A stretch of DNA of 48,061 nt. Origin: Adlercreutzia sp. ZJ473 (lineage in GTDB: Bacteria > Actinomycetota > Coriobacteriia > Coriobacteriales > Eggerthellaceae). Position 1 is the stretch's first letter; each line of letters opens with the position of its first letter. Of the stretch, positions 1 to 48,061 are shown piece after piece. The stretch lies in assembly GCF_013185065.1 (NCBI RefSeq), contig NZ_JAAVTO010000013.1, positions 1-48,061 on the forward strand. Direction: 5' to 3'. Made by a program: the position numbers and the translations under genes. Under the pieces are notes generated by a model. The model searched no databases. It was given only the letters and a program-made list of their open reading frames with translations, and had not been told where the DNA came from.

Positions 1-1227
1 AAGCCCGGCGCCGCCGGACCCGGCCGCGCCGGCGCGCCGGCCGACGGCATGTCGCCCGAGGAATTCGCCCAGATGTGCCGCACCATCGAGGAGTCGGTCT
101 CCCAGGTGGCCAAGCTCGCCGTGGCGGGGCTCGGCAAGGCCGGCAGCGCCATGGGACAGGCGGCTGACGCCTGCCAGCAGGCGTACCGGGAGGCCGCGCG
201 GAAGAGCGCGTGGCCCGCGCCGCCGGACGTCGCGCCCGCTCGGAAGGAGCGCGCGGGGGCCGCCCTCGCGAAGGCGCGCTTCCGCTCCACCGCGGGGCTC
301 ACGGCGTCGGGCGCCGTCATGGCCGCCGTCGGCGGCACGCTCGCCTTCTCGTTCCTCGCGTCGGCCGTCATCGCGCTGGTGGCGCCGCTGGCAGGCGCCG
401 GCGTGGCCGTCGCGGCCTTCGCCGCCGCCTTCGCCGCGCTCTCCGGCTGGCTGCTCGCCGCAGGCGTGGGGCGCCTGCGCCTCGCGAGCCGCGCGAAGTC
501 GTTCCAGCGCGTCTTCGGCTCGCGCGAGGTGTGCGACGTCTCCGAGCTCGCCCGGCAGCTCGGCGTGAGCGACGCCCGCGCGCTCGCCACGGCGCGCCGC
601 ATGCTGAAGCGCGGCCTGCTTCCCCAGGGGCACCTCGACGACGAGGGCACCTGCCTCATGGTGACCGACGACGCCTACCGCCTCTACCGCCAGGTGCAGC
701 GCACCCGCGCCCAGCAGCTCGCCGAGGAGCGCGCGGCGCGTGAGCGCTCGCGCCTCGAGGCCGAGGCCGCGCGCGCGAGGGGAGAGCTGCCGGCCGAGGC
801 GCGGGCGTTCATCAGCCAGGGAGGCGGCTTCCTGAGCCAGATGCGCGAGCTCGACGCGCGCATCGACGACGCCGAGGTGAGCGCGAAGATCGCCGCCCTC
901 GCCGAGGTGATCGAGCGCATCTTGGCGCGCGTGGCGGACGAGCCGTCGGTGATGGGCGGCCTCGAGCGCCTGAACAGCTACTACCTGCCCACCACGGTGA
1001 AGCTCCTGGAAGCCTACGACAACCTCGAGGACCAGCCCTCCCAGCTCGGCAACGTCGCCAGCTCGCGCCAGGAGATCGAGCGCGCCCTCGGCGCTCTGCA
1101 CGGCGCCTTCGAGAAGCTCCTCGACGAGACGTTCCAAGACCTCACCCTCGACGTGTCCTCCGACGTCAGCGTGCTGCACGCCGTGCTCGCGCAGGAGGGC
1201 CTGACCGAGGGCCCCTTCAAGAAGTGA
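1..1227 (+). CDS. XpaC-like membrane protein, probably 5'-truncated by the window
   Basis: Resembles the XpaC (5-bromo-4-chloroindolyl phosphate hydrolysis) family, which is typically encoded directly upstream of telA, as here. The frame is open to base 1 with a Gly/Pro/Ala-rich stretch. The ATG at 49 has no Shine-Dalgarno sequence, so the true start may lie outside the window; counted from ATG 49 the protein has 392 residues. A short N-terminal helix is followed by a long hydrophobic Ala/Val/Gly-rich segment (about residues 83-140, likely two membrane helices), then a winged-helix-like stretch and a charged helical C-terminal half. The TelA gene follows 106 bp downstream on the same strand. 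The family link rests on architecture and neighbour, not an alignment; the biochemical role is unknown. Confidence 0.6.
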   Translation, partial: KPGAAGPGRAGAPADGMSPEEFAQMCRTIEESVSQVAKLAVAGLGKAGSAMGQAADACQQAYREAARKSAWPAPPDVAPARKERAGAALAKARFRSTAGLTASGAVMAAVGGTLAFSFLASAVIALVAPLAGAGVAVAAFAAAFAALSGWLLAAGVGRLRLASRAKSFQRVFGSREVCDVSELARQLGVSDARALATARRMLKRGLLPQGHLDDEGTCLMVTDDAYRLYRQVQRTRAQQLAEERAARERSRLEAEAARARGELPAEARAFISQGGGFLSQMRELDARIDDAEVSAKIAALAEVIERILARVADEPSVMGGLERLNSYYLPTTVKLLEAYDNLEDQPSQLGNVASSRQEIERALGALHGAFEKLLDETFQDLTLDVSSDVSVLHAVLAQEGLTEGPFKK

Positions 1228-1333
1228 GGCGGGCGGGCGGCGAGGCTCACCCTGCGCCGCCCGCCCAGCTTGCCGCAGGCGCCGGGCCGCATCGCGCGCC
1301 CGGGCCATCCGCCCGAGAGAAAGGAAACCACCC

Positions 1334-2485
1334 ATGTCCGACGACCTCGCCTTCGACGGCGTCCCCTCCCCGAAGCTCACGCTCGAGCCGCTCGCCGACC
1401 AAGGGCCCGCGCAGGTGCTCGAGGCCACCCTCGTCAGCGCCTCCGCCCCCGCCGCCCCCGCGCTCGACGACGTGCTCACCGACGAGGAGCGCGCGCAGGT
1501 GGAGGCGTTCTCCCGCCAGATCGACGTCGCCAACTCCCAGCAGGTGCTCCAGTACGGCGCCGGCGCGCAGAAGAAGATGGCGGACTTCTCCGAGATGGCG
1601 CTCGAGAAGGTGCGCACGCAGGACCTCGGCGAGGTGGGGGACCTCATCACGGGCGTGGTCACCGAGCTCAAGGGCTTCGACGTCGAGGAGGAGAAGGGGC
1701 TGTTCGGCCTCTTCAAGCGCCAGACGAACAAGCTCGCCGCCATGAAGGCGCGCTATGACAAGACCGAGGCGAACATCGACAAGATCACGCACGCGCTCGA
1801 AGGCCACCAGATGACGCTCATGAAGGACGCCGCCACCCTCGACAAGCTCTACGAGCTGAACCTGACGTACTTCAAGGAGCTCACCATGTACCTGATCGCG
1901 GGGCGCCGCCGCCTGGAGGAGGTGCGCGCCGGGCAGCTCGCCGAGCTGGTGGCGCGTGCGCGCCAGACCGGCCGCACCGAGGACGCCGAGGCGGCGCAGA
2001 AGCTCGAGGCGTCGTGCAACCGCTTCGAGAAGAAGCTCTCCGACCTCGACCTCACGCGCACCATCGCCCTGCAGACCGCCCCGCAGATCCGCCTGGTGCA
2101 GAACAACGAGATGCTCATGATCGAGAAGATCCAGACGACGCTCGTGAACGCGATCCCTTTGTGGAAGGGGCAGATGGTGCTCGCGCTCGGCCTCGCCAAC
2201 AACGAGGCGGCCCTGCGCGCGCACGAGGCGGTGACCGACATGACCAACGAGCTTCTGCGGAAGAACGCCGAGAAGCTCAAGACCTCCACGGTGGAGGTCG
2301 CGCAGGCGAGCGAGCGCGGCATCGTGGACATCGAGACGCTGCGCGTCACCAACGAGCGCCTCATCGAGACGTTCGACGAGGTCATGCGCATCCAGGAGGA
2401 GGGCCGCGCCAAGCGCGCCGAGGCGGAAGGCGAGATGCGCAAGATGGAGGCCGAGCTGCGCGACAAGCTGCTGCAGCTGAGGTAG
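1334..2485 (+). CDS. telA: TelA family toxic-anion resistance protein
   Basis: A 383-residue helical, charged protein matching the TelA/YceH family, linked to tolerance of tellurite and other toxic anions and to envelope stress. An acidic, Ala/Pro-rich N-terminus precedes the family's long coiled-coil core, with recognisable stretches such as LFGLFKRQTNKL, RYDKTEANIDKI and QIRLVQNNEMLMIEKIQ. The C-terminal 70 residues are a Glu/Arg/Lys-rich coiled coil. There is no signal peptide or membrane helix, so it is cytoplasmic. The start at 1334 has AAAGGA about 9 nt upstream. It probably forms a two-gene operon with the XpaC-like gene and faces the convergent metallo-hydrolase gene. Family assignment is firm; the physiological substrate is not known. 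Confidence 0.85.
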   Translation: MSDDLAFDGVPSPKLTLEPLADQGPAQVLEATLVSASAPAAPALDDVLTDEERAQVEAFSRQIDVANSQQVLQYGAGAQKKMADFSEMALEKVRTQDLGEVGDLITGVVTELKGFDVEEEKGLFGLFKRQTNKLAAMKARYDKTEANIDKITHALEGHQMTLMKDAATLDKLYELNLTYFKELTMYLIAGRRRLEEVRAGQLAELVARARQTGRTEDAEAAQKLEASCNRFEKKLSDLDLTRTIALQTAPQIRLVQNNEMLMIEKIQTTLVNAIPLWKGQMVLALGLANNEAALRAHEAVTDMTNELLRKNAEKLKTSTVEVAQASERGIVDIETLRVTNERLIETFDEVMRIQEEGRAKRAEAEGEMRKMEAELRDKLLQLR

Positions 2486-2511
2486 CCGCGCGGCACGGGG
2501 CGGCGGCTGGC

Positions 2512-2554
2512 GGCTGCGGAGGCGACGGGCTACGTGCCCGCGATCCCCGCAGCC
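2512..2554. terminator. Nested GC-rich hairpin between convergent genes
   Basis: GGCTGCGG (2512-2519) pairs with CCGCAGCC (2547-2554), and CGGGC/GCCCG (2526-2540) forms an inner stem. It lies between the telA stop and the stop of the convergent hydrolase gene. There is no T-tract, so intrinsic termination is only suggested by position and stability. Confidence 0.4.
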
Positions 2555-2594
2555 CTGCGCCGCGCCGCGCGTCGCAGGTGCCCCGCGCCCGCCG

Positions 2595-3431
2595 TCAGAT
2601 CGCGAACGTCATCCCGTCGAGGGCCGCTTCCGCGCGGCCCTCGTACTGCTCGAGCCACCTCGACAGCTCGGCGTAGGTGATGGGCTCGTCGTAGTGCATG
2701 CACATATGCGTGAGGTAGATCTTCTTCGCGCCGAGCGCAAGCCCCTCCTCGACGCACTCCTGGACGGAGTGGTGGTCGTCAGGGCTCCAGTTGCGCTTCC
2801 AGAACGTGGCGTCCATCGCGAGCACGTCGCAGCCGCGCACGCGCTCGGCCGTCTTCTCGGGCAGGCGCGCGGTGTCGGACGCGTAGAACACCCGCGTGCC
2901 GGGGGTGCCCGCGGCCTCGTCGCCCGGCGTCTCGATGAGGTAGCCGTAGGTCCCCGGCGCGTGCGTCACGGGGCAGGCGGTGTAGCGCACCCCGTCGAAC
3001 TCGTGGACGTCGAAGGGCTCCATCGCGTGCAGGTCCATGCAGTAGGTCATGTAGTGGAACTCGCCCGCGATCCCCGAGAGCGCCGTCGCGGAGCCGAAGA
3101 CGGGCATCGTGCGCTTCTGGATGAGCTGCACGAGGTACTCGTACTCGCCGAGGCCGCCGATGTGGTCGAAGTGCGCGTGCGTGAACAGGATCTCGTCGAC
3201 GCGGCGCACGTCCTCGCGCAGAAGCTGGTGACGCGCGTCGGGCGGCGTGTCGATCACGAGCGTGGGGACGCGCCCCGCCTCGTCGGCCTGCCCGCGTACC
3301 ATGACGCCGCAGTCGCCGCGACGCAGCGCGGGGTTCGCGCGCGCCTCCTCGCAGGCGGGGCAGTCGCAGAAGAACGAGGGCACGCCGCAGCCGGCGGCGG
3401 TGCCCATGAAGGTGAAGGTGTGCTGGGGCAT
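2595..3431 (-). CDS. MBL-fold metallo-hydrolase, PhnP-like phosphodiesterase
   Basis: A 278-residue metallo-beta-lactamase-fold hydrolase. The metal motif HxHxDH is H85, H87, D89, H90. The N-terminal Cys-rich motif (C22, C24, C27) followed by an EARANPALRR-like stretch, and the later SDTARLPEKT, closely match PhnP, a phosphodiesterase with a structural zinc site. No phosphonate (phn) genes are nearby, so the substrate is more likely another small cyclic or diester phosphate. The start was set at 3431 because GAGGAGG lies just upstream on the minus strand; the longer open frame to 3776 is low-quality sequence. It diverges from the molybdoenzyme gene across a 421-bp region. Confidence 0.8.
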   Translation of the reverse strand: MPQHTFTFMGTAAGCGVPSFFCDCPACEEARANPALRRGDCGVMVRGQADEAGRVPTLVIDTPPDARHQLLREDVRRVDEILFTHAHFDHIGGLGEYEYLVQLIQKRTMPVFGSATALSGIAGEFHYMTYCMDLHAMEPFDVHEFDGVRYTACPVTHAPGTYGYLIETPGDEAAGTPGTRVFYASDTARLPEKTAERVRGCDVLAMDATFWKRNWSPDDHHSVQECVEEGLALGAKKIYLTHMCMHYDEPITYAELSRWLEQYEGRAEAALDGMTFAI

Positions 3432-3852
3432 GCGATTCCTCCTCGGGGCGGGGCAGTTGGTGCGCGGGCGGGCCGATGGCGCTCGCCCGCCTCGATTATA
3501 GCCGCCTGAGCTCCACTTGTCGGAAAAGAATAAAGGGTGGTGGCAACTACTGAACGCAATCGGTATAATCCCGTACTTGGTTAGGTGCGTCTCGTGCCGT
3601 GACGTTGGGAGAGAGCGTCTGAGCAGGGGATAAGCCTGATCGCCGCGCTCGTGAGCCCCAGCGGCGGGCGTCGCGGCTCGTACCTCGGGGTGTAGGCCGT
3701 CCGGCCTTTTCCATCCTGCGGGTTCGATGCCTCGGCCCCTCCTCTCGGCTACACTGTTGCGGCAATTTGCGGACATGAGGGCGCGCTCGCGCTCGCGGTG
3801 CGCTCATTCATTGGTGATGCAAGTAAGAGACGAGAAGAAGAGGGGAAGGTAG
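3432..3852. promoter_or_regulatory. Divergent intergenic region / leader of the molybdoenzyme operon
   Basis: This 421-bp gap separates the hydrolase (minus) from the molybdoenzyme gene (plus). A consensus -10 hexamer TATAAT lies at 3564-3569; the -35 region 17 nt upstream is poor. A transcript from there would have a leader of roughly 275 nt containing GC-rich stems. One is an AGGCC/GGCCT hairpin (3694-3707) running into TTTT (3707-3710), which looks like an attenuator. A second possible -10 (TACACT) occurs near 3752. A molybdenum-cofactor or other riboswitch is possible but its conserved core was not recognised by eye. Confidence 0.4.
3694..3710 (+). terminator. Possible attenuator hairpin in the molybdoenzyme leader
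   Basis: AGGCC (3694-3698), loop GTCC, GGCCT (3703-3707), then TTTT. The stem is short but has the shape of an intrinsic terminator and sits inside the presumed 5' leader, about 140 bp before the start codon. Confidence 0.35.
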
Positions 3853-6747
3853 ATGGAAATTTCCAAGACGTCGACGGGCCTCAAGGACATCCTGTGTCCT
3901 GACACCGAGTCGACTGAGGTTGACATCCACGCCGACGGCGTTGAGATGATCAAGTCACTCTGCTACTTCTGCCATGCCAACTGCGGCGTTCTTGCCTACG
4001 TCAAGGACGGCGACGTGATTAAGATCGAGGGCGATCCTAATTACTCGAGCCAGGGCGGCCTGTGCTGCCGCGGCACCAGCGCGCTTCTGCATGTGAACCA
4101 CCCGGCTCGCATCAACCACGCGCTCAAGCGCGTCGGCGAGAAGGGCGAGGGCAAGTGGGAGCAGATCGACTACGATCAGGCCATCCAGGAGGTTGCCGAC
4201 CGACTCAACCAGATCAAGGCCGAGAGCGGCGCCGAGGCCGTGGCCTCCGCCGGCGGCACCACGCGTACCGACGACTGGGCGCGCCGCCGCTTCCTGAACC
4301 AGTTCGGCACGCCGAACGGCTTCCACAACGCGCTCCTGTGCTGGATCCCCACGTTCATGGCTGAGACCTGCGTGGCCGGCTGGTCGCCGTTCGAGACCGA
4401 CCTGGGCGGCGCGAAGTCGCTGATCCTGTGGGGCATGAACCCGGGCGCTTCCACCCTGGGCGGCATGCACGGCTACACTGACCTGCAGAAGGCGGGCCTG
4501 AAGATCATCATGGTCGACCCGCGCTACTCCGAGACGGCCTCGAAGGCCGACCTCTGGCTGCCGCTGCGCCCCGGCTCCGACGCCGCGCTGGCGCTCGCCA
4601 TGCTTCACACCATCGTGTACGGCGGCATGGCCGACTACGACTTCATCGGCAAGTGGTGCGACGGCTTCGATGACCTCATGGACCACCTGGCGCAGTACTC
4701 GCCCGAGTGGGCTGCGCCCATCACGTGGCTCGAGCCCGAGCAGATCCGCCAGGCTGCCATGATGTACGCCACCAACAAGCCCGGCTGCATCCAGTGGGGC
4801 TGCACGTGGGACCAGATCGGCCGCGCGTCGACCACCGGCTCCCATGCGATCGCGCTTTTGCGCGCCGTCACCGGCAACCTCGACGTCCCCGGCGGCGACG
4901 GCATGCCCGGCCCGGCCCTGAACTTCCTCACCGACGAGGAGCTCGAGCTCAACGAGTGCCTGCCCGAGGAGCAGAAGGCCAAGCAGATCAGCCGCTACAA
5001 GCTGACCTCCTGGCCCGGCTACCAGATCATCTCCGACACCGCGCGCCGCACGTGGGGCAAGACGCTGCCCACCGAGTGGTTCTGCGAGGCCCACGGCCCG
5101 AGCGTGTTCAAGGCCATCCTCACGGGCGACCCGTACCAGGTGCGCGCCCTCATCTGCAACGCCACCAACCCGGTGAACTCCTACGGCGACGCGAAGATGA
5201 CGCTGGCCGCCCTCAAGGCCTGCGAGTTCCTCGTGGTCGTCGACTACTGGATGACCCCGACGGCGCTGTTCGCCGACTACGTCTTCCCGGCCGCCGGCGC
5301 GCTCGAGCGTCCGACCATCGTCACCCACTACGGCGCCACCGACTCCCTCATGGGCGGCCGCCGCGCCATCCAGCCGAAGTTCGATCGCCACACCGACATG
5401 GTGTTCTGGCGCAAGCTCGGCCTGGCCTGCGGCCAGGACCCGGCGAACTGGCCGTGGGAGACCGAGGAGGAGGCCTACTACGAGGTGCTCAAGGGCATCG
5501 GCCTGCCGGTCTCCAACTACAACGAGTTCGTGGACAACGTGCGCATGTACTACCCGCCGCTGCACCAGAGCAAGTTCGAGAAGAACGGCGGCTTCTGGAC
5601 GCCGTCCGGCAAGGTTGAGCTGAACTCCACCATCATGCGCCAGCTCGGCTTCCCGGGCATGCCCACCTACATCGGCACCATCGAGAACCCGATCGACACG
5701 CCCGAGCTGCTCGACGAGTACCCGATCGTGCTCACCACCGGCGGCGGCTTCATGCCGTACCACCACTCCGAGCACTTCCAGATGCAGGGCATCCGCTACC
5801 TGTATCCCGACCCGTACTTCTCGATCAACCCCGAGCTCGCCGAGAAGCTCGACATCGAGTACGGCGACTGGTGCTGGATCGAGACGCGCCGCGGCCGCAT
5901 CAAGATGCGCGCGAACGTGGAGCCCGAGGTGGATCCGCGCGTGGTGTTCGCGCCGCGCGGCTGGTGGTTCCCCGAGCGCGACGGCTCGGCCGACCTCGAC
6001 AACCCGTTCGGCTGCCTCGAGTCCAACGTCAACACGCTGACCTCGGTCGACGAGGAGCACTGCGACCCGATGGGCGGCTCGTGGGCCAACCGCGGCCTGC
6101 TGTGCAAGGTGTACAAGTGCACCGAGCTCGACCATGAGTTCAAGCCCGAGGACGCCCAGTTCTCCATCCCGGGCAGCGTCGCCGAGCCGGGCATCCACGA
6201 GATGCCGAGCTCCCGCCCGCTGGCTCGCGAGGAGATCCCGTTCGAGATGCCCCAGTACGAGGGCGGCGAGGTTCCCGAGGGCTACGACTGGGTGTGGCAG
6301 AACAACACCCTGTACCAGAAGGGCACGAACTACAAGCTCGACGCCTCCGGCTGGCTCATCAACCCGCGCAACAAGGCGTACTACGACGCGTACACCGGCT
6401 GGCGCTACGACGCCGGCGAGGAGTGCCTCGTGGACGACGAGACGGGCAAGCGCTACACCATGGACCGCGAGGAGATCAAGTACATGGGCGCCTACCGCCT
6501 CTACCCCGGCGCCGAGGCCCCGTACGCAGTTCCCGAGCAGCTGGTGTGGAAGGAAGAGGGCTACGCCACGCTTCCCGGCCGCGACGAGCTGATCTACGAC
6601 AGCAACTCCGGCTGGCTCGTGGACCCCGCGACCAACGTCTACTACGACGCCTACTATGGCTGGGCGTACGATCCCACGGCGAACTGCCTGATCGACATGG
6701 CGACTGGCAAACGCTACACCATGGAATACCAAGAGATGGCAGAATAG
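3853..6747 (+). CDS. Molybdopterin oxidoreductase (DMSO reductase family), no Tat signal, C-terminal repeat domain
   Basis: A 964-residue catalytic subunit of the DMSO-reductase superfamily. An N-terminal [4Fe-4S] site is formed by C37, C40, C44 and C71 or C72. A Cys in the LLCW stretch (C163) sits where the Mo/W ligand is expected. The motifs resemble the acetylene hydratase/thiosulfate reductase branch. In acetylene hydratase the residue after the second cluster Cys is the catalytic Asp; here it is His41. There is no twin-arginine signal, so the enzyme should be cytoplasmic. The catalytic fold ends near residue 757; residues about 815-964 carry two copies of an aromatic module (GWL-x-YYDAYxGWxYD-x-TGKRYTM) 87 residues apart. 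GGGGAAGG precedes the start. Ferredoxin and NrfD subunit genes follow immediately. The substrate is unknown. Confidence 0.85.
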   Translation: MEISKTSTGLKDILCPDTESTEVDIHADGVEMIKSLCYFCHANCGVLAYVKDGDVIKIEGDPNYSSQGGLCCRGTSALLHVNHPARINHALKRVGEKGEGKWEQIDYDQAIQEVADRLNQIKAESGAEAVASAGGTTRTDDWARRRFLNQFGTPNGFHNALLCWIPTFMAETCVAGWSPFETDLGGAKSLILWGMNPGASTLGGMHGYTDLQKAGLKIIMVDPRYSETASKADLWLPLRPGSDAALALAMLHTIVYGGMADYDFIGKWCDGFDDLMDHLAQYSPEWAAPITWLEPEQIRQAAMMYATNKPGCIQWGCTWDQIGRASTTGSHAIALLRAVTGNLDVPGGDGMPGPALNFLTDEELELNECLPEEQKAKQISRYKLTSWPGYQIISDTARRTWGKTLPTEWFCEAHGPSVFKAILTGDPYQVRALICNATNPVNSYGDAKMTLAALKACEFLVVVDYWMTPTALFADYVFPAAGALERPTIVTHYGATDSLMGGRRAIQPKFDRHTDMVFWRKLGLACGQDPANWPWETEEEAYYEVLKGIGLPVSNYNEFVDNVRMYYPPLHQSKFEKNGGFWTPSGKVELNSTIMRQLGFPGMPTYIGTIENPIDTPELLDEYPIVLTTGGGFMPYHHSEHFQMQGIRYLYPDPYFSINPELAEKLDIEYGDWCWIETRRGRIKMRANVEPEVDPRVVFAPRGWWFPERDGSADLDNPFGCLESNVNTLTSVDEEHCDPMGGSWANRGLLCKVYKCTELDHEFKPEDAQFSIPGSVAEPGIHEMPSSRPLAREEIPFEMPQYEGGEVPEGYDWVWQNNTLYQKGTNYKLDASGWLINPRNKAYYDAYTGWRYDAGEECLVDDETGKRYTMDREEIKYMGAYRLYPGAEAPYAVPEQLVWKEEGYATLPGRDELIYDSNSGWLVDPATNVYYDAYYGWAYDPTANCLIDMATGKRYTMEYQEMAE

Positions 6748-6759
6748 GAGGAGCTGAAC

Positions 6760-7338
6760 ATGACACGTTACGTAATGGTCATCGACCAGCGCCGTTGCAT
6801 CGGCTGCCATTCCTGCACGGTTGCCTGCCGTACTTGGAATAAGCTGCCGCTCGACATCATCTACAACCCGGTCGTCACCGAGGGCGCGCAGGGCACGTGG
6901 CCGCACGTCCACAAGAGCTGGACGCCGCTTCTGTGCATGCACTGCGAGAACCCCGAGTGCGTTCCCTGCTGCCCGTCGGGCGCGAGCCAGCAGGACCCGG
7001 ACGGCACCGTGTGGGTCGACCCCAAGAAGTGCCTGTCCTGCAAGGTGTGCGTGAACGCCTGCCCCTACGGCATGCGCGACGCGTCCCACCTCGAGTCCCG
7101 CCTGCACCGCTTCGTGCGCAAGTGCACCTTCTGCCGCGACAAGCGCCAGCTCGACCCGGACGCCCAGCCGTACTGCGTGCTCACCTGCCATCAGAAGGCG
7201 CGCGTGTTCGGCGATCTGGACGACCCCGAGAGCGAGGTCTCGAAGCTCATCGGCTCTGTGAAGACCGAGCGCCTCTTCGAGGAGTTCGGCACCGAGCCTC
7301 AGATCTACTACATTCCTGAGTTGGGAGGCAAGGCATAA
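6760..7338 (+). CDS. Four-cluster [4Fe-4S] ferredoxin subunit (NrfC/PhsB-like)
   Basis: A 192-residue electron-transfer subunit with the classical four Cys groups of DMSO-reductase-family beta subunits: an N-terminal CxxCxxCxxxC (C13, C16, C19, C23), a CMHC/CVPCCP group, CLSCKVCVNACP, and a CTFC group closing the set. It should carry electrons between the molybdenum site and the NrfD membrane subunit. There is no signal peptide. AGGAGG lies ahead of the ATG, 12 bp after the catalytic subunit. Its stop codon overlaps the next start by one base (TAATG), indicating translational coupling. This is a standard subunit; its partner enzyme determines its biological role. Confidence 0.9.
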   Translation: MTRYVMVIDQRRCIGCHSCTVACRTWNKLPLDIIYNPVVTEGAQGTWPHVHKSWTPLLCMHCENPECVPCCPSGASQQDPDGTVWVDPKKCLSCKVCVNACPYGMRDASHLESRLHRFVRKCTFCRDKRQLDPDAQPYCVLTCHQKARVFGDLDDPESEVSKLIGSVKTERLFEEFGTEPQIYYIPELGGKA

Positions 7339-8315
7339 TGAAGCATCATTACTGGGAACCGCCTATCGCCCTGTACCTTTTCCTGGGCGGTCTGGCTGGC
7401 GGCATTCTGTTCCTGTCCGCCGTCTTCAACACCTTCGTAGTGCCGGGCTTCGCCGAGGTCTTCGCGATGCCCGTGCTCGTCTCGCTCGTGTGCATCGCCA
7501 TCGGCTGCGTGTTCCTCGTCATCGACCTGGGCCAGCCCGGCGTGTTCTGGCGCGTGTGGACCACGGCGACCTCCATCATCAAGTGGGGCGCGACCTTCCT
7601 GGTCATCGCCGCGGTGTTCGCGCTGCTGTTCTTCCTGGCCTACCTGGGCGACGCCTGGCCGATCTTCGCGGGCCTGTCCGACCTGCTCAAGCCGGCTGCC
7701 GGCTTCTTCCTGGGCGTGGCGGGCTTCTTCGGCCTGTGCATCATGATGTACACCGGCATCATGCTCTCCACCCTGAAGGCGCATGCGTTCTGGGCGACCC
7801 CGGCCCTGCCGGTGCTGTTCACCGTGTCCGCCATCTCGACGGGCTGCGCGGCTGTCGTGCTGTCCATCGGCGGCTGGCCGGCTGAGGTGACGCTCGGCAC
7901 GCTCATCGTGTCCGAGGTCGTGCTCGAGATCCTGCACGTGGTCGACATCATCCTGGTCATCACCGAGTTCATCATCCTGATGACCATGGTGCTCTCCTTC
8001 CTGGGCGCTGGCAACGTCACCGCCAAGAAGGCTGCGAAGCGCTGGGTGTGCGGCTCCTACGCGCCGCTGTTCTGGATCGGCATGGTGCTCGTGGGCCTGG
8101 TCATCCCGTTCGCCCTGTACGTGGGCGGCTCGGGTGCCGCGTCCCAGCTCGTCGCCCCCATCCTCGTGCTCATCGGCGGCTGCCTGCTGCGCTTCCTCGT
8201 GGTCAACACCGACGATCGCGCCCCCATCCCGGGCGAGATCCGCTACTACGAGCGCGTGGCGAAGCCCGACGCCGAGTTCGTGCACAAGTGGACCTACGGC
8301 GAGAACATCTTCTAA
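7338..8315 (+). CDS. NrfD/PsrC-type membrane subunit
   Basis: A 325-residue polytopic membrane protein of the NrfD/PsrC family, with about eight to nine hydrophobic helices and the N-terminal WEPPIALYLFLGGLAGG stretch typical of the family. Such subunits exchange electrons with the quinone pool and anchor Mo/FeS complexes. Here the catalytic and ferredoxin subunits lack export signals, so the complex probably faces the cytoplasm, unlike periplasmic polysulfide reductase. It is translationally coupled to the ferredoxin subunit. A strong hairpin downstream probably ends, or attenuates, this three-gene transcription unit. Confidence 0.88.
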   Translation: MKHHYWEPPIALYLFLGGLAGGILFLSAVFNTFVVPGFAEVFAMPVLVSLVCIAIGCVFLVIDLGQPGVFWRVWTTATSIIKWGATFLVIAAVFALLFFLAYLGDAWPIFAGLSDLLKPAAGFFLGVAGFFGLCIMMYTGIMLSTLKAHAFWATPALPVLFTVSAISTGCAAVVLSIGGWPAEVTLGTLIVSEVVLEILHVVDIILVITEFIILMTMVLSFLGAGNVTAKKAAKRWVCGSYAPLFWIGMVLVGLVIPFALYVGGSGAASQLVAPILVLIGGCLLRFLVVNTDDRAPIPGEIRYYERVAKPDAEFVHKWTYGENIF

Positions 8316-8357
8316 GCTTCAGCTAGGGAAGACTCGCAGGTCTTATTGATCTAAGCT

Positions 8358-8392
8358 GGTGGGGTTCGGCAGGTTTTCTGCCGGGCCCCACC
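8358..8392 (+). terminator. Strong hairpin after the NrfD gene
   Basis: GGTGGGG (8358-8364) pairs with CCCCACC (8386-8392); inner arms are GGCAG/CTGCC (8368-8382) around a TTTT-containing loop. It sits 42 bp after the NrfD stop. The following sequence (TGTTGCGTTCC) is only weakly T-rich, so termination may be partial. Confidence 0.5.
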
Positions 8393-8485
8393 TGTTGCGT
8401 TCCCGAGAGGCGCGCGGCGGCCGCCGGGCAGGCGGCGGCTGACGTCGCGGCGCGCTTCCCGGGAAGGCAACGAAGGGGAGGCTTC

Positions 8486-9415
8486 ATGGAGGACTACACG
8501 TTTGCGGACGCGTTGACGGGCAACGCGGTCACGTTCGACTACCAGACGGGCGAGGCGCGCCTGGCGCGTCGCGCGGAGGGCGAGGCGCTGCCCGCGTGCG
8601 AGACGCTCTTCTTCCCGGGCTGCTCGTTCATCAACTACGCGATGCCGCTCGTGGCGGCGGTGTACGACACACTCAAGGCAGGCGGCGCGGTCGACGGCAT
8701 CTCGCTTCTGTGCTGCGGCAAGATCCTGTCGTATGAGCCCGACGGCGGCGAGGTGCGCGCGGGCTTCGAGGCCCAGCTGCGCGACCACCTCGCGGGAAGC
8801 GGCATCACGCGCATCGTGGCGGCGTGCCCGAACTGCGTGACCGCGCTGCGCCAGGCGCTTGAGGGCGACGCGCGCGTGGAGGGGATCGAGGTCGTGGCCC
8901 TGCCGCAGGTGCTGGCCGACCTGGGCTACCGCATCGACCGCGACACCGTGGCCGAGCAGGTGAAGGGCGACGCGTCCGCGCCCGTGCTTCTGTGCACGCA
9001 CGACTCGTGCCCCGACCGCGCCACCGGCGAGTTCGCGGACGGCCTCCGCGCGCTTCTGCCCGAGGGGCTCTACGCCGAGCCCGAGCACGCGCGCTCCCGC
9101 TCGCTGTGCTGCGGCTCGCTCCCGCGCGCGGCGGGCAAGCTCGAGGCGGCCGACAAGTGCGCGCGCCGAAACGGCGAGGAGGCGCTCGCGGTGGGCGCCG
9201 ACGCCATCGTCACGGCGTGCATGAGCTGCACCTTCCAGCTGAACATGGCGCAGAGCTCCGTGCAGGTGGTGCACTTCCTCGAGCTGCTCTACGCGTGGCG
9301 CGTCAACTGGGCGACCGTGGGCGCGTGGATGAAGCTGCGCTTCCTGTTCGACGACACCATGGGCGTGGCCGAGGACGAGGGAAGCGGCCGCGCGTTCAAG
9401 GGCCTGGGGAGGTAG
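8486..9415 (+). CDS. CCG-domain (HdrB/GlpC-like) iron-sulfur protein
   Basis: A 309-residue protein with two Cys-rich CCG domains like heterodisulfide reductase subunit B, HdrD and GlpC. The first has FFPGCS (C46) and a CCG at 76-78. The second has a Cys-x4-Cys near residue 170, LCCGS near 207 and CMSC near 245. In HdrB such domains bind non-cubane [4Fe-4S] clusters that reduce disulfides or pass electrons. There is no membrane segment or export signal. Its stop lies 4 nt before the second molybdoenzyme start, so the two products probably form a complex. GAAGGGGAGG precedes the ATG. The electron partner is inferred from context only. Confidence 0.8.
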   Translation: MEDYTFADALTGNAVTFDYQTGEARLARRAEGEALPACETLFFPGCSFINYAMPLVAAVYDTLKAGGAVDGISLLCCGKILSYEPDGGEVRAGFEAQLRDHLAGSGITRIVAACPNCVTALRQALEGDARVEGIEVVALPQVLADLGYRIDRDTVAEQVKGDASAPVLLCTHDSCPDRATGEFADGLRALLPEGLYAEPEHARSRSLCCGSLPRAAGKLEAADKCARRNGEEALAVGADAIVTACMSCTFQLNMAQSSVQVVHFLELLYAWRVNWATVGAWMKLRFLFDDTMGVAEDEGSGRAFKGLGR

Positions 9416-9419
9416 CGCC

Positions 9420-11723
9420 ATGACGCAGGAACGCAAGAGGACCAACTGCCACTTCTGCGGCTACTGCTGCGCCTTCGTCGCGACGGTCGACGAGGGCGGG
9501 CGCGTGGTCGACCTCGAGCCCGACCCCACGCGCTACCCGTACGACCCGCAGGTCCTGGCGGGGTGCCGCCGCTGGCGCATGAACCTCGACGTGCTCGACG
9601 GGGCCGACCGCGTGAACTACCCGCTGCGCCGGGTGGGGGAGCGCGGCGCGAACCAGTGGGAGCGCGTGAGCTGGGACGAGGCGATCGCCGACATCGCGGC
9701 GCGCCTGAAGGCGCTCGCCGCCGAGCACGGCCCGGGCACGCTCGCGTCCATGATCGGCGGGCCGCACACGTCGTTCTGGCCGCTGCACCGCTTCATGACG
9801 CTGTTCGGCTCGCCGAACAACATGGGGATCGGGCAGATCTGCTGGAACCCGCGCATCTGGATGGACGTGCTCACCTTCGGCTGGACGGTGGAGGCCGACA
9901 TCCGGCCCGAGACGGGCTGCGTGCTCATCTGGGGCACGAATCCGGCCGAGTCCGACAACTCGCTGTTCTGGCGCAGCCTCCTCCACATCGGCAAGTCCGA
10001 GGACACCGCCCTCGTGGTCATCGACCCGCGCTTCACGCGCACGGCGCGTGCGGCCGACCTGTGGCTCGCCCCGCGCCCCGGCACCGACTGCGTGCTCGCG
10101 CTCGCCCTGCTGAACGTCATCATCGCCGAGGACCTGGTGGACCGCGCGTTCGTGGACGCGTGGTGCTACGGCTTCGACGAGCTGGCCGCGCACGTGGCGC
10201 GCTTCACGCCCGAGTACGCGGAGGGCGTCTGCGACGTGCCGGCTGCCGACATCGCGCGCGCGGCGCGCCTGTTCGCGGGCCCGCGCGGCGAGGGGGCCTA
10301 CCCCTCGGCGCTCGTGTCGGGACGCGGCATCGACCAGGTGGGGCGCTCGGTGGCGCCGACGCACCGCGCCATCTGCTGCCTGCGCGCCATCACGGGCAAC
10401 GTGGATCGGCCCGGCGCGTGCGTGCTCGCCGAGGGGAGCGACTTCATCCCCGAGGTCGACCTCGAGCTCACGCTCGAGCACGCAGGCGAGCTCTCCGCGC
10501 GCTGCCTGAACACGCCGCACACGCCCCTGCAGTGCTACGAGGGCTACGCGCACGTCGCCGCGCTCACCGAGCGCCTCGGGCGCAAGCTCCCAGCGCGCTA
10601 CCTCACCTCGGCCCACCCCGACCTGGTTCTCGCGGCCATGGAGACCGGCGAGCCCTACCCGGTGCGCGCGCTCGTGGTGGAGGCCACGAACCCCCTGCTC
10701 ACCTACGCCGACACGCACCGCGTGTTCGACGCGCTCATGGGGCTCGACCTCATCGTGGTGCTCGACTACTACCTGACCTCCACGGCCTCCATCGCCGACT
10801 ACGTGCTGCCGGCGGCGGGCGCGATCGAGCGCTCGCTCTTCCAGGCGCACGGCGGCGTGGCCAACATGGCCTACGGCGGCCCGAAGGCGACGGACCCGTA
10901 CTACGAGCGCAAGAGCGACTACGAGATCTTCCGCCTGCTCGGGTGCGCGCTCGGGCAGGAGGAGTCCTGGCCTGACGAGACGTTCGAGGACGCCATCGCG
11001 CGCACGCTCGCGCCGACGGGCATGGACTGGGACACGTACTGCCTGCTGGGCCTGTGCTCCGTGCCGCCCGCCTACGAGAAGCACCTCATCCCCGGCGCCG
11101 ACGGCGCCCCGCAGGGCTTCGCCACCACGACGGGCAAGATCGAGCTCGCGAGCGTCGCGCTCGAGGAGCTCGGCGGGCCGCGCCTGCCCGAGCCGGGCGA
11201 GCCGCGCCGCCTGTGCAGCCCCGAGTTCGTCGCCGCGCGCGAGGCGCAGGGCTGGGCGCACCTGACGCTCACCACCGGCGCGCGCAAGCAGCCCTACAAC
11301 GCCTCCATGTACTTCAACAACCGCGCCTTCCGCGAGAAGGCGCCCTACCCGGTGGTGGAGATGAGCGAGGCCACGGCGCGCGAGCTCGGGATCGAGAAGG
11401 GTGATTGCGTGGTCGTGGCGACGGATCAGGGCGAGGCGCGCTTCATGGCTGATACAATACGTATGCGCGATGGTCTGCTAAATGCGGACTACGGATGGTG
11501 GCATCCCGAGTGGACGCCGGGCGCGCCCGCGTTCGGCGGCATGTGGGAGTCCAACATCAACTGCCTGACCTCGTGCTCGCTCGACCAGGGCGAGCCCATG
11601 ATCGGCACGTGGTCCTACAACGCGATCGACTGCATGATAAGGAAGGACGACGCGCCCTTGAGCTGGCAGCCCGGCTTCACGCCGGAGGATGCCGCATGCG
11701 GGGCTCGGCGTCGTGAGGATTAA
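9420..11723 (+). CDS. Second molybdopterin oxidoreductase (DMSO reductase family), no Tat signal
   Basis: A 767-residue catalytic protein of the DMSO-reductase superfamily, shorter than its upstream paralogue and lacking its C-terminal repeat domain. The iron-sulfur site is C10, C13, C17 and C49. C141 (QICWN) aligns by motif with the Mo/W-ligand position of the paralogue. The residue after the second cluster Cys is Gly14, where acetylene hydratase has its catalytic Asp. There is no Tat signal. The MoCo-binding signatures WGTNPAESDN, DPRFTRTARAADLWL and LPAAGAIERS are present. It is tightly coupled to the CCG-domain gene rather than to a ferredoxin/NrfD pair, suggesting soluble electron transfer. 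The substrate is unknown. Confidence 0.85.
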   Translation: MTQERKRTNCHFCGYCCAFVATVDEGGRVVDLEPDPTRYPYDPQVLAGCRRWRMNLDVLDGADRVNYPLRRVGERGANQWERVSWDEAIADIAARLKALAAEHGPGTLASMIGGPHTSFWPLHRFMTLFGSPNNMGIGQICWNPRIWMDVLTFGWTVEADIRPETGCVLIWGTNPAESDNSLFWRSLLHIGKSEDTALVVIDPRFTRTARAADLWLAPRPGTDCVLALALLNVIIAEDLVDRAFVDAWCYGFDELAAHVARFTPEYAEGVCDVPAADIARAARLFAGPRGEGAYPSALVSGRGIDQVGRSVAPTHRAICCLRAITGNVDRPGACVLAEGSDFIPEVDLELTLEHAGELSARCLNTPHTPLQCYEGYAHVAALTERLGRKLPARYLTSAHPDLVLAAMETGEPYPVRALVVEATNPLLTYADTHRVFDALMGLDLIVVLDYYLTSTASIADYVLPAAGAIERSLFQAHGGVANMAYGGPKATDPYYERKSDYEIFRLLGCALGQEESWPDETFEDAIARTLAPTGMDWDTYCLLGLCSVPPAYEKHLIPGADGAPQGFATTTGKIELASVALEELGGPRLPEPGEPRRLCSPEFVAAREAQGWAHLTLTTGARKQPYNASMYFNNRAFREKAPYPVVEMSEATARELGIEKGDCVVVATDQGEARFMADTIRMRDGLLNADYGWWHPEWTPGAPAFGGMWESNINCLTSCSLDQGEPMIGTWSYNAIDCMIRKDDAPLSWQPGFTPEDAACGARRRED

Positions 11724-11735
11724 GGAGCATTGCAA

Positions 11736-12599
11736 GTGGCAGAGAAAAAGCAAGCGCTGCTGGTGTTCAGCAAGCCGCCCATCCCGGGCATGGTGAAGAC
11801 GCGCCTGACCGTGAAGCACGGCGGCTTTCTGACTGACGAGCAGGCCGCCGAGTTCTTCAGGCGCAGCCTGTACGACGTGTGCGAGGCGTCCATGCACGCG
11901 CTCATCGAGCTGCAGCGCGCCAACGACGCGCTCGTGGAGGCCGACCCCACCGCCGACAAGATCACCTACGACTTCTTCGTGTCCACCACGCCGGCCAAGA
12001 ACGTCGAGCTCATGAAGGAGACGTTCGACGCCATCGGCCCGTGGCCCATGGAGATCCACTACCTGACCGACGCGGGCGCCACGTTCGACGACCACTTCGA
12101 CGACGCGTTCAAGCAGATCTTCGACTTGGGCTACGAGCACATCGTGTCCGTGGGCGGCGACATCCCCACCATGCCGAAGTCGCACATCACGCAGGCGTTC
12201 CAGTGGCTCGACTACTTCCAGTCGCTCGGCACGCCGGGCTTCGTGCAGGCGCCCTGCCAGGAGTGCGGCACGTCGCTCGTGGGCTTCAGCTACAACACGC
12301 CCATCAACCACCAGGGCGTGTACTACAACCTCGACGGCAAGCCGGCGCTCGACGCCTACATGGAGAAGACCGAGGCGGCGAACATCCCCACGGCGTACTT
12401 CTCGCCCGTGGCCGACATCGACGAGAAGACCGACCTCGCGCACGCCATCTCGTGCATGAACGCCATCAAGCAGGCGGCGAAGTACCAGAACGAGCTCTTC
12501 GTGCCGCAGCGCGTGCTCGACTGGGTGAACATCATGGGCATCCGCGTGTCCACGCCGCCCAACGACGAGCACGACCCGCGCCAGTACATCGACGAATAG
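11736..12599 (+). CDS. TIGR04282/DUF2064 family nucleotidyl- or glycosyltransferase-like protein
   Basis: A 287-residue protein with the N-terminal SKPPIPGMVKTRL signature of the DUF2064/TIGR04282 group, which shares the nucleotide-diphosphosugar transferase fold, and the matching SVGGDIPTMP segment in the middle. Family members are annotated as glycosyltransferases, some linked to arsenosugar synthesis, but substrates are mostly unproven. The GTG at 11736 is preferred because AAGGAG (11722-11727) then sits 8 nt upstream; a TTG at 11730 is too close. It begins 12 bp after the second molybdoenzyme, so it is probably in the same operon and may make a modified cofactor or product. No arsenic genes are visible. 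Confidence 0.65.
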   Translation: MAEKKQALLVFSKPPIPGMVKTRLTVKHGGFLTDEQAAEFFRRSLYDVCEASMHALIELQRANDALVEADPTADKITYDFFVSTTPAKNVELMKETFDAIGPWPMEIHYLTDAGATFDDHFDDAFKQIFDLGYEHIVSVGGDIPTMPKSHITQAFQWLDYFQSLGTPGFVQAPCQECGTSLVGFSYNTPINHQGVYYNLDGKPALDAYMEKTEAANIPTAYFSPVADIDEKTDLAHAISCMNAIKQAAKYQNELFVPQRVLDWVNIMGIRVSTPPNDEHDPRQYIDE

Positions 12600-12698
12600 C
12601 TCCGCTTGCCCTGACGGGACGAGCGGAACGGCTCGACGCCGCGGCTTCGTGCGCCAGCCTGCGGCGGGTGCTTTGTTGAGAGGACAAGGAACAGCAAG

Positions 12699-14021
12699 TT
12701 GAAACTACTGCATAGAACAGGGGCCCTGTGCCCGACGTGCCTGAAGGAGCTGCCGGCCGAGGTGTACGCCGACGAGGCGGGCGTGGTGTGGATGAGCCGC
12801 ACCTGCCCCGAGCACGGGCGGCTCGACACGCGCATGTGGCCTGACGCCGCGCACTACGAGTGGCTGCGCTCCGAGGCGTTCCCCAAGACCAAGCCGGCGA
12901 ACGCCGAGCCCGTCAAGGGGCCGTGCCCGTTCGGCTGCGGCACGTGCGCGCGCCACGAGCGCCGCGGCACGCTGCTCGAGATCGAGGTCACGCGCAACTG
13001 CAACCTGCGCTGCCCCGTGTGCTTCGCGAGCGCCGAGGGCGGGGAGGACGACCCCACGCTCGAGGAGATCGCGGCGATGTACGACGTCATCGCGCGCGCG
13101 GTGGGGACCGACGGCGCCGTGCAGATCACGGGCGGCGAGCCCACGTGCCGCAAGGATCTGGTCGACATCATCTACGAGGGGCGGCAAAAGGGCTTCTGGG
13201 GCATCGAGGTCAACACGAACGGCCTGGTCATCGCCAACCGCGAAGGGTATCTGGAAGACCTCGTGGGCGCGGGCCTCACGGGCGTGTACCTGTCGTTCGA
13301 CGGCCTGACCGGCGACGTGTACGAGGCCACGTGCGGGCGCGACATCCTCGACGTGAAGCTGCGCGCCATCGAGCGCTGCCGCGAGGTGGGCATCCAGGTG
13401 GTGCTCTCCGTGGCGGTGGTCGCGGGCGTGAACGACGGCCAGCTCGGCGACCTTCTGCGCTTCGCGCTGGAGAACTCCGACGTGGTCGCGGGCCTGGCCC
13501 TGCAGCCGGCGTTCACCTCGGGCCGCTTCGACGCCGAGCGCGCCATGCCCATGAGCGCGGGCGACGTGATCTTCTCGCTGGCCGAGCAGTCCGACGGGCT
13601 GCTCGAGGTGCGCGACATCTGGCCCCTGGGCTGCTCGAGCCCGCTGTGCGACACCGGCGTCTTTCTGGTGAAGAGCGACGACGCGGAGCATGAGAGCGGC
13701 TTCTACCCGGCCACGCGCCGCATGACCATGGAGGAGTACGCGGAGGGCTACAGCCCCGACTCCCCGCAGGGCTCGGTGTTCCTGGACATCCTGTACAAGA
13801 AGGGCGTCGAGGTGAAGACGGGCCTGTCGATCATCATCATGAACTACATGGACGCGGTGTCGATGGACACCCAGCGTCTGCGCGAGTGCTCGATGATGGT
13901 GACGGTGCCCGACGGCCGCGCCATCCCGTTCTGCTCCTACCACCTGACGAACGCCGCCGGCAAGCGCGTGTACCCGCCCTGGTGCAAGGAGGAGCTGCGC
14001 GGGGTGGGGGACCGGCACTAG
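12699..14021 (+). CDS. Radical SAM protein (COG1964-like) with N-terminal Cys motifs
   Basis: A 440-residue radical SAM enzyme. The SAM/[4Fe-4S] motif is C101, C105, C108 (CNLRCPVC), with GGEP near residue 145. An N-terminal CPTC...CPEHG pair (C11, C14, C36) and a second CPFGCGTC group (C76, C80, C83) give the arrangement of COG1964, the group that includes MJ0619-like methylases and the tetraether-lipid synthase. Additional Cys at the C-terminus may bind an auxiliary cluster. The TTG start is supported by AAGGA 8 nt upstream and by the N-terminal zinc-ribbon-like motif directly following. It lies 99 bp after the DUF2064 gene. The likely role is methylation or C-C bond chemistry on an unknown substrate of this cluster. 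Confidence 0.75.
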   Translation: MKLLHRTGALCPTCLKELPAEVYADEAGVVWMSRTCPEHGRLDTRMWPDAAHYEWLRSEAFPKTKPANAEPVKGPCPFGCGTCARHERRGTLLEIEVTRNCNLRCPVCFASAEGGEDDPTLEEIAAMYDVIARAVGTDGAVQITGGEPTCRKDLVDIIYEGRQKGFWGIEVNTNGLVIANREGYLEDLVGAGLTGVYLSFDGLTGDVYEATCGRDILDVKLRAIERCREVGIQVVLSVAVVAGVNDGQLGDLLRFALENSDVVAGLALQPAFTSGRFDAERAMPMSAGDVIFSLAEQSDGLLEVRDIWPLGCSSPLCDTGVFLVKSDDAEHESGFYPATRRMTMEEYAEGYSPDSPQGSVFLDILYKKGVEVKTGLSIIIMNYMDAVSMDTQRLRECSMMVTVPDGRAIPFCSYHLTNAAGKRVYPPWCKEELRGVGDRH

Positions 14022-14211
14022 CGGGCCGCCGCGAGCGCGGGCGTGAGCGCAGGCGTGGGCGCACGCGCGGGCGCGCCCGGGGGGCGCGGACGAGCGCGGC
14101 ACCCGGACCCCAAGGCGCCGCCGGGGCGAGGAGGCTTCGGCGACAAGGCGGCAGGACTTCGGCTGCAAGACGGCAAGACTTCGACGGTGAAGCGACGAGA
14201 CGAGAGGCGTT
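14022..14211. other. 190-bp GC-rich gap with imperfect about 23-bp tandem repeats
   Basis: Between the radical SAM and DUF169 genes. Three imperfect repeats of about 23 bp containing GGACTTCGGC/GGCTTCGGC variants lie at about 14131-14200, just ahead of the DUF169 start. No promoter or ORF with a convincing start was recognised. Confidence 0.4.
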
Positions 14212-15237
14212 ATGGACAAGAACGAGCAGAAGGCGCTGTGGGACGCGCAAGACATCGCGAGCGAGACCGCCTATGCGGTGACCAACGACCCGACCCGCTG
14301 CGTGCAGTGCGGCCTGTGCGTGGCGTTCTGCCCGTGCGACGTGCTCGAGCTTGACGAGGAGGGCTACCCCTACGCGGCGCACATCGACAACTGCGTGGGC
14401 TGCACCACGTGCGCGGGGAACTGCCCGCAGCGCGCGCTCCTGGTGGAGGCGCAGGGCGACGCCACCTTCGACCCGCTCGCCGACGAGCCGCGCGCCGAGC
14501 CCGTCTCCGAGGAGCTCCGCGCGCAGTACGCGGAATGGCAGCGCGTCATCATGGAGAAGCTGGGGCTTCGCTGGCAGCCGGTGGCGGTGAGCCTCATCGA
14601 CAAGGACGAGCTTTTGCCTTCGGCCCCGCTGCCGCCTGAGAACCTGCGCTTCTGCCAGGCCATGATGGCCGCGCGCCGCGGCGCGTCCATCCTCATGCCG
14701 CCGTACCGCCACGCCTGCCCCGACGGCACGTCCATCTTCGGCATGACCGGCGTGCCCGAGAAGCTGGCCACGGGCGAGATCTACGTGCTGTTCCACAAGC
14801 TGGTGAACGCCGAGGCCGCGGCGCGCATGGTGGCCGAGCGCCCCACGCTCGAGCCGAAGAGCCGCCGCGCCACCTACGTGGCGCCGCTCGACAAGACGGT
14901 GCGCGAGCCCGAGGTGGTGGTGTTCACGGGCACGCCCGAGCAGATGATGTGGCTGTGCATGTCCATGAGCTACTACACGGGCCACCGCTTCGACTTCCAC
15001 GCGAGCGGCTACAACTCCATGTGCGTGGAGGCGGTGCTCTACCCCATGCTCGAGCAGCAGCCCAACATCACGTTCGGCTGCTACGGCTGCCGCGCGGCCA
15101 CCGACCTCGGCGAGGACATGATGTTCATGGGCGTGCCCACCTCGGCGCTTCCCACGGTGGTCAAGGGCCTGACCGAGCTGGCGAAGAAGTCCATCCCGCA
15201 CTCCCGCATGAAGATCTACGTCCCGCCCATCATGTAG
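14212..15237 (+). CDS. Ferredoxin-DUF169 fusion protein
   Basis: A 341-residue protein: an N-terminal bacterial 2[4Fe-4S] ferredoxin domain (C30, C33, C36, C40 and C61, C64, C67, C71) fused to a DUF169 domain (about residues 95-341). DUF169 has no established biochemical function; it often co-occurs with redox or radical enzymes. The ferredoxin head suggests electron delivery to or from the DUF169 domain. There is no signal peptide. GAGAGG lies ahead of the ATG. It follows the radical SAM gene after 190 bp and may supply reducing equivalents to that enzyme, which is inference from position. Confidence 0.75.
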   Translation: MDKNEQKALWDAQDIASETAYAVTNDPTRCVQCGLCVAFCPCDVLELDEEGYPYAAHIDNCVGCTTCAGNCPQRALLVEAQGDATFDPLADEPRAEPVSEELRAQYAEWQRVIMEKLGLRWQPVAVSLIDKDELLPSAPLPPENLRFCQAMMAARRGASILMPPYRHACPDGTSIFGMTGVPEKLATGEIYVLFHKLVNAEAAARMVAERPTLEPKSRRATYVAPLDKTVREPEVVVFTGTPEQMMWLCMSMSYYTGHRFDFHASGYNSMCVEAVLYPMLEQQPNITFGCYGCRAATDLGEDMMFMGVPTSALPTVVKGLTELAKKSIPHSRMKIYVPPIM

Positions 15238-15249
15238 CGCGAAGGGCCG

Positions 15250-15747
15250 GTGAGAAGGAACATGGCATCAGGGCAGCTCTTCACGTTGCGCCCCGCTGAG
15301 AAGCGGGACCGCGCCTACCTCGACTCGTACGCCTACGCCGAGGGCATGGACTACCTGCCCTCGCTCGAGAACGTGACGGTGGCGGCGAACGACGCCGACG
15401 AGCCGGTGGGCTTCATCCGCATCGCGCAGGGCGCCAACGGGTTCGCGCACGTGAACCCCGTGGTGGTGCACGAGAGCTGGCGCGGGCACGCCGTGGGGCG
15501 CGCGCTCGTGGACGACGCGCAGCGCACGTTCGGCGAGCTGCGGCTTGTGGCGCGCGGCGCGTCGAAGCCGTTCTACGACGCGCTGGGCTTCGTGTGCTGC
15601 GCGTGGGACGAGGTGGACGTGAGCGTCACCGAGGACTGCGACGGCTGCCCTTTGCGCGACGAGTGCAACCCCCAGCCCATGCGCCGCACGGCCATCCCCG
15701 CCCGCCCCAAAGCCTCCAAGAAGCCCCGCCCCAAGAAGAAACGCTAA
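15250..15747 (+). CDS. GNAT-family N-acetyltransferase with C-terminal Cys motif
   Basis: A 161-165-residue GNAT-like protein. The acetyl-CoA-binding region is represented by the SWRGHAVGRALVDDA stretch. The C-terminus carries CxxC-x4-C (EDCDGCPLRDEC), a possible zinc or iron-sulfur site, followed by a basic KKPRPKKKR tail, both unusual for a short GNAT. The start is ambiguous: GTG 15250 (GAAGGG upstream at short spacing) or ATG 15262 (AAGGA only 2 nt away). It sits 12 bp after the DUF169 gene and is the last plus-strand gene of the redox cluster. The acceptor is unknown. Confidence 0.7.
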   Translation: MRRNMASGQLFTLRPAEKRDRAYLDSYAYAEGMDYLPSLENVTVAANDADEPVGFIRIAQGANGFAHVNPVVVHESWRGHAVGRALVDDAQRTFGELRLVARGASKPFYDALGFVCCAWDEVDVSVTEDCDGCPLRDECNPQPMRRTAIPARPKASKKPRPKKKR

Positions 15748-15771
15748 CCGAAATATTCATTGACTCCGTTC

Positions 15772-15814
15772 TTCATGTCATCCTATATAACATGGAGTCG
15801 AAGGATCTGGCTGC
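15772..15814. terminator. Imperfect inverted repeat between convergent genes
   Basis: ACTCC and CATGT are repeated inverted as ACATG and GAGT across an AT-rich centre (CATCCTATATA) in the gap between the GNAT and flavin reductase genes. It could be a bidirectional terminator; the stem is imperfect. Confidence 0.25.
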
Positions 15815-15894
15815 AAGCGGACGGCGCATGCGCGGCGGAGGGGCTAGGACGCGACGGACGCGCCTTCCTGTCCCATGGCTCTCTCCTCCTGTCG

Positions 15895-16542
15895 CTAGAG
15901 GCGCTGCGCGGCTGCGGCGTAGGCGCCGTGCTGCACGCAGAGCAGGCTGTCGTAGGGGGTGAGCTGCCCGCGCTCGTCGCGCGGCGCCCGCGTGCCCGCG
16001 CGCGTGACGGCGCCGACCGCCAGCAGGTGGTCGCCCGCCTCCTGGATGCTCTCGATCACGCCGACCTCCCACGAGTAGCTGTGCAGCGGGACGGGCACGA
16101 GGCCCGCGCGCCCGGCGTCCGCGGCGGCTTCGGCCGGCGCGGCGGGGCTTGCGGCCGCTGCTGCTGCGGTTGCTGTTGCTGTTGCAGGGGCCGCGCTCAC
16201 CAGCGCGTGCGCCACGGCGGCCCCCTTGTCCACGAGGCGCCCGGTGTTGCCGCCGCAGAACTCCACGAGGCGCACGCCCTCCGCGTCCGCGGGGGGCACG
16301 GCCAGCGAGAAGCGCCCCGTCTCGCGGATGATGCCCATGGTGTGGGACTTCGCGCGCAGGGCGAACGCCACCAGGGCGGGGCTGTGCGAGACGGGCGTCA
16401 CCCAGACGACGGTGGCGAAGCACACCTCGCTCGCGTCTGACCGCGCGCCCACGAGCACGGCGGGGCGCGGGTCCTGCAGCGCGGCGACGTCGCGGCCGCC
16501 TACCAGCTCGAAGTCAAGGGGGTTGAGGTCAGCATCTCTCAT
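15895..16542 (-). CDS. Flavin reductase-like (FMN-binding split-barrel) protein
   Basis: A 215-residue protein of the flavin reductase/FMN-binding split-barrel family, visible in the GARSDASEVCFATVVWVTPVS and SHTMGIIRETGRFSLAVPP stretches. It should bind FMN and act as an NAD(P)H:flavin oxidoreductase or related enzyme. The ATG at 16542 has GAAAGGA about 7 nt upstream; a longer open frame to 16719 has no comparable site. An Ala/Thr-rich, low-complexity insertion (about residues 117-146) is encoded partly by GCT/GTT-type triplet runs and probably forms a flexible loop. The PadR regulator gene lies upstream on the same strand. Confidence 0.75.
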   Translation of the reverse strand: MRDADLNPLDFELVGGRDVAALQDPRPAVLVGARSDASEVCFATVVWVTPVSHSPALVAFALRAKSHTMGIIRETGRFSLAVPPADAEGVRLVEFCGGNTGRLVDKGAAVAHALVSAAPATATATAAAAAASPAAPAEAAADAGRAGLVPVPLHSYSWEVGVIESIQEAGDHLLAVGAVTRAGTRAPRDERGQLTPYDSLLCVQHGAYAAAAQRL

Positions 16543-16682
16543 GGCGTGTCCTTTCGAAGGGCGTCTCGCGTGAAGAAGGGCGCGCACCTGCGTTCGCAGC
16601 TGCGCGCCCTTGCCGGGATCGTGAGGCTCATGCCGTCGCGGGCGCACGAGCGCGGCGCACCGCGCCCGGCCGTGCGCGTGGG

Positions 16683-17138
16683 CTACTCGGCGCCCGGCTC
16701 GGCGGCGCCGTGCGAGCACACGGGCGCGTCAGGCAGGTCGATGCCGAGCGCGCAGGCCGCCTGGCCGCGCAGCTCCTCGAGCGTGAGCTCGTAGCAAGCC
16801 AGCGCGTCGATCCAGCGGCGCAGGCAGCGGTAGCCCTTGTCCGTGAGCGTGAACAGGCGCTTCGCCGACCCCTCGGCGGGCGTGTCCCACTCGGACGTCA
16901 CGAGCCCCGCCTCCTCCATGCGCTTGAGCGCGCGGTAGATGCCGGTGGCGTCGGGCTTCTTGCCGCCGAACATCGGCGAGTTCGCCGCCTGCTGCACGAT
17001 GATGTAGCCGTGCATGGGCGCCTGGTTCTGCGCGAGCAGGGTGAGGATGGTGGGCTGGGACAGGCGGTTCAGCGACTTGCCCAGCTCAGCGCATTCTTTC
17101 AGGTCTTCGTCGGACTGCGGGTGGCAGCTGCTCCACAT
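16683..17138 (-). CDS. PadR family transcriptional regulator
   Basis: A 151-residue PadR-type winged-helix regulator: ILTLLAQNQAPMHGYIIVQQ, then the DATGIYRALKRMEEAGLVTSEW recognition region and FTLTDKGYRCLRRW. It has a Cys- and acid-containing N-terminal extension (MWSSCHPQSDEDL) and a short C-terminal region. PadR proteins usually repress detoxification or reductase genes in response to small aromatic or other ligands. It lies 140 bp upstream of the flavin reductase-like gene on the same strand, so it may control that gene and possibly the adjacent redox cluster. AGAGG precedes the ATG. Confidence 0.85.
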   Translation of the reverse strand: MWSSCHPQSDEDLKECAELGKSLNRLSQPTILTLLAQNQAPMHGYIIVQQAANSPMFGGKKPDATGIYRALKRMEEAGLVTSEWDTPAEGSAKRLFTLTDKGYRCLRRWIDALACYELTLEELRGQAACALGIDLPDAPVCSHGAAEPGAE

Positions 17139-17558
17139 AGGTGGGACCTCTTTCTCCTAGGTCGTGGTCTGAAACACGCCTACATCATCCCATAACTATT
17201 TTCACGATACAAATATTTTCCGAGAAGGAAAGAAGGAATCCGCAAACGCGTCTCGTCGGCTGGTTCCGCAGGGAGAGCTCTATTTGGCTCCAGCTCCAGA
17301 TGCTTCCATAGGTGAGCGCCGCCCGAGCCCGTCCCCGGCCGCTTCTTCGGGGGAACTCCACCCGGCCCCGTCCCCGGCCGTTTCCGCGGGTGAGGGGAGT
17401 TCGCCGACGCAAACGTGGATATAGCGAGGGGCGGCGCGGCGGCTGCGAAAGTTGCCCTACAATAGCGGGAGCGGTTTTCGTTCCGCCCAAGCGCCTGACG
17501 CCCGGATGAGGGCGCCCGGGAGGCGCTGGGGGAACGCCTGGAGGCAAGGAGGCTCGCC
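17139..17558. promoter_or_regulatory. Divergent padR/glmS intergenic region with GC-rich repeats and a stem in the glmS leader
   Basis: Two GC-rich repeats sharing the core CGTCCCCGGCCG occur at about 17330 and 17370. A -10-like TACAAT is at 17458-17463. The glmS leader contains a stable nested stem: AGCGCCT (17490-17496) with AGGCGCT (17521-17527), enclosing CGCCC/GGGCG (17499-17514). The stem ends about 30 nt before the glmS start and could affect its translation. A glmS ribozyme core was not recognised. Confidence 0.4.
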
Positions 17559-19430
<1,872 letters not shown>

Positions 19431-19508
19431 GCGGCAAGGCAGGCTCTACGTTTTGTTTGACGTCGTTGGGGAAAAGAGAGATTTTGCACGTTAGAGCAAG
19501 CTCCATGC

Positions 19509-19517
19509 TGCTACAAT
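19509..19517 (+). promoter_or_regulatory. Extended -10 promoter for the small hydrophobic peptide gene
   Basis: TGCTACAAT at 19509-19517 has the TGn extension and a good -10 hexamer; no convincing -35 at 16-18 nt. A start near 19524 would give a leader of about 65 nt before the small ORF. Confidence 0.5.
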
Positions 19518-19561
19518 AACCTCTTGACTTGACGGCGTAAGTCCTCTGCGTTGGCAGCGCC

Positions 19562-19582
19562 TTCTTTCTGAGGAAGGAGGTG
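19562..19582 (+). promoter_or_regulatory. Partly sequestered strong ribosome-binding site
   Basis: AAGGAGGTGA (about 19574-19583) is a near-perfect anti-16S match, 7-8 nt before ATG 19590. CTTC/CCTTC just upstream can pair with GAAGG, masking part of the site, as is common in type I toxin mRNAs. Confidence 0.5.
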
Positions 19583-19589
19583 ATTGCCC

Positions 19590-19709
19590 ATGGAGCTTGC
19601 TATCGAAGTGGTGAGGCTGGCAACTGCGTTGCTCGGCCTCGTTACGGCGGTGGTGGTACTTCTGTCCAAAGCGCGAGGTATCGTTCGGAAAGGGAAAGGC
19701 CGCAAGTAG
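19590..19709 (+). CDS. Small hydrophobic peptide, candidate type I toxin
   Basis: A 39-residue peptide: a Met-Glu start, one strongly hydrophobic helix (about residues 5-25) and a basic tail ending RKGKGRK. This is the size and layout of holin-like type I toxins that insert in the membrane. It has its own promoter, an exceptionally strong Shine-Dalgarno sequence that is partly hairpin-masked, and its stop codon lies in the loop of a 9-bp perfect hairpin (19698-19721). A near-consensus promoter on the opposite strand (19775-19804) would produce an antisense RNA over its 3' end. It sits between glmS and acpS without being part of either. Toxicity is inferred from architecture, not homology. Confidence 0.65.
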   Translation: MELAIEVVRLATALLGLVTAVVVLLSKARGIVRKGKGRK

Positions 19710-19721
19710 CAGCTTGCGGCC
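19698..19721 (-). terminator. Intrinsic terminator of the predicted antisense RNA
   Basis: Perfect 9-bp arms GGCCGCAAG (19698-19706) and CTTGCGGCC (19713-19721) with a 6-nt loop that contains the TAG stop of the peptide gene. Read on the minus strand it is followed by a T-rich tract (19688-19697 complement). Confidence 0.6.
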
Positions 19722-19768
19722 CAGTACCATCAACGGCGCTGCCTGACCCACATGCGAGGCAGCCGTCG
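19698..19768 (-). ncRNA. Predicted antisense RNA (antitoxin candidate) over the 3' end of the small peptide gene
   Basis: Predicted transcript starting near 19768 and running leftward. Its promoter is TTGAAA-18 nt-TATAAT on the minus strand. It would contain a GCTGCCT/AGGCAGC hairpin (19738-19763) and end at the GGCCGCAAG/CTTGCGGCC hairpin (19698-19721), followed on the minus strand by TTTCCCTTTCC, an intrinsic-terminator tail. The RNA would be about 75-80 nt and overlap the last codons and 3' UTR of the peptide mRNA. Confidence 0.6.
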
Positions 19769-19774
19769 AGTCGT

Positions 19775-19804
19775 ATTATAGCAACCCCCGCGAGGAGATT
19801 TCAA
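19775..19804 (-). promoter_or_regulatory. Near-consensus sigma70-type promoter reading antisense to the small peptide gene
   Basis: On the minus strand, TTGAAA (complement of 19799-19804) and TATAAT (complement of 19775-19780) are separated by 18 nt. It is among the best promoter matches seen in the window. It overlaps the acpS ribosome-binding region on the other strand. Confidence 0.65.
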
Positions 19805-19812
19805 GGCAGGCC

Positions 19813-20430
19813 ATGGCGCGAAGCAAGAAAGCACAAAAGACGGTTGACGGCGTGCTCGGCATGCAAGGGGTCGAGGGCCAGGTGGGCCTCGGCGTCGACA
19901 TCGTGGAGATCGAGCGCGTGCGGCGCATCCTCGCCCGCACGCCGTCGTTCGCCCGCCGCGTGTTCTCCGAGGCCGAGCAGGCGTACTGCGACGGCAAGGC
20001 CGATCCCGCGGTGCACTACGCCACGCGCTTCGCGGCGAAGGAGGCCGTGGTGAAGGCGCTCGGCACGGGGTTCGCGGAAGGGGTGGGCGTGCGCGACATC
20101 GAGGTGCGCCGCACGTCGAAGGGCCGCCCCTACGTGGTGCTCACCGGCCGCGCGCGCGAGGTGGCGCGCGAGCAGGGCGTGCGCGAGATCCCGCTGTCGC
20201 TGTCGTTCACGCACGCCGAGGCCGTGGCCTGCGCCATGGCCATCACCGAAGACGCGGTGAGCGCGGCGAAGAAGCGCGTCGACCCCATGGAGGAGCTCGC
20301 CGCCCAGTTCAAGGAGGCCCGGGCCCTGCTCGACGACCTCCCCGCGAAGGGCGCCGCCTCCGAGGGCGCCGTGGGTGCTGCGGGTGTCGCGGCTCCCAAG
20401 CCCAAGGTGCTCCAAGGCAAGCTGCTGTAG
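19813..20430 (+). CDS. acpS: Holo-[acyl-carrier-protein] synthase with C-terminal extension
   Basis: A 205-residue 4'-phosphopantetheinyl transferase of the AcpS type, which activates acyl carrier protein with CoA. The motif GVDIVEIERV (metal-binding Asp) lies near residues 27-36 and the RFAAKEAVVKALGTG motif, with the catalytic Glu/Lys region, near residues 76-90. Typical AcpS is about 120-130 residues. Here there is an about 25-residue basic N-terminal leader and an about 60-residue helical, Ala-rich C-terminal tail of unknown purpose. AAGG lies about 9 nt before the ATG. An internal start near residue 17 is possible. The antisense RNA promoter on the other strand overlaps its upstream region. 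Confidence 0.88.
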   Translation: MARSKKAQKTVDGVLGMQGVEGQVGLGVDIVEIERVRRILARTPSFARRVFSEAEQAYCDGKADPAVHYATRFAAKEAVVKALGTGFAEGVGVRDIEVRRTSKGRPYVVLTGRAREVAREQGVREIPLSLSFTHAEAVACAMAITEDAVSAAKKRVDPMEELAAQFKEARALLDDLPAKGAASEGAVGAAGVAAPKPKVLQGKLL

Positions 20431-20612
20431 GGGCGGGCTCCGTGTCCGTCCGGGTTCCGACAGGGTAGCGGCCTGCCTGGCGGTCCATGTGTTCCTGAGG
20501 TGCTGAGCCTTTGCCCTGTGCATGGCCTTGTGTGATCGTTGCACCGCATATACGTTAGTTGTGTCGGAAAAGGAATCATTCGCCGATCGTGCCTTCTCAG
20601 GCTTCTCCTTAT

Positions 20613-20628
20613 GTTGTATAAATACAAC
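20613..20628. promoter_or_regulatory. Palindromic operator-like site 1
   Basis: GTTGTATAAATACAAC: perfect 7-bp arms with an AA centre, in an AT-rich pocket of otherwise GC-rich DNA. It looks like a site for a dimeric regulator; the regulator is unknown. Confidence 0.5.
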
Positions 20629-20672
20629 TTAATGACGACGGCGACCAGCAGATAAGCTCGGCCGTCTTTCCT

Positions 20673-20712
20673 AATGCCTTGTATGTTGTATATACACAAC
20701 AGACAAGGCATT
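20673..20712. promoter_or_regulatory. Palindromic operator-like site 2 nested in a larger inverted repeat
   Basis: GTTGTATATACACAAC (20685-20700) repeats site 1 with one arm mismatch. It is enclosed by AATGCCTTGT (20673-20682) and ACAAGGCATT (20703-20712), perfect 10-bp arms. Start-to-start distance to site 1 is 72 bp, near seven helical turns. Confidence 0.5.
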
Positions 20713-20749
20713 GTGGACGAGGGGAGAGCTGCCGAGGCTTTCGGCATGC

Positions 20750-20979
20750 GGAGAACGCGGAGGAGGTTGGTTCCGACGGAGGCGCTTTCACCCAGACGGC
20801 GGGGCAGCAACCTGGCGGCGCGCACGCCCGCGTGGTACGTGGCGCGCGTGCGCTGCGCGGCTTCGAGCAGCGCGTCAAGAAGCTTAACCGCCACAAGGCG
20901 CTTGCGCTGGTGCAGGTTGACATGTCTGACCGTGCGGTGCTCTTGCGCGCCGGACTCGCGGTGACGAGCCGCACCTAAA
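20750..20979 (+). pseudogene. Possible 3' remnant of a coding gene
   Basis: The frame ending at the TAA at 20977-20979 has strong GC bias at third codon positions from about 20780 onward and encodes a basic stretch including RALRGFEQRVKKLNRHKALA and DMSDRAVLLRAGLAV. Upstream in the same frame the bias disappears and the only start overlaps palindrome 2. Another frame is better just upstream (VDEGRAAEAFGM), suggesting a frameshift or truncation. No family was recognised. It may instead be a small intact regulator gene starting near 20679. Confidence 0.3.
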
Positions 20980-21004
20980 GGCGGCGCGCCGCCTCGCAGC
21001 TTGT

Positions 21005-21040
21005 TGCGCACAGGTCGGCTGAACGGTCGGGCTGTGCGCA
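21005..21040 (+). other. Hairpin upstream of loaP
   Basis: TGCGCACAG (21005-21013) pairs perfectly with CTGTGCGCA (21032-21040), loop 18 nt, about 115 bp before loaP. No T-tract. It may be a leader structure of the loaP transcript. Confidence 0.35.
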
Positions 21041-21156
21041 GGAAACTGCGCCGAACATACCCAGATGCCCTGAACAGCGTCGCGCTCGACGCTCGTTGGC
21101 GTCAGGGGAGTGAATGCGTTTTCGATTGAGCGAGCCGAGAGGTCGGGGGCGAAGCC

Positions 21157-21783
21157 ATGCCGGAAATCAGGTCGAAGTGGTACGTGATCCAAGTGCGCAC
21201 GGGCCACGAGGAGCGCGCGCGTGACCTCATCAGCCAAGCTGTTGCCCATGCTGTGGAAGACGGGTTCTCTTCTGTTGCGGACGCCGCCGTGGCTGTTGCG
21301 GATGTCGTGGGTTCCACGGGCGCTGCGGGCGCCGTGGATGCTGCGAGCGTTCTTCGAGAGTGCTTCGTGCCCAAGGCGCGCGTGGCGCAGAAGGTCGACG
21401 GCAAGTGGGTTCCCTGCGAGAAGGTGCTGCTGCCCGGTTACCTGATTGCGGTGACTGCGCATGCCGACCAGCTTGAGCCGGTGCTCAGGCGCGTGCCTGA
21501 CCTCACGCGCATCCTCGGAAACGACAACGCATTCACTCCCCTCGACGCAAGCGAGGTTGCGTGGCTCGAGGCGTCAACCTCCCGGTCCGACCGCGTCGTG
21601 GAGATGTCGGAAGGCTGCCTGGAGGGCGGCAAGCTGAGGATCACCAGCGGTCCCCTCTTGGGGAAGGAGGCCTGGGTGCGGAAGGTGAACCATCGCAAGA
21701 AGGTGGCGTACCTGGAGATGCAGATGTTCGGCAGGACGATAAAGGCCCAGATGGGCCTGAAAGTGACAAGAAAAAAGGTTTGA
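21157..21783 (+). CDS. loaP: LoaP-type specialised NusG antiterminator
   Basis: A 208-residue NusG paralogue. The N-terminal NGN domain starts SKWYVIQVRTGHEERA and continues with ECFVPKARVAQKVDGKW and LLPGYLIAV. The C-terminal KOW domain is ITSGPLLGKEAWVRKVNHRKKVAYLEM. An Ala/Val-rich insertion of about 30 residues (about 32-60) sits inside the NGN domain. LoaP proteins travel with RNA polymerase and suppress termination through long biosynthetic or exopolysaccharide operons after recognising a leader RNA hairpin. That fits its place directly upstream of a 17.5-kb glycan operon with a perfect palindrome in its leader. Only a weak GAGG-type Shine-Dalgarno sequence precedes the ATG. Confidence 0.87.
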   Translation: MPEIRSKWYVIQVRTGHEERARDLISQAVAHAVEDGFSSVADAAVAVADVVGSTGAAGAVDAASVLRECFVPKARVAQKVDGKWVPCEKVLLPGYLIAVTAHADQLEPVLRRVPDLTRILGNDNAFTPLDASEVAWLEASTSRSDRVVEMSEGCLEGGKLRITSGPLLGKEAWVRKVNHRKKVAYLEMQMFGRTIKAQMGLKVTRKKV

Positions 21784-22027
21784 AGCAGGATTTCGCAATC
21801 GAAGATGCGGCGAAGAGCGTTCAGGTTGTGAGAGGTGCTTTGGCAGTAGGTGCGCGCAGATTCTCAAGTATACTGTTTATGGGACAGTTAACTGCAAACC
21901 GAGAGCGTATAGTCTTTCGATCACCTGCAAAGGATTTGCTTGCTATCTTTTCTCCCCTGCTGGGTCAATTGACCCAGCAGGGGAGGCCTTGCGTCGCAGG
22001 GCCGAGCGATAGGGAGGTCGCACTCAG
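21784..22027 (+). promoter_or_regulatory. Leader of the glycan operon
   Basis: A 244-bp gap between loaP and rmlA. It contains a -10-like TATACT (21869-21874), overlapping inverted repeats ACTGT/ACAGT (21872-21888) and a perfect CAGTTAACTG (21885-21894), then the 34-bp palindrome (21952-21985). It is lower in GC than its flanks. It may combine a promoter, an operator and the LoaP recognition element. Confidence 0.5.
21952..21985. promoter_or_regulatory. Perfect 34-bp palindrome, candidate LoaP RNA target
   Basis: Left arm CTCCCCTGCTGGGTCAA (21952-21968) is the exact reverse complement of 21969-21985. As RNA it forms a stem of about 15 bp with an AAUU loop, ending 42 nt before the rmlA start. 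It is not followed by a T-run on either strand, so it is not a normal intrinsic terminator. Its position right after loaP suggests it as the recognition element. Confidence 0.6.
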
Positions 22028-22930
22028 ATGAAGGGGATAATACTCGCGGGCGGGAGTGGCACCAGGCTCTACCCGCTGACGACTGTGACGAGCAAGCAGC
22101 TGCTGCCGGTCTACGACAAGCCGATGATCTACTACCCGCTGTCGATCCTCATGCTGGCCGGCATACGCGACGTCCTCGTCATCTCGACGCCGCACGACCT
22201 GCCGAACTTCGAGGGCCTCCTCGGCGACGGATCCCAGTTCGGCGTGCATCTGTCCTACGCGGTGCAGCCCAGCCCCGACGGCCTGGCCCAGGCGTTCGTC
22301 ATCGGCGAGGACTTCGTCGGCGACGACTCGGTGGCCCTCACCCTGGGGGACAACATCTTCTACGGCGGCGGGCTCACGTCCCGCCTGCGCGAGGCGTCCT
22401 CGAGGGAGGAGGGCGCCACGGTGTTCGGCTACTACGTCCCCGACCCCGAGCGCTTCGGCGTGGTGGAGTTCGACGGGGAGGGCAGGGCCGTCTCCATCGA
22501 GGAGAAGCCCGAGCATCCCAGGTCCAACTACGCCGTGACGGGCCTGTACTTCTACGACAACCGCGTCGTTAAGTGGGCCAAGGAGGTCGAGCCGAGCGAG
22601 CGCGGCGAGCTCGAGATCACCTCCCTCAACCAGCGCTACCTCGAGGACGGCTCGCTGAGGGTCCAGCTGCTGCACCGCGGCAGCGCCTGGTTCGACACCG
22701 GCACCGTGCAGAGCCTGGCCAGGGCCTCCGAGTACGTCCGGGTCGTCGAGGAGGGCCAGGGGATCCAGATCGCGTCCCTGGAGGAGATCGCGTTCAACAA
22801 CGGCTGGATCTCCCTCGACGCGCTGCGCGATGCCGCGGAGCGCTACGGCAAGTCCTCCTACGGCAGGTACCTCAGGACGGTCTCCGAGGGCCGCGTGCGC
22901 AGCAGCTCGGGCACGTTGCGAGAGCTCTAG
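22028..22930 (+). CDS. rmlA: Glucose-1-phosphate thymidylyltransferase
   Basis: A 300-residue nucleotidyltransferase (RmlA/RfbA) that makes dTDP-glucose from dTTP and glucose-1-phosphate. The signature [11 protein letters not shown] lies at residues 8-18. [30 protein letters not shown] and [12 protein letters not shown] are also characteristic, and the length is typical. It is the first gene of the glycan operon. Arg codons AGG/AGA are more frequent here than in the housekeeping genes upstream, which use mostly CGC, although GC stays high. rmlC and rmlD are absent from the window, so rhamnose is not the obvious end product. Confidence 0.96.
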
Positions 22931-23947
<1,017 letters not shown>

Positions 23948-23948
23948 G

Positions 23949-24608
23949 ATGACGGCCAAGCTCATAGCCGTGGAGGGCCTCGACGGCTCCGGCAAGGAGA
24001 CCCAGGCGAGGCTCCTCAGATCCGCCCTCGAGGCGCGCGGCCTGCGCGTCGAGTCGGTCAGCTTCCCCCGCTACGGGCAGAGCGGCGCGGTCCTGGTCGA
24101 GGAGTACCTGCGCGGGGACTTCGGCGCCGACCCGGAGGCGGTCAACGCCTACGCAGCCAGCAGCTTCTTCGCCATGGATCGCTTCGCCAGCTATTTGCGC
24201 GAGTGGAAGGACCTCTACGAGGGCTGCGACGTCTTCCTGGCCGACCGCTACGTCACCAGCAACGCGATCCACCAGTGCTCCAAGCTCCCGCGCGGCGAGT
24301 GGGAGTCCTTCCTGCTGTGGCTCTTCGACTACGAGTACGGGAAGCTGGGGCTCCCCGAGCCGGCCCAGGTCTTCTACCTGCACCTGGGCGTGGGGGACTC
24401 CCAGCGCCTGCTCGACGAGCGCTATCACGGAGACCAGCTTCGCAAGGACATCCACGAGCACGACGTCGAGTACCTGAGGAAGAGCCAAGCGGCCGCCGAG
24501 TACTGCTGCGGGCGCTGCGGCTGGGAGCGCGTCGAGTGCATGCGCGGCGGCCGCCTGCGTTCGGTGGAGGACATCCACGCTGAGATATTGGAAAGGTTGG
24601 AGAGTTGA
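23949..24608 (+). CDS. tmk: Thymidylate kinase
   Basis: A 219-residue P-loop kinase of the dTMP kinase family: the Walker A region is VEGLDGSGKE (about residues 8-17), with FPRYGQSG and the LADRYVTSN (DR motif) also present. A Lys/Arg/His-rich lid follows (ERYHGDQLRKDIHEHD). It phosphorylates dTMP to dTDP. The C-terminus has an unusual CCGRCGW stretch. Its place between rmlB and the sugar aminotransferase suggests a dedicated enzyme supplying dTDP/dTTP for sugar-nucleotide synthesis rather than the general housekeeping kinase. It overlaps the next gene by TGATG coupling. Confidence 0.87.
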   Translation: MTAKLIAVEGLDGSGKETQARLLRSALEARGLRVESVSFPRYGQSGAVLVEEYLRGDFGADPEAVNAYAASSFFAMDRFASYLREWKDLYEGCDVFLADRYVTSNAIHQCSKLPRGEWESFLLWLFDYEYGKLGLPEPAQVFYLHLGVGDSQRLLDERYHGDQLRKDIHEHDVEYLRKSQAAAEYCCGRCGWERVECMRGGRLRSVEDIHAEILERLES

Positions 24609-25735
24609 TGCCTGGTCAGAGGAAGATCCTTGTCACGCGCTCGTCCATGCCCCCCTTCGAGGAGTACTGCGACGAGATCCGCGAGCTGTGGGACACCCAC
24701 TGGCTCACCAACCGGGGCGTGAAGCACAGGCAGCTCGAGGACGCCATACAGGAGTACCTCGGGGTCGAGCACATGACGCTGTTCGTCAACGGGCACAGCG
24801 CCCTCGAGTGCGTCCTCGAGACGATGGAGCTCGGCAGGGACGGGAGGGACGAGGTCATCACCACGCCCTTCACCTTCGCCTCGACGACGCACGCCATCGT
24901 CAGGAAGGGCCTGAGGCCGGTCTTCTGCGACATCAGGCCGGGCGACTACACCCTGGACCCGTCCAAGATAGAGTCGCTCGTCACCGAGCGGACGTGCGCC
25001 ATCGTGCCCGTCCACGTGTACGGCAACGTGTGCGACGTCGACGCGATCGAGGAGGTGGCCGGCAGGCACGGCCTCAAGGTGGTCTACGACGCGGCCCACG
25101 CGTTCGGCGTGGAGAGGGACGGCGTCGGCGTCGGGAGCTTCGGCGACGCGTCGATGTTCAGCTTCCACGCGACCAAGGTGTTCAACACCATCGAGGGGGG
25201 CGCCGTCGCGCATCCCGACGGCGTGCTGTCCGACCGCCTGGCGCAGTGGCGCAACTTCGGCATCACGGGGCCGGAGGACGTAGTCTATGTCGGCGGGAAC
25301 TCCAAGATGAACGAGTTCGCTGCCGCGATGGGCATCTGCAACCTGCGCCACGTGGACAACGAGATCGCCAAGCGCAAGGCGGTCGCGGAGCGCTACTGGG
25401 AGCTGCTGGGCGGCGTGCCCGGGGTCAAGGTCTGCGTGCCTCCGAGCAACGTCAGGCACAACTACGCCTACATGCCGGTCGTGTTCGACCCGGCCGAGTT
25501 CGGCGCGACCCGCGACGACGTGCTCGACGCGCTCGCCCGCGAGGGCGTCGGCGCACGCAAGTACTTCCACCCGCTCGTCAGCGACTACGCCTGCTACGCG
25601 GGGCGCTTCGACTCCTCCGACACTCCGGTGGCGCGCGAGGTGGCCGCTCGCGTGCTGACGCTTCCCCTGTACGCCGGCCTGGCGCTTGCGGACGTGGATC
25701 GGATTTGTGGTATCACGTTGAAAGTCGGTGCGTAG
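24608..25735 (+). CDS. dTDP-4-keto-6-deoxyhexose aminotransferase (DegT/DnrJ/EryC1 family)
   Basis: A 375-residue PLP-dependent sugar aminotransferase. The Schiff-base lysine is K190 in SFHATKVFNTIEGG, and the preceding DAAHAFG carries the PLP-contacting Asp. With RmlA and RmlB upstream it most likely transfers an amino group to C4 of dTDP-4-keto-6-deoxyglucose, as VioA or DesI do, giving dTDP-4-amino-4,6-dideoxyglucose (viosamine/Qui4N); the fucose-configured isomer is an alternative. The ATG at 24608 overlaps the tmk stop. It is the last gene of the GC-rich segment; base composition falls sharply right after it. Confidence 0.87.
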   Translation: MPGQRKILVTRSSMPPFEEYCDEIRELWDTHWLTNRGVKHRQLEDAIQEYLGVEHMTLFVNGHSALECVLETMELGRDGRDEVITTPFTFASTTHAIVRKGLRPVFCDIRPGDYTLDPSKIESLVTERTCAIVPVHVYGNVCDVDAIEEVAGRHGLKVVYDAAHAFGVERDGVGVGSFGDASMFSFHATKVFNTIEGGAVAHPDGVLSDRLAQWRNFGITGPEDVVYVGGNSKMNEFAAAMGICNLRHVDNEIAKRKAVAERYWELLGGVPGVKVCVPPSNVRHNYAYMPVVFDPAEFGATRDDVLDALAREGVGARKYFHPLVSDYACYAGRFDSSDTPVAREVAARVLTLPLYAGLALADVDRICGITLKVGA

Positions 25736-25739
25736 TCTA

Positions 25740-26690
25740 ATGGTCAATCAGGTTCAGTCTGTATTTGCAGTTGAAAGAGATCTTCTTGATGGCTCCCAGG
25801 AAATGATTAAGCGGCCTCGAAAGGTACAAATGCAGGGAAGGGCTTACACCGAGTCCCAGCAACGTAAGTTCAATCTCCTGACCAAAGAGATGCGCCTTGA
25901 GGTCGCTGCCTGTATCAAACGCGATAACTGGGAAAACGCGAATCACATGCAAGAACTGGCGCAACCTGTCGACACCGTCTATTCTCGCTACGTAAAACGT
26001 ATTCTCGACATCGTGTTTTCTGGGATAGCGCTCATCATCACTTTTCCGGTGAACTTTGCTCTTCTTGTTGGCACTGCCTTGGATGTGGGGAGTCCTATCG
26101 TTTTCAGGCAGAAGCGTACGGGAAAGGATGGCAAGCCTTTCTGTCTAATCAAGTTTAGAAATATGACGAACGAGACTGACGAGAATGGAGAGCTACTACC
26201 TGCGCGGGATAGAGTAACTAAGTTTGGCAAGTTTGTCCGTAGAGCTTCACTTGATGAGCTTTTGAACTTTTGGAGCATATTCAAGGGTGACATGTCGCTT
26301 GTGGGTCCTCGCCCCCTTAAGGAGGAGACAGCGGACCGTTTCAGCAAAAGACATGCCGGAAGATTTGCTGTACGCCCTGGTCTCGAGTGTCCAATTCTTG
26401 GAGTAACTGATCATTCACCCACTTGGGAGGAGAGGTTGGAGAACGATGTCTGGTATGTGGAACACCTCTCGTTTTCCACAGACGCGAGGATGCTTTTTGG
26501 CGTGGTGCGTATGACGCTCGACTCTAAAGCTCGCTGTTACCGCGCTGGCGCTGGTGGTGGCGGTTTTATGGGCTATGACGAGGACGGCCATGTCATCGAT
26601 CAGGCATCCATCCCTGAGAAGTACCTTGATGAGGTCCTGCAAAGACACGGCCTTTTGAAGCAGGCGAAGGAAGCTGATTTCCATGCCTAG
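25740..26690 (+). CDS. Initiating bacterial sugar-phosphate transferase (polyprenyl-phosphate glycosyl-1-phosphate transferase)
   Basis: A 316-residue membrane-associated transferase of the WcaJ/PglC-type bacterial sugar transferase family, placing the first sugar phosphate on undecaprenyl phosphate. A soluble N-terminal region of about 85 residues precedes one hydrophobic segment (about 90-110, KRILDIVFSGIALIITFPVN). The catalytic core has GSPIVFRQKRTGKDG, the Asp-Glu dyad in SLDELLNFW, and SLVGPRPL. A C-terminal tail of about 60 residues is not typical of PglC. ATG 25740 is preferred over GTG 25728, which overlaps the previous gene. From here GC content drops to near 50-55 percent, marking a different origin from rmlA-aminotransferase. 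Confidence 0.9.
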   Translation: MVNQVQSVFAVERDLLDGSQEMIKRPRKVQMQGRAYTESQQRKFNLLTKEMRLEVAACIKRDNWENANHMQELAQPVDTVYSRYVKRILDIVFSGIALIITFPVNFALLVGTALDVGSPIVFRQKRTGKDGKPFCLIKFRNMTNETDENGELLPARDRVTKFGKFVRRASLDELLNFWSIFKGDMSLVGPRPLKEETADRFSKRHAGRFAVRPGLECPILGVTDHSPTWEERLENDVWYVEHLSFSTDARMLFGVVRMTLDSKARCYRAGAGGGGFMGYDEDGHVIDQASIPEKYLDEVLQRHGLLKQAKEADFHA

Positions 26691-27606
26691 GATTCTCCTC
26701 GGCAATTGCTACGACAACGCGTCATATAAGATCCTCAAGGCATGCGTTCCGACGGGTTATGAGCTCTTTCAGCTTTCCGAAGCAACCCAAGCTGCGCTGC
26801 TCGAGGCCATTCCCGAGGCCGAGTATCTTATCGCAAGTGGGCGACTTAAGATTGATGTTGGTGTGATTGCTCGAGCAAAAAAACTCAGGCTTGTTGTCAG
26901 AACTGGTGTCGGACTCGATTCTATAGATCTGCCCGCATTGGAGGCGGCTGGTATACCTCTGCGTGTGAACGCCGGCGTCAACGCTGAGAGCGTTGCCGAG
27001 CACACGTTGCTCCTCATTCTCGCTGCACTTCGACGTCTACCTGAAGCAGACCGGAAGGTCAAGGCGGGTGAGTGGCCCAAGCGTGCGCTTGGGGTTGCGT
27101 CACACGAGCTCAGGGGAAAGAAAGTTTTCGTCGCGGGTCTCGGCAACATAGGCCGTCGCGTTGTCCAGCTGCTCGGGCCGTTTGGCTGCAAGGTAGCGGG
27201 CTCGGATAGTCTTGACCGAGCGAATCTCCCGGTCGACTTCTTCGACTCCGATATAGTGACTCTGCACTGTCCTCTTACGCAAAGTACGGAGCGACTCATC
27301 GACAAGGATGTAGTCGCTCGGCTGAGGCCGGGATGTATTATTGTGAACACGGCACGCGGTGGTCTCGTGGATGAAGAAGCACTCGCTGAGGGGCTTCGCA
27401 GTGGGTGTATTGGATTCGCCTGCTTAGACGTGCGCGCGAGCGAGCCGAGTCGCGATCCCGCTCCCTTTGCCGGACTCGACAACGTGATCCTGACTTCTCA
27501 TATTGCCGGCATAACTTACGAGTCCTTCGAGAGCATGATGACTGGTGCTGTGAAGAACATAGTAGAGTTTGAAGAGGAATACGACTCGAGCTGTTGCGAG
27601 AACTAA
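26683..27606 (+). CDS. D-2-hydroxyacid dehydrogenase (SerA-like)
   Basis: A 307-residue NAD-dependent D-isomer 2-hydroxyacid dehydrogenase. The Rossmann motif is VAGLGNIGRRVV. The catalytic Arg is in NTARGGLVDEEAL, Glu in CLDVRASEP and His in SHIAGITYES. It resembles the catalytic part of phosphoglycerate dehydrogenase without a regulatory ACT domain. It overlaps the sugar transferase gene by 8 nt and begins a seven-gene run of carboxylic-acid enzymes, so it probably oxidises or reduces a 2-hydroxy/2-oxo acid there rather than serving serine synthesis. The exact substrate cannot be read from the sequence. Confidence 0.85.
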   Translation: MPRILLGNCYDNASYKILKACVPTGYELFQLSEATQAALLEAIPEAEYLIASGRLKIDVGVIARAKKLRLVVRTGVGLDSIDLPALEAAGIPLRVNAGVNAESVAEHTLLLILAALRRLPEADRKVKAGEWPKRALGVASHELRGKKVFVAGLGNIGRRVVQLLGPFGCKVAGSDSLDRANLPVDFFDSDIVTLHCPLTQSTERLIDKDVVARLRPGCIIVNTARGGLVDEEALAEGLRSGCIGFACLDVRASEPSRDPAPFAGLDNVILTSHIAGITYESFESMMTGAVKNIVEFEEEYDSSCCEN

Positions 27607-27608
27607 AG

Positions 27609-28955
27609 ATGAAGGAGAATCTCTTAGATTGGTTCGTTGGGCATGTGCTTTCTGCTTTCGAGGAGGCCTATCGGTCGGAAGCGTGGGATGGTCCTGTCGC
27701 TATGGCGCTTCTTGACTGGCTAGCCATTACTATGGCCGGTTTGTCGGAGTCTCGGTGTGATACTGTTGATAAGATCACCCCCGTCGTATTTGATGCTCGC
27801 CTTCTTCCAGGTGGCATATGTGTTTCTAAAGCGATCCTTTATGGCATGGCCTCGCATTGCCTCGAACTTGATGACGGTTATCGGGCCGGTGGTGTTCATG
27901 TCGGGGCCCCCGTGATAAGCGCCCTTGTTGCGAGTGACGTTAATGCAGATTGGCCGACAATTCGACAGGCAGTGCTCTGCGGGTATGAGGCGACAGGTAC
28001 CATTGCCAGACTTATGCAACCCGGGCACAAGAGGCGAGGTTTTCATGCTACAGGTACTTGCGGGTGCATAGGGGGTGCGGTCGCTGTTGCTATTGCCGCA
28101 GGCCAAAGCGTTAATGAGATCAAGAGAACCGTTTCAGCTGCTGCGTCCATGGCATCTGGGCTTCTTGAAATGCAGGAGGACGGCTCTCAGATGAAGGCAC
28201 TCACCGTGGGGAACGCCGCGCTAAATGGGATCGTAGCGGCAGCTGTGGGTGGAGGAAACCTTAGGTTTCCAGCTGACGCGCTTGGTGGTCCTAGAGGCCT
28301 TTTTTCATGTATGGATGCTTCTGGGAGTGCGCCAACGGATGCAGAAGGTTTTTGCCTCGCAAACGTGTACAGAAAGCTATATCCCTCCTGCAGACATGGA
28401 CACTCGGCCATTGATGCTGCTTTCGCAATCCAGAAGTCGAGAGGCTTCGATCCAAATGATATCAAGGATATAGAAATTGCTACGTACAAGGACGCCATAC
28501 TTGGTCACAACCTTGTCGATATCTCTACCGATAGTCAGGCGAAAATGAGTACGCCATACTGTGTCGCTTCCGTGTTCGTGCGTGGTAGTTTCGGACTCGA
28601 TTCCTTCGATGAAGCTGCTCTCCGTGATCCTATGGTGCACGGACTCATGCAGAAAACTCATGTCGTTGAGGCAAAGGAACTCAGCGAGCTGGCGCCTCAA
28701 AAGCGGGGTGCGCGCGTTACGGTTACTCTTGGCGATGGGACACGCCTGGCGAAAGAGATTCTTGATCCCAAGGGCGAGCCCGAGAATCCATTGAGTGCCG
28801 AAGAGCTTGTAGATAAGTGTGCACCACTGCTAATGCGATCAGGCTTAAGTGACAAGGCTACTCAGAAGTGCATTGAGAAGTTGCTCGTGTCATGCCAATG
28901 CAGCCTGCAAGAACTTAGGAGTTATTTGACTCTTGAAGAAAGGAACAAACGATGA
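27609..28955 (+). CDS. MmgE/PrpD family protein
   Basis: A 448-residue member of the MmgE/PrpD family (2-methylcitrate dehydratase, cis-aconitate decarboxylase and relatives), shown by ELDDGYRAGGVHVGAPVISAL, GYEATGTIARLM, FHATGTCGCIGGAVAVA, LLEMQEDGSQMKALTVGNAA and KLYPSCRHGHSAIDA. It should dehydrate or decarboxylate a tricarboxylic or branched hydroxy acid. ATG 27609 was chosen over a TTG 15 nt upstream that overlaps the preceding gene; it lies 2 nt after that gene's stop. It has no prpB/prpC partners, so a propionate methylcitrate cycle is not indicated. It works with the neighbouring aldolase and fumarase-like subunits by inference. Confidence 0.82.
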   Translation: MKENLLDWFVGHVLSAFEEAYRSEAWDGPVAMALLDWLAITMAGLSESRCDTVDKITPVVFDARLLPGGICVSKAILYGMASHCLELDDGYRAGGVHVGAPVISALVASDVNADWPTIRQAVLCGYEATGTIARLMQPGHKRRGFHATGTCGCIGGAVAVAIAAGQSVNEIKRTVSAAASMASGLLEMQEDGSQMKALTVGNAALNGIVAAAVGGGNLRFPADALGGPRGLFSCMDASGSAPTDAEGFCLANVYRKLYPSCRHGHSAIDAAFAIQKSRGFDPNDIKDIEIATYKDAILGHNLVDISTDSQAKMSTPYCVASVFVRGSFGLDSFDEAALRDPMVHGLMQKTHVVEAKELSELAPQKRGARVTVTLGDGTRLAKEILDPKGEPENPLSAEELVDKCAPLLMRSGLSDKATQKCIEKLLVSCQCSLQELRSYLTLEERNKR

Positions 28956-29872
28956 CAGCCATGGACGAGACAAGGGGCTTCTTGGGTAGCTTAGGATTGC
29001 CCGAGGGAGATCTATACAGCCTTCCGACCTCTAGCAAAAGATTCCCAGATGGTGGCCAGTATCGCTTTGAAGTTCCTGGGATACAGGGTCCTGCAGCCAT
29101 GCGATCTCTTCTTGATAAACTTGACGAGTACGGAATTGCTATTCATCGGGTTACTCAGACGAAAGGTATCATGACTCTTCTCGACTCAGAAATCGAGGAG
29201 ATGGTGTCCCTCGCAAGCGAGCGTGGGATCCAGCTCGTCCTTGCGATTGGCCCTAGGGCCACTACTGACACATCGGCTTCGGTGAAGACCGAAGAGGGAA
29301 AGCGTATCGGCTATCGCCTGCGCGGGCAAGAGCAGATCGTACGCTCCATCGAAGAGGTGAGACGTGCTGCAAAGCTTGGCGTTCGAGGCTTCATCCTCTA
29401 TGACGAGGGCTGTCTTTGGGTGCTTTGTGAGGCTCGTAAAGCTGGGCTGATCCCCGCAGACAGTCATTTCAAGATGTCTGCTCACGCAGGTATCTCGAAC
29501 CCTTGCTCAGCTAGGCTTTTCGAGTCGATTGGGCTTGACTCTGTCAACCCTGTTCGTGACATTCAGCTGCAGATGCTCGCAGCCATCCGTCAGGCCATTT
29601 CGATTCCTGTCGATGTTCACACCGAGAACCCGCTGAGTTCGGGAGGTTTTATCCGGCACTATGAGATTCCCGAGATGATTAGGACCGGGGCTCCAATTTA
29701 TCTCAAGACGGGAGGAAGCGTTGCGGGAACGCACAGCTGGGATACGACGGCTGAGCAGGCAAAGCAGCGCGCCAAGCAGGTCGCTCTCGTCAAACGCATG
29801 ATCGATGAGTACTATCCCGAGGCTGTTGCTTCACCAGCTGGCTCTATTTCTTGGGGAGGTGCAAATGAATGA
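28952..29872 (+). CDS. TIM-barrel protein, possibly peptidase-U32-like
   Basis: A 306-residue protein with a repeated beta-alpha pattern suggesting a TIM barrel: YRFEVPGI, RGIQLVLAIGPRA, VRGFILYDEG, HFKMSAHAGISNP, IPVDVHTENPLSSGGF and GAPIYLKTGG. The Asp/Glu/His residues at strand ends look like a metal or carboxylate site. It recalls the U32 peptidase-like group, but I could not place it with certainty; a lyase or aldolase role is equally possible given its neighbours. It is translationally coupled to the MmgE/PrpD gene (ATGA) and to the ATP-grasp gene, which starts 8 nt before its stop. There is no signal peptide. Confidence 0.55.
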   Translation: MTAMDETRGFLGSLGLPEGDLYSLPTSSKRFPDGGQYRFEVPGIQGPAAMRSLLDKLDEYGIAIHRVTQTKGIMTLLDSEIEEMVSLASERGIQLVLAIGPRATTDTSASVKTEEGKRIGYRLRGQEQIVRSIEEVRRAAKLGVRGFILYDEGCLWVLCEARKAGLIPADSHFKMSAHAGISNPCSARLFESIGLDSVNPVRDIQLQMLAAIRQAISIPVDVHTENPLSSGGFIRHYEIPEMIRTGAPIYLKTGGSVAGTHSWDTTAEQAKQRAKQVALVKRMIDEYYPEAVASPAGSISWGGANE

Positions 29873-31139
29873 TGGTCGTAAGGTCGCTGTCGTCCTCGGC
29901 GGCACAGCTGCTCATATTGCGCTTCTGAAGGAGCTAAAGGGGCGTGGCTACTATACGGTCCTTGTAGATTACTATCTCAATCCTGTTGCAGCACCCTTCG
30001 CTGACGTTCATATTCGGGAGAGTACGATGAACCAGGAAAAGGTTCTTGAGATAGCACGCTATTACGATGCAGATCTGGTTCTGAGTACCTGCGTTGATCA
30101 GGCGAATATCACTGCTTGCTACGTCATGGAGGCCCTTGGGAAAACCCCGCCGTATACCTACGAAACAGCACTATCCATCACTGACAAGCTTGAAATGAAG
30201 CGTGTGATGCTGGAGAGCGGCATTCCCACATCCCGACAGGCTCTTGTAGGCGATGGCATCCCAGACGTCAGCTCGCTTTGCTTCCCGATTATGGTAAAGC
30301 CTGTCAACTGTTGCGGAGCGACCGGGGTCAAGAAGTGCGAGGACATGGAGCAATTCAAAGAGTACTATCCCTTCGCTGTTGAGTGCAGCAGAGACGGTAG
30401 GGCTCTTGTCGAGGAGTTCGTCAGTGGAGTAGAAGTTAGCGCTTACTTCTTTGTGACAGATGGGGAGCCGGTCTTACTCTCTACTGCTGAGCGTCTTAGC
30501 GTGCTCGACGGCCCCAAAGACGTTCTCAAATGTTATGGCACGATTATGCCCTCTTCCTGCGGTGAGGACGCTATTGCCAAGATCAAGAAAGCTGCTGGTG
30601 ACATCGTCCGCTGCTATAGCCTGGACAATACACCTCTTCACGTTCAGGCAATCGTCGACGGGGATAGCATCAGTCTTCTCGAGTTCGCGCCGCGTGTTGG
30701 CGGAGGCCTCAGCTACATTACCGTTCGAAAGCGCACAGGCTTTGATGTCATCTCGGCTGCCGTAGACTCATGGGAAGGTAAGCGCGTCCAAGCTGCGATT
30801 TCCGAAAGCCCTGTCACTCAGATCATTCACCTCATCTATGCCAAGCCTGGTTACTTTGGCCGCATTGAGGTGTCAAGTGAGATTCTCGAGGACAGACTCA
30901 TCGATGCGCTCTTTGAGTATAAGAGTACTGGAGTGCGCATTGGCGAGGAGACGGCATCTGCGGGACGGGTCGGTGCTTTTGTCGTGAGCGGCGTGACGCA
31001 GGAGGAGGCCTTCGCAAAGATAAGAAGAGCCTTTGCGGGTGTGAGGGTCTTCTCAACCGATGACGAGGACATTACGCAAAGAAATCTCTCTATAGCTGAT
31101 CTATACACCATTACACTGATAGAAAAAGGAAACGAGTAA
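29865..31139 (+). CDS. ATP-grasp carboxylate-amine/thiol ligase
   Basis: A 424-residue ATP-grasp enzyme. An N-terminal Rossmann-like domain (VAVVLGGTAAHIALLKELKGRGY) is followed by the ATP-grasp core: SITDKLEMKRVMLESGIP, FPIMVKPVNCCGATGVKKC, ALVEEFVSGVEVS, and the metal-binding EFAPRVGGGLSY. A C-terminal domain of about 100 residues resembles those of D-Ala-D-Ala- or carbamoyl-synthetase-like ligases. Such enzymes activate a carboxylate as acyl phosphate and join it to an amine or thiol. The ATG at 29865 has GGGGAGG just upstream. In this cluster it is the best candidate for coupling the module's acid to an amino acid or to the amino sugar. Confidence 0.82.
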   Translation: MNDGRKVAVVLGGTAAHIALLKELKGRGYYTVLVDYYLNPVAAPFADVHIRESTMNQEKVLEIARYYDADLVLSTCVDQANITACYVMEALGKTPPYTYETALSITDKLEMKRVMLESGIPTSRQALVGDGIPDVSSLCFPIMVKPVNCCGATGVKKCEDMEQFKEYYPFAVECSRDGRALVEEFVSGVEVSAYFFVTDGEPVLLSTAERLSVLDGPKDVLKCYGTIMPSSCGEDAIAKIKKAAGDIVRCYSLDNTPLHVQAIVDGDSISLLEFAPRVGGGLSYITVRKRTGFDVISAAVDSWEGKRVQAAISESPVTQIIHLIYAKPGYFGRIEVSSEILEDRLIDALFEYKSTGVRIGEETASAGRVGAFVVSGVTQEEAFAKIRRAFAGVRVFSTDDEDITQRNLSIADLYTITLIEKGNE

Positions 31140-31140
31140 A

Positions 31141-32283
31141 GTGAGACACCAAGAATACAACCCGAATTATGAGTTCTACAAGGCGCCCATGCCGTTTGAC
31201 AAATACACCAGCCGCGATCTCCTGCAGTATTGTCTGGGTGCGACGATGTACATGCCGGGTACGAAGGACTTCGCGCAGCAGATCATAAGTCGGCGTCATC
31301 CCGGTCTCACCTCTATGGTGATGTGCTTCGAGGACGCTTGCCCCGAATCTGATGTACCTGCTGCCGAGTTAAATGCAATCGCTCTTTTAGACACGCTAAA
31401 CGAGGCACTCGACTCGGGAAGGCTCGCCTATGATGATGTGCCGCTCATTTTCTTCCGCATTCGCAATCATGAGCAGTTCGACCATTTCGCAGGTATGCTA
31501 CGCCCAGAGCATGCACGCCTTGTATGCGGTATCAACTTCCCCAAGTTCAATGCGAATAACTGCGCCTGCTACATGGATCAGCTCGTCGCACTTAATGGCA
31601 AGATGGGTGAGGTCATATACGGCATGCCTATTCTCGAAGATTGCGAAATCGCCTTTGAGGAGTCTCGTATAGAACAGCTTCTGGGTGTTAAAGAGGCGCT
31701 CGACGCGCACAAAGAACTCGTGCTGAATGTTCGGGTTGGCGGCACGGACTTCTCCAGCTGCTTTGGCGTGCGGCGAGGCGTCAACTACACCATCTACGAC
31801 GTGATGACGGTCCGAGGCTGCCTTTGCGATATACTGAATGTTTTTTCGCGGAACAACGACTACACGATTTCGGGGCCGGTATGGGAGTACTTCCGAGCAT
31901 CAAAGGAGATGAAATTCCAGAACGAGCTGCCGCCGGTGAGCCTTGAGGACACGCTGCTTAAGCGCCGCCCCATCGTGAACGACGTGGTCGACGGTCTTAT
32001 GCGCGAGCTTATCCTCGATCAGGCCAACGGCTTCATGGGTAAGACTTGCATCCACCCGTCGCACCTGAAATTCATAAACGGCATGCTGGCTGTGACTAAG
32101 GATGAGTATTTGGACGCTGATCAGATCATGCACACGGCGGGTGGCGTTGTGAAGGGCAGCAGAGGTATGAACGAGATAGGTCCTCATCGCAGCTGGGCTG
32201 AACGTATCTGCCACAGGGCCGAGGCATACGGCGTCCTAGAGTCTGAGGCCGAATATCTGAGACTCTTCGGGGAGGACGAGTAA
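31141..32283 (+). CDS. HpcH/HpaI aldolase / citrate lyase beta-like protein
   Basis: A 380-residue protein resembling the citrate lyase beta/HpcH-HpaI family: ATMYMPGTKDFAQQII, a CFEDACPESD stretch, FRIRNHEQFD, VCGINFPKFN, MPILEDCEIAF, LNVRVGGTDFSSCFGVRR, and the C-terminal GFMGKTCIHPSHLKFINGM, which is typical of the family. These enzymes cleave or form C-C bonds of malyl-, citramalyl- or citryl-type acids or CoA esters with Mg2+. The GTG start has AAAGGA 10 nt upstream and lies one base after the previous stop. No citrate lyase alpha or gamma subunit is present, so it is not classical citrate lyase. Confidence 0.8.
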   Translation: MRHQEYNPNYEFYKAPMPFDKYTSRDLLQYCLGATMYMPGTKDFAQQIISRRHPGLTSMVMCFEDACPESDVPAAELNAIALLDTLNEALDSGRLAYDDVPLIFFRIRNHEQFDHFAGMLRPEHARLVCGINFPKFNANNCACYMDQLVALNGKMGEVIYGMPILEDCEIAFEESRIEQLLGVKEALDAHKELVLNVRVGGTDFSSCFGVRRGVNYTIYDVMTVRGCLCDILNVFSRNNDYTISGPVWEYFRASKEMKFQNELPPVSLEDTLLKRRPIVNDVVDGLMRELILDQANGFMGKTCIHPSHLKFINGMLAVTKDEYLDADQIMHTAGGVVKGSRGMNEIGPHRSWAERICHRAEAYGVLESEAEYLRLFGEDE

Positions 32284-32286
32284 CGT

Positions 32287-32817
32287 ATGGCAGGCATTCG
32301 CGAGCTCCGCATTCCCATATTGCCCGAGGAAGTGGATTCGTTGGAGGTTGGCGAAATGATTACTATCTCGGGAGGAGTCTTGGCTGGGCGTGACGCGGTC
32401 CTACCCAAGATCTGCGCACTTATTGAGGCTGGTGACCTGGGCAGTCTGTCTCGCTTTCTCAGGGGGGGCGTGGTTTTCCATACGGCAGTGAGCCTCGCTG
32501 GTGTAGGGCCCACGAGCAGCAACAAGATTGAGATAGAAGGCAGCTTTGACGTGCTGTCATCGGTGGGTGTGCGCATGCACCTGGGTAAGGGGAGTATCTC
32601 GTCCGAGACGGTCTCGGCGCTCGCCCGACGTCACGCTTGCTTTGCAGTGATTCCTCCTGTGACGGCTCTTCTCGGCGAAAAGACGCGCTCGTCTAAAGTC
32701 CTCGCGTTTCCAGAACTTGGCATAGAGGCCCTGCATCTCCTGGAAGCTGAAGGCTACCCTGCGATTATCGCGGCTGTGAACGGGCGGAGTATGTTCGAGA
32801 GTGGTACGAATGGATAG
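32287..32817 (+). CDS. Class I fumarase / tartrate dehydratase beta subunit
   Basis: A 176-residue protein matching the C-terminal (beta) part of class I fumarase and L-tartrate dehydratase: MITISGGVLAGRDAV, VVFHTAVSLAGVGPTSSNKIEI, the GVRMHLGKGSIS loop and CFAVIPPVTALL. Together with the next gene it should form a [4Fe-4S] hydro-lyase that adds or removes water from a C4-type dicarboxylate. The usual order in two-gene versions is alpha before beta; here beta comes first. It begins 3 nt after the aldolase stop and overlaps the alpha gene by 8 nt. Confidence 0.87.
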   Translation: MAGIRELRIPILPEEVDSLEVGEMITISGGVLAGRDAVLPKICALIEAGDLGSLSRFLRGGVVFHTAVSLAGVGPTSSNKIEIEGSFDVLSSVGVRMHLGKGSISSETVSALARRHACFAVIPPVTALLGEKTRSSKVLAFPELGIEALHLLEAEGYPAIIAAVNGRSMFESGTNG

Positions 32818-33682
32818 GATACGTGTTATTGACGCTGTTGCTGAGGCCCTAGTCACGGCTGGTAGCACCTACTCTCCCGAGAAGATGCGAGCGTATGAGC
32901 GGGCTCTTGCGGTTGAAACTAACGAACGAGCGCGATGGGCCTTGGAGCAGATAATCGATAACGGCAGAGCCGCTACCGAGGCGCGCTCGCCATTGTGTGA
33001 TGACACGGGCATTCCTCACCTTTTCCTTGAGGTGGGGCGGGAGCATGCCGTTTCAGACGATCTCATAAGATTCATTATCGAGGGCGTTGCCGAAGGCCTG
33101 CGGCGTCTCCCTGGTCGCCCAATGGCCGTCTGTGGTGAGGGCGACGTCCGCCTTGCGCAGGCTGAGGGCATGTACGAGGATCCTAGCATGTTGGAGCCTG
33201 CCCCTATGGCCGTGCGCGTGGTAGACGAGGACGTACTGCGACTCTCCGTACTCATGCTCGGTGGTGGACCGGCCATACGGGGCCGAAGCTTCCGCGTATT
33301 TCACCGACACAGCGCTCGAGTCGTCAAGGAGCAGATAGTCGAGTGGGCGGTTGAGGCCACTTCGCAGCTTGGCTGCACGCCCTGCACGCTCGCTGTCGGC
33401 ATCGGCCGGAGCCACTACGAGGCCGCGAACCTCATGCTAGAGGCTCAGGTTTACGGTAACTATGACGTTCAGAGCGACTTTGAGCGTCAAATAACGGAGG
33501 CAGTGAACACTCAGGGTGTGGGTGCGCTGGGTCTCGGCGGCCATACCACAGCACTCGCCACCTTTGCCAAGATCGGTCCTGCTCGTGCAAGTGGCGTGCG
33601 CATTGTGTGTTTTCGCCCATGTTGCTGTTTCGAGCCTCGCATTGCTAAGGTAGACCTTGCGGAGGTGATGGGCATTGGTTAG
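32810..33682 (+). CDS. Class I fumarase / tartrate dehydratase alpha subunit
   Basis: A 290-residue iron-sulfur hydro-lyase subunit. Candidate cluster cysteines are in [30 protein letters not shown] and [33 protein letters not shown] and [15 protein letters not shown] are also family features. It pairs with the beta subunit encoded upstream. Start: ATG 32810, within the end of the beta gene; an in-frame GTG at 32801 is an alternative. Being inside a glycan operon rather than a central-metabolism locus, it probably acts on a pathway-specific hydroxy or unsaturated diacid. The substrate (fumarate, tartrate, mesaconate or other) cannot be told from the sequence. Confidence 0.87.
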
Positions 33683-34355
33683 TCACATCGAACGCTCTGA
33701 GATTGATTCTACGGCCCGCGTGTACGAAGGGGTTCGCATTGTCGATTCCACCGTGGCAGAGGGTTGCGTTGTGGCTGATGGTTGCGATCTTGTGCGCGTG
33801 GGGATGGCCTCCTATTCCGAGCTGGGGCGGCGCAACATCGTGCGCAAGGCGCAGATCGGTGAGGGAACCTACACTGGTACGAACACTGTAATAAAAAACG
33901 CCTCCATTGGCAGATACTGCAGCATCGCCTGGAACGTGAGCGTCGGCGGAGGCAACCATAATGTGGATTCTGTGAGCACTTACACGCCCTACTGGTGGAA
34001 GCGGACTTTTGGAGTTGATCTTCCCGACGATCGCGAATCTGCATATTGCGAAGTGGGCAGTGATGTGTGGATGGGGGTTGGCGTCAACATTACGACTGGT
34101 GTGACGATTGGGCATGGCGCGGTGCTCGGTGCGGGGTCCGTTGTCGTGAAGGATGTGCCCGCTTATGCAGTTATGGGCGGTGTGCCCGCTCGGGTGATCA
34201 GGTATCGCTTCGATGAAGAGATTCGGGAGAGGTTACTGTGGCTTGGATGGTGGGACTGGCCGCGCGAGATCATCGCGAAGGTCGCGCCGCTGTTGCACAG
34301 GAGGCTCGACGACGCCGTCTTGGTAAAGCTTGAATCTATTTTCAGAGAATTGTGA
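33675..34355 (+). CDS. Hexapeptide-repeat acetyltransferase (CatB/xenobiotic acyltransferase type)
   Basis: A 226-residue left-handed beta-helix acyltransferase. Hexapeptide repeats run through [18 protein letters not shown] and [24 protein letters not shown]. The catalytic His is probably in [12 protein letters not shown], and a C-terminal helix follows [22 protein letters not shown]. It would O- or N-acetylate a sugar or donate another acyl group from a CoA ester. The TTG start (33675) is supported by GGAGGTGA six bases upstream and overlaps the preceding stop by 8 nt. It follows the acid module directly, so the acyl group could be that module's product. Confidence 0.85.
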
Positions 34356-34363
34356 GGCAGCTT

Positions 34364-35566
34364 ATGCTTAGGGCAACTCTCAAGTGTCTTGTGCGCGAGC
34401 ACTGTCCCGAAATAGACGCTCTTCGTCGCCTCATGTCTGAGGTGAAGGTTAGGGAGTGTGTCAAGTACAGCCTCCCCCAGGCTGAAATCACGCTTGGAGA
34501 AGCTGGGGGGGAAGCCCTCGAATCTGTTGTGGCCCGATGCAAGGGGCGCTGGGCTGCTGAGTGCGCTCGTATAGTTAATAGCGCAAAGGCGCACTATGCC
34601 CGATCTGGCGTTGGACTTTCCGGGGAGACGCTAGACGACGTCTTGTTCTGTTACTTTGCTTATGGCTTCATGCCCGATGAGTATATGTGCTTTGGTCTTG
34701 CGGGCCGCGCTCCTGAGCAACGCCGCGAGTTTCTCTCCAACCGTGATCGCGATGTCATTGTTTACAGCGTAAATGACATCATCGAGTTGGAGCGCTTTCT
34801 GGACAAGTGGAAGACCTACAGAGCCTATAGTAGCTGGTATGGAAGGGCTGCCGTGAGCGTGGGAAAAAAGGCGAGCTACAAAGACTATCTGACCTTCGTC
34901 GAATCTCACGACTCTTTCGTTTGCAAGAAGGTTAGGCTCTCGAAAGGCGACAGCATTCATTTGGTCAAGAATTCCGAAATGGGTGATCCCAGGACCTTCT
35001 TCGATGAAACTGCGTCGAGCGGGAATGCGATCCTCGAGGAGCCTATCGTCCAGTCCGAGGTGATGGCGGCCCTCAATCCCTCGTCCGTTAACACGCTGCG
35101 CGTCATCACCTTGAATACGCGGTATGGCGCGGAGGTGCTTGACTGCTTTCTCAAAATCGGGCGTAATGGTTCGTTCGTAGACAACGGCGGAGCCGGAGGT
35201 CTGCTTGTGGGTATAGACGCTGGCGTTGGCGTCCTCTCCACAGATGGGCGGGATGAGTTTGCCGATTCATATGCCGTTCACCCGAATACTAAGGTACGGT
35301 TCCAGGGGTATCAGCTGCCCGACTGGAACGGGGCCATGGGCCTTGCAAAGGAGCTCTCGTCTCGCGAATCGCGCGTTCCCTACATCGGATGGGATCTCGC
35401 TCATACTGACAGCGGTTGGGTCGTCGTCGAAGGGAACGCGAGCGGGCAGCTTATTGGTCCCCAGATCGTGAGTCAGGTTGGCTCGCGCCGACGCGTCCTT
35501 GCGGCTTTGCATGACGTTGAACAGATCGTCCCATTGAACCTAGAGGAGAAGTCTTGCCTAAAGTAA
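34364..35566 (+). CDS. Sugar-transfer-associated ATP-grasp protein
   Basis: A 400-residue protein of the ATP-grasp family found next to glycosyltransferases (ATPgrasp_ST). Recognisable parts are FVCKKVRLSKGDSIHLVKN, SSVNTLRVITLN, the DNGGAGGLLVGIDAGVGVL stretch, LPDWNGAMGLAKEL, YIGWDLAHTDSGWVVVEGNA and LIGPQI. It probably joins an amino acid or other carboxylate to a sugar or glycan-lipid intermediate. ATG 34364 has GAGG six bases upstream; a GTG at 34352 overlapping the previous stop (GTGA) is the alternative. It is the second ATP-grasp ligase of the operon, which suggests two amide- or ester-forming steps. Confidence 0.8.
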   Translation: MLRATLKCLVREHCPEIDALRRLMSEVKVRECVKYSLPQAEITLGEAGGEALESVVARCKGRWAAECARIVNSAKAHYARSGVGLSGETLDDVLFCYFAYGFMPDEYMCFGLAGRAPEQRREFLSNRDRDVIVYSVNDIIELERFLDKWKTYRAYSSWYGRAAVSVGKKASYKDYLTFVESHDSFVCKKVRLSKGDSIHLVKNSEMGDPRTFFDETASSGNAILEEPIVQSEVMAALNPSSVNTLRVITLNTRYGAEVLDCFLKIGRNGSFVDNGGAGGLLVGIDAGVGVLSTDGRDEFADSYAVHPNTKVRFQGYQLPDWNGAMGLAKELSSRESRVPYIGWDLAHTDSGWVVVEGNASGQLIGPQIVSQVGSRRRVLAALHDVEQIVPLNLEEKSCLK

Positions 35567-36603
35567 GCGTCATAGTTCCAGTGTACGGTGTGGAGCCGTA
35601 CCTCAGACAGTGTCTAGACAGCATCCTTCGTCAGACCCTTGAGAATATCGAGATCATCATCGTCGATGATGGGAGTCCTGACGACTGTCCTTCCATCATT
35701 GATGAGTACGCCGAGCAAGACTCTCGGATTATAGCCATTCACAAACAGAACGCCGGTGTTTCTGCCGCTCGCAACGACGGCATAAAGCTTGCCAGTGGCG
35801 ATTACGTCTTTTTTTGTGATAGCGACGATTGGCTGCCGGTCGATGCTCTGAAAGCCCTGTTGGAAGCTGCTGAGCATGCCTCTGCTGACGTCGCCATAGG
35901 AGACTACATCGAGAGCAGCGGGTCCAGCGAGCGGGAACTTAGGATGTTTTCAAACGAGTTCGAGACAGAAAGCCGCATCTCTATTGATTGTATACAGAAG
36001 GCTGTGTTCAACAAGGGGCGTGCGAACTATTCATGTGGCGATTTTAAGTATGCTCGGGGATTGGGCGCTCCTTGGCATCATCTTATAAGGAGAGAACTCG
36101 TCGCCGACCATGGGCTTGAGTTCAACTGTCGCGTCCGCGGAATTTTCGATGATGGCATTTTTATGCTGGAAGTTTTCGAGCATGCAGGGTGTGTGGTTTA
36201 CATTCAGGAGCCAACATATTATTACCGTGTTGTCGGCACATCCATTACTCACGGATATAAGGCCGACCTTCTCGATCGCTATCAGAGGGTCTATATGGAG
36301 CTCGAGAGCTTTATCGATCGCAATAAAAAAGACGAAGCGTTCAGATGTGCCTACTATGTCCGCGTGTATGCGTATCTCAACAAGGCCATGTCGGCCTACT
36401 TTTTGAATCCCGCCAATGAGATGACGGAAAAAGAGCGATACGCCGAGTATGTGCGCACGGTTAAAGGTGCTCCCTATGACGTGGCAATACGCGAGATGGA
36501 CGAGTCTGCACTCGGTTACAGAAGGAGTCGTGCCCTTTCGCATTTGCTTAAATTGCACAGATACAAAGCCTATTGGCTAGTCAAAAAGCTCTTTTCTGGA
36601 TGA
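35554..36603 (+). CDS. Family 2 glycosyltransferase
   Basis: A 349-residue GT-A glycosyltransferase: SVIVPVYGVEPYLRQCLDSI, IIIVDDGSPDDC, NAGVSAARNDGIKLASGDYV, and the metal-binding DSDD in FFCDSDDWL. After the about 220-residue catalytic domain there is a helical C-terminal part. It is the only classical glycosyltransferase gene in the operon; together with the initiating transferase this implies a short repeat unit, perhaps a disaccharide, unless other loci contribute. The TTG start has AGGAG six bases upstream and lies inside the preceding gene's end. It is coupled to the flippase gene. Confidence 0.92.
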   Translation: MPKVSVIVPVYGVEPYLRQCLDSILRQTLENIEIIIVDDGSPDDCPSIIDEYAEQDSRIIAIHKQNAGVSAARNDGIKLASGDYVFFCDSDDWLPVDALKALLEAAEHASADVAIGDYIESSGSSERELRMFSNEFETESRISIDCIQKAVFNKGRANYSCGDFKYARGLGAPWHHLIRRELVADHGLEFNCRVRGIFDDGIFMLEVFEHAGCVVYIQEPTYYYRVVGTSITHGYKADLLDRYQRVYMELESFIDRNKKDEAFRCAYYVRVYAYLNKAMSAYFLNPANEMTEKERYAEYVRTVKGAPYDVAIREMDESALGYRRSRALSHLLKLHRYKAYWLVKKLFSG

Positions 36604-36611
36604 GGCGGTTT

Positions 36612-38057
36612 ATGCCTGTATCGGTAAAAAAGAACTTTCTGTATCAGGCGTCCTATCAAATTCTCCTGATTATCACGCCTTTGGTTACCACTCCGTACCT
36701 TTCTCGTACGCTCGGGGCGGAGGGTGTGGGGATGTTTTCTTATACGCACGCTATCACAAACTACTTCGTGATGTTCGCAACTCTTGGCATGGCGAACTAC
36801 GGCGTGCGCGCTATAGCGTTGTGTGGGGGGAGCCGCGAGAAGAGGTCTCGGGTTTTCTGCAGTGCATACCTTTGTCAGCTGGGGGTTGGCGTCGTTGTCT
36901 TGCTCGCCTATGTCAGCTATGCTACTACTGCGCCGCAAGGAGGCACGTTTCTCGCCGTTATCTGGGGCTTGTGGGTCATCTCGGCTCTCATGGACGTCTC
37001 CTGGTTGCTTTTTGGTGTTGAAGAGTTCAAAGTTCCCACGATCAGGTCGACTGTGACTAAGCTTCTCAGTCTTGTGGTCATCTTCTCCTTCGTGAAGTCG
37101 CAAAATGACCTATGGATCTATGTGCTTGCTATCTCTGGAAGCTTTTTTTTGAATCAAGTACTCATTTGGCCATTTGTTAGAAGATATATTGATTTTGTTA
37201 AGCCTGCGTGTTGCGAAATTATTGCGCACCTATTGCCCAATCTCAGGCTCTTTGTCCCGGTGGTGGCGATAAGTCTTTACACATCGCTGGATAAGATTCT
37301 GCTTGGCGCTATTGCTGGGGCAGAGCAAACCGGCTACTTCGAGTATTCGGAAAAGCTCTCCAAGATACCTATGGCGCTGATAACCGCCATTACAACTGTC
37401 ATGCTGCCAAGGATGTCCTCCTCGGTCGCAGCGGGCAACAAGCAAGAAGCGCTATCTCAGCTAGAGAACTCGCTCTGGGCTATGCTTGTGCTAGCGTTTG
37501 CCTTCTGCTTTGGAATAATTGCCGTCGCTCCAGAGTTTGCTCCTGTATTTCTCGGTGACGATTTTGCGGCGTGTGATGATATGATGGCATTTCTAGCGGT
37601 GATCATTCCGTTCGTTTCGGTGAGTAACGTGCTCGGCAAGCAGTACCTGCTGCCCACGCTTAGAGACACGAAATACACGGTGTCCCTTTGTATCGGTGCA
37701 GCGGTGAATGTGGCGGTAAACCTGTCGCTTATACCGAGCCTCGGGGCGATGGGCGCAGTTATCGCTACGGTTGCTGCAGAACTCTCGGTTATGACTATCC
37801 AGATGTTCATCGTTCGTAATGAATTACCACTTATGCGTTACGTATTCAACTCGCTGCCCTTTCTCGTCATGGGCATGATAATGGCTGTAGCCGTGAGGTT
37901 TTCCGCCGAATTATTCAATTCCATTTGGGGACATTCCGTTCAAGGGCTCGTGCTTGAGGTGCTGGTAGGCGTTGTGGTTTACGCAGTGTTGTCAGTGGCG
38001 TACTGTTTCGTCACTAAAGAGAAGCATTTTAAGGCCATTGTTGGGAGTAGACGATGA
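36612..38057 (+). CDS. Polysaccharide flippase (Wzx/MATE-like)
   Basis: A 481-residue membrane protein of the polysaccharide-transporter/Wzx type with about 12-14 hydrophobic helices, starting NFLYQASYQILLIITPLVTTPYLSRTLGAEGVGMFSY, a typical Wzx opening. It should flip the undecaprenyl-linked repeat unit across the membrane. ATG 36612 is preferred because GAGG lies six bases upstream; ATG 36600, overlapping the glycosyltransferase stop, is also possible. A decayed fragment of another gene lies between it and the polymerase. Confidence 0.9.
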   Translation: MPVSVKKNFLYQASYQILLIITPLVTTPYLSRTLGAEGVGMFSYTHAITNYFVMFATLGMANYGVRAIALCGGSREKRSRVFCSAYLCQLGVGVVVLLAYVSYATTAPQGGTFLAVIWGLWVISALMDVSWLLFGVEEFKVPTIRSTVTKLLSLVVIFSFVKSQNDLWIYVLAISGSFFLNQVLIWPFVRRYIDFVKPACCEIIAHLLPNLRLFVPVVAISLYTSLDKILLGAIAGAEQTGYFEYSEKLSKIPMALITAITTVMLPRMSSSVAAGNKQEALSQLENSLWAMLVLAFAFCFGIIAVAPEFAPVFLGDDFAACDDMMAFLAVIIPFVSVSNVLGKQYLLPTLRDTKYTVSLCIGAAVNVAVNLSLIPSLGAMGAVIATVAAELSVMTIQMFIVRNELPLMRYVFNSLPFLVMGMIMAVAVRFSAELFNSIWGHSVQGLVLEVLVGVVVYAVLSVAYCFVTKEKHFKAIVGSRR

Positions 38058-38230
38058 AAGCGTGTGACGCTACTCTGGGCATAGGTCTGACAATTTGGGG
38101 ATTTGCGAGATGCACCAAGGCTCGAGACTGCGGACGTATGCGTTACGGACACTCGCGCGTCCCGATGGCTTATTCTCAGGATATCAGCTTCGTTGACTCT
38201 CGTTGCAAGGGGGCGCTAGCGTGGAGTTAG
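38054..38230 (+). pseudogene. Possible decayed remnant of a polysaccharide pyruvyl transferase-like gene
   Basis: The 163-bp gap between flippase and polymerase begins with an ATGA-coupled 58-residue frame (MKACDATLG...). In a second frame the sequence reads HRSDNLG followed by LRTYALRTLARPDGLFSGYQ, which recalls the HRSxNyGaxLQaYALqtaL opening of polysaccharide pyruvyl transferases; it stops soon after. Joining the two frames would need a frameshift. This may be a broken gene start or simply an unconserved spacer. Confidence 0.25.
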
Positions 38231-39582
38231 GGCTGTTCGTTTTTCTCTTCGGCCTGCTCCTTTTGGCCTATCGGCTCTTCGACTTCGACTTCCTAGCACC
38301 TGCGGTGCTCTACATAGCAGGGTTTGTCGCCTGTGCTTTCGTCGTGGTCTTATTTGCCGATGCGTGGTCGTTCTCAATGCACAGCAATACGTTCTTCGTC
38401 ATTAGCTTTGGCGCGGTTTGGTTTGTGTTTTGCGCCTTGTTTGTACACTCCGTCTGCTCGGCAAAGTTGGCGGTAGGTGCAGCAGGGAGGGCGGCTCCTG
38501 TGATGAAGCCGCGGCGTGTGCTACGACTTTTTGATGCGCCGGTGCCATACTCGCAGGCAGTTATATGGGTCATAATTGCGCTTCAGATTGGTGTCATCAT
38601 ATTATCTGCATTGAAGGTGTGTTCGCTGTTTCCTGAAACGGATTTGATTAGCGCGATTGCAGGGTTCCGTCAATCCAGAACTTTCGATGCCGAGAAACTT
38701 TCCTGGGGCTTTCCTTTGAGCCCGTTGAGGAATTTCTGTTACGCGATTGGCTACTTGATTGTTATTCTTACCGCCCAATCTATCCATCGCAACGAACTCT
38801 GCAATCGAAAACTTCTTGTGCTTTCTTTAGCTCTTGCAATAGTGCTTGAAATGGAGTCGGGTAGCCGTACGAACGCGGTTGGCTATCTGCTCGCCTTGTT
38901 TCTGCTGGTTTTGCTACAGAAACGTCAGGAAAAGAAGAGCGGATCGCTGCTATCCATTAGGCAAGTCTTGGGCGCTTCCATTATCCTTGTAGTGTTCCTC
39001 GCTGTGTTTCAGAGCATGGCAATAGGGCGAAGCGTCAACCGTGGCGTAGTCGAATACGTCTCTGTTTACTGTGGGGCACAGATCCCCAATCTCGATGCAT
39101 TCCTTGATGGGTCCTTGGGGGAACCAGCTGCCTCTTCAAATCTGTTCGGAAGCATGACCTTTGTACGTATAATTAACTACCTCGGCACCCAGTTAGGCGT
39201 TACGGAATGGGTCTATGAACTTGATTTGCCCTTTCATTTCCAGAACGGAATGAGTCTAGGTAATGTATACACGACCTATTATGCTTTTATTTACGATTTT
39301 GGCTATGCTGGAGTAGGGATCTTTGTATCAATAATGGCGGTCGTGAGCCAGCTTGTATATGAGACGGCCAAAAAGAATCCGAGATCATTCTTCAGCCCGT
39401 TTTTGTATTCATATCTCTCCTACAAATTAGTACTTTGTTTCTTCTCGAACAAGTTTTTCGAGGCAGTTGCTTCGCCCACGCTCGTGAGGTTAATCCTTTA
39501 CCTGATTGTTGCAGTGATCCTATATCGCTGGTTGTGCAAACATGCTTCCGAAAGGAAAGGGCGCCTGAAGGGGATTCGCTAA
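38221..39582 (+). CDS. Wzy-like oligosaccharide repeat-unit polymerase
   Basis: A 453-residue polytopic membrane protein with about 10-12 hydrophobic helices and a large extracytoplasmic loop (about residues 260-350, including SVYCGAQIPNLDAFLDG and NGMSLGNVYTTYYAFIYDFGYAG). It matches O-antigen/capsule polymerases, whose sequences are poorly conserved. It would polymerise flipped repeat units. GTG 38221 is preferred because AAGGGGG lies 7-8 nt upstream; the TTG at 38203 lacks such a site. It is the last gene of the glycan operon before the ISL3-type element. No wzz, tyrosine kinase or ligase gene is seen here. Confidence 0.82.
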   Translation: MELGLFVFLFGLLLLAYRLFDFDFLAPAVLYIAGFVACAFVVVLFADAWSFSMHSNTFFVISFGAVWFVFCALFVHSVCSAKLAVGAAGRAAPVMKPRRVLRLFDAPVPYSQAVIWVIIALQIGVIILSALKVCSLFPETDLISAIAGFRQSRTFDAEKLSWGFPLSPLRNFCYAIGYLIVILTAQSIHRNELCNRKLLVLSLALAIVLEMESGSRTNAVGYLLALFLLVLLQKRQEKKSGSLLSIRQVLGASIILVVFLAVFQSMAIGRSVNRGVVEYVSVYCGAQIPNLDAFLDGSLGEPAASSNLFGSMTFVRIINYLGTQLGVTEWVYELDLPFHFQNGMSLGNVYTTYYAFIYDFGYAGVGIFVSIMAVVSQLVYETAKKNPRSFFSPFLYSYLSYKLVLCFFSNKFFEAVASPTLVRLILYLIVAVILYRWLCKHASERKGRLKGIR

Positions 39583-39622
39583 CCCTCTCGTGCCTGCAGG
39601 GGCCAGATATGCGAGTTGAGTT

Positions 39623-39804
39623 GGCCTTTCCGAAAATCGTGTTGCCGATAGGCCATAAACATTAACTTGACCAGGTGTTTTAGATGAGAATCAAGGCGGC
39701 AACACCAGATTCAGGCCTTTCCGAAAATCGTGTTGGCGATAGGCCTAAAACATTAACTTGATCAGGTGATTTACATGCAATCTAAGGCGGCAACACCAGA
39801 TTCA
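39623..39804. repeat. Two tandem imperfect 91-bp units at the left side of the ISL3-type element
   Basis: Copies at 39623-39713 and 39714-39804 start GGCCTTTCCGAAAATCGTGT and end CAACACCAGATTCA. Each has internal inverted arms GTGTTGCCG/CGGCAACAC (39639-39647 and 39697-39705 in copy 1; copy 2 differs by one base). The first 22 bases resemble the reverse complement of the right end at 41874-41895 (about 16 of 22 match), so the units carry the element's terminal inverted repeat in duplicate. Confidence 0.75.
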
Positions 39805-39965
39805 GAAGAAAAGCGGTAGGTTTTTGGCCGTACTGTCAGATGCCCTCTAAGCTGAGGGTTAAAAAACAAGCTATGAGATGCAGCTTTACAACTAAAGAAA
39901 CGACATCATGTGACCTTGAGCACAGGCGGGCTTCTGGGTGCAGACAAGTGCGTCACACTCAGCCC

Positions 39966-41303
39966 CTAGCGCTTCTTCTTTCGCTTGGAAGATTTGGAGA
40001 CAAAGGCAGCAGCTTGAGCCTTCTTCCTCCTTGTGTAGGCAGTGGCGCCCTCAACAGCATCCGGTGCGCCGAAGGCCAAGAGCAGCCGTCTTCTGGTCTC
40101 CTCGAAGGTGCCGAACCCGCGGCTCTTGCGTTTGAGCTCCTTGATCTTGTCGTTGGTCGACTCTGCCCGCGCCGTGTTGACATGGCTTATCGTTGCCGTT
40201 ACCAGGTAGCGCTTGTACCTGGCGACGGTTTTGGCAAATCTCCTCATCTCAGGCACCTCGAGCGCGCTTGCCTTGCTAATCCAGCTGTCAAGAGCCTTCT
40301 CGCATTCGCATCTGTCGGTCCAGTGATGGTCTTGCCATATGCAGCAGGGCTGAAGTGTCAGGTAGGCCTGCCTGAGGTGAGAGTGCTTGGTATCGCAGAT
40401 GGCGAGCATGCCGCATACCGTATTCTTTTCTACTTCAATCCACGGCGCGTCTTCGTGCTCGCGTCTTCTCTTGCCCCGGTTGGCCGCAAGCTTGCGGTGA
40501 CGTCTCTTGATGTCGGCTCCGTTGCTCGCGCCCTTCTGCAGACGACACCGGGCATCATCCATGCAGGAAACGCCGGTCTTTGCGACATGGAACCGGTCAA
40601 CTCCCATGCATGCGAGCCTACACCACCTCTTTGCTGCGCTCAGATAGGCGTCGTGCATGTCCGAGCAGAAGAAGACGACGTGTTTGCGCTCGTCGAGACC
40701 GAATTGAGCGAACCACCGGTCCATGTCACTGGCGTCCCTGCCCTCGATGACGTCTATCAAGTACCCTGTGGCACCGTCATAGGCGCAGGTCCAGAACACA
40801 CAGACCTGTTTTCCTGTGCCAGGTTCCCGGTAGCTCATGGCATGTATCTCGTCTGTGAGCAGGATGCAGGGAAGCTTTGGCTTTTTGATATGTACGCTGT
40901 TGATGACAAGGCGCACCGTGTCATGCGAGACGTTGCATGCATATGCCACCTCGGTTATGGTCTGTCGTCTGCGCAAAAGATTGATGACGTGTTCCTCGAG
41001 CGCATCGGTGATGGTAGGGCTTACGACAGAAGCGAAGGGAACATCTGCGCTTTTCGTGGCCCCACATCTTTTGCACCTGTACCTTTTGACCTTGACGGTC
41101 AAGGTACAGGGAGTCTCACCCACGACGTGTGCCATGCGTTTGGCGTAGCTGCCATGCCCTGTCATGGTGTGTTTGCACCCAGGACATGTAAGATCGCAAG
41201 TATCGATAGTGACGTGGAGGTCGGTAAAGCCGGCGCTGGCTCCCGCCTTATCGACGCGGACGCTGTTTGGCAGGCCAACATCTGCCGGGCGTATCCTGCT
41301 CAT
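39966..41303 (-). CDS. ISL3 family transposase
   Basis: A 445-residue DDE transposase. An N-terminal zinc-finger-like region (CDLTCPGC...CKRCG) is followed by a helix-turn-helix (ITEVAYACNVSHDTVRLVI) and the catalytic region: Asp in ILLTDEIHAMSY, Asp in FFCSDMHDAYLSAA, Glu in ARAESTNDKIKELKRKSRGF. It ends with the basic tail SSKRKKKR. The start at 41303 is chosen because its ATG overlaps the upstream ORF's TGA (ATGA); a GTG at 41351 would lie inside that ORF. It appears intact and therefore possibly active. Confidence 0.9.
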   Translation of the reverse strand: MSRIRPADVGLPNSVRVDKAGASAGFTDLHVTIDTCDLTCPGCKHTMTGHGSYAKRMAHVVGETPCTLTVKVKRYRCKRCGATKSADVPFASVVSPTITDALEEHVINLLRRRQTITEVAYACNVSHDTVRLVINSVHIKKPKLPCILLTDEIHAMSYREPGTGKQVCVFWTCAYDGATGYLIDVIEGRDASDMDRWFAQFGLDERKHVVFFCSDMHDAYLSAAKRWCRLACMGVDRFHVAKTGVSCMDDARCRLQKGASNGADIKRRHRKLAANRGKRRREHEDAPWIEVEKNTVCGMLAICDTKHSHLRQAYLTLQPCCIWQDHHWTDRCECEKALDSWISKASALEVPEMRRFAKTVARYKRYLVTATISHVNTARAESTNDKIKELKRKSRGFGTFEETRRRLLLAFGAPDAVEGATAYTRRKKAQAAAFVSKSSKRKKKR

Positions 41304-41764
41304 GAGGCCATCACCCAGCCCTCGAATCCTAAGATGGCAAACCCGCGCCACCCGGGGCAGTCCTCGATTGCACCGTCATTAAAGGCGCATCCACGTGAGA
41401 AGCACTTCTCTGAGAGTGCCTCAACACACAGCACGTCCCATGCGCTATGCTCGTCTTGCTCGATTCTTTTCAGCGCGGCGAGCTCGACTTCGTGTGCAGC
41501 AACAACGCTGCCGTCGGGCTTTTCGCGCTCATTTGCGTATGAGTCGGGCAAAAGACCCTGCGCATGCGCGAGCCTTCTTTTCTTGTTGGCTTCTCTGCTG
41601 TTCATGGAGTCGTTCCAATCCTCCGATGACGCAGATGCCGCAATGGGGGTGTGGGGCGCTGTAACCACCCTGCACCCTTCGATTCTTTGCTTCCGATGCG
41701 CTTCGGTATCCGCGTTATCGGAAATCGCTGTCAATAGATTTACTCGGAAGCTCGAGACAAGCAT
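41300..41764 (-). CDS. Accessory ORF of the ISL3-type element
   Basis: A 154-residue ORF (ATG 41764; a TTG at 41788 is possible) upstream of and translationally coupled to the transposase by ATGA. The N-terminus has a short hydrophobic stretch, the middle is charged and helical, and the C-terminus carries spaced cysteines (CVEALSEKCFSRGC, then DCPGW) that could bind a metal. I recognise no family. The coupling argues that it is translated with the transposase and may regulate or assist transposition. No clear ribosome-binding site was seen. Confidence 0.5.
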   Translation of the reverse strand: MLVSSFRVNLLTAISDNADTEAHRKQRIEGCRVVTAPHTPIAASASSEDWNDSMNSREANKKRRLAHAQGLLPDSYANEREKPDGSVVAAHEVELAALKRIEQDEHSAWDVLCVEALSEKCFSRGCAFNDGAIEDCPGWRGFAILGFEGWVMAS

Positions 41765-41809
41765 GAAAGTGGTCGCATGAAATCGCAATACCCCAGGTCA
41801 GGACAGGTG

Positions 41810-41842
41810 AGCAACACAACTTTCCACAAGAGTTGTGTTGCT
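41810..41842. terminator. Perfect 12-bp hairpin inside the right end of the ISL3-type element
   Basis: AGCAACACAACT (41810-41821) pairs exactly with AGTTGTGTTGCT (41831-41842), loop TTCCACAAG. It lies between the right terminal repeat and the accessory ORF. It may block readthrough into the transposase operon or stabilise RNA ends; there is no T-tract. Confidence 0.5.
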
Positions 41843-41873
41843 GAGTCCAAAATGGAGGCAGAAATTGGCAAAA

Positions 41874-41895
41874 CAACATCAGATTCAGAAAAGCC
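41874..41895. repeat. Right terminal inverted repeat of the ISL3-type element
   Basis: CAACATCAGATTCAGAAAAGCC; its reverse complement GGCTTTTCTGAATCTGATGT(TG) matches the left-end unit start at about 16 of 22 positions. Confidence 0.6.
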
Positions 41896-41966
41896 AGAAA
41901 TGGACTTCTTGAAAGAGTCAAATTGTGTGCCCTTTTTTGGATGTCAGGAAAAAGGAGGTAGATCGT

Positions 41967-44900
41967 ATGTCGCCTAGTAAATCTTGCGTCAGCTTGCCGG
42001 CAAGAGTGCTTTCGGTGCTTCTGTCTATAACGATGGTCGTTTCTCTTGCCCCAATTGTTCCAGCGTACGCAAAGGAAGCTGATGCTGCGGGCGAAGCGCC
42101 CCAGTCGGCATCTGCGGTCACCGTCCAGGAAGATCCCATTGAGATCGAGACCGTTATCCAGAGTGAAGCTAGCAAGGCATCAGGCGACGGTGCTCTCGTG
42201 TTGGGAGCTGCCGAGCCGGCAGATATGGAGACCGCTGAGGTCTCCTTTAAGGTGACGTGGGACGACGGCGACAATGCTAGCGGAGCGCGACCCGACTCCG
42301 TCACGCTGCATTTGTTCGCGGACGGTGAGGATACGGCGAAAACCGCCGTGCTTGACGGAAAAAAAGACGAAGCTAAGGGCGAATCTTGGGAAAAGGATCC
42401 CTGGGTTGCAAGCTTTGAAAACCTTCCGAAATATGCTGAGGGCAGCTCCTCTGAAGTTGAGTACGTAGTTAAGGAAGATGTCGACCTGCTGTCTGGGTTT
42501 GGCTACCAGGTGAAGTACGAGGACTCCGACTCCGACCAGTCGGGCGACGGCGCACCAAGCGGTGGCGCGGTCATCAATACGCTAGAGGTGCGGGAGAGTG
42601 AGTCGACCGAGGCGGCAAGCACGGATGTGGCGGCGGGTAGCGAAGGACGGGGGGCCGCTGAAGAGGATCGAGATGGAGAAAGCTCGGAGATTTCGGTCGA
42701 AAACGACTTAGGTGCTGCGGAGCTATCCTTGGCTGGTGAAGCTGTTGAAAACGGCGATGCGGACAAAGACGGCGGCAATGGTTCATCGCAAGAAGCGGTC
42801 AAAATCAATCAATCATCCATTGACTCCGAGTCGACAGTGCCAAGTGACGCGGAGAACGCAGGCGCGACGGTGGATGACGAAGAACAGCGGGAAGCTGAAG
42901 AGGGCGAAGATAGAGAAGCCTCAGAGGATCCTGCTGAAGACAGCTTAGATGTGACGGAGACTTATTCGGCCGATGAGCCCGTGGAGGTCAATACCGTGGA
43001 CAGCGAAGGCAGCGCTGATTCGGGTGCAGCGCAAACAGCAACTGAGATCGAGCAGTCGCCTGCTGATCCCGAGTTGGCAGCGGCGAGCGAGGTTGAGTCA
43101 GACGCAGAAGCTGTTGCTGAGAGCGAGAGAGACCGTTCAGCTCAGCTGCTGCAGGCTCGAACGCTTGCGGTTCAGGCAAATACGTCCGAGCTGAACTACA
43201 CGGTTGAATCAGACGGTAGCGTAACGATTACGGGATTAGCAGACGAAAGTCTAACCGCGCTGGTCATACCTGCATCCATCGATGGACATGGCGTTGCCAA
43301 GATCGACTCGTCGGCCTTCGAGGGCTGCGGATCCCTCGTATCGGTTGAGCTGCCGGATTCGCTGAAGACCATCGGCTCCTGGGCCTTCCAGGGTTGCGCG
43401 CTCACCTCGATCGACCTGCCGGACTCGCTCGAGTCCGTCGGCTCCTGGGCCTTCGAGGACTGCGTGAGGCTCGAGTCCGTGACGCTGCCGGACAACGCCC
43501 AGTGGGGCTGCACCCTCGAGGGCAACGTGTTCAGCGGGTGCGAGCGGCTCGCGAGCGTGACCGTGCCCGCCTCGATCAAGACAGACGGGTGCCCGTTCAA
43601 CTCCTCCGGGCTCACCTCGGCGACGCTCGCCCCGGGCATGAGGGAGGTCCCGTCCGGCCTCTTCAGCGGGTGCGCCTCCCTCGCGTCCGTGACGCTGCCG
43701 GACGCGCCCACCAGGATCGGCTCGTCGGCCTTCGCGTACTGCGCGCTCACCTCGATCGACCTGCCGGATTCGCTGAAGACCATCGGCTCCTGGGCCTTCC
43801 AGGGTTGCGCGCTCACCTCGATCGACCTGCCGGACTCGCTCGAGTCCGTCGGCTCCTGGGCCTTCGAGGACTGCGTGAGGCTCGAGTCCGTGACGCTGCC
43901 GGACAACGCCCAGTGGGGCTGCACCCTCGAGGGCAACGTGTTCAGCGGGTGCGAGCGGCTCGCGAGCGTGACCGTGCCCGCCTCGATCAAGACAGACGGG
44001 TGCCCGTTCAACTCCTCCGGGCTCACCTCGGCGACGCTCGCCCCGGGCATGAGGGAGGTCCCGTCCGACCTCTTCAGCGGGTGCGCCTCCCTCGCGTCCG
44101 TGACGCTGCCGGATTCAGTTACCGTGCTCGGAAGCTCAGCTTTTGCGCAGTGCGAATCGCTCAAGAACCTTGTGCTGCCTGCTTCGGTGTCGACGATAGG
44201 CGACTGGTGTTTCGAGAGCACGTTCTCGCTGACCCGCCTGACGATGTCGAGCTCGGTCCAGAACATTGGGTCGAATGCGTTCTCAAACAGCGCGGTTACC
44301 TTGTATTGCGGCGCCGACACCTATGCCGTCGTATACGCCATCGAAAACGGCATACCTTTCGTGATCACTTCGAGCTCGTCAGACGGCGAGTCTCTGGCAT
44401 TGGATCGGAGTAGCTCGAGATATGTCGCCAACTTGGACGCGATTTCAACGAATGGCTATGTAAGCGTTTCCGCCAAATACGGCATCAAAGACTCTTGGAA
44501 GAGATCAGTATCGCCGAGTTGCGTGACGATTTGTCTTCCGAAGGGCGTTGACCTCGACGAAGATTCCCTAACTTTGGACGGTCGCAGCGTTACTGACTAT
44601 TCGCTCGGCTACGACGAACGAATGCTCCAGGTGCCTGTCAGCAAGGCTGCCGGAACAGTCAGGTATCAAGTGCGCGCGACATCGCAAGAGGACTTCACGA
44701 GCTATGCGTATCTTGAGATGCGCAAGGGCGGACAGGATGTGGAAGAGGTTATAGGCGTCATTAACGAGCCCATGAGCGTTCTTACGCTGGACGTGCCCCC
44801 AATCATCTCGAAGAGCTCTTTTGAGGTAGGCGGAATCGCGCCGCCTCAATCGTCCATATCGATTCTTGTGGGTGGAGAGGAAGTGGCGAGCACGTCTTCT

Positions 44901-47417
44901 TCGAAGGCTGGCTCTTGGAGCGCGCCAGTTTCCCTTGCGAGTCCGCAGAACTATCGGACATACGAGGTCAAAGCGGTCTGCTACGCAGATTCAGGCGAGC
45001 TTGAGCAAACGGCAAAGACCACTTACGAGCAAGATGCCGCCGAGATGAACAAGTTCACTGTCTCGTACAGCGAGAACGGCAAGGCGACAACCTGCGATCT
45101 CCTGAACAGCGAGGCCAAGCCGCTCATCTACTATGCTCCTTCGCAGGAGTTCACGTTTGAGGTCGGATATACCCACCCTGAGCAGATAGACGCACTCTAC
45201 GTGACGAGTACGCGCAATGGTGAAAAGAAGTACATGCAGGCGACCTACGATCCGAGCAAGGATGCGTTCGTGGCGTCGGGATTCTTTGATCCGGATGACC
45301 ACGACTATGTTCCAGGGACCTTGAGCGTTGAATACACGAAGTCCAGGGCCGAGGCATTTGCGACAGAGGACTTTGACTGGTCCGCCTACTCTGACTATCT
45401 CCCCGCGGAAACCTTCTCGGCGGTTAAGAACGCCGACGGCCAATACGAAGCGATGATCGATCTTGCTGAGGCGTATCCGGACCTCATCAAGGAATCGACC
45501 AAAATCGGCCTCGCCATCTCGGACTGGAAGAACGAGACAGAAGTCTCGTCCACCTTCAAGGACTGGCTGTCCATCGCCGAAACGAACGACACCATTCTTT
45601 CTTACATTGTGCCGGGAAAAGACGGCAAGCGCTATATCTTCGACTTTGACTATACGGACGAAGATCGGTGGCTGATGCTTGTCAAGGACGTTGCGGACAA
45701 CAAGTACCTCGAGATTATCATCAACGACGTGCTTGACCAGACGACGGACGTCAAACTGTGGGAGAAGCTCTCCAATGCTTCAGGCTATCTCTCTACTGCG
45801 GGAACCGTCGCAGGAATCCTGTTGAAGCAGAAGGGCATTGACTCCGACATAGCGGACTTGCGCAAAGAGGTTTACGGTCTCGGGCTGTCGCCAGCCGAGG
45901 AGGCTGCCGCTCTGAAGAAGGTCGATCAGTTGCACAAGGACCGTACGAACTTCATGTTGCTTTCAGCTACCATTCCCCTCTTCATGGCTGCGGCTGGATT
46001 GTCGGGCCCCGCTAGCTTGGTTCTCACGGGGATGCTTGGCGTCATCAACGCGTCGTCCTCGTTCTTCTTGGACATGCGGGTGGGCCAAATCACTGGCGGT
46101 GAGGTTCGTCCCAGCTGGGTCGTTGACCCGAGCGGCTCTGTGTACGACGCCGTCACGAACGAGCCGCTCGACAGTGTTAAGGTAACTGCGTACTGGATTG
46201 AGAGCGACGGGACAAGCGAGTTCTTCAACACCGTTCCTGCCGCGACGGAGTATGGTACATTATGGGATGCAAGTGAGTATGACCAGGAGAATCCGCTGGT
46301 CACGGGCGGAGATGGCAAGTATGCCTGGAATGTTCCCGAGGGATGGTGGCGCGTTAAATATGAGAGGGATGGCTACGGTACCCAATGGAGCGGCTGGATG
46401 ACGGTGCCGCCCATCCGGACTGGTGTTGACGTGCACATGAAGCGGTCTATCTCTCAAGCGACGATTTCGGCTATAGCCAGCCAGTCGTTCACCGGGACCT
46501 CTATAACCCCGAAACCGTCTGTAAAAATCGGTGACACAACCCTAGTCGAGGGCACCGACTACACCGTCTCCTACAAGAACAACACGGCCGTCGGCACGGC
46601 GACGGTCACGATAACCGGCAAGGGCGGCTACTCGGGCAGCAAGAAGGCGAGCTTCAAGATCAACAGGGCCAGCGTGTCCGGCGCGTCGGTGACGGTGGCC
46701 GCGCAGACCTACGCCGGCAAGGCGCTCAAGCCCGCCCCCACGGTCAAGGTGGGGGGCAGGACGCTCAAGAGCGGCACCGACTACACCGTCTCCTACAAGA
46801 ACAACACGGCCGTCGGCACGGCGACGGTCACGATAACCGGCAAGGGCGGCTACTCGGGCAGCAAGAAGGCGAGCTTCAAGATCAACAGGGCCAGCGTGTC
46901 CGGCGCGTCGGTGACGGTGGCCGCGCAGACCTACGCCGGCAAGGCGCTCAAGCCCGCCCCCACGGTCAAGGTGGGGGGCAGGACGCTCAAGAGCGGCACC
47001 GACTACACCGTCTCCTACAAGAACAACGTCAAAGCGGGAACTGCTACGGCTGTGGTTACTGGAAAGGGCAACTTCACTGGCACAAAGAGCGCCACGTTCA
47101 AGATCAGCAAGGCGAAGCAGCCGATGACTGCCAAAGCTGTTAACAAGACGGTCAAATACGCCAACGTGAAGAAGGGTGCGATTGCCTTGTCTAAGACGGT
47201 GACGGTCAAGAGTAACCAGGGGGCGCTCTCGTACAAGAACGTCAGCACGCAGGGGGCCGTAAAGAAGTTTAAGGTGAATGCGAAGAACGGAACAATCACC
47301 GTCCCCAAGGGCACTAAGAAGGGCACCTACAAGGTGAAGATCGAAGTCACAGCAAAGGGTAACACGAATTACGTCTCTGGCAGCAAGACAGTTACGGTGA
47401 CGATTGCGGTCAAGTAG
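41967..47417 (+). CDS. Large secreted, repeat-rich surface protein
   Basis: A 1816-residue exported protein. Signal peptide about 1-36 (ending PAYAKEA). Then: Cna_B-like domain (about 84-200); acidic Ser/Glu/Asp/Ala linker (about 205-405); BspA-type leucine-rich repeats (about 408-795; LPDSLESVGSWAFEDC-like units, with a 137-residue period duplicated); an about 580-residue unassigned region with a hydrophobic double helix (about 1328-1369); a carboxypeptidase-regulatory-like beta domain (about 1381-1491); 74-residue repeats (DYTVSYKNNTAVGTATVTIT core); and a basic C-terminal domain. No LPxTG motif or terminal membrane anchor was seen, so it is released or held non-covalently, perhaps via the repeats. 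AAGGAGG precedes ATG 41967. It is likely an adhesin or host-interaction protein. Confidence 0.85.
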   Translation: MSPSKSCVSLPARVLSVLLSITMVVSLAPIVPAYAKEADAAGEAPQSASAVTVQEDPIEIETVIQSEASKASGDGALVLGAAEPADMETAEVSFKVTWDDGDNASGARPDSVTLHLFADGEDTAKTAVLDGKKDEAKGESWEKDPWVASFENLPKYAEGSSSEVEYVVKEDVDLLSGFGYQVKYEDSDSDQSGDGAPSGGAVINTLEVRESESTEAASTDVAAGSEGRGAAEEDRDGESSEISVENDLGAAELSLAGEAVENGDADKDGGNGSSQEAVKINQSSIDSESTVPSDAENAGATVDDEEQREAEEGEDREASEDPAEDSLDVTETYSADEPVEVNTVDSEGSADSGAAQTATEIEQSPADPELAAASEVESDAEAVAESERDRSAQLLQARTLAVQANTSELNYTVESDGSVTITGLADESLTALVIPASIDGHGVAKIDSSAFEGCGSLVSVELPDSLKTIGSWAFQGCALTSIDLPDSLESVGSWAFEDCVRLESVTLPDNAQWGCTLEGNVFSGCERLASVTVPASIKTDGCPFNSSGLTSATLAPGMREVPSGLFSGCASLASVTLPDAPTRIGSSAFAYCALTSIDLPDSLKTIGSWAFQGCALTSIDLPDSLESVGSWAFEDCVRLESVTLPDNAQWGCTLEGNVFSGCERLASVTVPASIKTDGCPFNSSGLTSATLAPGMREVPSDLFSGCASLASVTLPDSVTVLGSSAFAQCESLKNLVLPASVSTIGDWCFESTFSLTRLTMSSSVQNIGSNAFSNSAVTLYCGADTYAVVYAIENGIPFVITSSSSDGESLALDRSSSRYVANLDAISTNGYVSVSAKYGIKDSWKRSVSPSCVTICLPKGVDLDEDSLTLDGRSVTDYSLGYDERMLQVPVSKAAGTVRYQVRATSQEDFTSYAYLEMRKGGQDVEEVIGVINEPMSVLTLDVPPIISKSSFEVGGIAPPQSSISILVGGEEVASTSSSKAGSWSAPVSLASPQNYRTYEVKAVCYADSGELEQTAKTTYEQDAAEMNKFTVSYSENGKATTCDLLNSEAKPLIYYAPSQEFTFEVGYTHPEQIDALYVTSTRNGEKKYMQATYDPSKDAFVASGFFDPDDHDYVPGTLSVEYTKSRAEAFATEDFDWSAYSDYLPAETFSAVKNADGQYEAMIDLAEAYPDLIKESTKIGLAISDWKNETEVSSTFKDWLSIAETNDTILSYIVPGKDGKRYIFDFDYTDEDRWLMLVKDVADNKYLEIIINDVLDQTTDVKLWEKLSNASGYLSTAGTVAGILLKQKGIDSDIADLRKEVYGLGLSPAEEAAALKKVDQLHKDRTNFMLLSATIPLFMAAAGLSGPASLVLTGMLGVINASSSFFLDMRVGQITGGEVRPSWVVDPSGSVYDAVTNEPLDSVKVTAYWIESDGTSEFFNTVPAATEYGTLWDASEYDQENPLVTGGDGKYAWNVPEGWWRVKYERDGYGTQWSGWMTVPPIRTGVDVHMKRSISQATISAIASQSFTGTSITPKPSVKIGDTTLVEGTDYTVSYKNNTAVGTATVTITGKGGYSGSKKASFKINRASVSGASVTVAAQTYAGKALKPAPTVKVGGRTLKSGTDYTVSYKNNTAVGTATVTITGKGGYSGSKKASFKINRASVSGASVTVAAQTYAGKALKPAPTVKVGGRTLKSGTDYTVSYKNNVKAGTATAVVTGKGNFTGTKSATFKISKAKQPMTAKAVNKTVKYANVKKGAIALSKTVTVKSNQGALSYKNVSTQGAVKKFKVNAKNGTITVPKGTKKGTYKVKIEVTAKGNTNYVSGSKTVTVTIAVK
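43350..44117 (+). repeat. Duplicated GC-rich leucine-rich-repeat block
   Basis: Positions 43350-43706 and 43761-44117 are near-identical direct repeats with a 411-bp offset (137 codons); one visible difference is GGC versus GAC in the PSGLF/PSDLF segment. Both are far richer in GC than the flanking parts of the same gene. Confidence 0.85.
46551..47028 (+). repeat. 222-bp tandem repeats in the surface-protein gene
   Basis: Units start at 46551, 46773 and 46995 (the last partial), each 222 bp or 74 codons; the first two look identical. They encode the DYTVSYKNN...ASVTVAAQTYAGKALKPAP module. The block is GC-rich compared with the sequence before 46540 and after 47030. Confidence 0.9.
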
Positions 47418-47800
47418 CGCAGATTAATGATAAATGCTGCTGTTGGCGCGGATCAGGGTTCTAGACAAAATGTTGGGTAGAAAATCGCAATCAACTCGCC
47501 ATCAGGCAAAACTCTCTGAATTGAACGTATCTTTGGGTTCTAGACAAAATGTTGGGTAGAAAACCGCAATAATCAACTCGCCATCAGGCAAAACTCTCTG
47601 AATTGAACATTTCATTGACAACTAAAACCCCTGTTCAAACCCAAATTCGGGTACAGCGACTTATACCCTCAGCAGGGCAAATTATCGCGGATTCATCTTT
47701 CAGCGCCCTACGGACGCGGATCGACAAAGGGCGTCACCGCCCTCTTGCGCGGCAGCGCGGCGTCGGTCAAGCGCATCGCCTCCGCTTCACGGGTTGTCCG
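47418..47800. other. Intergenic region between the surface-protein gene and a second IS fragment
   Basis: 383 bp. It contains the tandem repeat pair at 47456-47608 and an AT-rich stretch; from about 47700 it becomes GC-rich, with no ORF that I can support until the transposase fragment. Confidence 0.5.
47456..47608. repeat. Two tandem imperfect repeats (71 and 74 bp)
   Basis: Copies at 47456-47526 and 47535-47608 begin GGGTTCTAGACAAAATGTTG and end TCTGAATTGAAC; the second has a 3-bp insertion (AAT). They lie about 190 bp left of the second transposase stop, the same arrangement as at the first ISL3-type element, so they are probably that element's left end in duplicate. Confidence 0.75.
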
Positions 47801-48061
47801 CTAGCCCCTCGGGTCCTCGAGCTTGACGCCGTTGATCCTGACGCCGCGCTCGACGATCCTCATGCAGCCCAGGGACAGCAGGCAGCGCCTGCGCATGCGC
47901 TCGAAGGTCTCGAGCCCGCAGCTCATGCGTCTCGTCACCTTGATGGAGTTGTTGAGTCCCCATATGACCCGGATCCTGTCAAGCGGGCGCAAGGAGAGGC
48001 CCCTCGTCCGTCGGCGAGGGATCTCTCTCCATATGCATCGACCCTGTGGTGCGGATCCCGT
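47801..48061 (-). CDS. C-terminal fragment of a second ISL3-like transposase (cut by the window edge)
   Basis: The minus-strand frame is open from the window edge to the stop at 47801. The segment GLNNSIKVTRRMSCGLETFERMRRRCLLSLG matches the C-terminal part of ISL3 transposases (NNxIK...KR...G...FE..R.R.LL), with the catalytic Glu position replaced by the W-G before LNNSIK. Upstream residues (RCIWREIPRRRTRG) look less transposase-like, so the copy may be frameshifted or decayed. It differs clearly from the intact transposase at 39966-41303. Confidence 0.6.
   Translation of the reverse strand, partial: TGSAPQGRCIWREIPRRRTRGLSLRPLDRIRVIWGLNNSIKVTRRMSCGLETFERMRRRCLLSLGCMRIVERGVRINGVKLEDPRG

Follow-up and report, generated by a model that had tools for sequence, protein, structure and literature searches.

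The seven-gene module and its place in the operon

The window, the whole stretch of 48,061 nucleotides from Adlercreutzia sp. ZJ473 that was analysed, carries on its forward strand a seven-gene module between the initiating sugar transferase and the glycan-assembly genes, all co-directional. The features are given below with their Pfam scores.

22028..22930, + strand, RmlA-type nucleotidyl transferase, sugar-nucleotide supply, context (PF00483, 247.9 bits)
22934..23947, + strand, RmlB-type dehydratase, context (PF16363, 250.2 bits; PF01370, 211.9 bits)
24605..25735, + strand, DegT-type sugar aminotransferase (PF01041, 322.4 bits)
25728..26690, + strand, initiating bacterial sugar transferase, context (PF02397, 157.7 bits)
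26683..27606, + strand, D-2-hydroxyacid dehydrogenase, tail (PF02826, 2-Hacid_dh_C, 154.7 bits)
27594..28955, + strand, MmgE/PrpD-type dehydratase, core (PF19305, MmgE_PrpD_C, 130.5 bits; PF03972, MmgE_PrpD_N, 87.8 bits)
28952..29872, + strand, U32-like TIM barrel, core (no Pfam family; structure model)
29805..31139, + strand, ATP-grasp carboxylate ligase (PF13535, ATP-grasp_4, 49 bits)
31141..32283, + strand, C-C bond lyase, core (PF15617, 359 bits)
32287..32817, + strand, Fe-S hydro-lyase beta subunit (FumB), core, GPTSSNK subfamily (PF05683, Fumerase_C, 58.1 bits)
32801..33682, + strand, Fe-S hydro-lyase alpha subunit (FumA), core, CDD.GI / C.FEPR subfamily (PF05681, Fumerase, 157.6 bits)
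33675..34355, + strand, hexapeptide acyltransferase, context (PF00132, 38.6 bits)
34352..35566, + strand, sugar-transfer-associated ATP-grasp protein, context (PF14397, 130.2 bits)
35554..36603, + strand, family 2 glycosyltransferase, context (PF00535, 138.6 bits)
36573..38057, + strand, Wzx-type flippase, context (PF01943, Polysacc_synt, 104.2 bits)

The original prediction of seven genes with overlaps or gaps of at most 3 nt was confirmed by the coordinates of the open reading frames (26683-33682, start codons predicted) and by the Pfam scan, which took in 20 window proteins beyond base 21000. Gene calls were mechanical throughout the loci. Both Pfam domains of the D-2-hydroxyacid dehydrogenase scored over cut-off (154.7 and 72.9 bits). 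The ATP-grasp ligase has an alternative start, a Met codon at about 29865, and a thymidylate kinase-like protein is also among the flanking genes of the window. The hexapeptide acyltransferase is a possible rival user of the DegT product.

Protein families of the core

The last two genes had been named as the subunits of fumarase/tartrate dehydratase. The family assignment stands in Pfam, but the ordinary enzyme was rejected because the canonical motifs common to E. coli FumA and TtdAB are missing from every copy: CQDTG was found in 0 of 66 alpha subunits and GPTT..RM in 0 of 67 beta subunits. The alpha subunits carry CDD.GI (66/66) and C.FEPR (64/66) and the beta subunits GPTSSNK (65/67), the window reading CDDTGI and GPTSSNK, respectively. 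Against the NCBIfam models of class I fumarase/tartrate dehydratase, the window alpha subunit scored 112.3 (cut-off 100.65) and the beta subunit 63.1 (cut-off 145.15). Judged by these motifs, FumBA is a distinct subfamily. Since it lacks the canonical substrate motifs, other substrates may be a safer guess than malyl- and tartrate-type ones.

The window PrpD falls far under the two prpD equivalog cut-offs (28.3 versus 575 and 20.3 versus 458 bits). The PF15617 lyase scored 359 bits against a Pfam gathering score of 28.4. A PDB sequence search with it returned no matches, and its structure model (pLDDT 88.6) aligned with human CLYBL (5vxc; Z 25.2, rmsd 3.1, 281 aligned), which suggests a CLYBL/malyl-CoA-lyase-like fold. 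In one lineage the lyase is replaced by CitDEF: CitD-CitE-CitF lies immediately 5' of U32-FumB-FumA in two closely related loci (copies 92-95% identical), with the GPTSSNK motif kept. In one of these genomes, a PF15617 lyase also occurs on a different contig, and PrpD was not seen at the CitDEF locus.

The TIM barrel had no Pfam match at E 0.001, U32 included, and a PDB sequence search with its profile gave just two weak matches (E 0.24 and 0.38). Its fold was taken from a structure model (mean pLDDT 85), to which the nearest folds were CutC (Z 15.4), the U32 protein 5d88 (Z 14.2, rmsd 3.3, 187 aligned) and class II aldolases (Z 14.2); CutC and the aldolases tie with 5d88, and many barrels reach Z 13-15. 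Homologues are annotated as U32 peptidase, a function which we rejected because the Pfam U32 match is absent; no invariant cysteine was found among 47 aligned sequences. From the modelled fold and distant neighbours, we propose that the protein may be an aldolase or lyase acting on oxo acids, the weakest step of the pathway. In the distant cousins L116-L118, a U32-like protein accompanies canonical fumarase, malic enzyme and PrpD, and L116 also has TctA. The module is absent around plasmid relatives of the barrel (4 records, 34-44% identity). Such relatives lie near MR/MLE enzymes in Thermomicrobium roseum and Streptomyces nigrescens, and one on an Enterobacter plasmid lies near a 2-hydroxyacid dehydrogenase and an aminotransferase.

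Recurrence, tails and glycan genes

A single bait, the TIM barrel, drew 503 relatives, of which the best 80 supplied the loci compared, so all counts are conditional on that bait. Genes were labelled by their BLAST similarity to proteins of the window or to representative ones, and many contigs are cut. The PF15617 lyase occurs in 76 of these best 80 loci, FumB in 67, FumA and PrpD in 66 each and the ATP-grasp ligase in 45. A recognised lyase is thus missing from four loci, and FumB, FumA or PrpD from 13-14, many of these contigs being cut. All five core families are present in 54 loci, in 24 arrangements when accessory genes are included, and 526 of 527 module genes share a single strand. An unbaited search of 138 genomes of the family found a full-length TIM barrel and an over-cut-off PF15617 protein in the same three genomes, an overlap beyond chance, with a random-placement probability of 2.3e-6, ignoring kinship. 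Two family relatives have the module families among glycan genes in differing orders, one of them without the dehydrogenase. Among 391 Clostridia genomes, 16 had TIM barrel matches and 28 had lyase matches at E 0.001. All five with a module-grade lyase (>680 bits) fall within the seven with a TIM barrel above 560 bits. These thresholds were picked after the list had been inspected, and of the 16 labels given to the quoted rows three depend on them; in ten genomes a weaker lyase (140-457 bits) occurs while no TIM barrel was matched. Relatives of the module are spread among many gut and rumen bacteria, far outside the window.

The core bears one of three tails, rarely two: a thiamine decarboxylase plus aldo/keto reductase (AKR+TPP, 43 of 80 loci), a D-2-hydroxyacid dehydrogenase (2HADH, 20) or Ldh_2 (5). 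One locus has both kinds, one TPP only and one AKR only, and in nine no tail was seen. The tails are near-exclusive. As all three types suit a 2-oxo acid, the core product is probably a 2-oxo acid. In the lyase tree, a quick search without a mixture model on 75 rows, of which 66 carry a state (assigned by hand for L009 from neighbouring L008), the Ldh_2 tail requires four changes, each forced by starred branches, and L019 (2HADH tail) and L042 (Ldh_2 tail) are sisters.

The core families recur together across the loci compared, and the outcome that would have spoken against the original prediction, a module always without glycan genes, was not seen: a glycan marker is present in 25 of 25 dehydrogenase-tailed loci, the tail kind of the window. 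The ligase is found in 24 of these 25 loci versus 15 of 43 AKR+TPP loci. Of the 135 proteins scanned in the flanks of dehydrogenase-tailed modules, 18 belong to DegT, more than to any other family, and 14 to PF14397; in a further set of 131 flanking proteins, DctM accounts for 7 and CitMHS for 2. The first set was drawn from 148 listed proteins and the second from 137, contig-edge ones and some others being left out, and the listing comprised forward-strand open reading frames of 130-699 aa. The association of ligase with DegT has p values of 1.2e-5 (80 loci) and 1.1e-4 (56 loci of at least 15 kb), kinship ignored. The window ligase matches PF18603 (LAL_C2, the L-amino acid ligase C-domain) below cut-off, at 24.5 bits. 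Ligases from AKR+TPP loci match it at no more than 22-35%, so the ligase there may be another ATP-grasp. The original prediction of an acid-making module in a capsule-type operon is supported in part: the tie to glycan genes stands, and the conserved core, the exchangeable tails and the link between ligase and DegT would suit an acid destined for an amino sugar. A dedication to capsules is not borne out: no glycan marker was seen in 22 of 43 AKR+TPP loci, six of which have a LysR regulator or DctM-like transporter gene. The core therefore serves another purpose too and is not capsule-specific.

Proposed pathway, alternatives and known systems

We suggest that the seven genes may form one pathway in which a short 2-hydroxy acid is made and coupled to a surface-glycan amino sugar, a sequence-based reading to which we give about an even chance. 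The U32-like TIM barrel would form or cleave a C-C bond in an oxo acid, after which, going by the families and their co-occurrence, PrpD would dehydrate a di- or tricarboxylic acid and FumBA would re-add water at the neighbouring carbon. The PF15617 lyase would then release a 2-oxo acid by a retro-Claisen cleavage of the citrate/citramalate-lyase type, as suggested by its CLYBL/malyl-CoA-lyase fold and by CitDEF in its place in a related lineage. Reduction of the 2-oxo acid to the 2-hydroxy acid by the 2-hydroxyacid dehydrogenase is inferred from its exchange with Ldh_2 and with decarboxylase plus reductase. Finally, the ATP-grasp ligase would activate the carboxylate and amidate the amino sugar supplied by DegT, a role to which the ligase-DegT association points. 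Each of the C4, C5 and C6 acid candidates leaves at least one core enzyme unexplained.

It is also conceivable, if rather unlikely, that the 2-hydroxy acid is made for the glycan and attached otherwise (through an ester or ether bond, or to another sugar or an amino acid), the DegT amine being acetylated by the hexapeptide acyltransferase. That enzyme and a second ATP-grasp protein (PF14397) directly follow the module, PF14397 recurs beside dehydrogenase-tailed modules (14/135) and the ligase weakly resembles the C-domain of L-amino acid ligases; the module ligase tracks DegT across loci, which speaks against this reading. A core for organic-acid breakdown that lies in a glycan operon by chance, so that the glycan receives no acid, is distinctly unlikely. 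The six AKR+TPP loci with a LysR or DctM-like gene and no glycan marker fit such a role, as do the DctM (7) and CitMHS (2) proteins among the 131 flanking proteins and the distant cousins L116-L118, in which canonical fumarase, malic enzyme and PrpD join a U32-like protein, but every one of the 25 dehydrogenase-tailed loci has a glycan marker, 24 have the ligase and the gene order is reshuffled within glycan clusters.

Ordinary C4 chemistry, in which malate or oxaloacetate is formed from fumarate or tartrate and a malyl group is placed on the glycan, is very unlikely. Matches at family level to fumarase/tartrate dehydratase and a CitE-like lyase point toward it, and malate dehydrogenases belong to Ldh_2 by family name. 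However, CQDTG is missing from 66/66 and GPTT..RM from 67/67 hydro-lyase copies, the genome has a second class I fumarase-type gene (contig C57, 286.6 bits), and PrpD, the TIM barrel and the lyase would be superfluous for malate. Phosphonopyruvate or sulfopyruvate as the 2-oxo acid is a highly improbable solution. Two tail decarboxylases of other loci exceed the cut-off of TIGR03297, phosphonopyruvate decarboxylase (397.7 and 395.9 versus 312.5 bits), and the best NCBIfam match of the Ldh_2 tail, below cut-off, is L-sulfolactate dehydrogenase. The phosphonate route was nevertheless rejected, because PEP mutase exceeds its cut-off in only 3 of the 24 module genomes searched (15 of the 24 with the decarboxylase tail) and not in the genome of the window, and the module decarboxylases are separate from the PEP-mutase-linked ones and lack the C-terminal GRPT.T..ENK stretch.

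Returning to a glycan-joined 2-hydroxy acid, we tentatively propose, with confidence somewhat short of even, an undescribed modular pathway. Its five-protein core would yield a non-standard 2-oxo acid, which the tails would convert to a D- or L-2-hydroxy acid or to a decarboxylated alcohol; dehydrogenase swaps would change the handedness of the glycan acyl group, and the core would also act independently of glycans. The gene set had not been recognised as a known pathway, and a literature search likewise showed no description in the titles and abstract openings covered, a weak absence with subscription journals mostly outside the search. If the proposal is true, the module is a genetic signature for a recurrent non-sugar decoration on the surfaces of gut and rumen bacteria, and operon enzymes annotated as U32 peptidase, fumarase, PrpD and citrate lyase acquire a joint role. 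The tail swaps make a testable prediction of the C2 configuration of the acid in related bacteria, and the PF15617 family gains a context for working out its reaction.

By analogy, the best reading of the core is that it resembles methylcitrate/citramalate chemistry. In the methylcitrate cycle, which uses PrpD, an Fe-S hydratase and the lyase PrpB, PrpD and the hydratase move water to the adjacent carbon. The module shares with it a PrpD-family dehydratase, an Fe-S hydratase, a TIM-barrel C-C lyase and, probably, the 2-oxo acid output. However, its hydratase is fumarase-type rather than aconitase-type, its lyase is PF15617 rather than PrpB, its PrpD scores far under both prpD cut-offs (28 and 20 bits, where 575 and 458 are required), and its context is a sugar operon; PrpC and PrpB were absent from the 20 window proteins scanned. 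The mesaconate/citramalate route (PMC4682846) employs a class I fumarase as mesaconase and a citramalate lyase. As in that route, a class I fumarase-type hydratase adjoins a citrate/citramalate-lyase-type enzyme in the module, CitDEF itself in one lineage, but the hydratase motifs differ from those of E. coli FumA and TtdAB, and the TIM barrel, PrpD and variable tails are additional.

Tellurite-resistance (Ter) biosynthetic modules also combine a PF15617 lyase with an ATP-grasp partner, whereas in the present module the lyase goes with PrpD, FumBA and the TIM barrel; the Pfam scan of 20 window proteins, all beyond base 21000, found no Ter genes. The likeness to U32 peptidases lies in homologue annotation and the fold match to 5d88, a tie with CutC and class II aldolases, but there is no Pfam match at E 0.001 and no invariant cysteine in 47 sequences. 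The pathways of anthrose and other N-acyl-Qui4N sugars lead to an acylated 4-amino sugar from an RmlA/RmlB/DegT-type supply. The window has genes for the same type of sugar supply, and an acylated 4-amino sugar is likewise proposed for it; no enoyl-CoA hydratase family member was found among the 20 window proteins scanned. Unlike in anthrose, the acid is proposed to come from a hydro-lyase/lyase module and to be joined by an ATP-grasp ligase.

Organization of the module in the window

The module was found to consist of seven ORFs on the plus strand whose neighbours overlap or are separated by at most 3 nt, as the original prediction had described. Six of the seven were assigned by Pfam, namely to the D-2-hydroxyacid dehydrogenase, MmgE/PrpD, ATP-grasp, PF15617 C-C bond lyase, fumarase C-terminal (beta) and fumarase (alpha) families, and the Pfam scan gave no family for the third protein. 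RmlA/RmlB-type enzymes, a thymidylate kinase-like protein, DegT and an initiating sugar transferase are encoded on the 5' side, and a hexapeptide acyltransferase, a PF14397 ATP-grasp protein, GT2 and a flippase on the 3' side. The Pfam families of these flanking genes confirm the position proposed for the module, between the initiating sugar transferase and the glycan assembly genes.

21157-21783, NusG-like protein (PF02357), 5' of the operon
23949-24608, thymidylate kinase-like gene (PF02223), within the dTDP-sugar genes
26683-33682 (+), seven-gene module
39966-41351 (-), ISL3-type transposase, adjoining the glycan genes on the downstream side
41925-47417, 1830-aa predicted surface protein with BspA-type LRR and a Cna_B domain

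The G+C content of the module is 54.6%, compared with 68% in bases 1-26000 of the window, which suggests that the module was acquired; the transposase and the drop in G+C are together compatible with acquired DNA. The thymidylate kinase-like gene recurs at four compared loci (L009, L019, L025 and L042), and its product may be a source of dTDP for the sugar nucleotide. The NusG-like protein, a 34% relative of which is encoded 5' of the cluster in genome G051 (L009), is possibly an operon-specific antiterminator. The translated surface protein contains long near-identical internal repeats.

Recurrence of the core and its association with glycan genes

The full-length third protein is present in 3 of 138 genomes of the same bacterial family (a fourth match covers 86 residues, E 4.7e-4), and PF15617 scored over the cut-off in the same three. 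Two relatives in the family carry the module families amid glycan genes in an order different from that of the window; one of the two, G011, is without the 2-hydroxyacid dehydrogenase, in place of which it encodes an aldo/keto reductase together with a thiamine enzyme (AKR+TPP). Scanning a single genome for each species yielded 503 relatives of the third protein, of which the best 80 were retained. The organisms named for them are Clostridia, Erysipelotrichaceae, Bacteroidales, Fibrobacter, Victivallales, Planctomycetia and Adlercreutzia; the loci are mainly from metagenome assemblies, and individual phylum labels may be wrong. Among these best 80 of 503, the core families are frequent (lyase 76, FumB 67, FumA 66 and PrpD 66), and ATP-grasp, DegT and 2-hydroxyacid dehydrogenase accompany them at 45, 36 and 21 loci. 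All five core families occur at 54 of the 80 loci, with 24 arrangements when accessory genes are counted in, and 526 of 527 module genes share the same orientation. In 391 Clostridia genomes, the lyase scores above 680 bits in 5, and all of these belong to the 7 genomes in which the third protein, a predicted TIM barrel, exceeds 560 bits, a comparison that is less tied to the bait and whose thresholds were chosen once the lists were seen.

The tail beside the core is AKR+TPP at 43 of the 80 loci, 2-hydroxyacid dehydrogenase at 20 and Ldh_2 at 5; both kinds, TPP alone and AKR alone were each seen once, and no tail was seen at 9. The original prediction would have been refuted by a module that elsewhere always occurs without glycan genes, and this is not seen: at least one glycan marker is present at 25 of 25 dehydrogenase-tailed loci, compared with 21 of 43 AKR+TPP loci. 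The ATP-grasp ligase is likewise found at 24 of 25 of the former and 15 of 43 of the latter. The 135 flanking proteins of the dehydrogenase-tailed loci include DegT (18), PF14397 (14), GT2 (12) and sugar transferase (11), and the 131 of the AKR+TPP loci include flippase (9), DctM (7), DegT (6), LysR HTH (5) and CitMHS (2). Co-occurrence with DegT was seen for the ligase (p 1.2e-5 over 80 loci; p 1.1e-4 over the 56 loci of at least 15 kb; relatedness uncorrected).

Predicted chemistry of the core

The model of the PF15617 lyase (pLDDT 88.6) matches human CLYBL (Z 25.2, rmsd 3.1, 281 aligned) and the malyl-CoA lyases (Z about 23). CLYBL and malyl-CoA lyases perform retro-Claisen chemistry at 2-oxo acids. 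The tails point to a 2-oxo acid as the core product, because the same slot is filled at some loci by either of two unrelated families of 2-hydroxyacid dehydrogenase and at others by a 2-oxo-acid decarboxylase together with an aldehyde-type reductase. On the lyase tree, the three tail states need 6 changes; Ldh_2 alone needs 4, every one forced by starred branches, and L019 (2-hydroxyacid dehydrogenase) and L042 (Ldh_2) are sisters. Phosphonopyruvate was considered as the 2-oxo acid, since the tail decarboxylase of other loci scores over the phosphonopyruvate decarboxylase cut-off. This is unlikely because PEP mutase is over the cut-off in 3 of 24 module genomes, and the module decarboxylases are separate from the PEP-mutase-linked ones and lack the C-terminal stretch of those enzymes. 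One locus, L063, encodes a module-type decarboxylase and a second thiamine decarboxylase (19368-20489, minus strand) that groups with the PEP-mutase-linked ones.

The original prediction of fumarase/tartrate dehydratase subunits held for family membership, both Pfam fumarase families being matched, but not for the canonical motifs. Compared with E. coli TtdAB and FumA, the alpha subunit has CDD.GI in place of CQDTG in 66 of 66 module copies, and the beta subunit has GPTSSNK in place of GPTT..RM in 65 of 67, the canonical beta motif occurring in 0 of 67. By these motifs, the module hydro-lyase is a separate subfamily. The window genome holds another class I fumarase-type gene.

In G481 and G446, two genomes of one lineage (CitE, CitF and U32 92-95% identical), CitD-CitE-CitF lies immediately 5' of U32-FumB-FumA, and GPTSSNK is kept in both; G446 has in addition Fe-ADH, PrpD, FAD-linked oxidase and ETF genes. 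CitDEF of this type was found at 0 of the 80 loci. In the two CitDEF loci, L120 and L121, Fe-ADH lies 3' of CitD-CitE-CitF/U32-FumB-FumA, and L121 also has the FAD-linked oxidase and ETF genes. In more distant cousins (L116-L118), a U32-like protein (49-52%) occurs together with PrpD, a canonical fumarase and malic enzyme, and L116 also carries Ldh_2 and TctA; these operons look like organic-acid breakdown.

The third protein, whose plasmid homologues are annotated as U32 family peptidase, was modelled from 47 sequences as a TIM barrel (mean pLDDT 85). The closest folds are CutC, a U32 protein and class II aldolases (Z 15.4 to 14.2, all within about 1 Z unit), and no invariant cysteine was found across the 47 aligned sequences. 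Some distant relatives have MR/MLE-family enzymes and sugar transporters nearby, and others adjoin a 2-hydroxyacid dehydrogenase and an aminotransferase. We regard the protein as a putative aldolase or lyase acting on oxo acids. On an Enterobacter plasmid, a cluster (L013, 10901-22505) that resembles those for small-molecule biosynthesis encodes a U32-like protein alongside a 2-hydroxyacid dehydrogenase, a class I/II aminotransferase, haem-oxygenase-like proteins and a nucleotidyltransferase.

Proposed pathway and comparison with known systems

In the proposed pathway, each enzymatic step of which we infer, PrpD and FumBA would reposition a hydroxyl on a di- or tricarboxylic acid, the PF15617 lyase would then release a 2-oxo acid, the 2-hydroxyacid dehydrogenase would reduce it, and the ATP-grasp ligase would amidate an amino sugar with the resulting acid. 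Against this proposal, many AKR+TPP loci are without glycan markers, and the TIM barrel has no assigned step. It is also possible that the acid is linked elsewhere than in an amide of an amino sugar.

No description of this gene set was found in the open-access literature, as judged from titles and the openings of abstracts. Glycan-substituent pathways and methylcitrate-like chemistry are each already known separately, and to our knowledge their combination in the module has no precedent. The module resembles the methylcitrate cycle in its PrpD, Fe-S hydratase and TIM-barrel lyase, and the mesaconate/citramalate route in pairing a fumarase-type hydratase with a lyase, there citramalate lyase.
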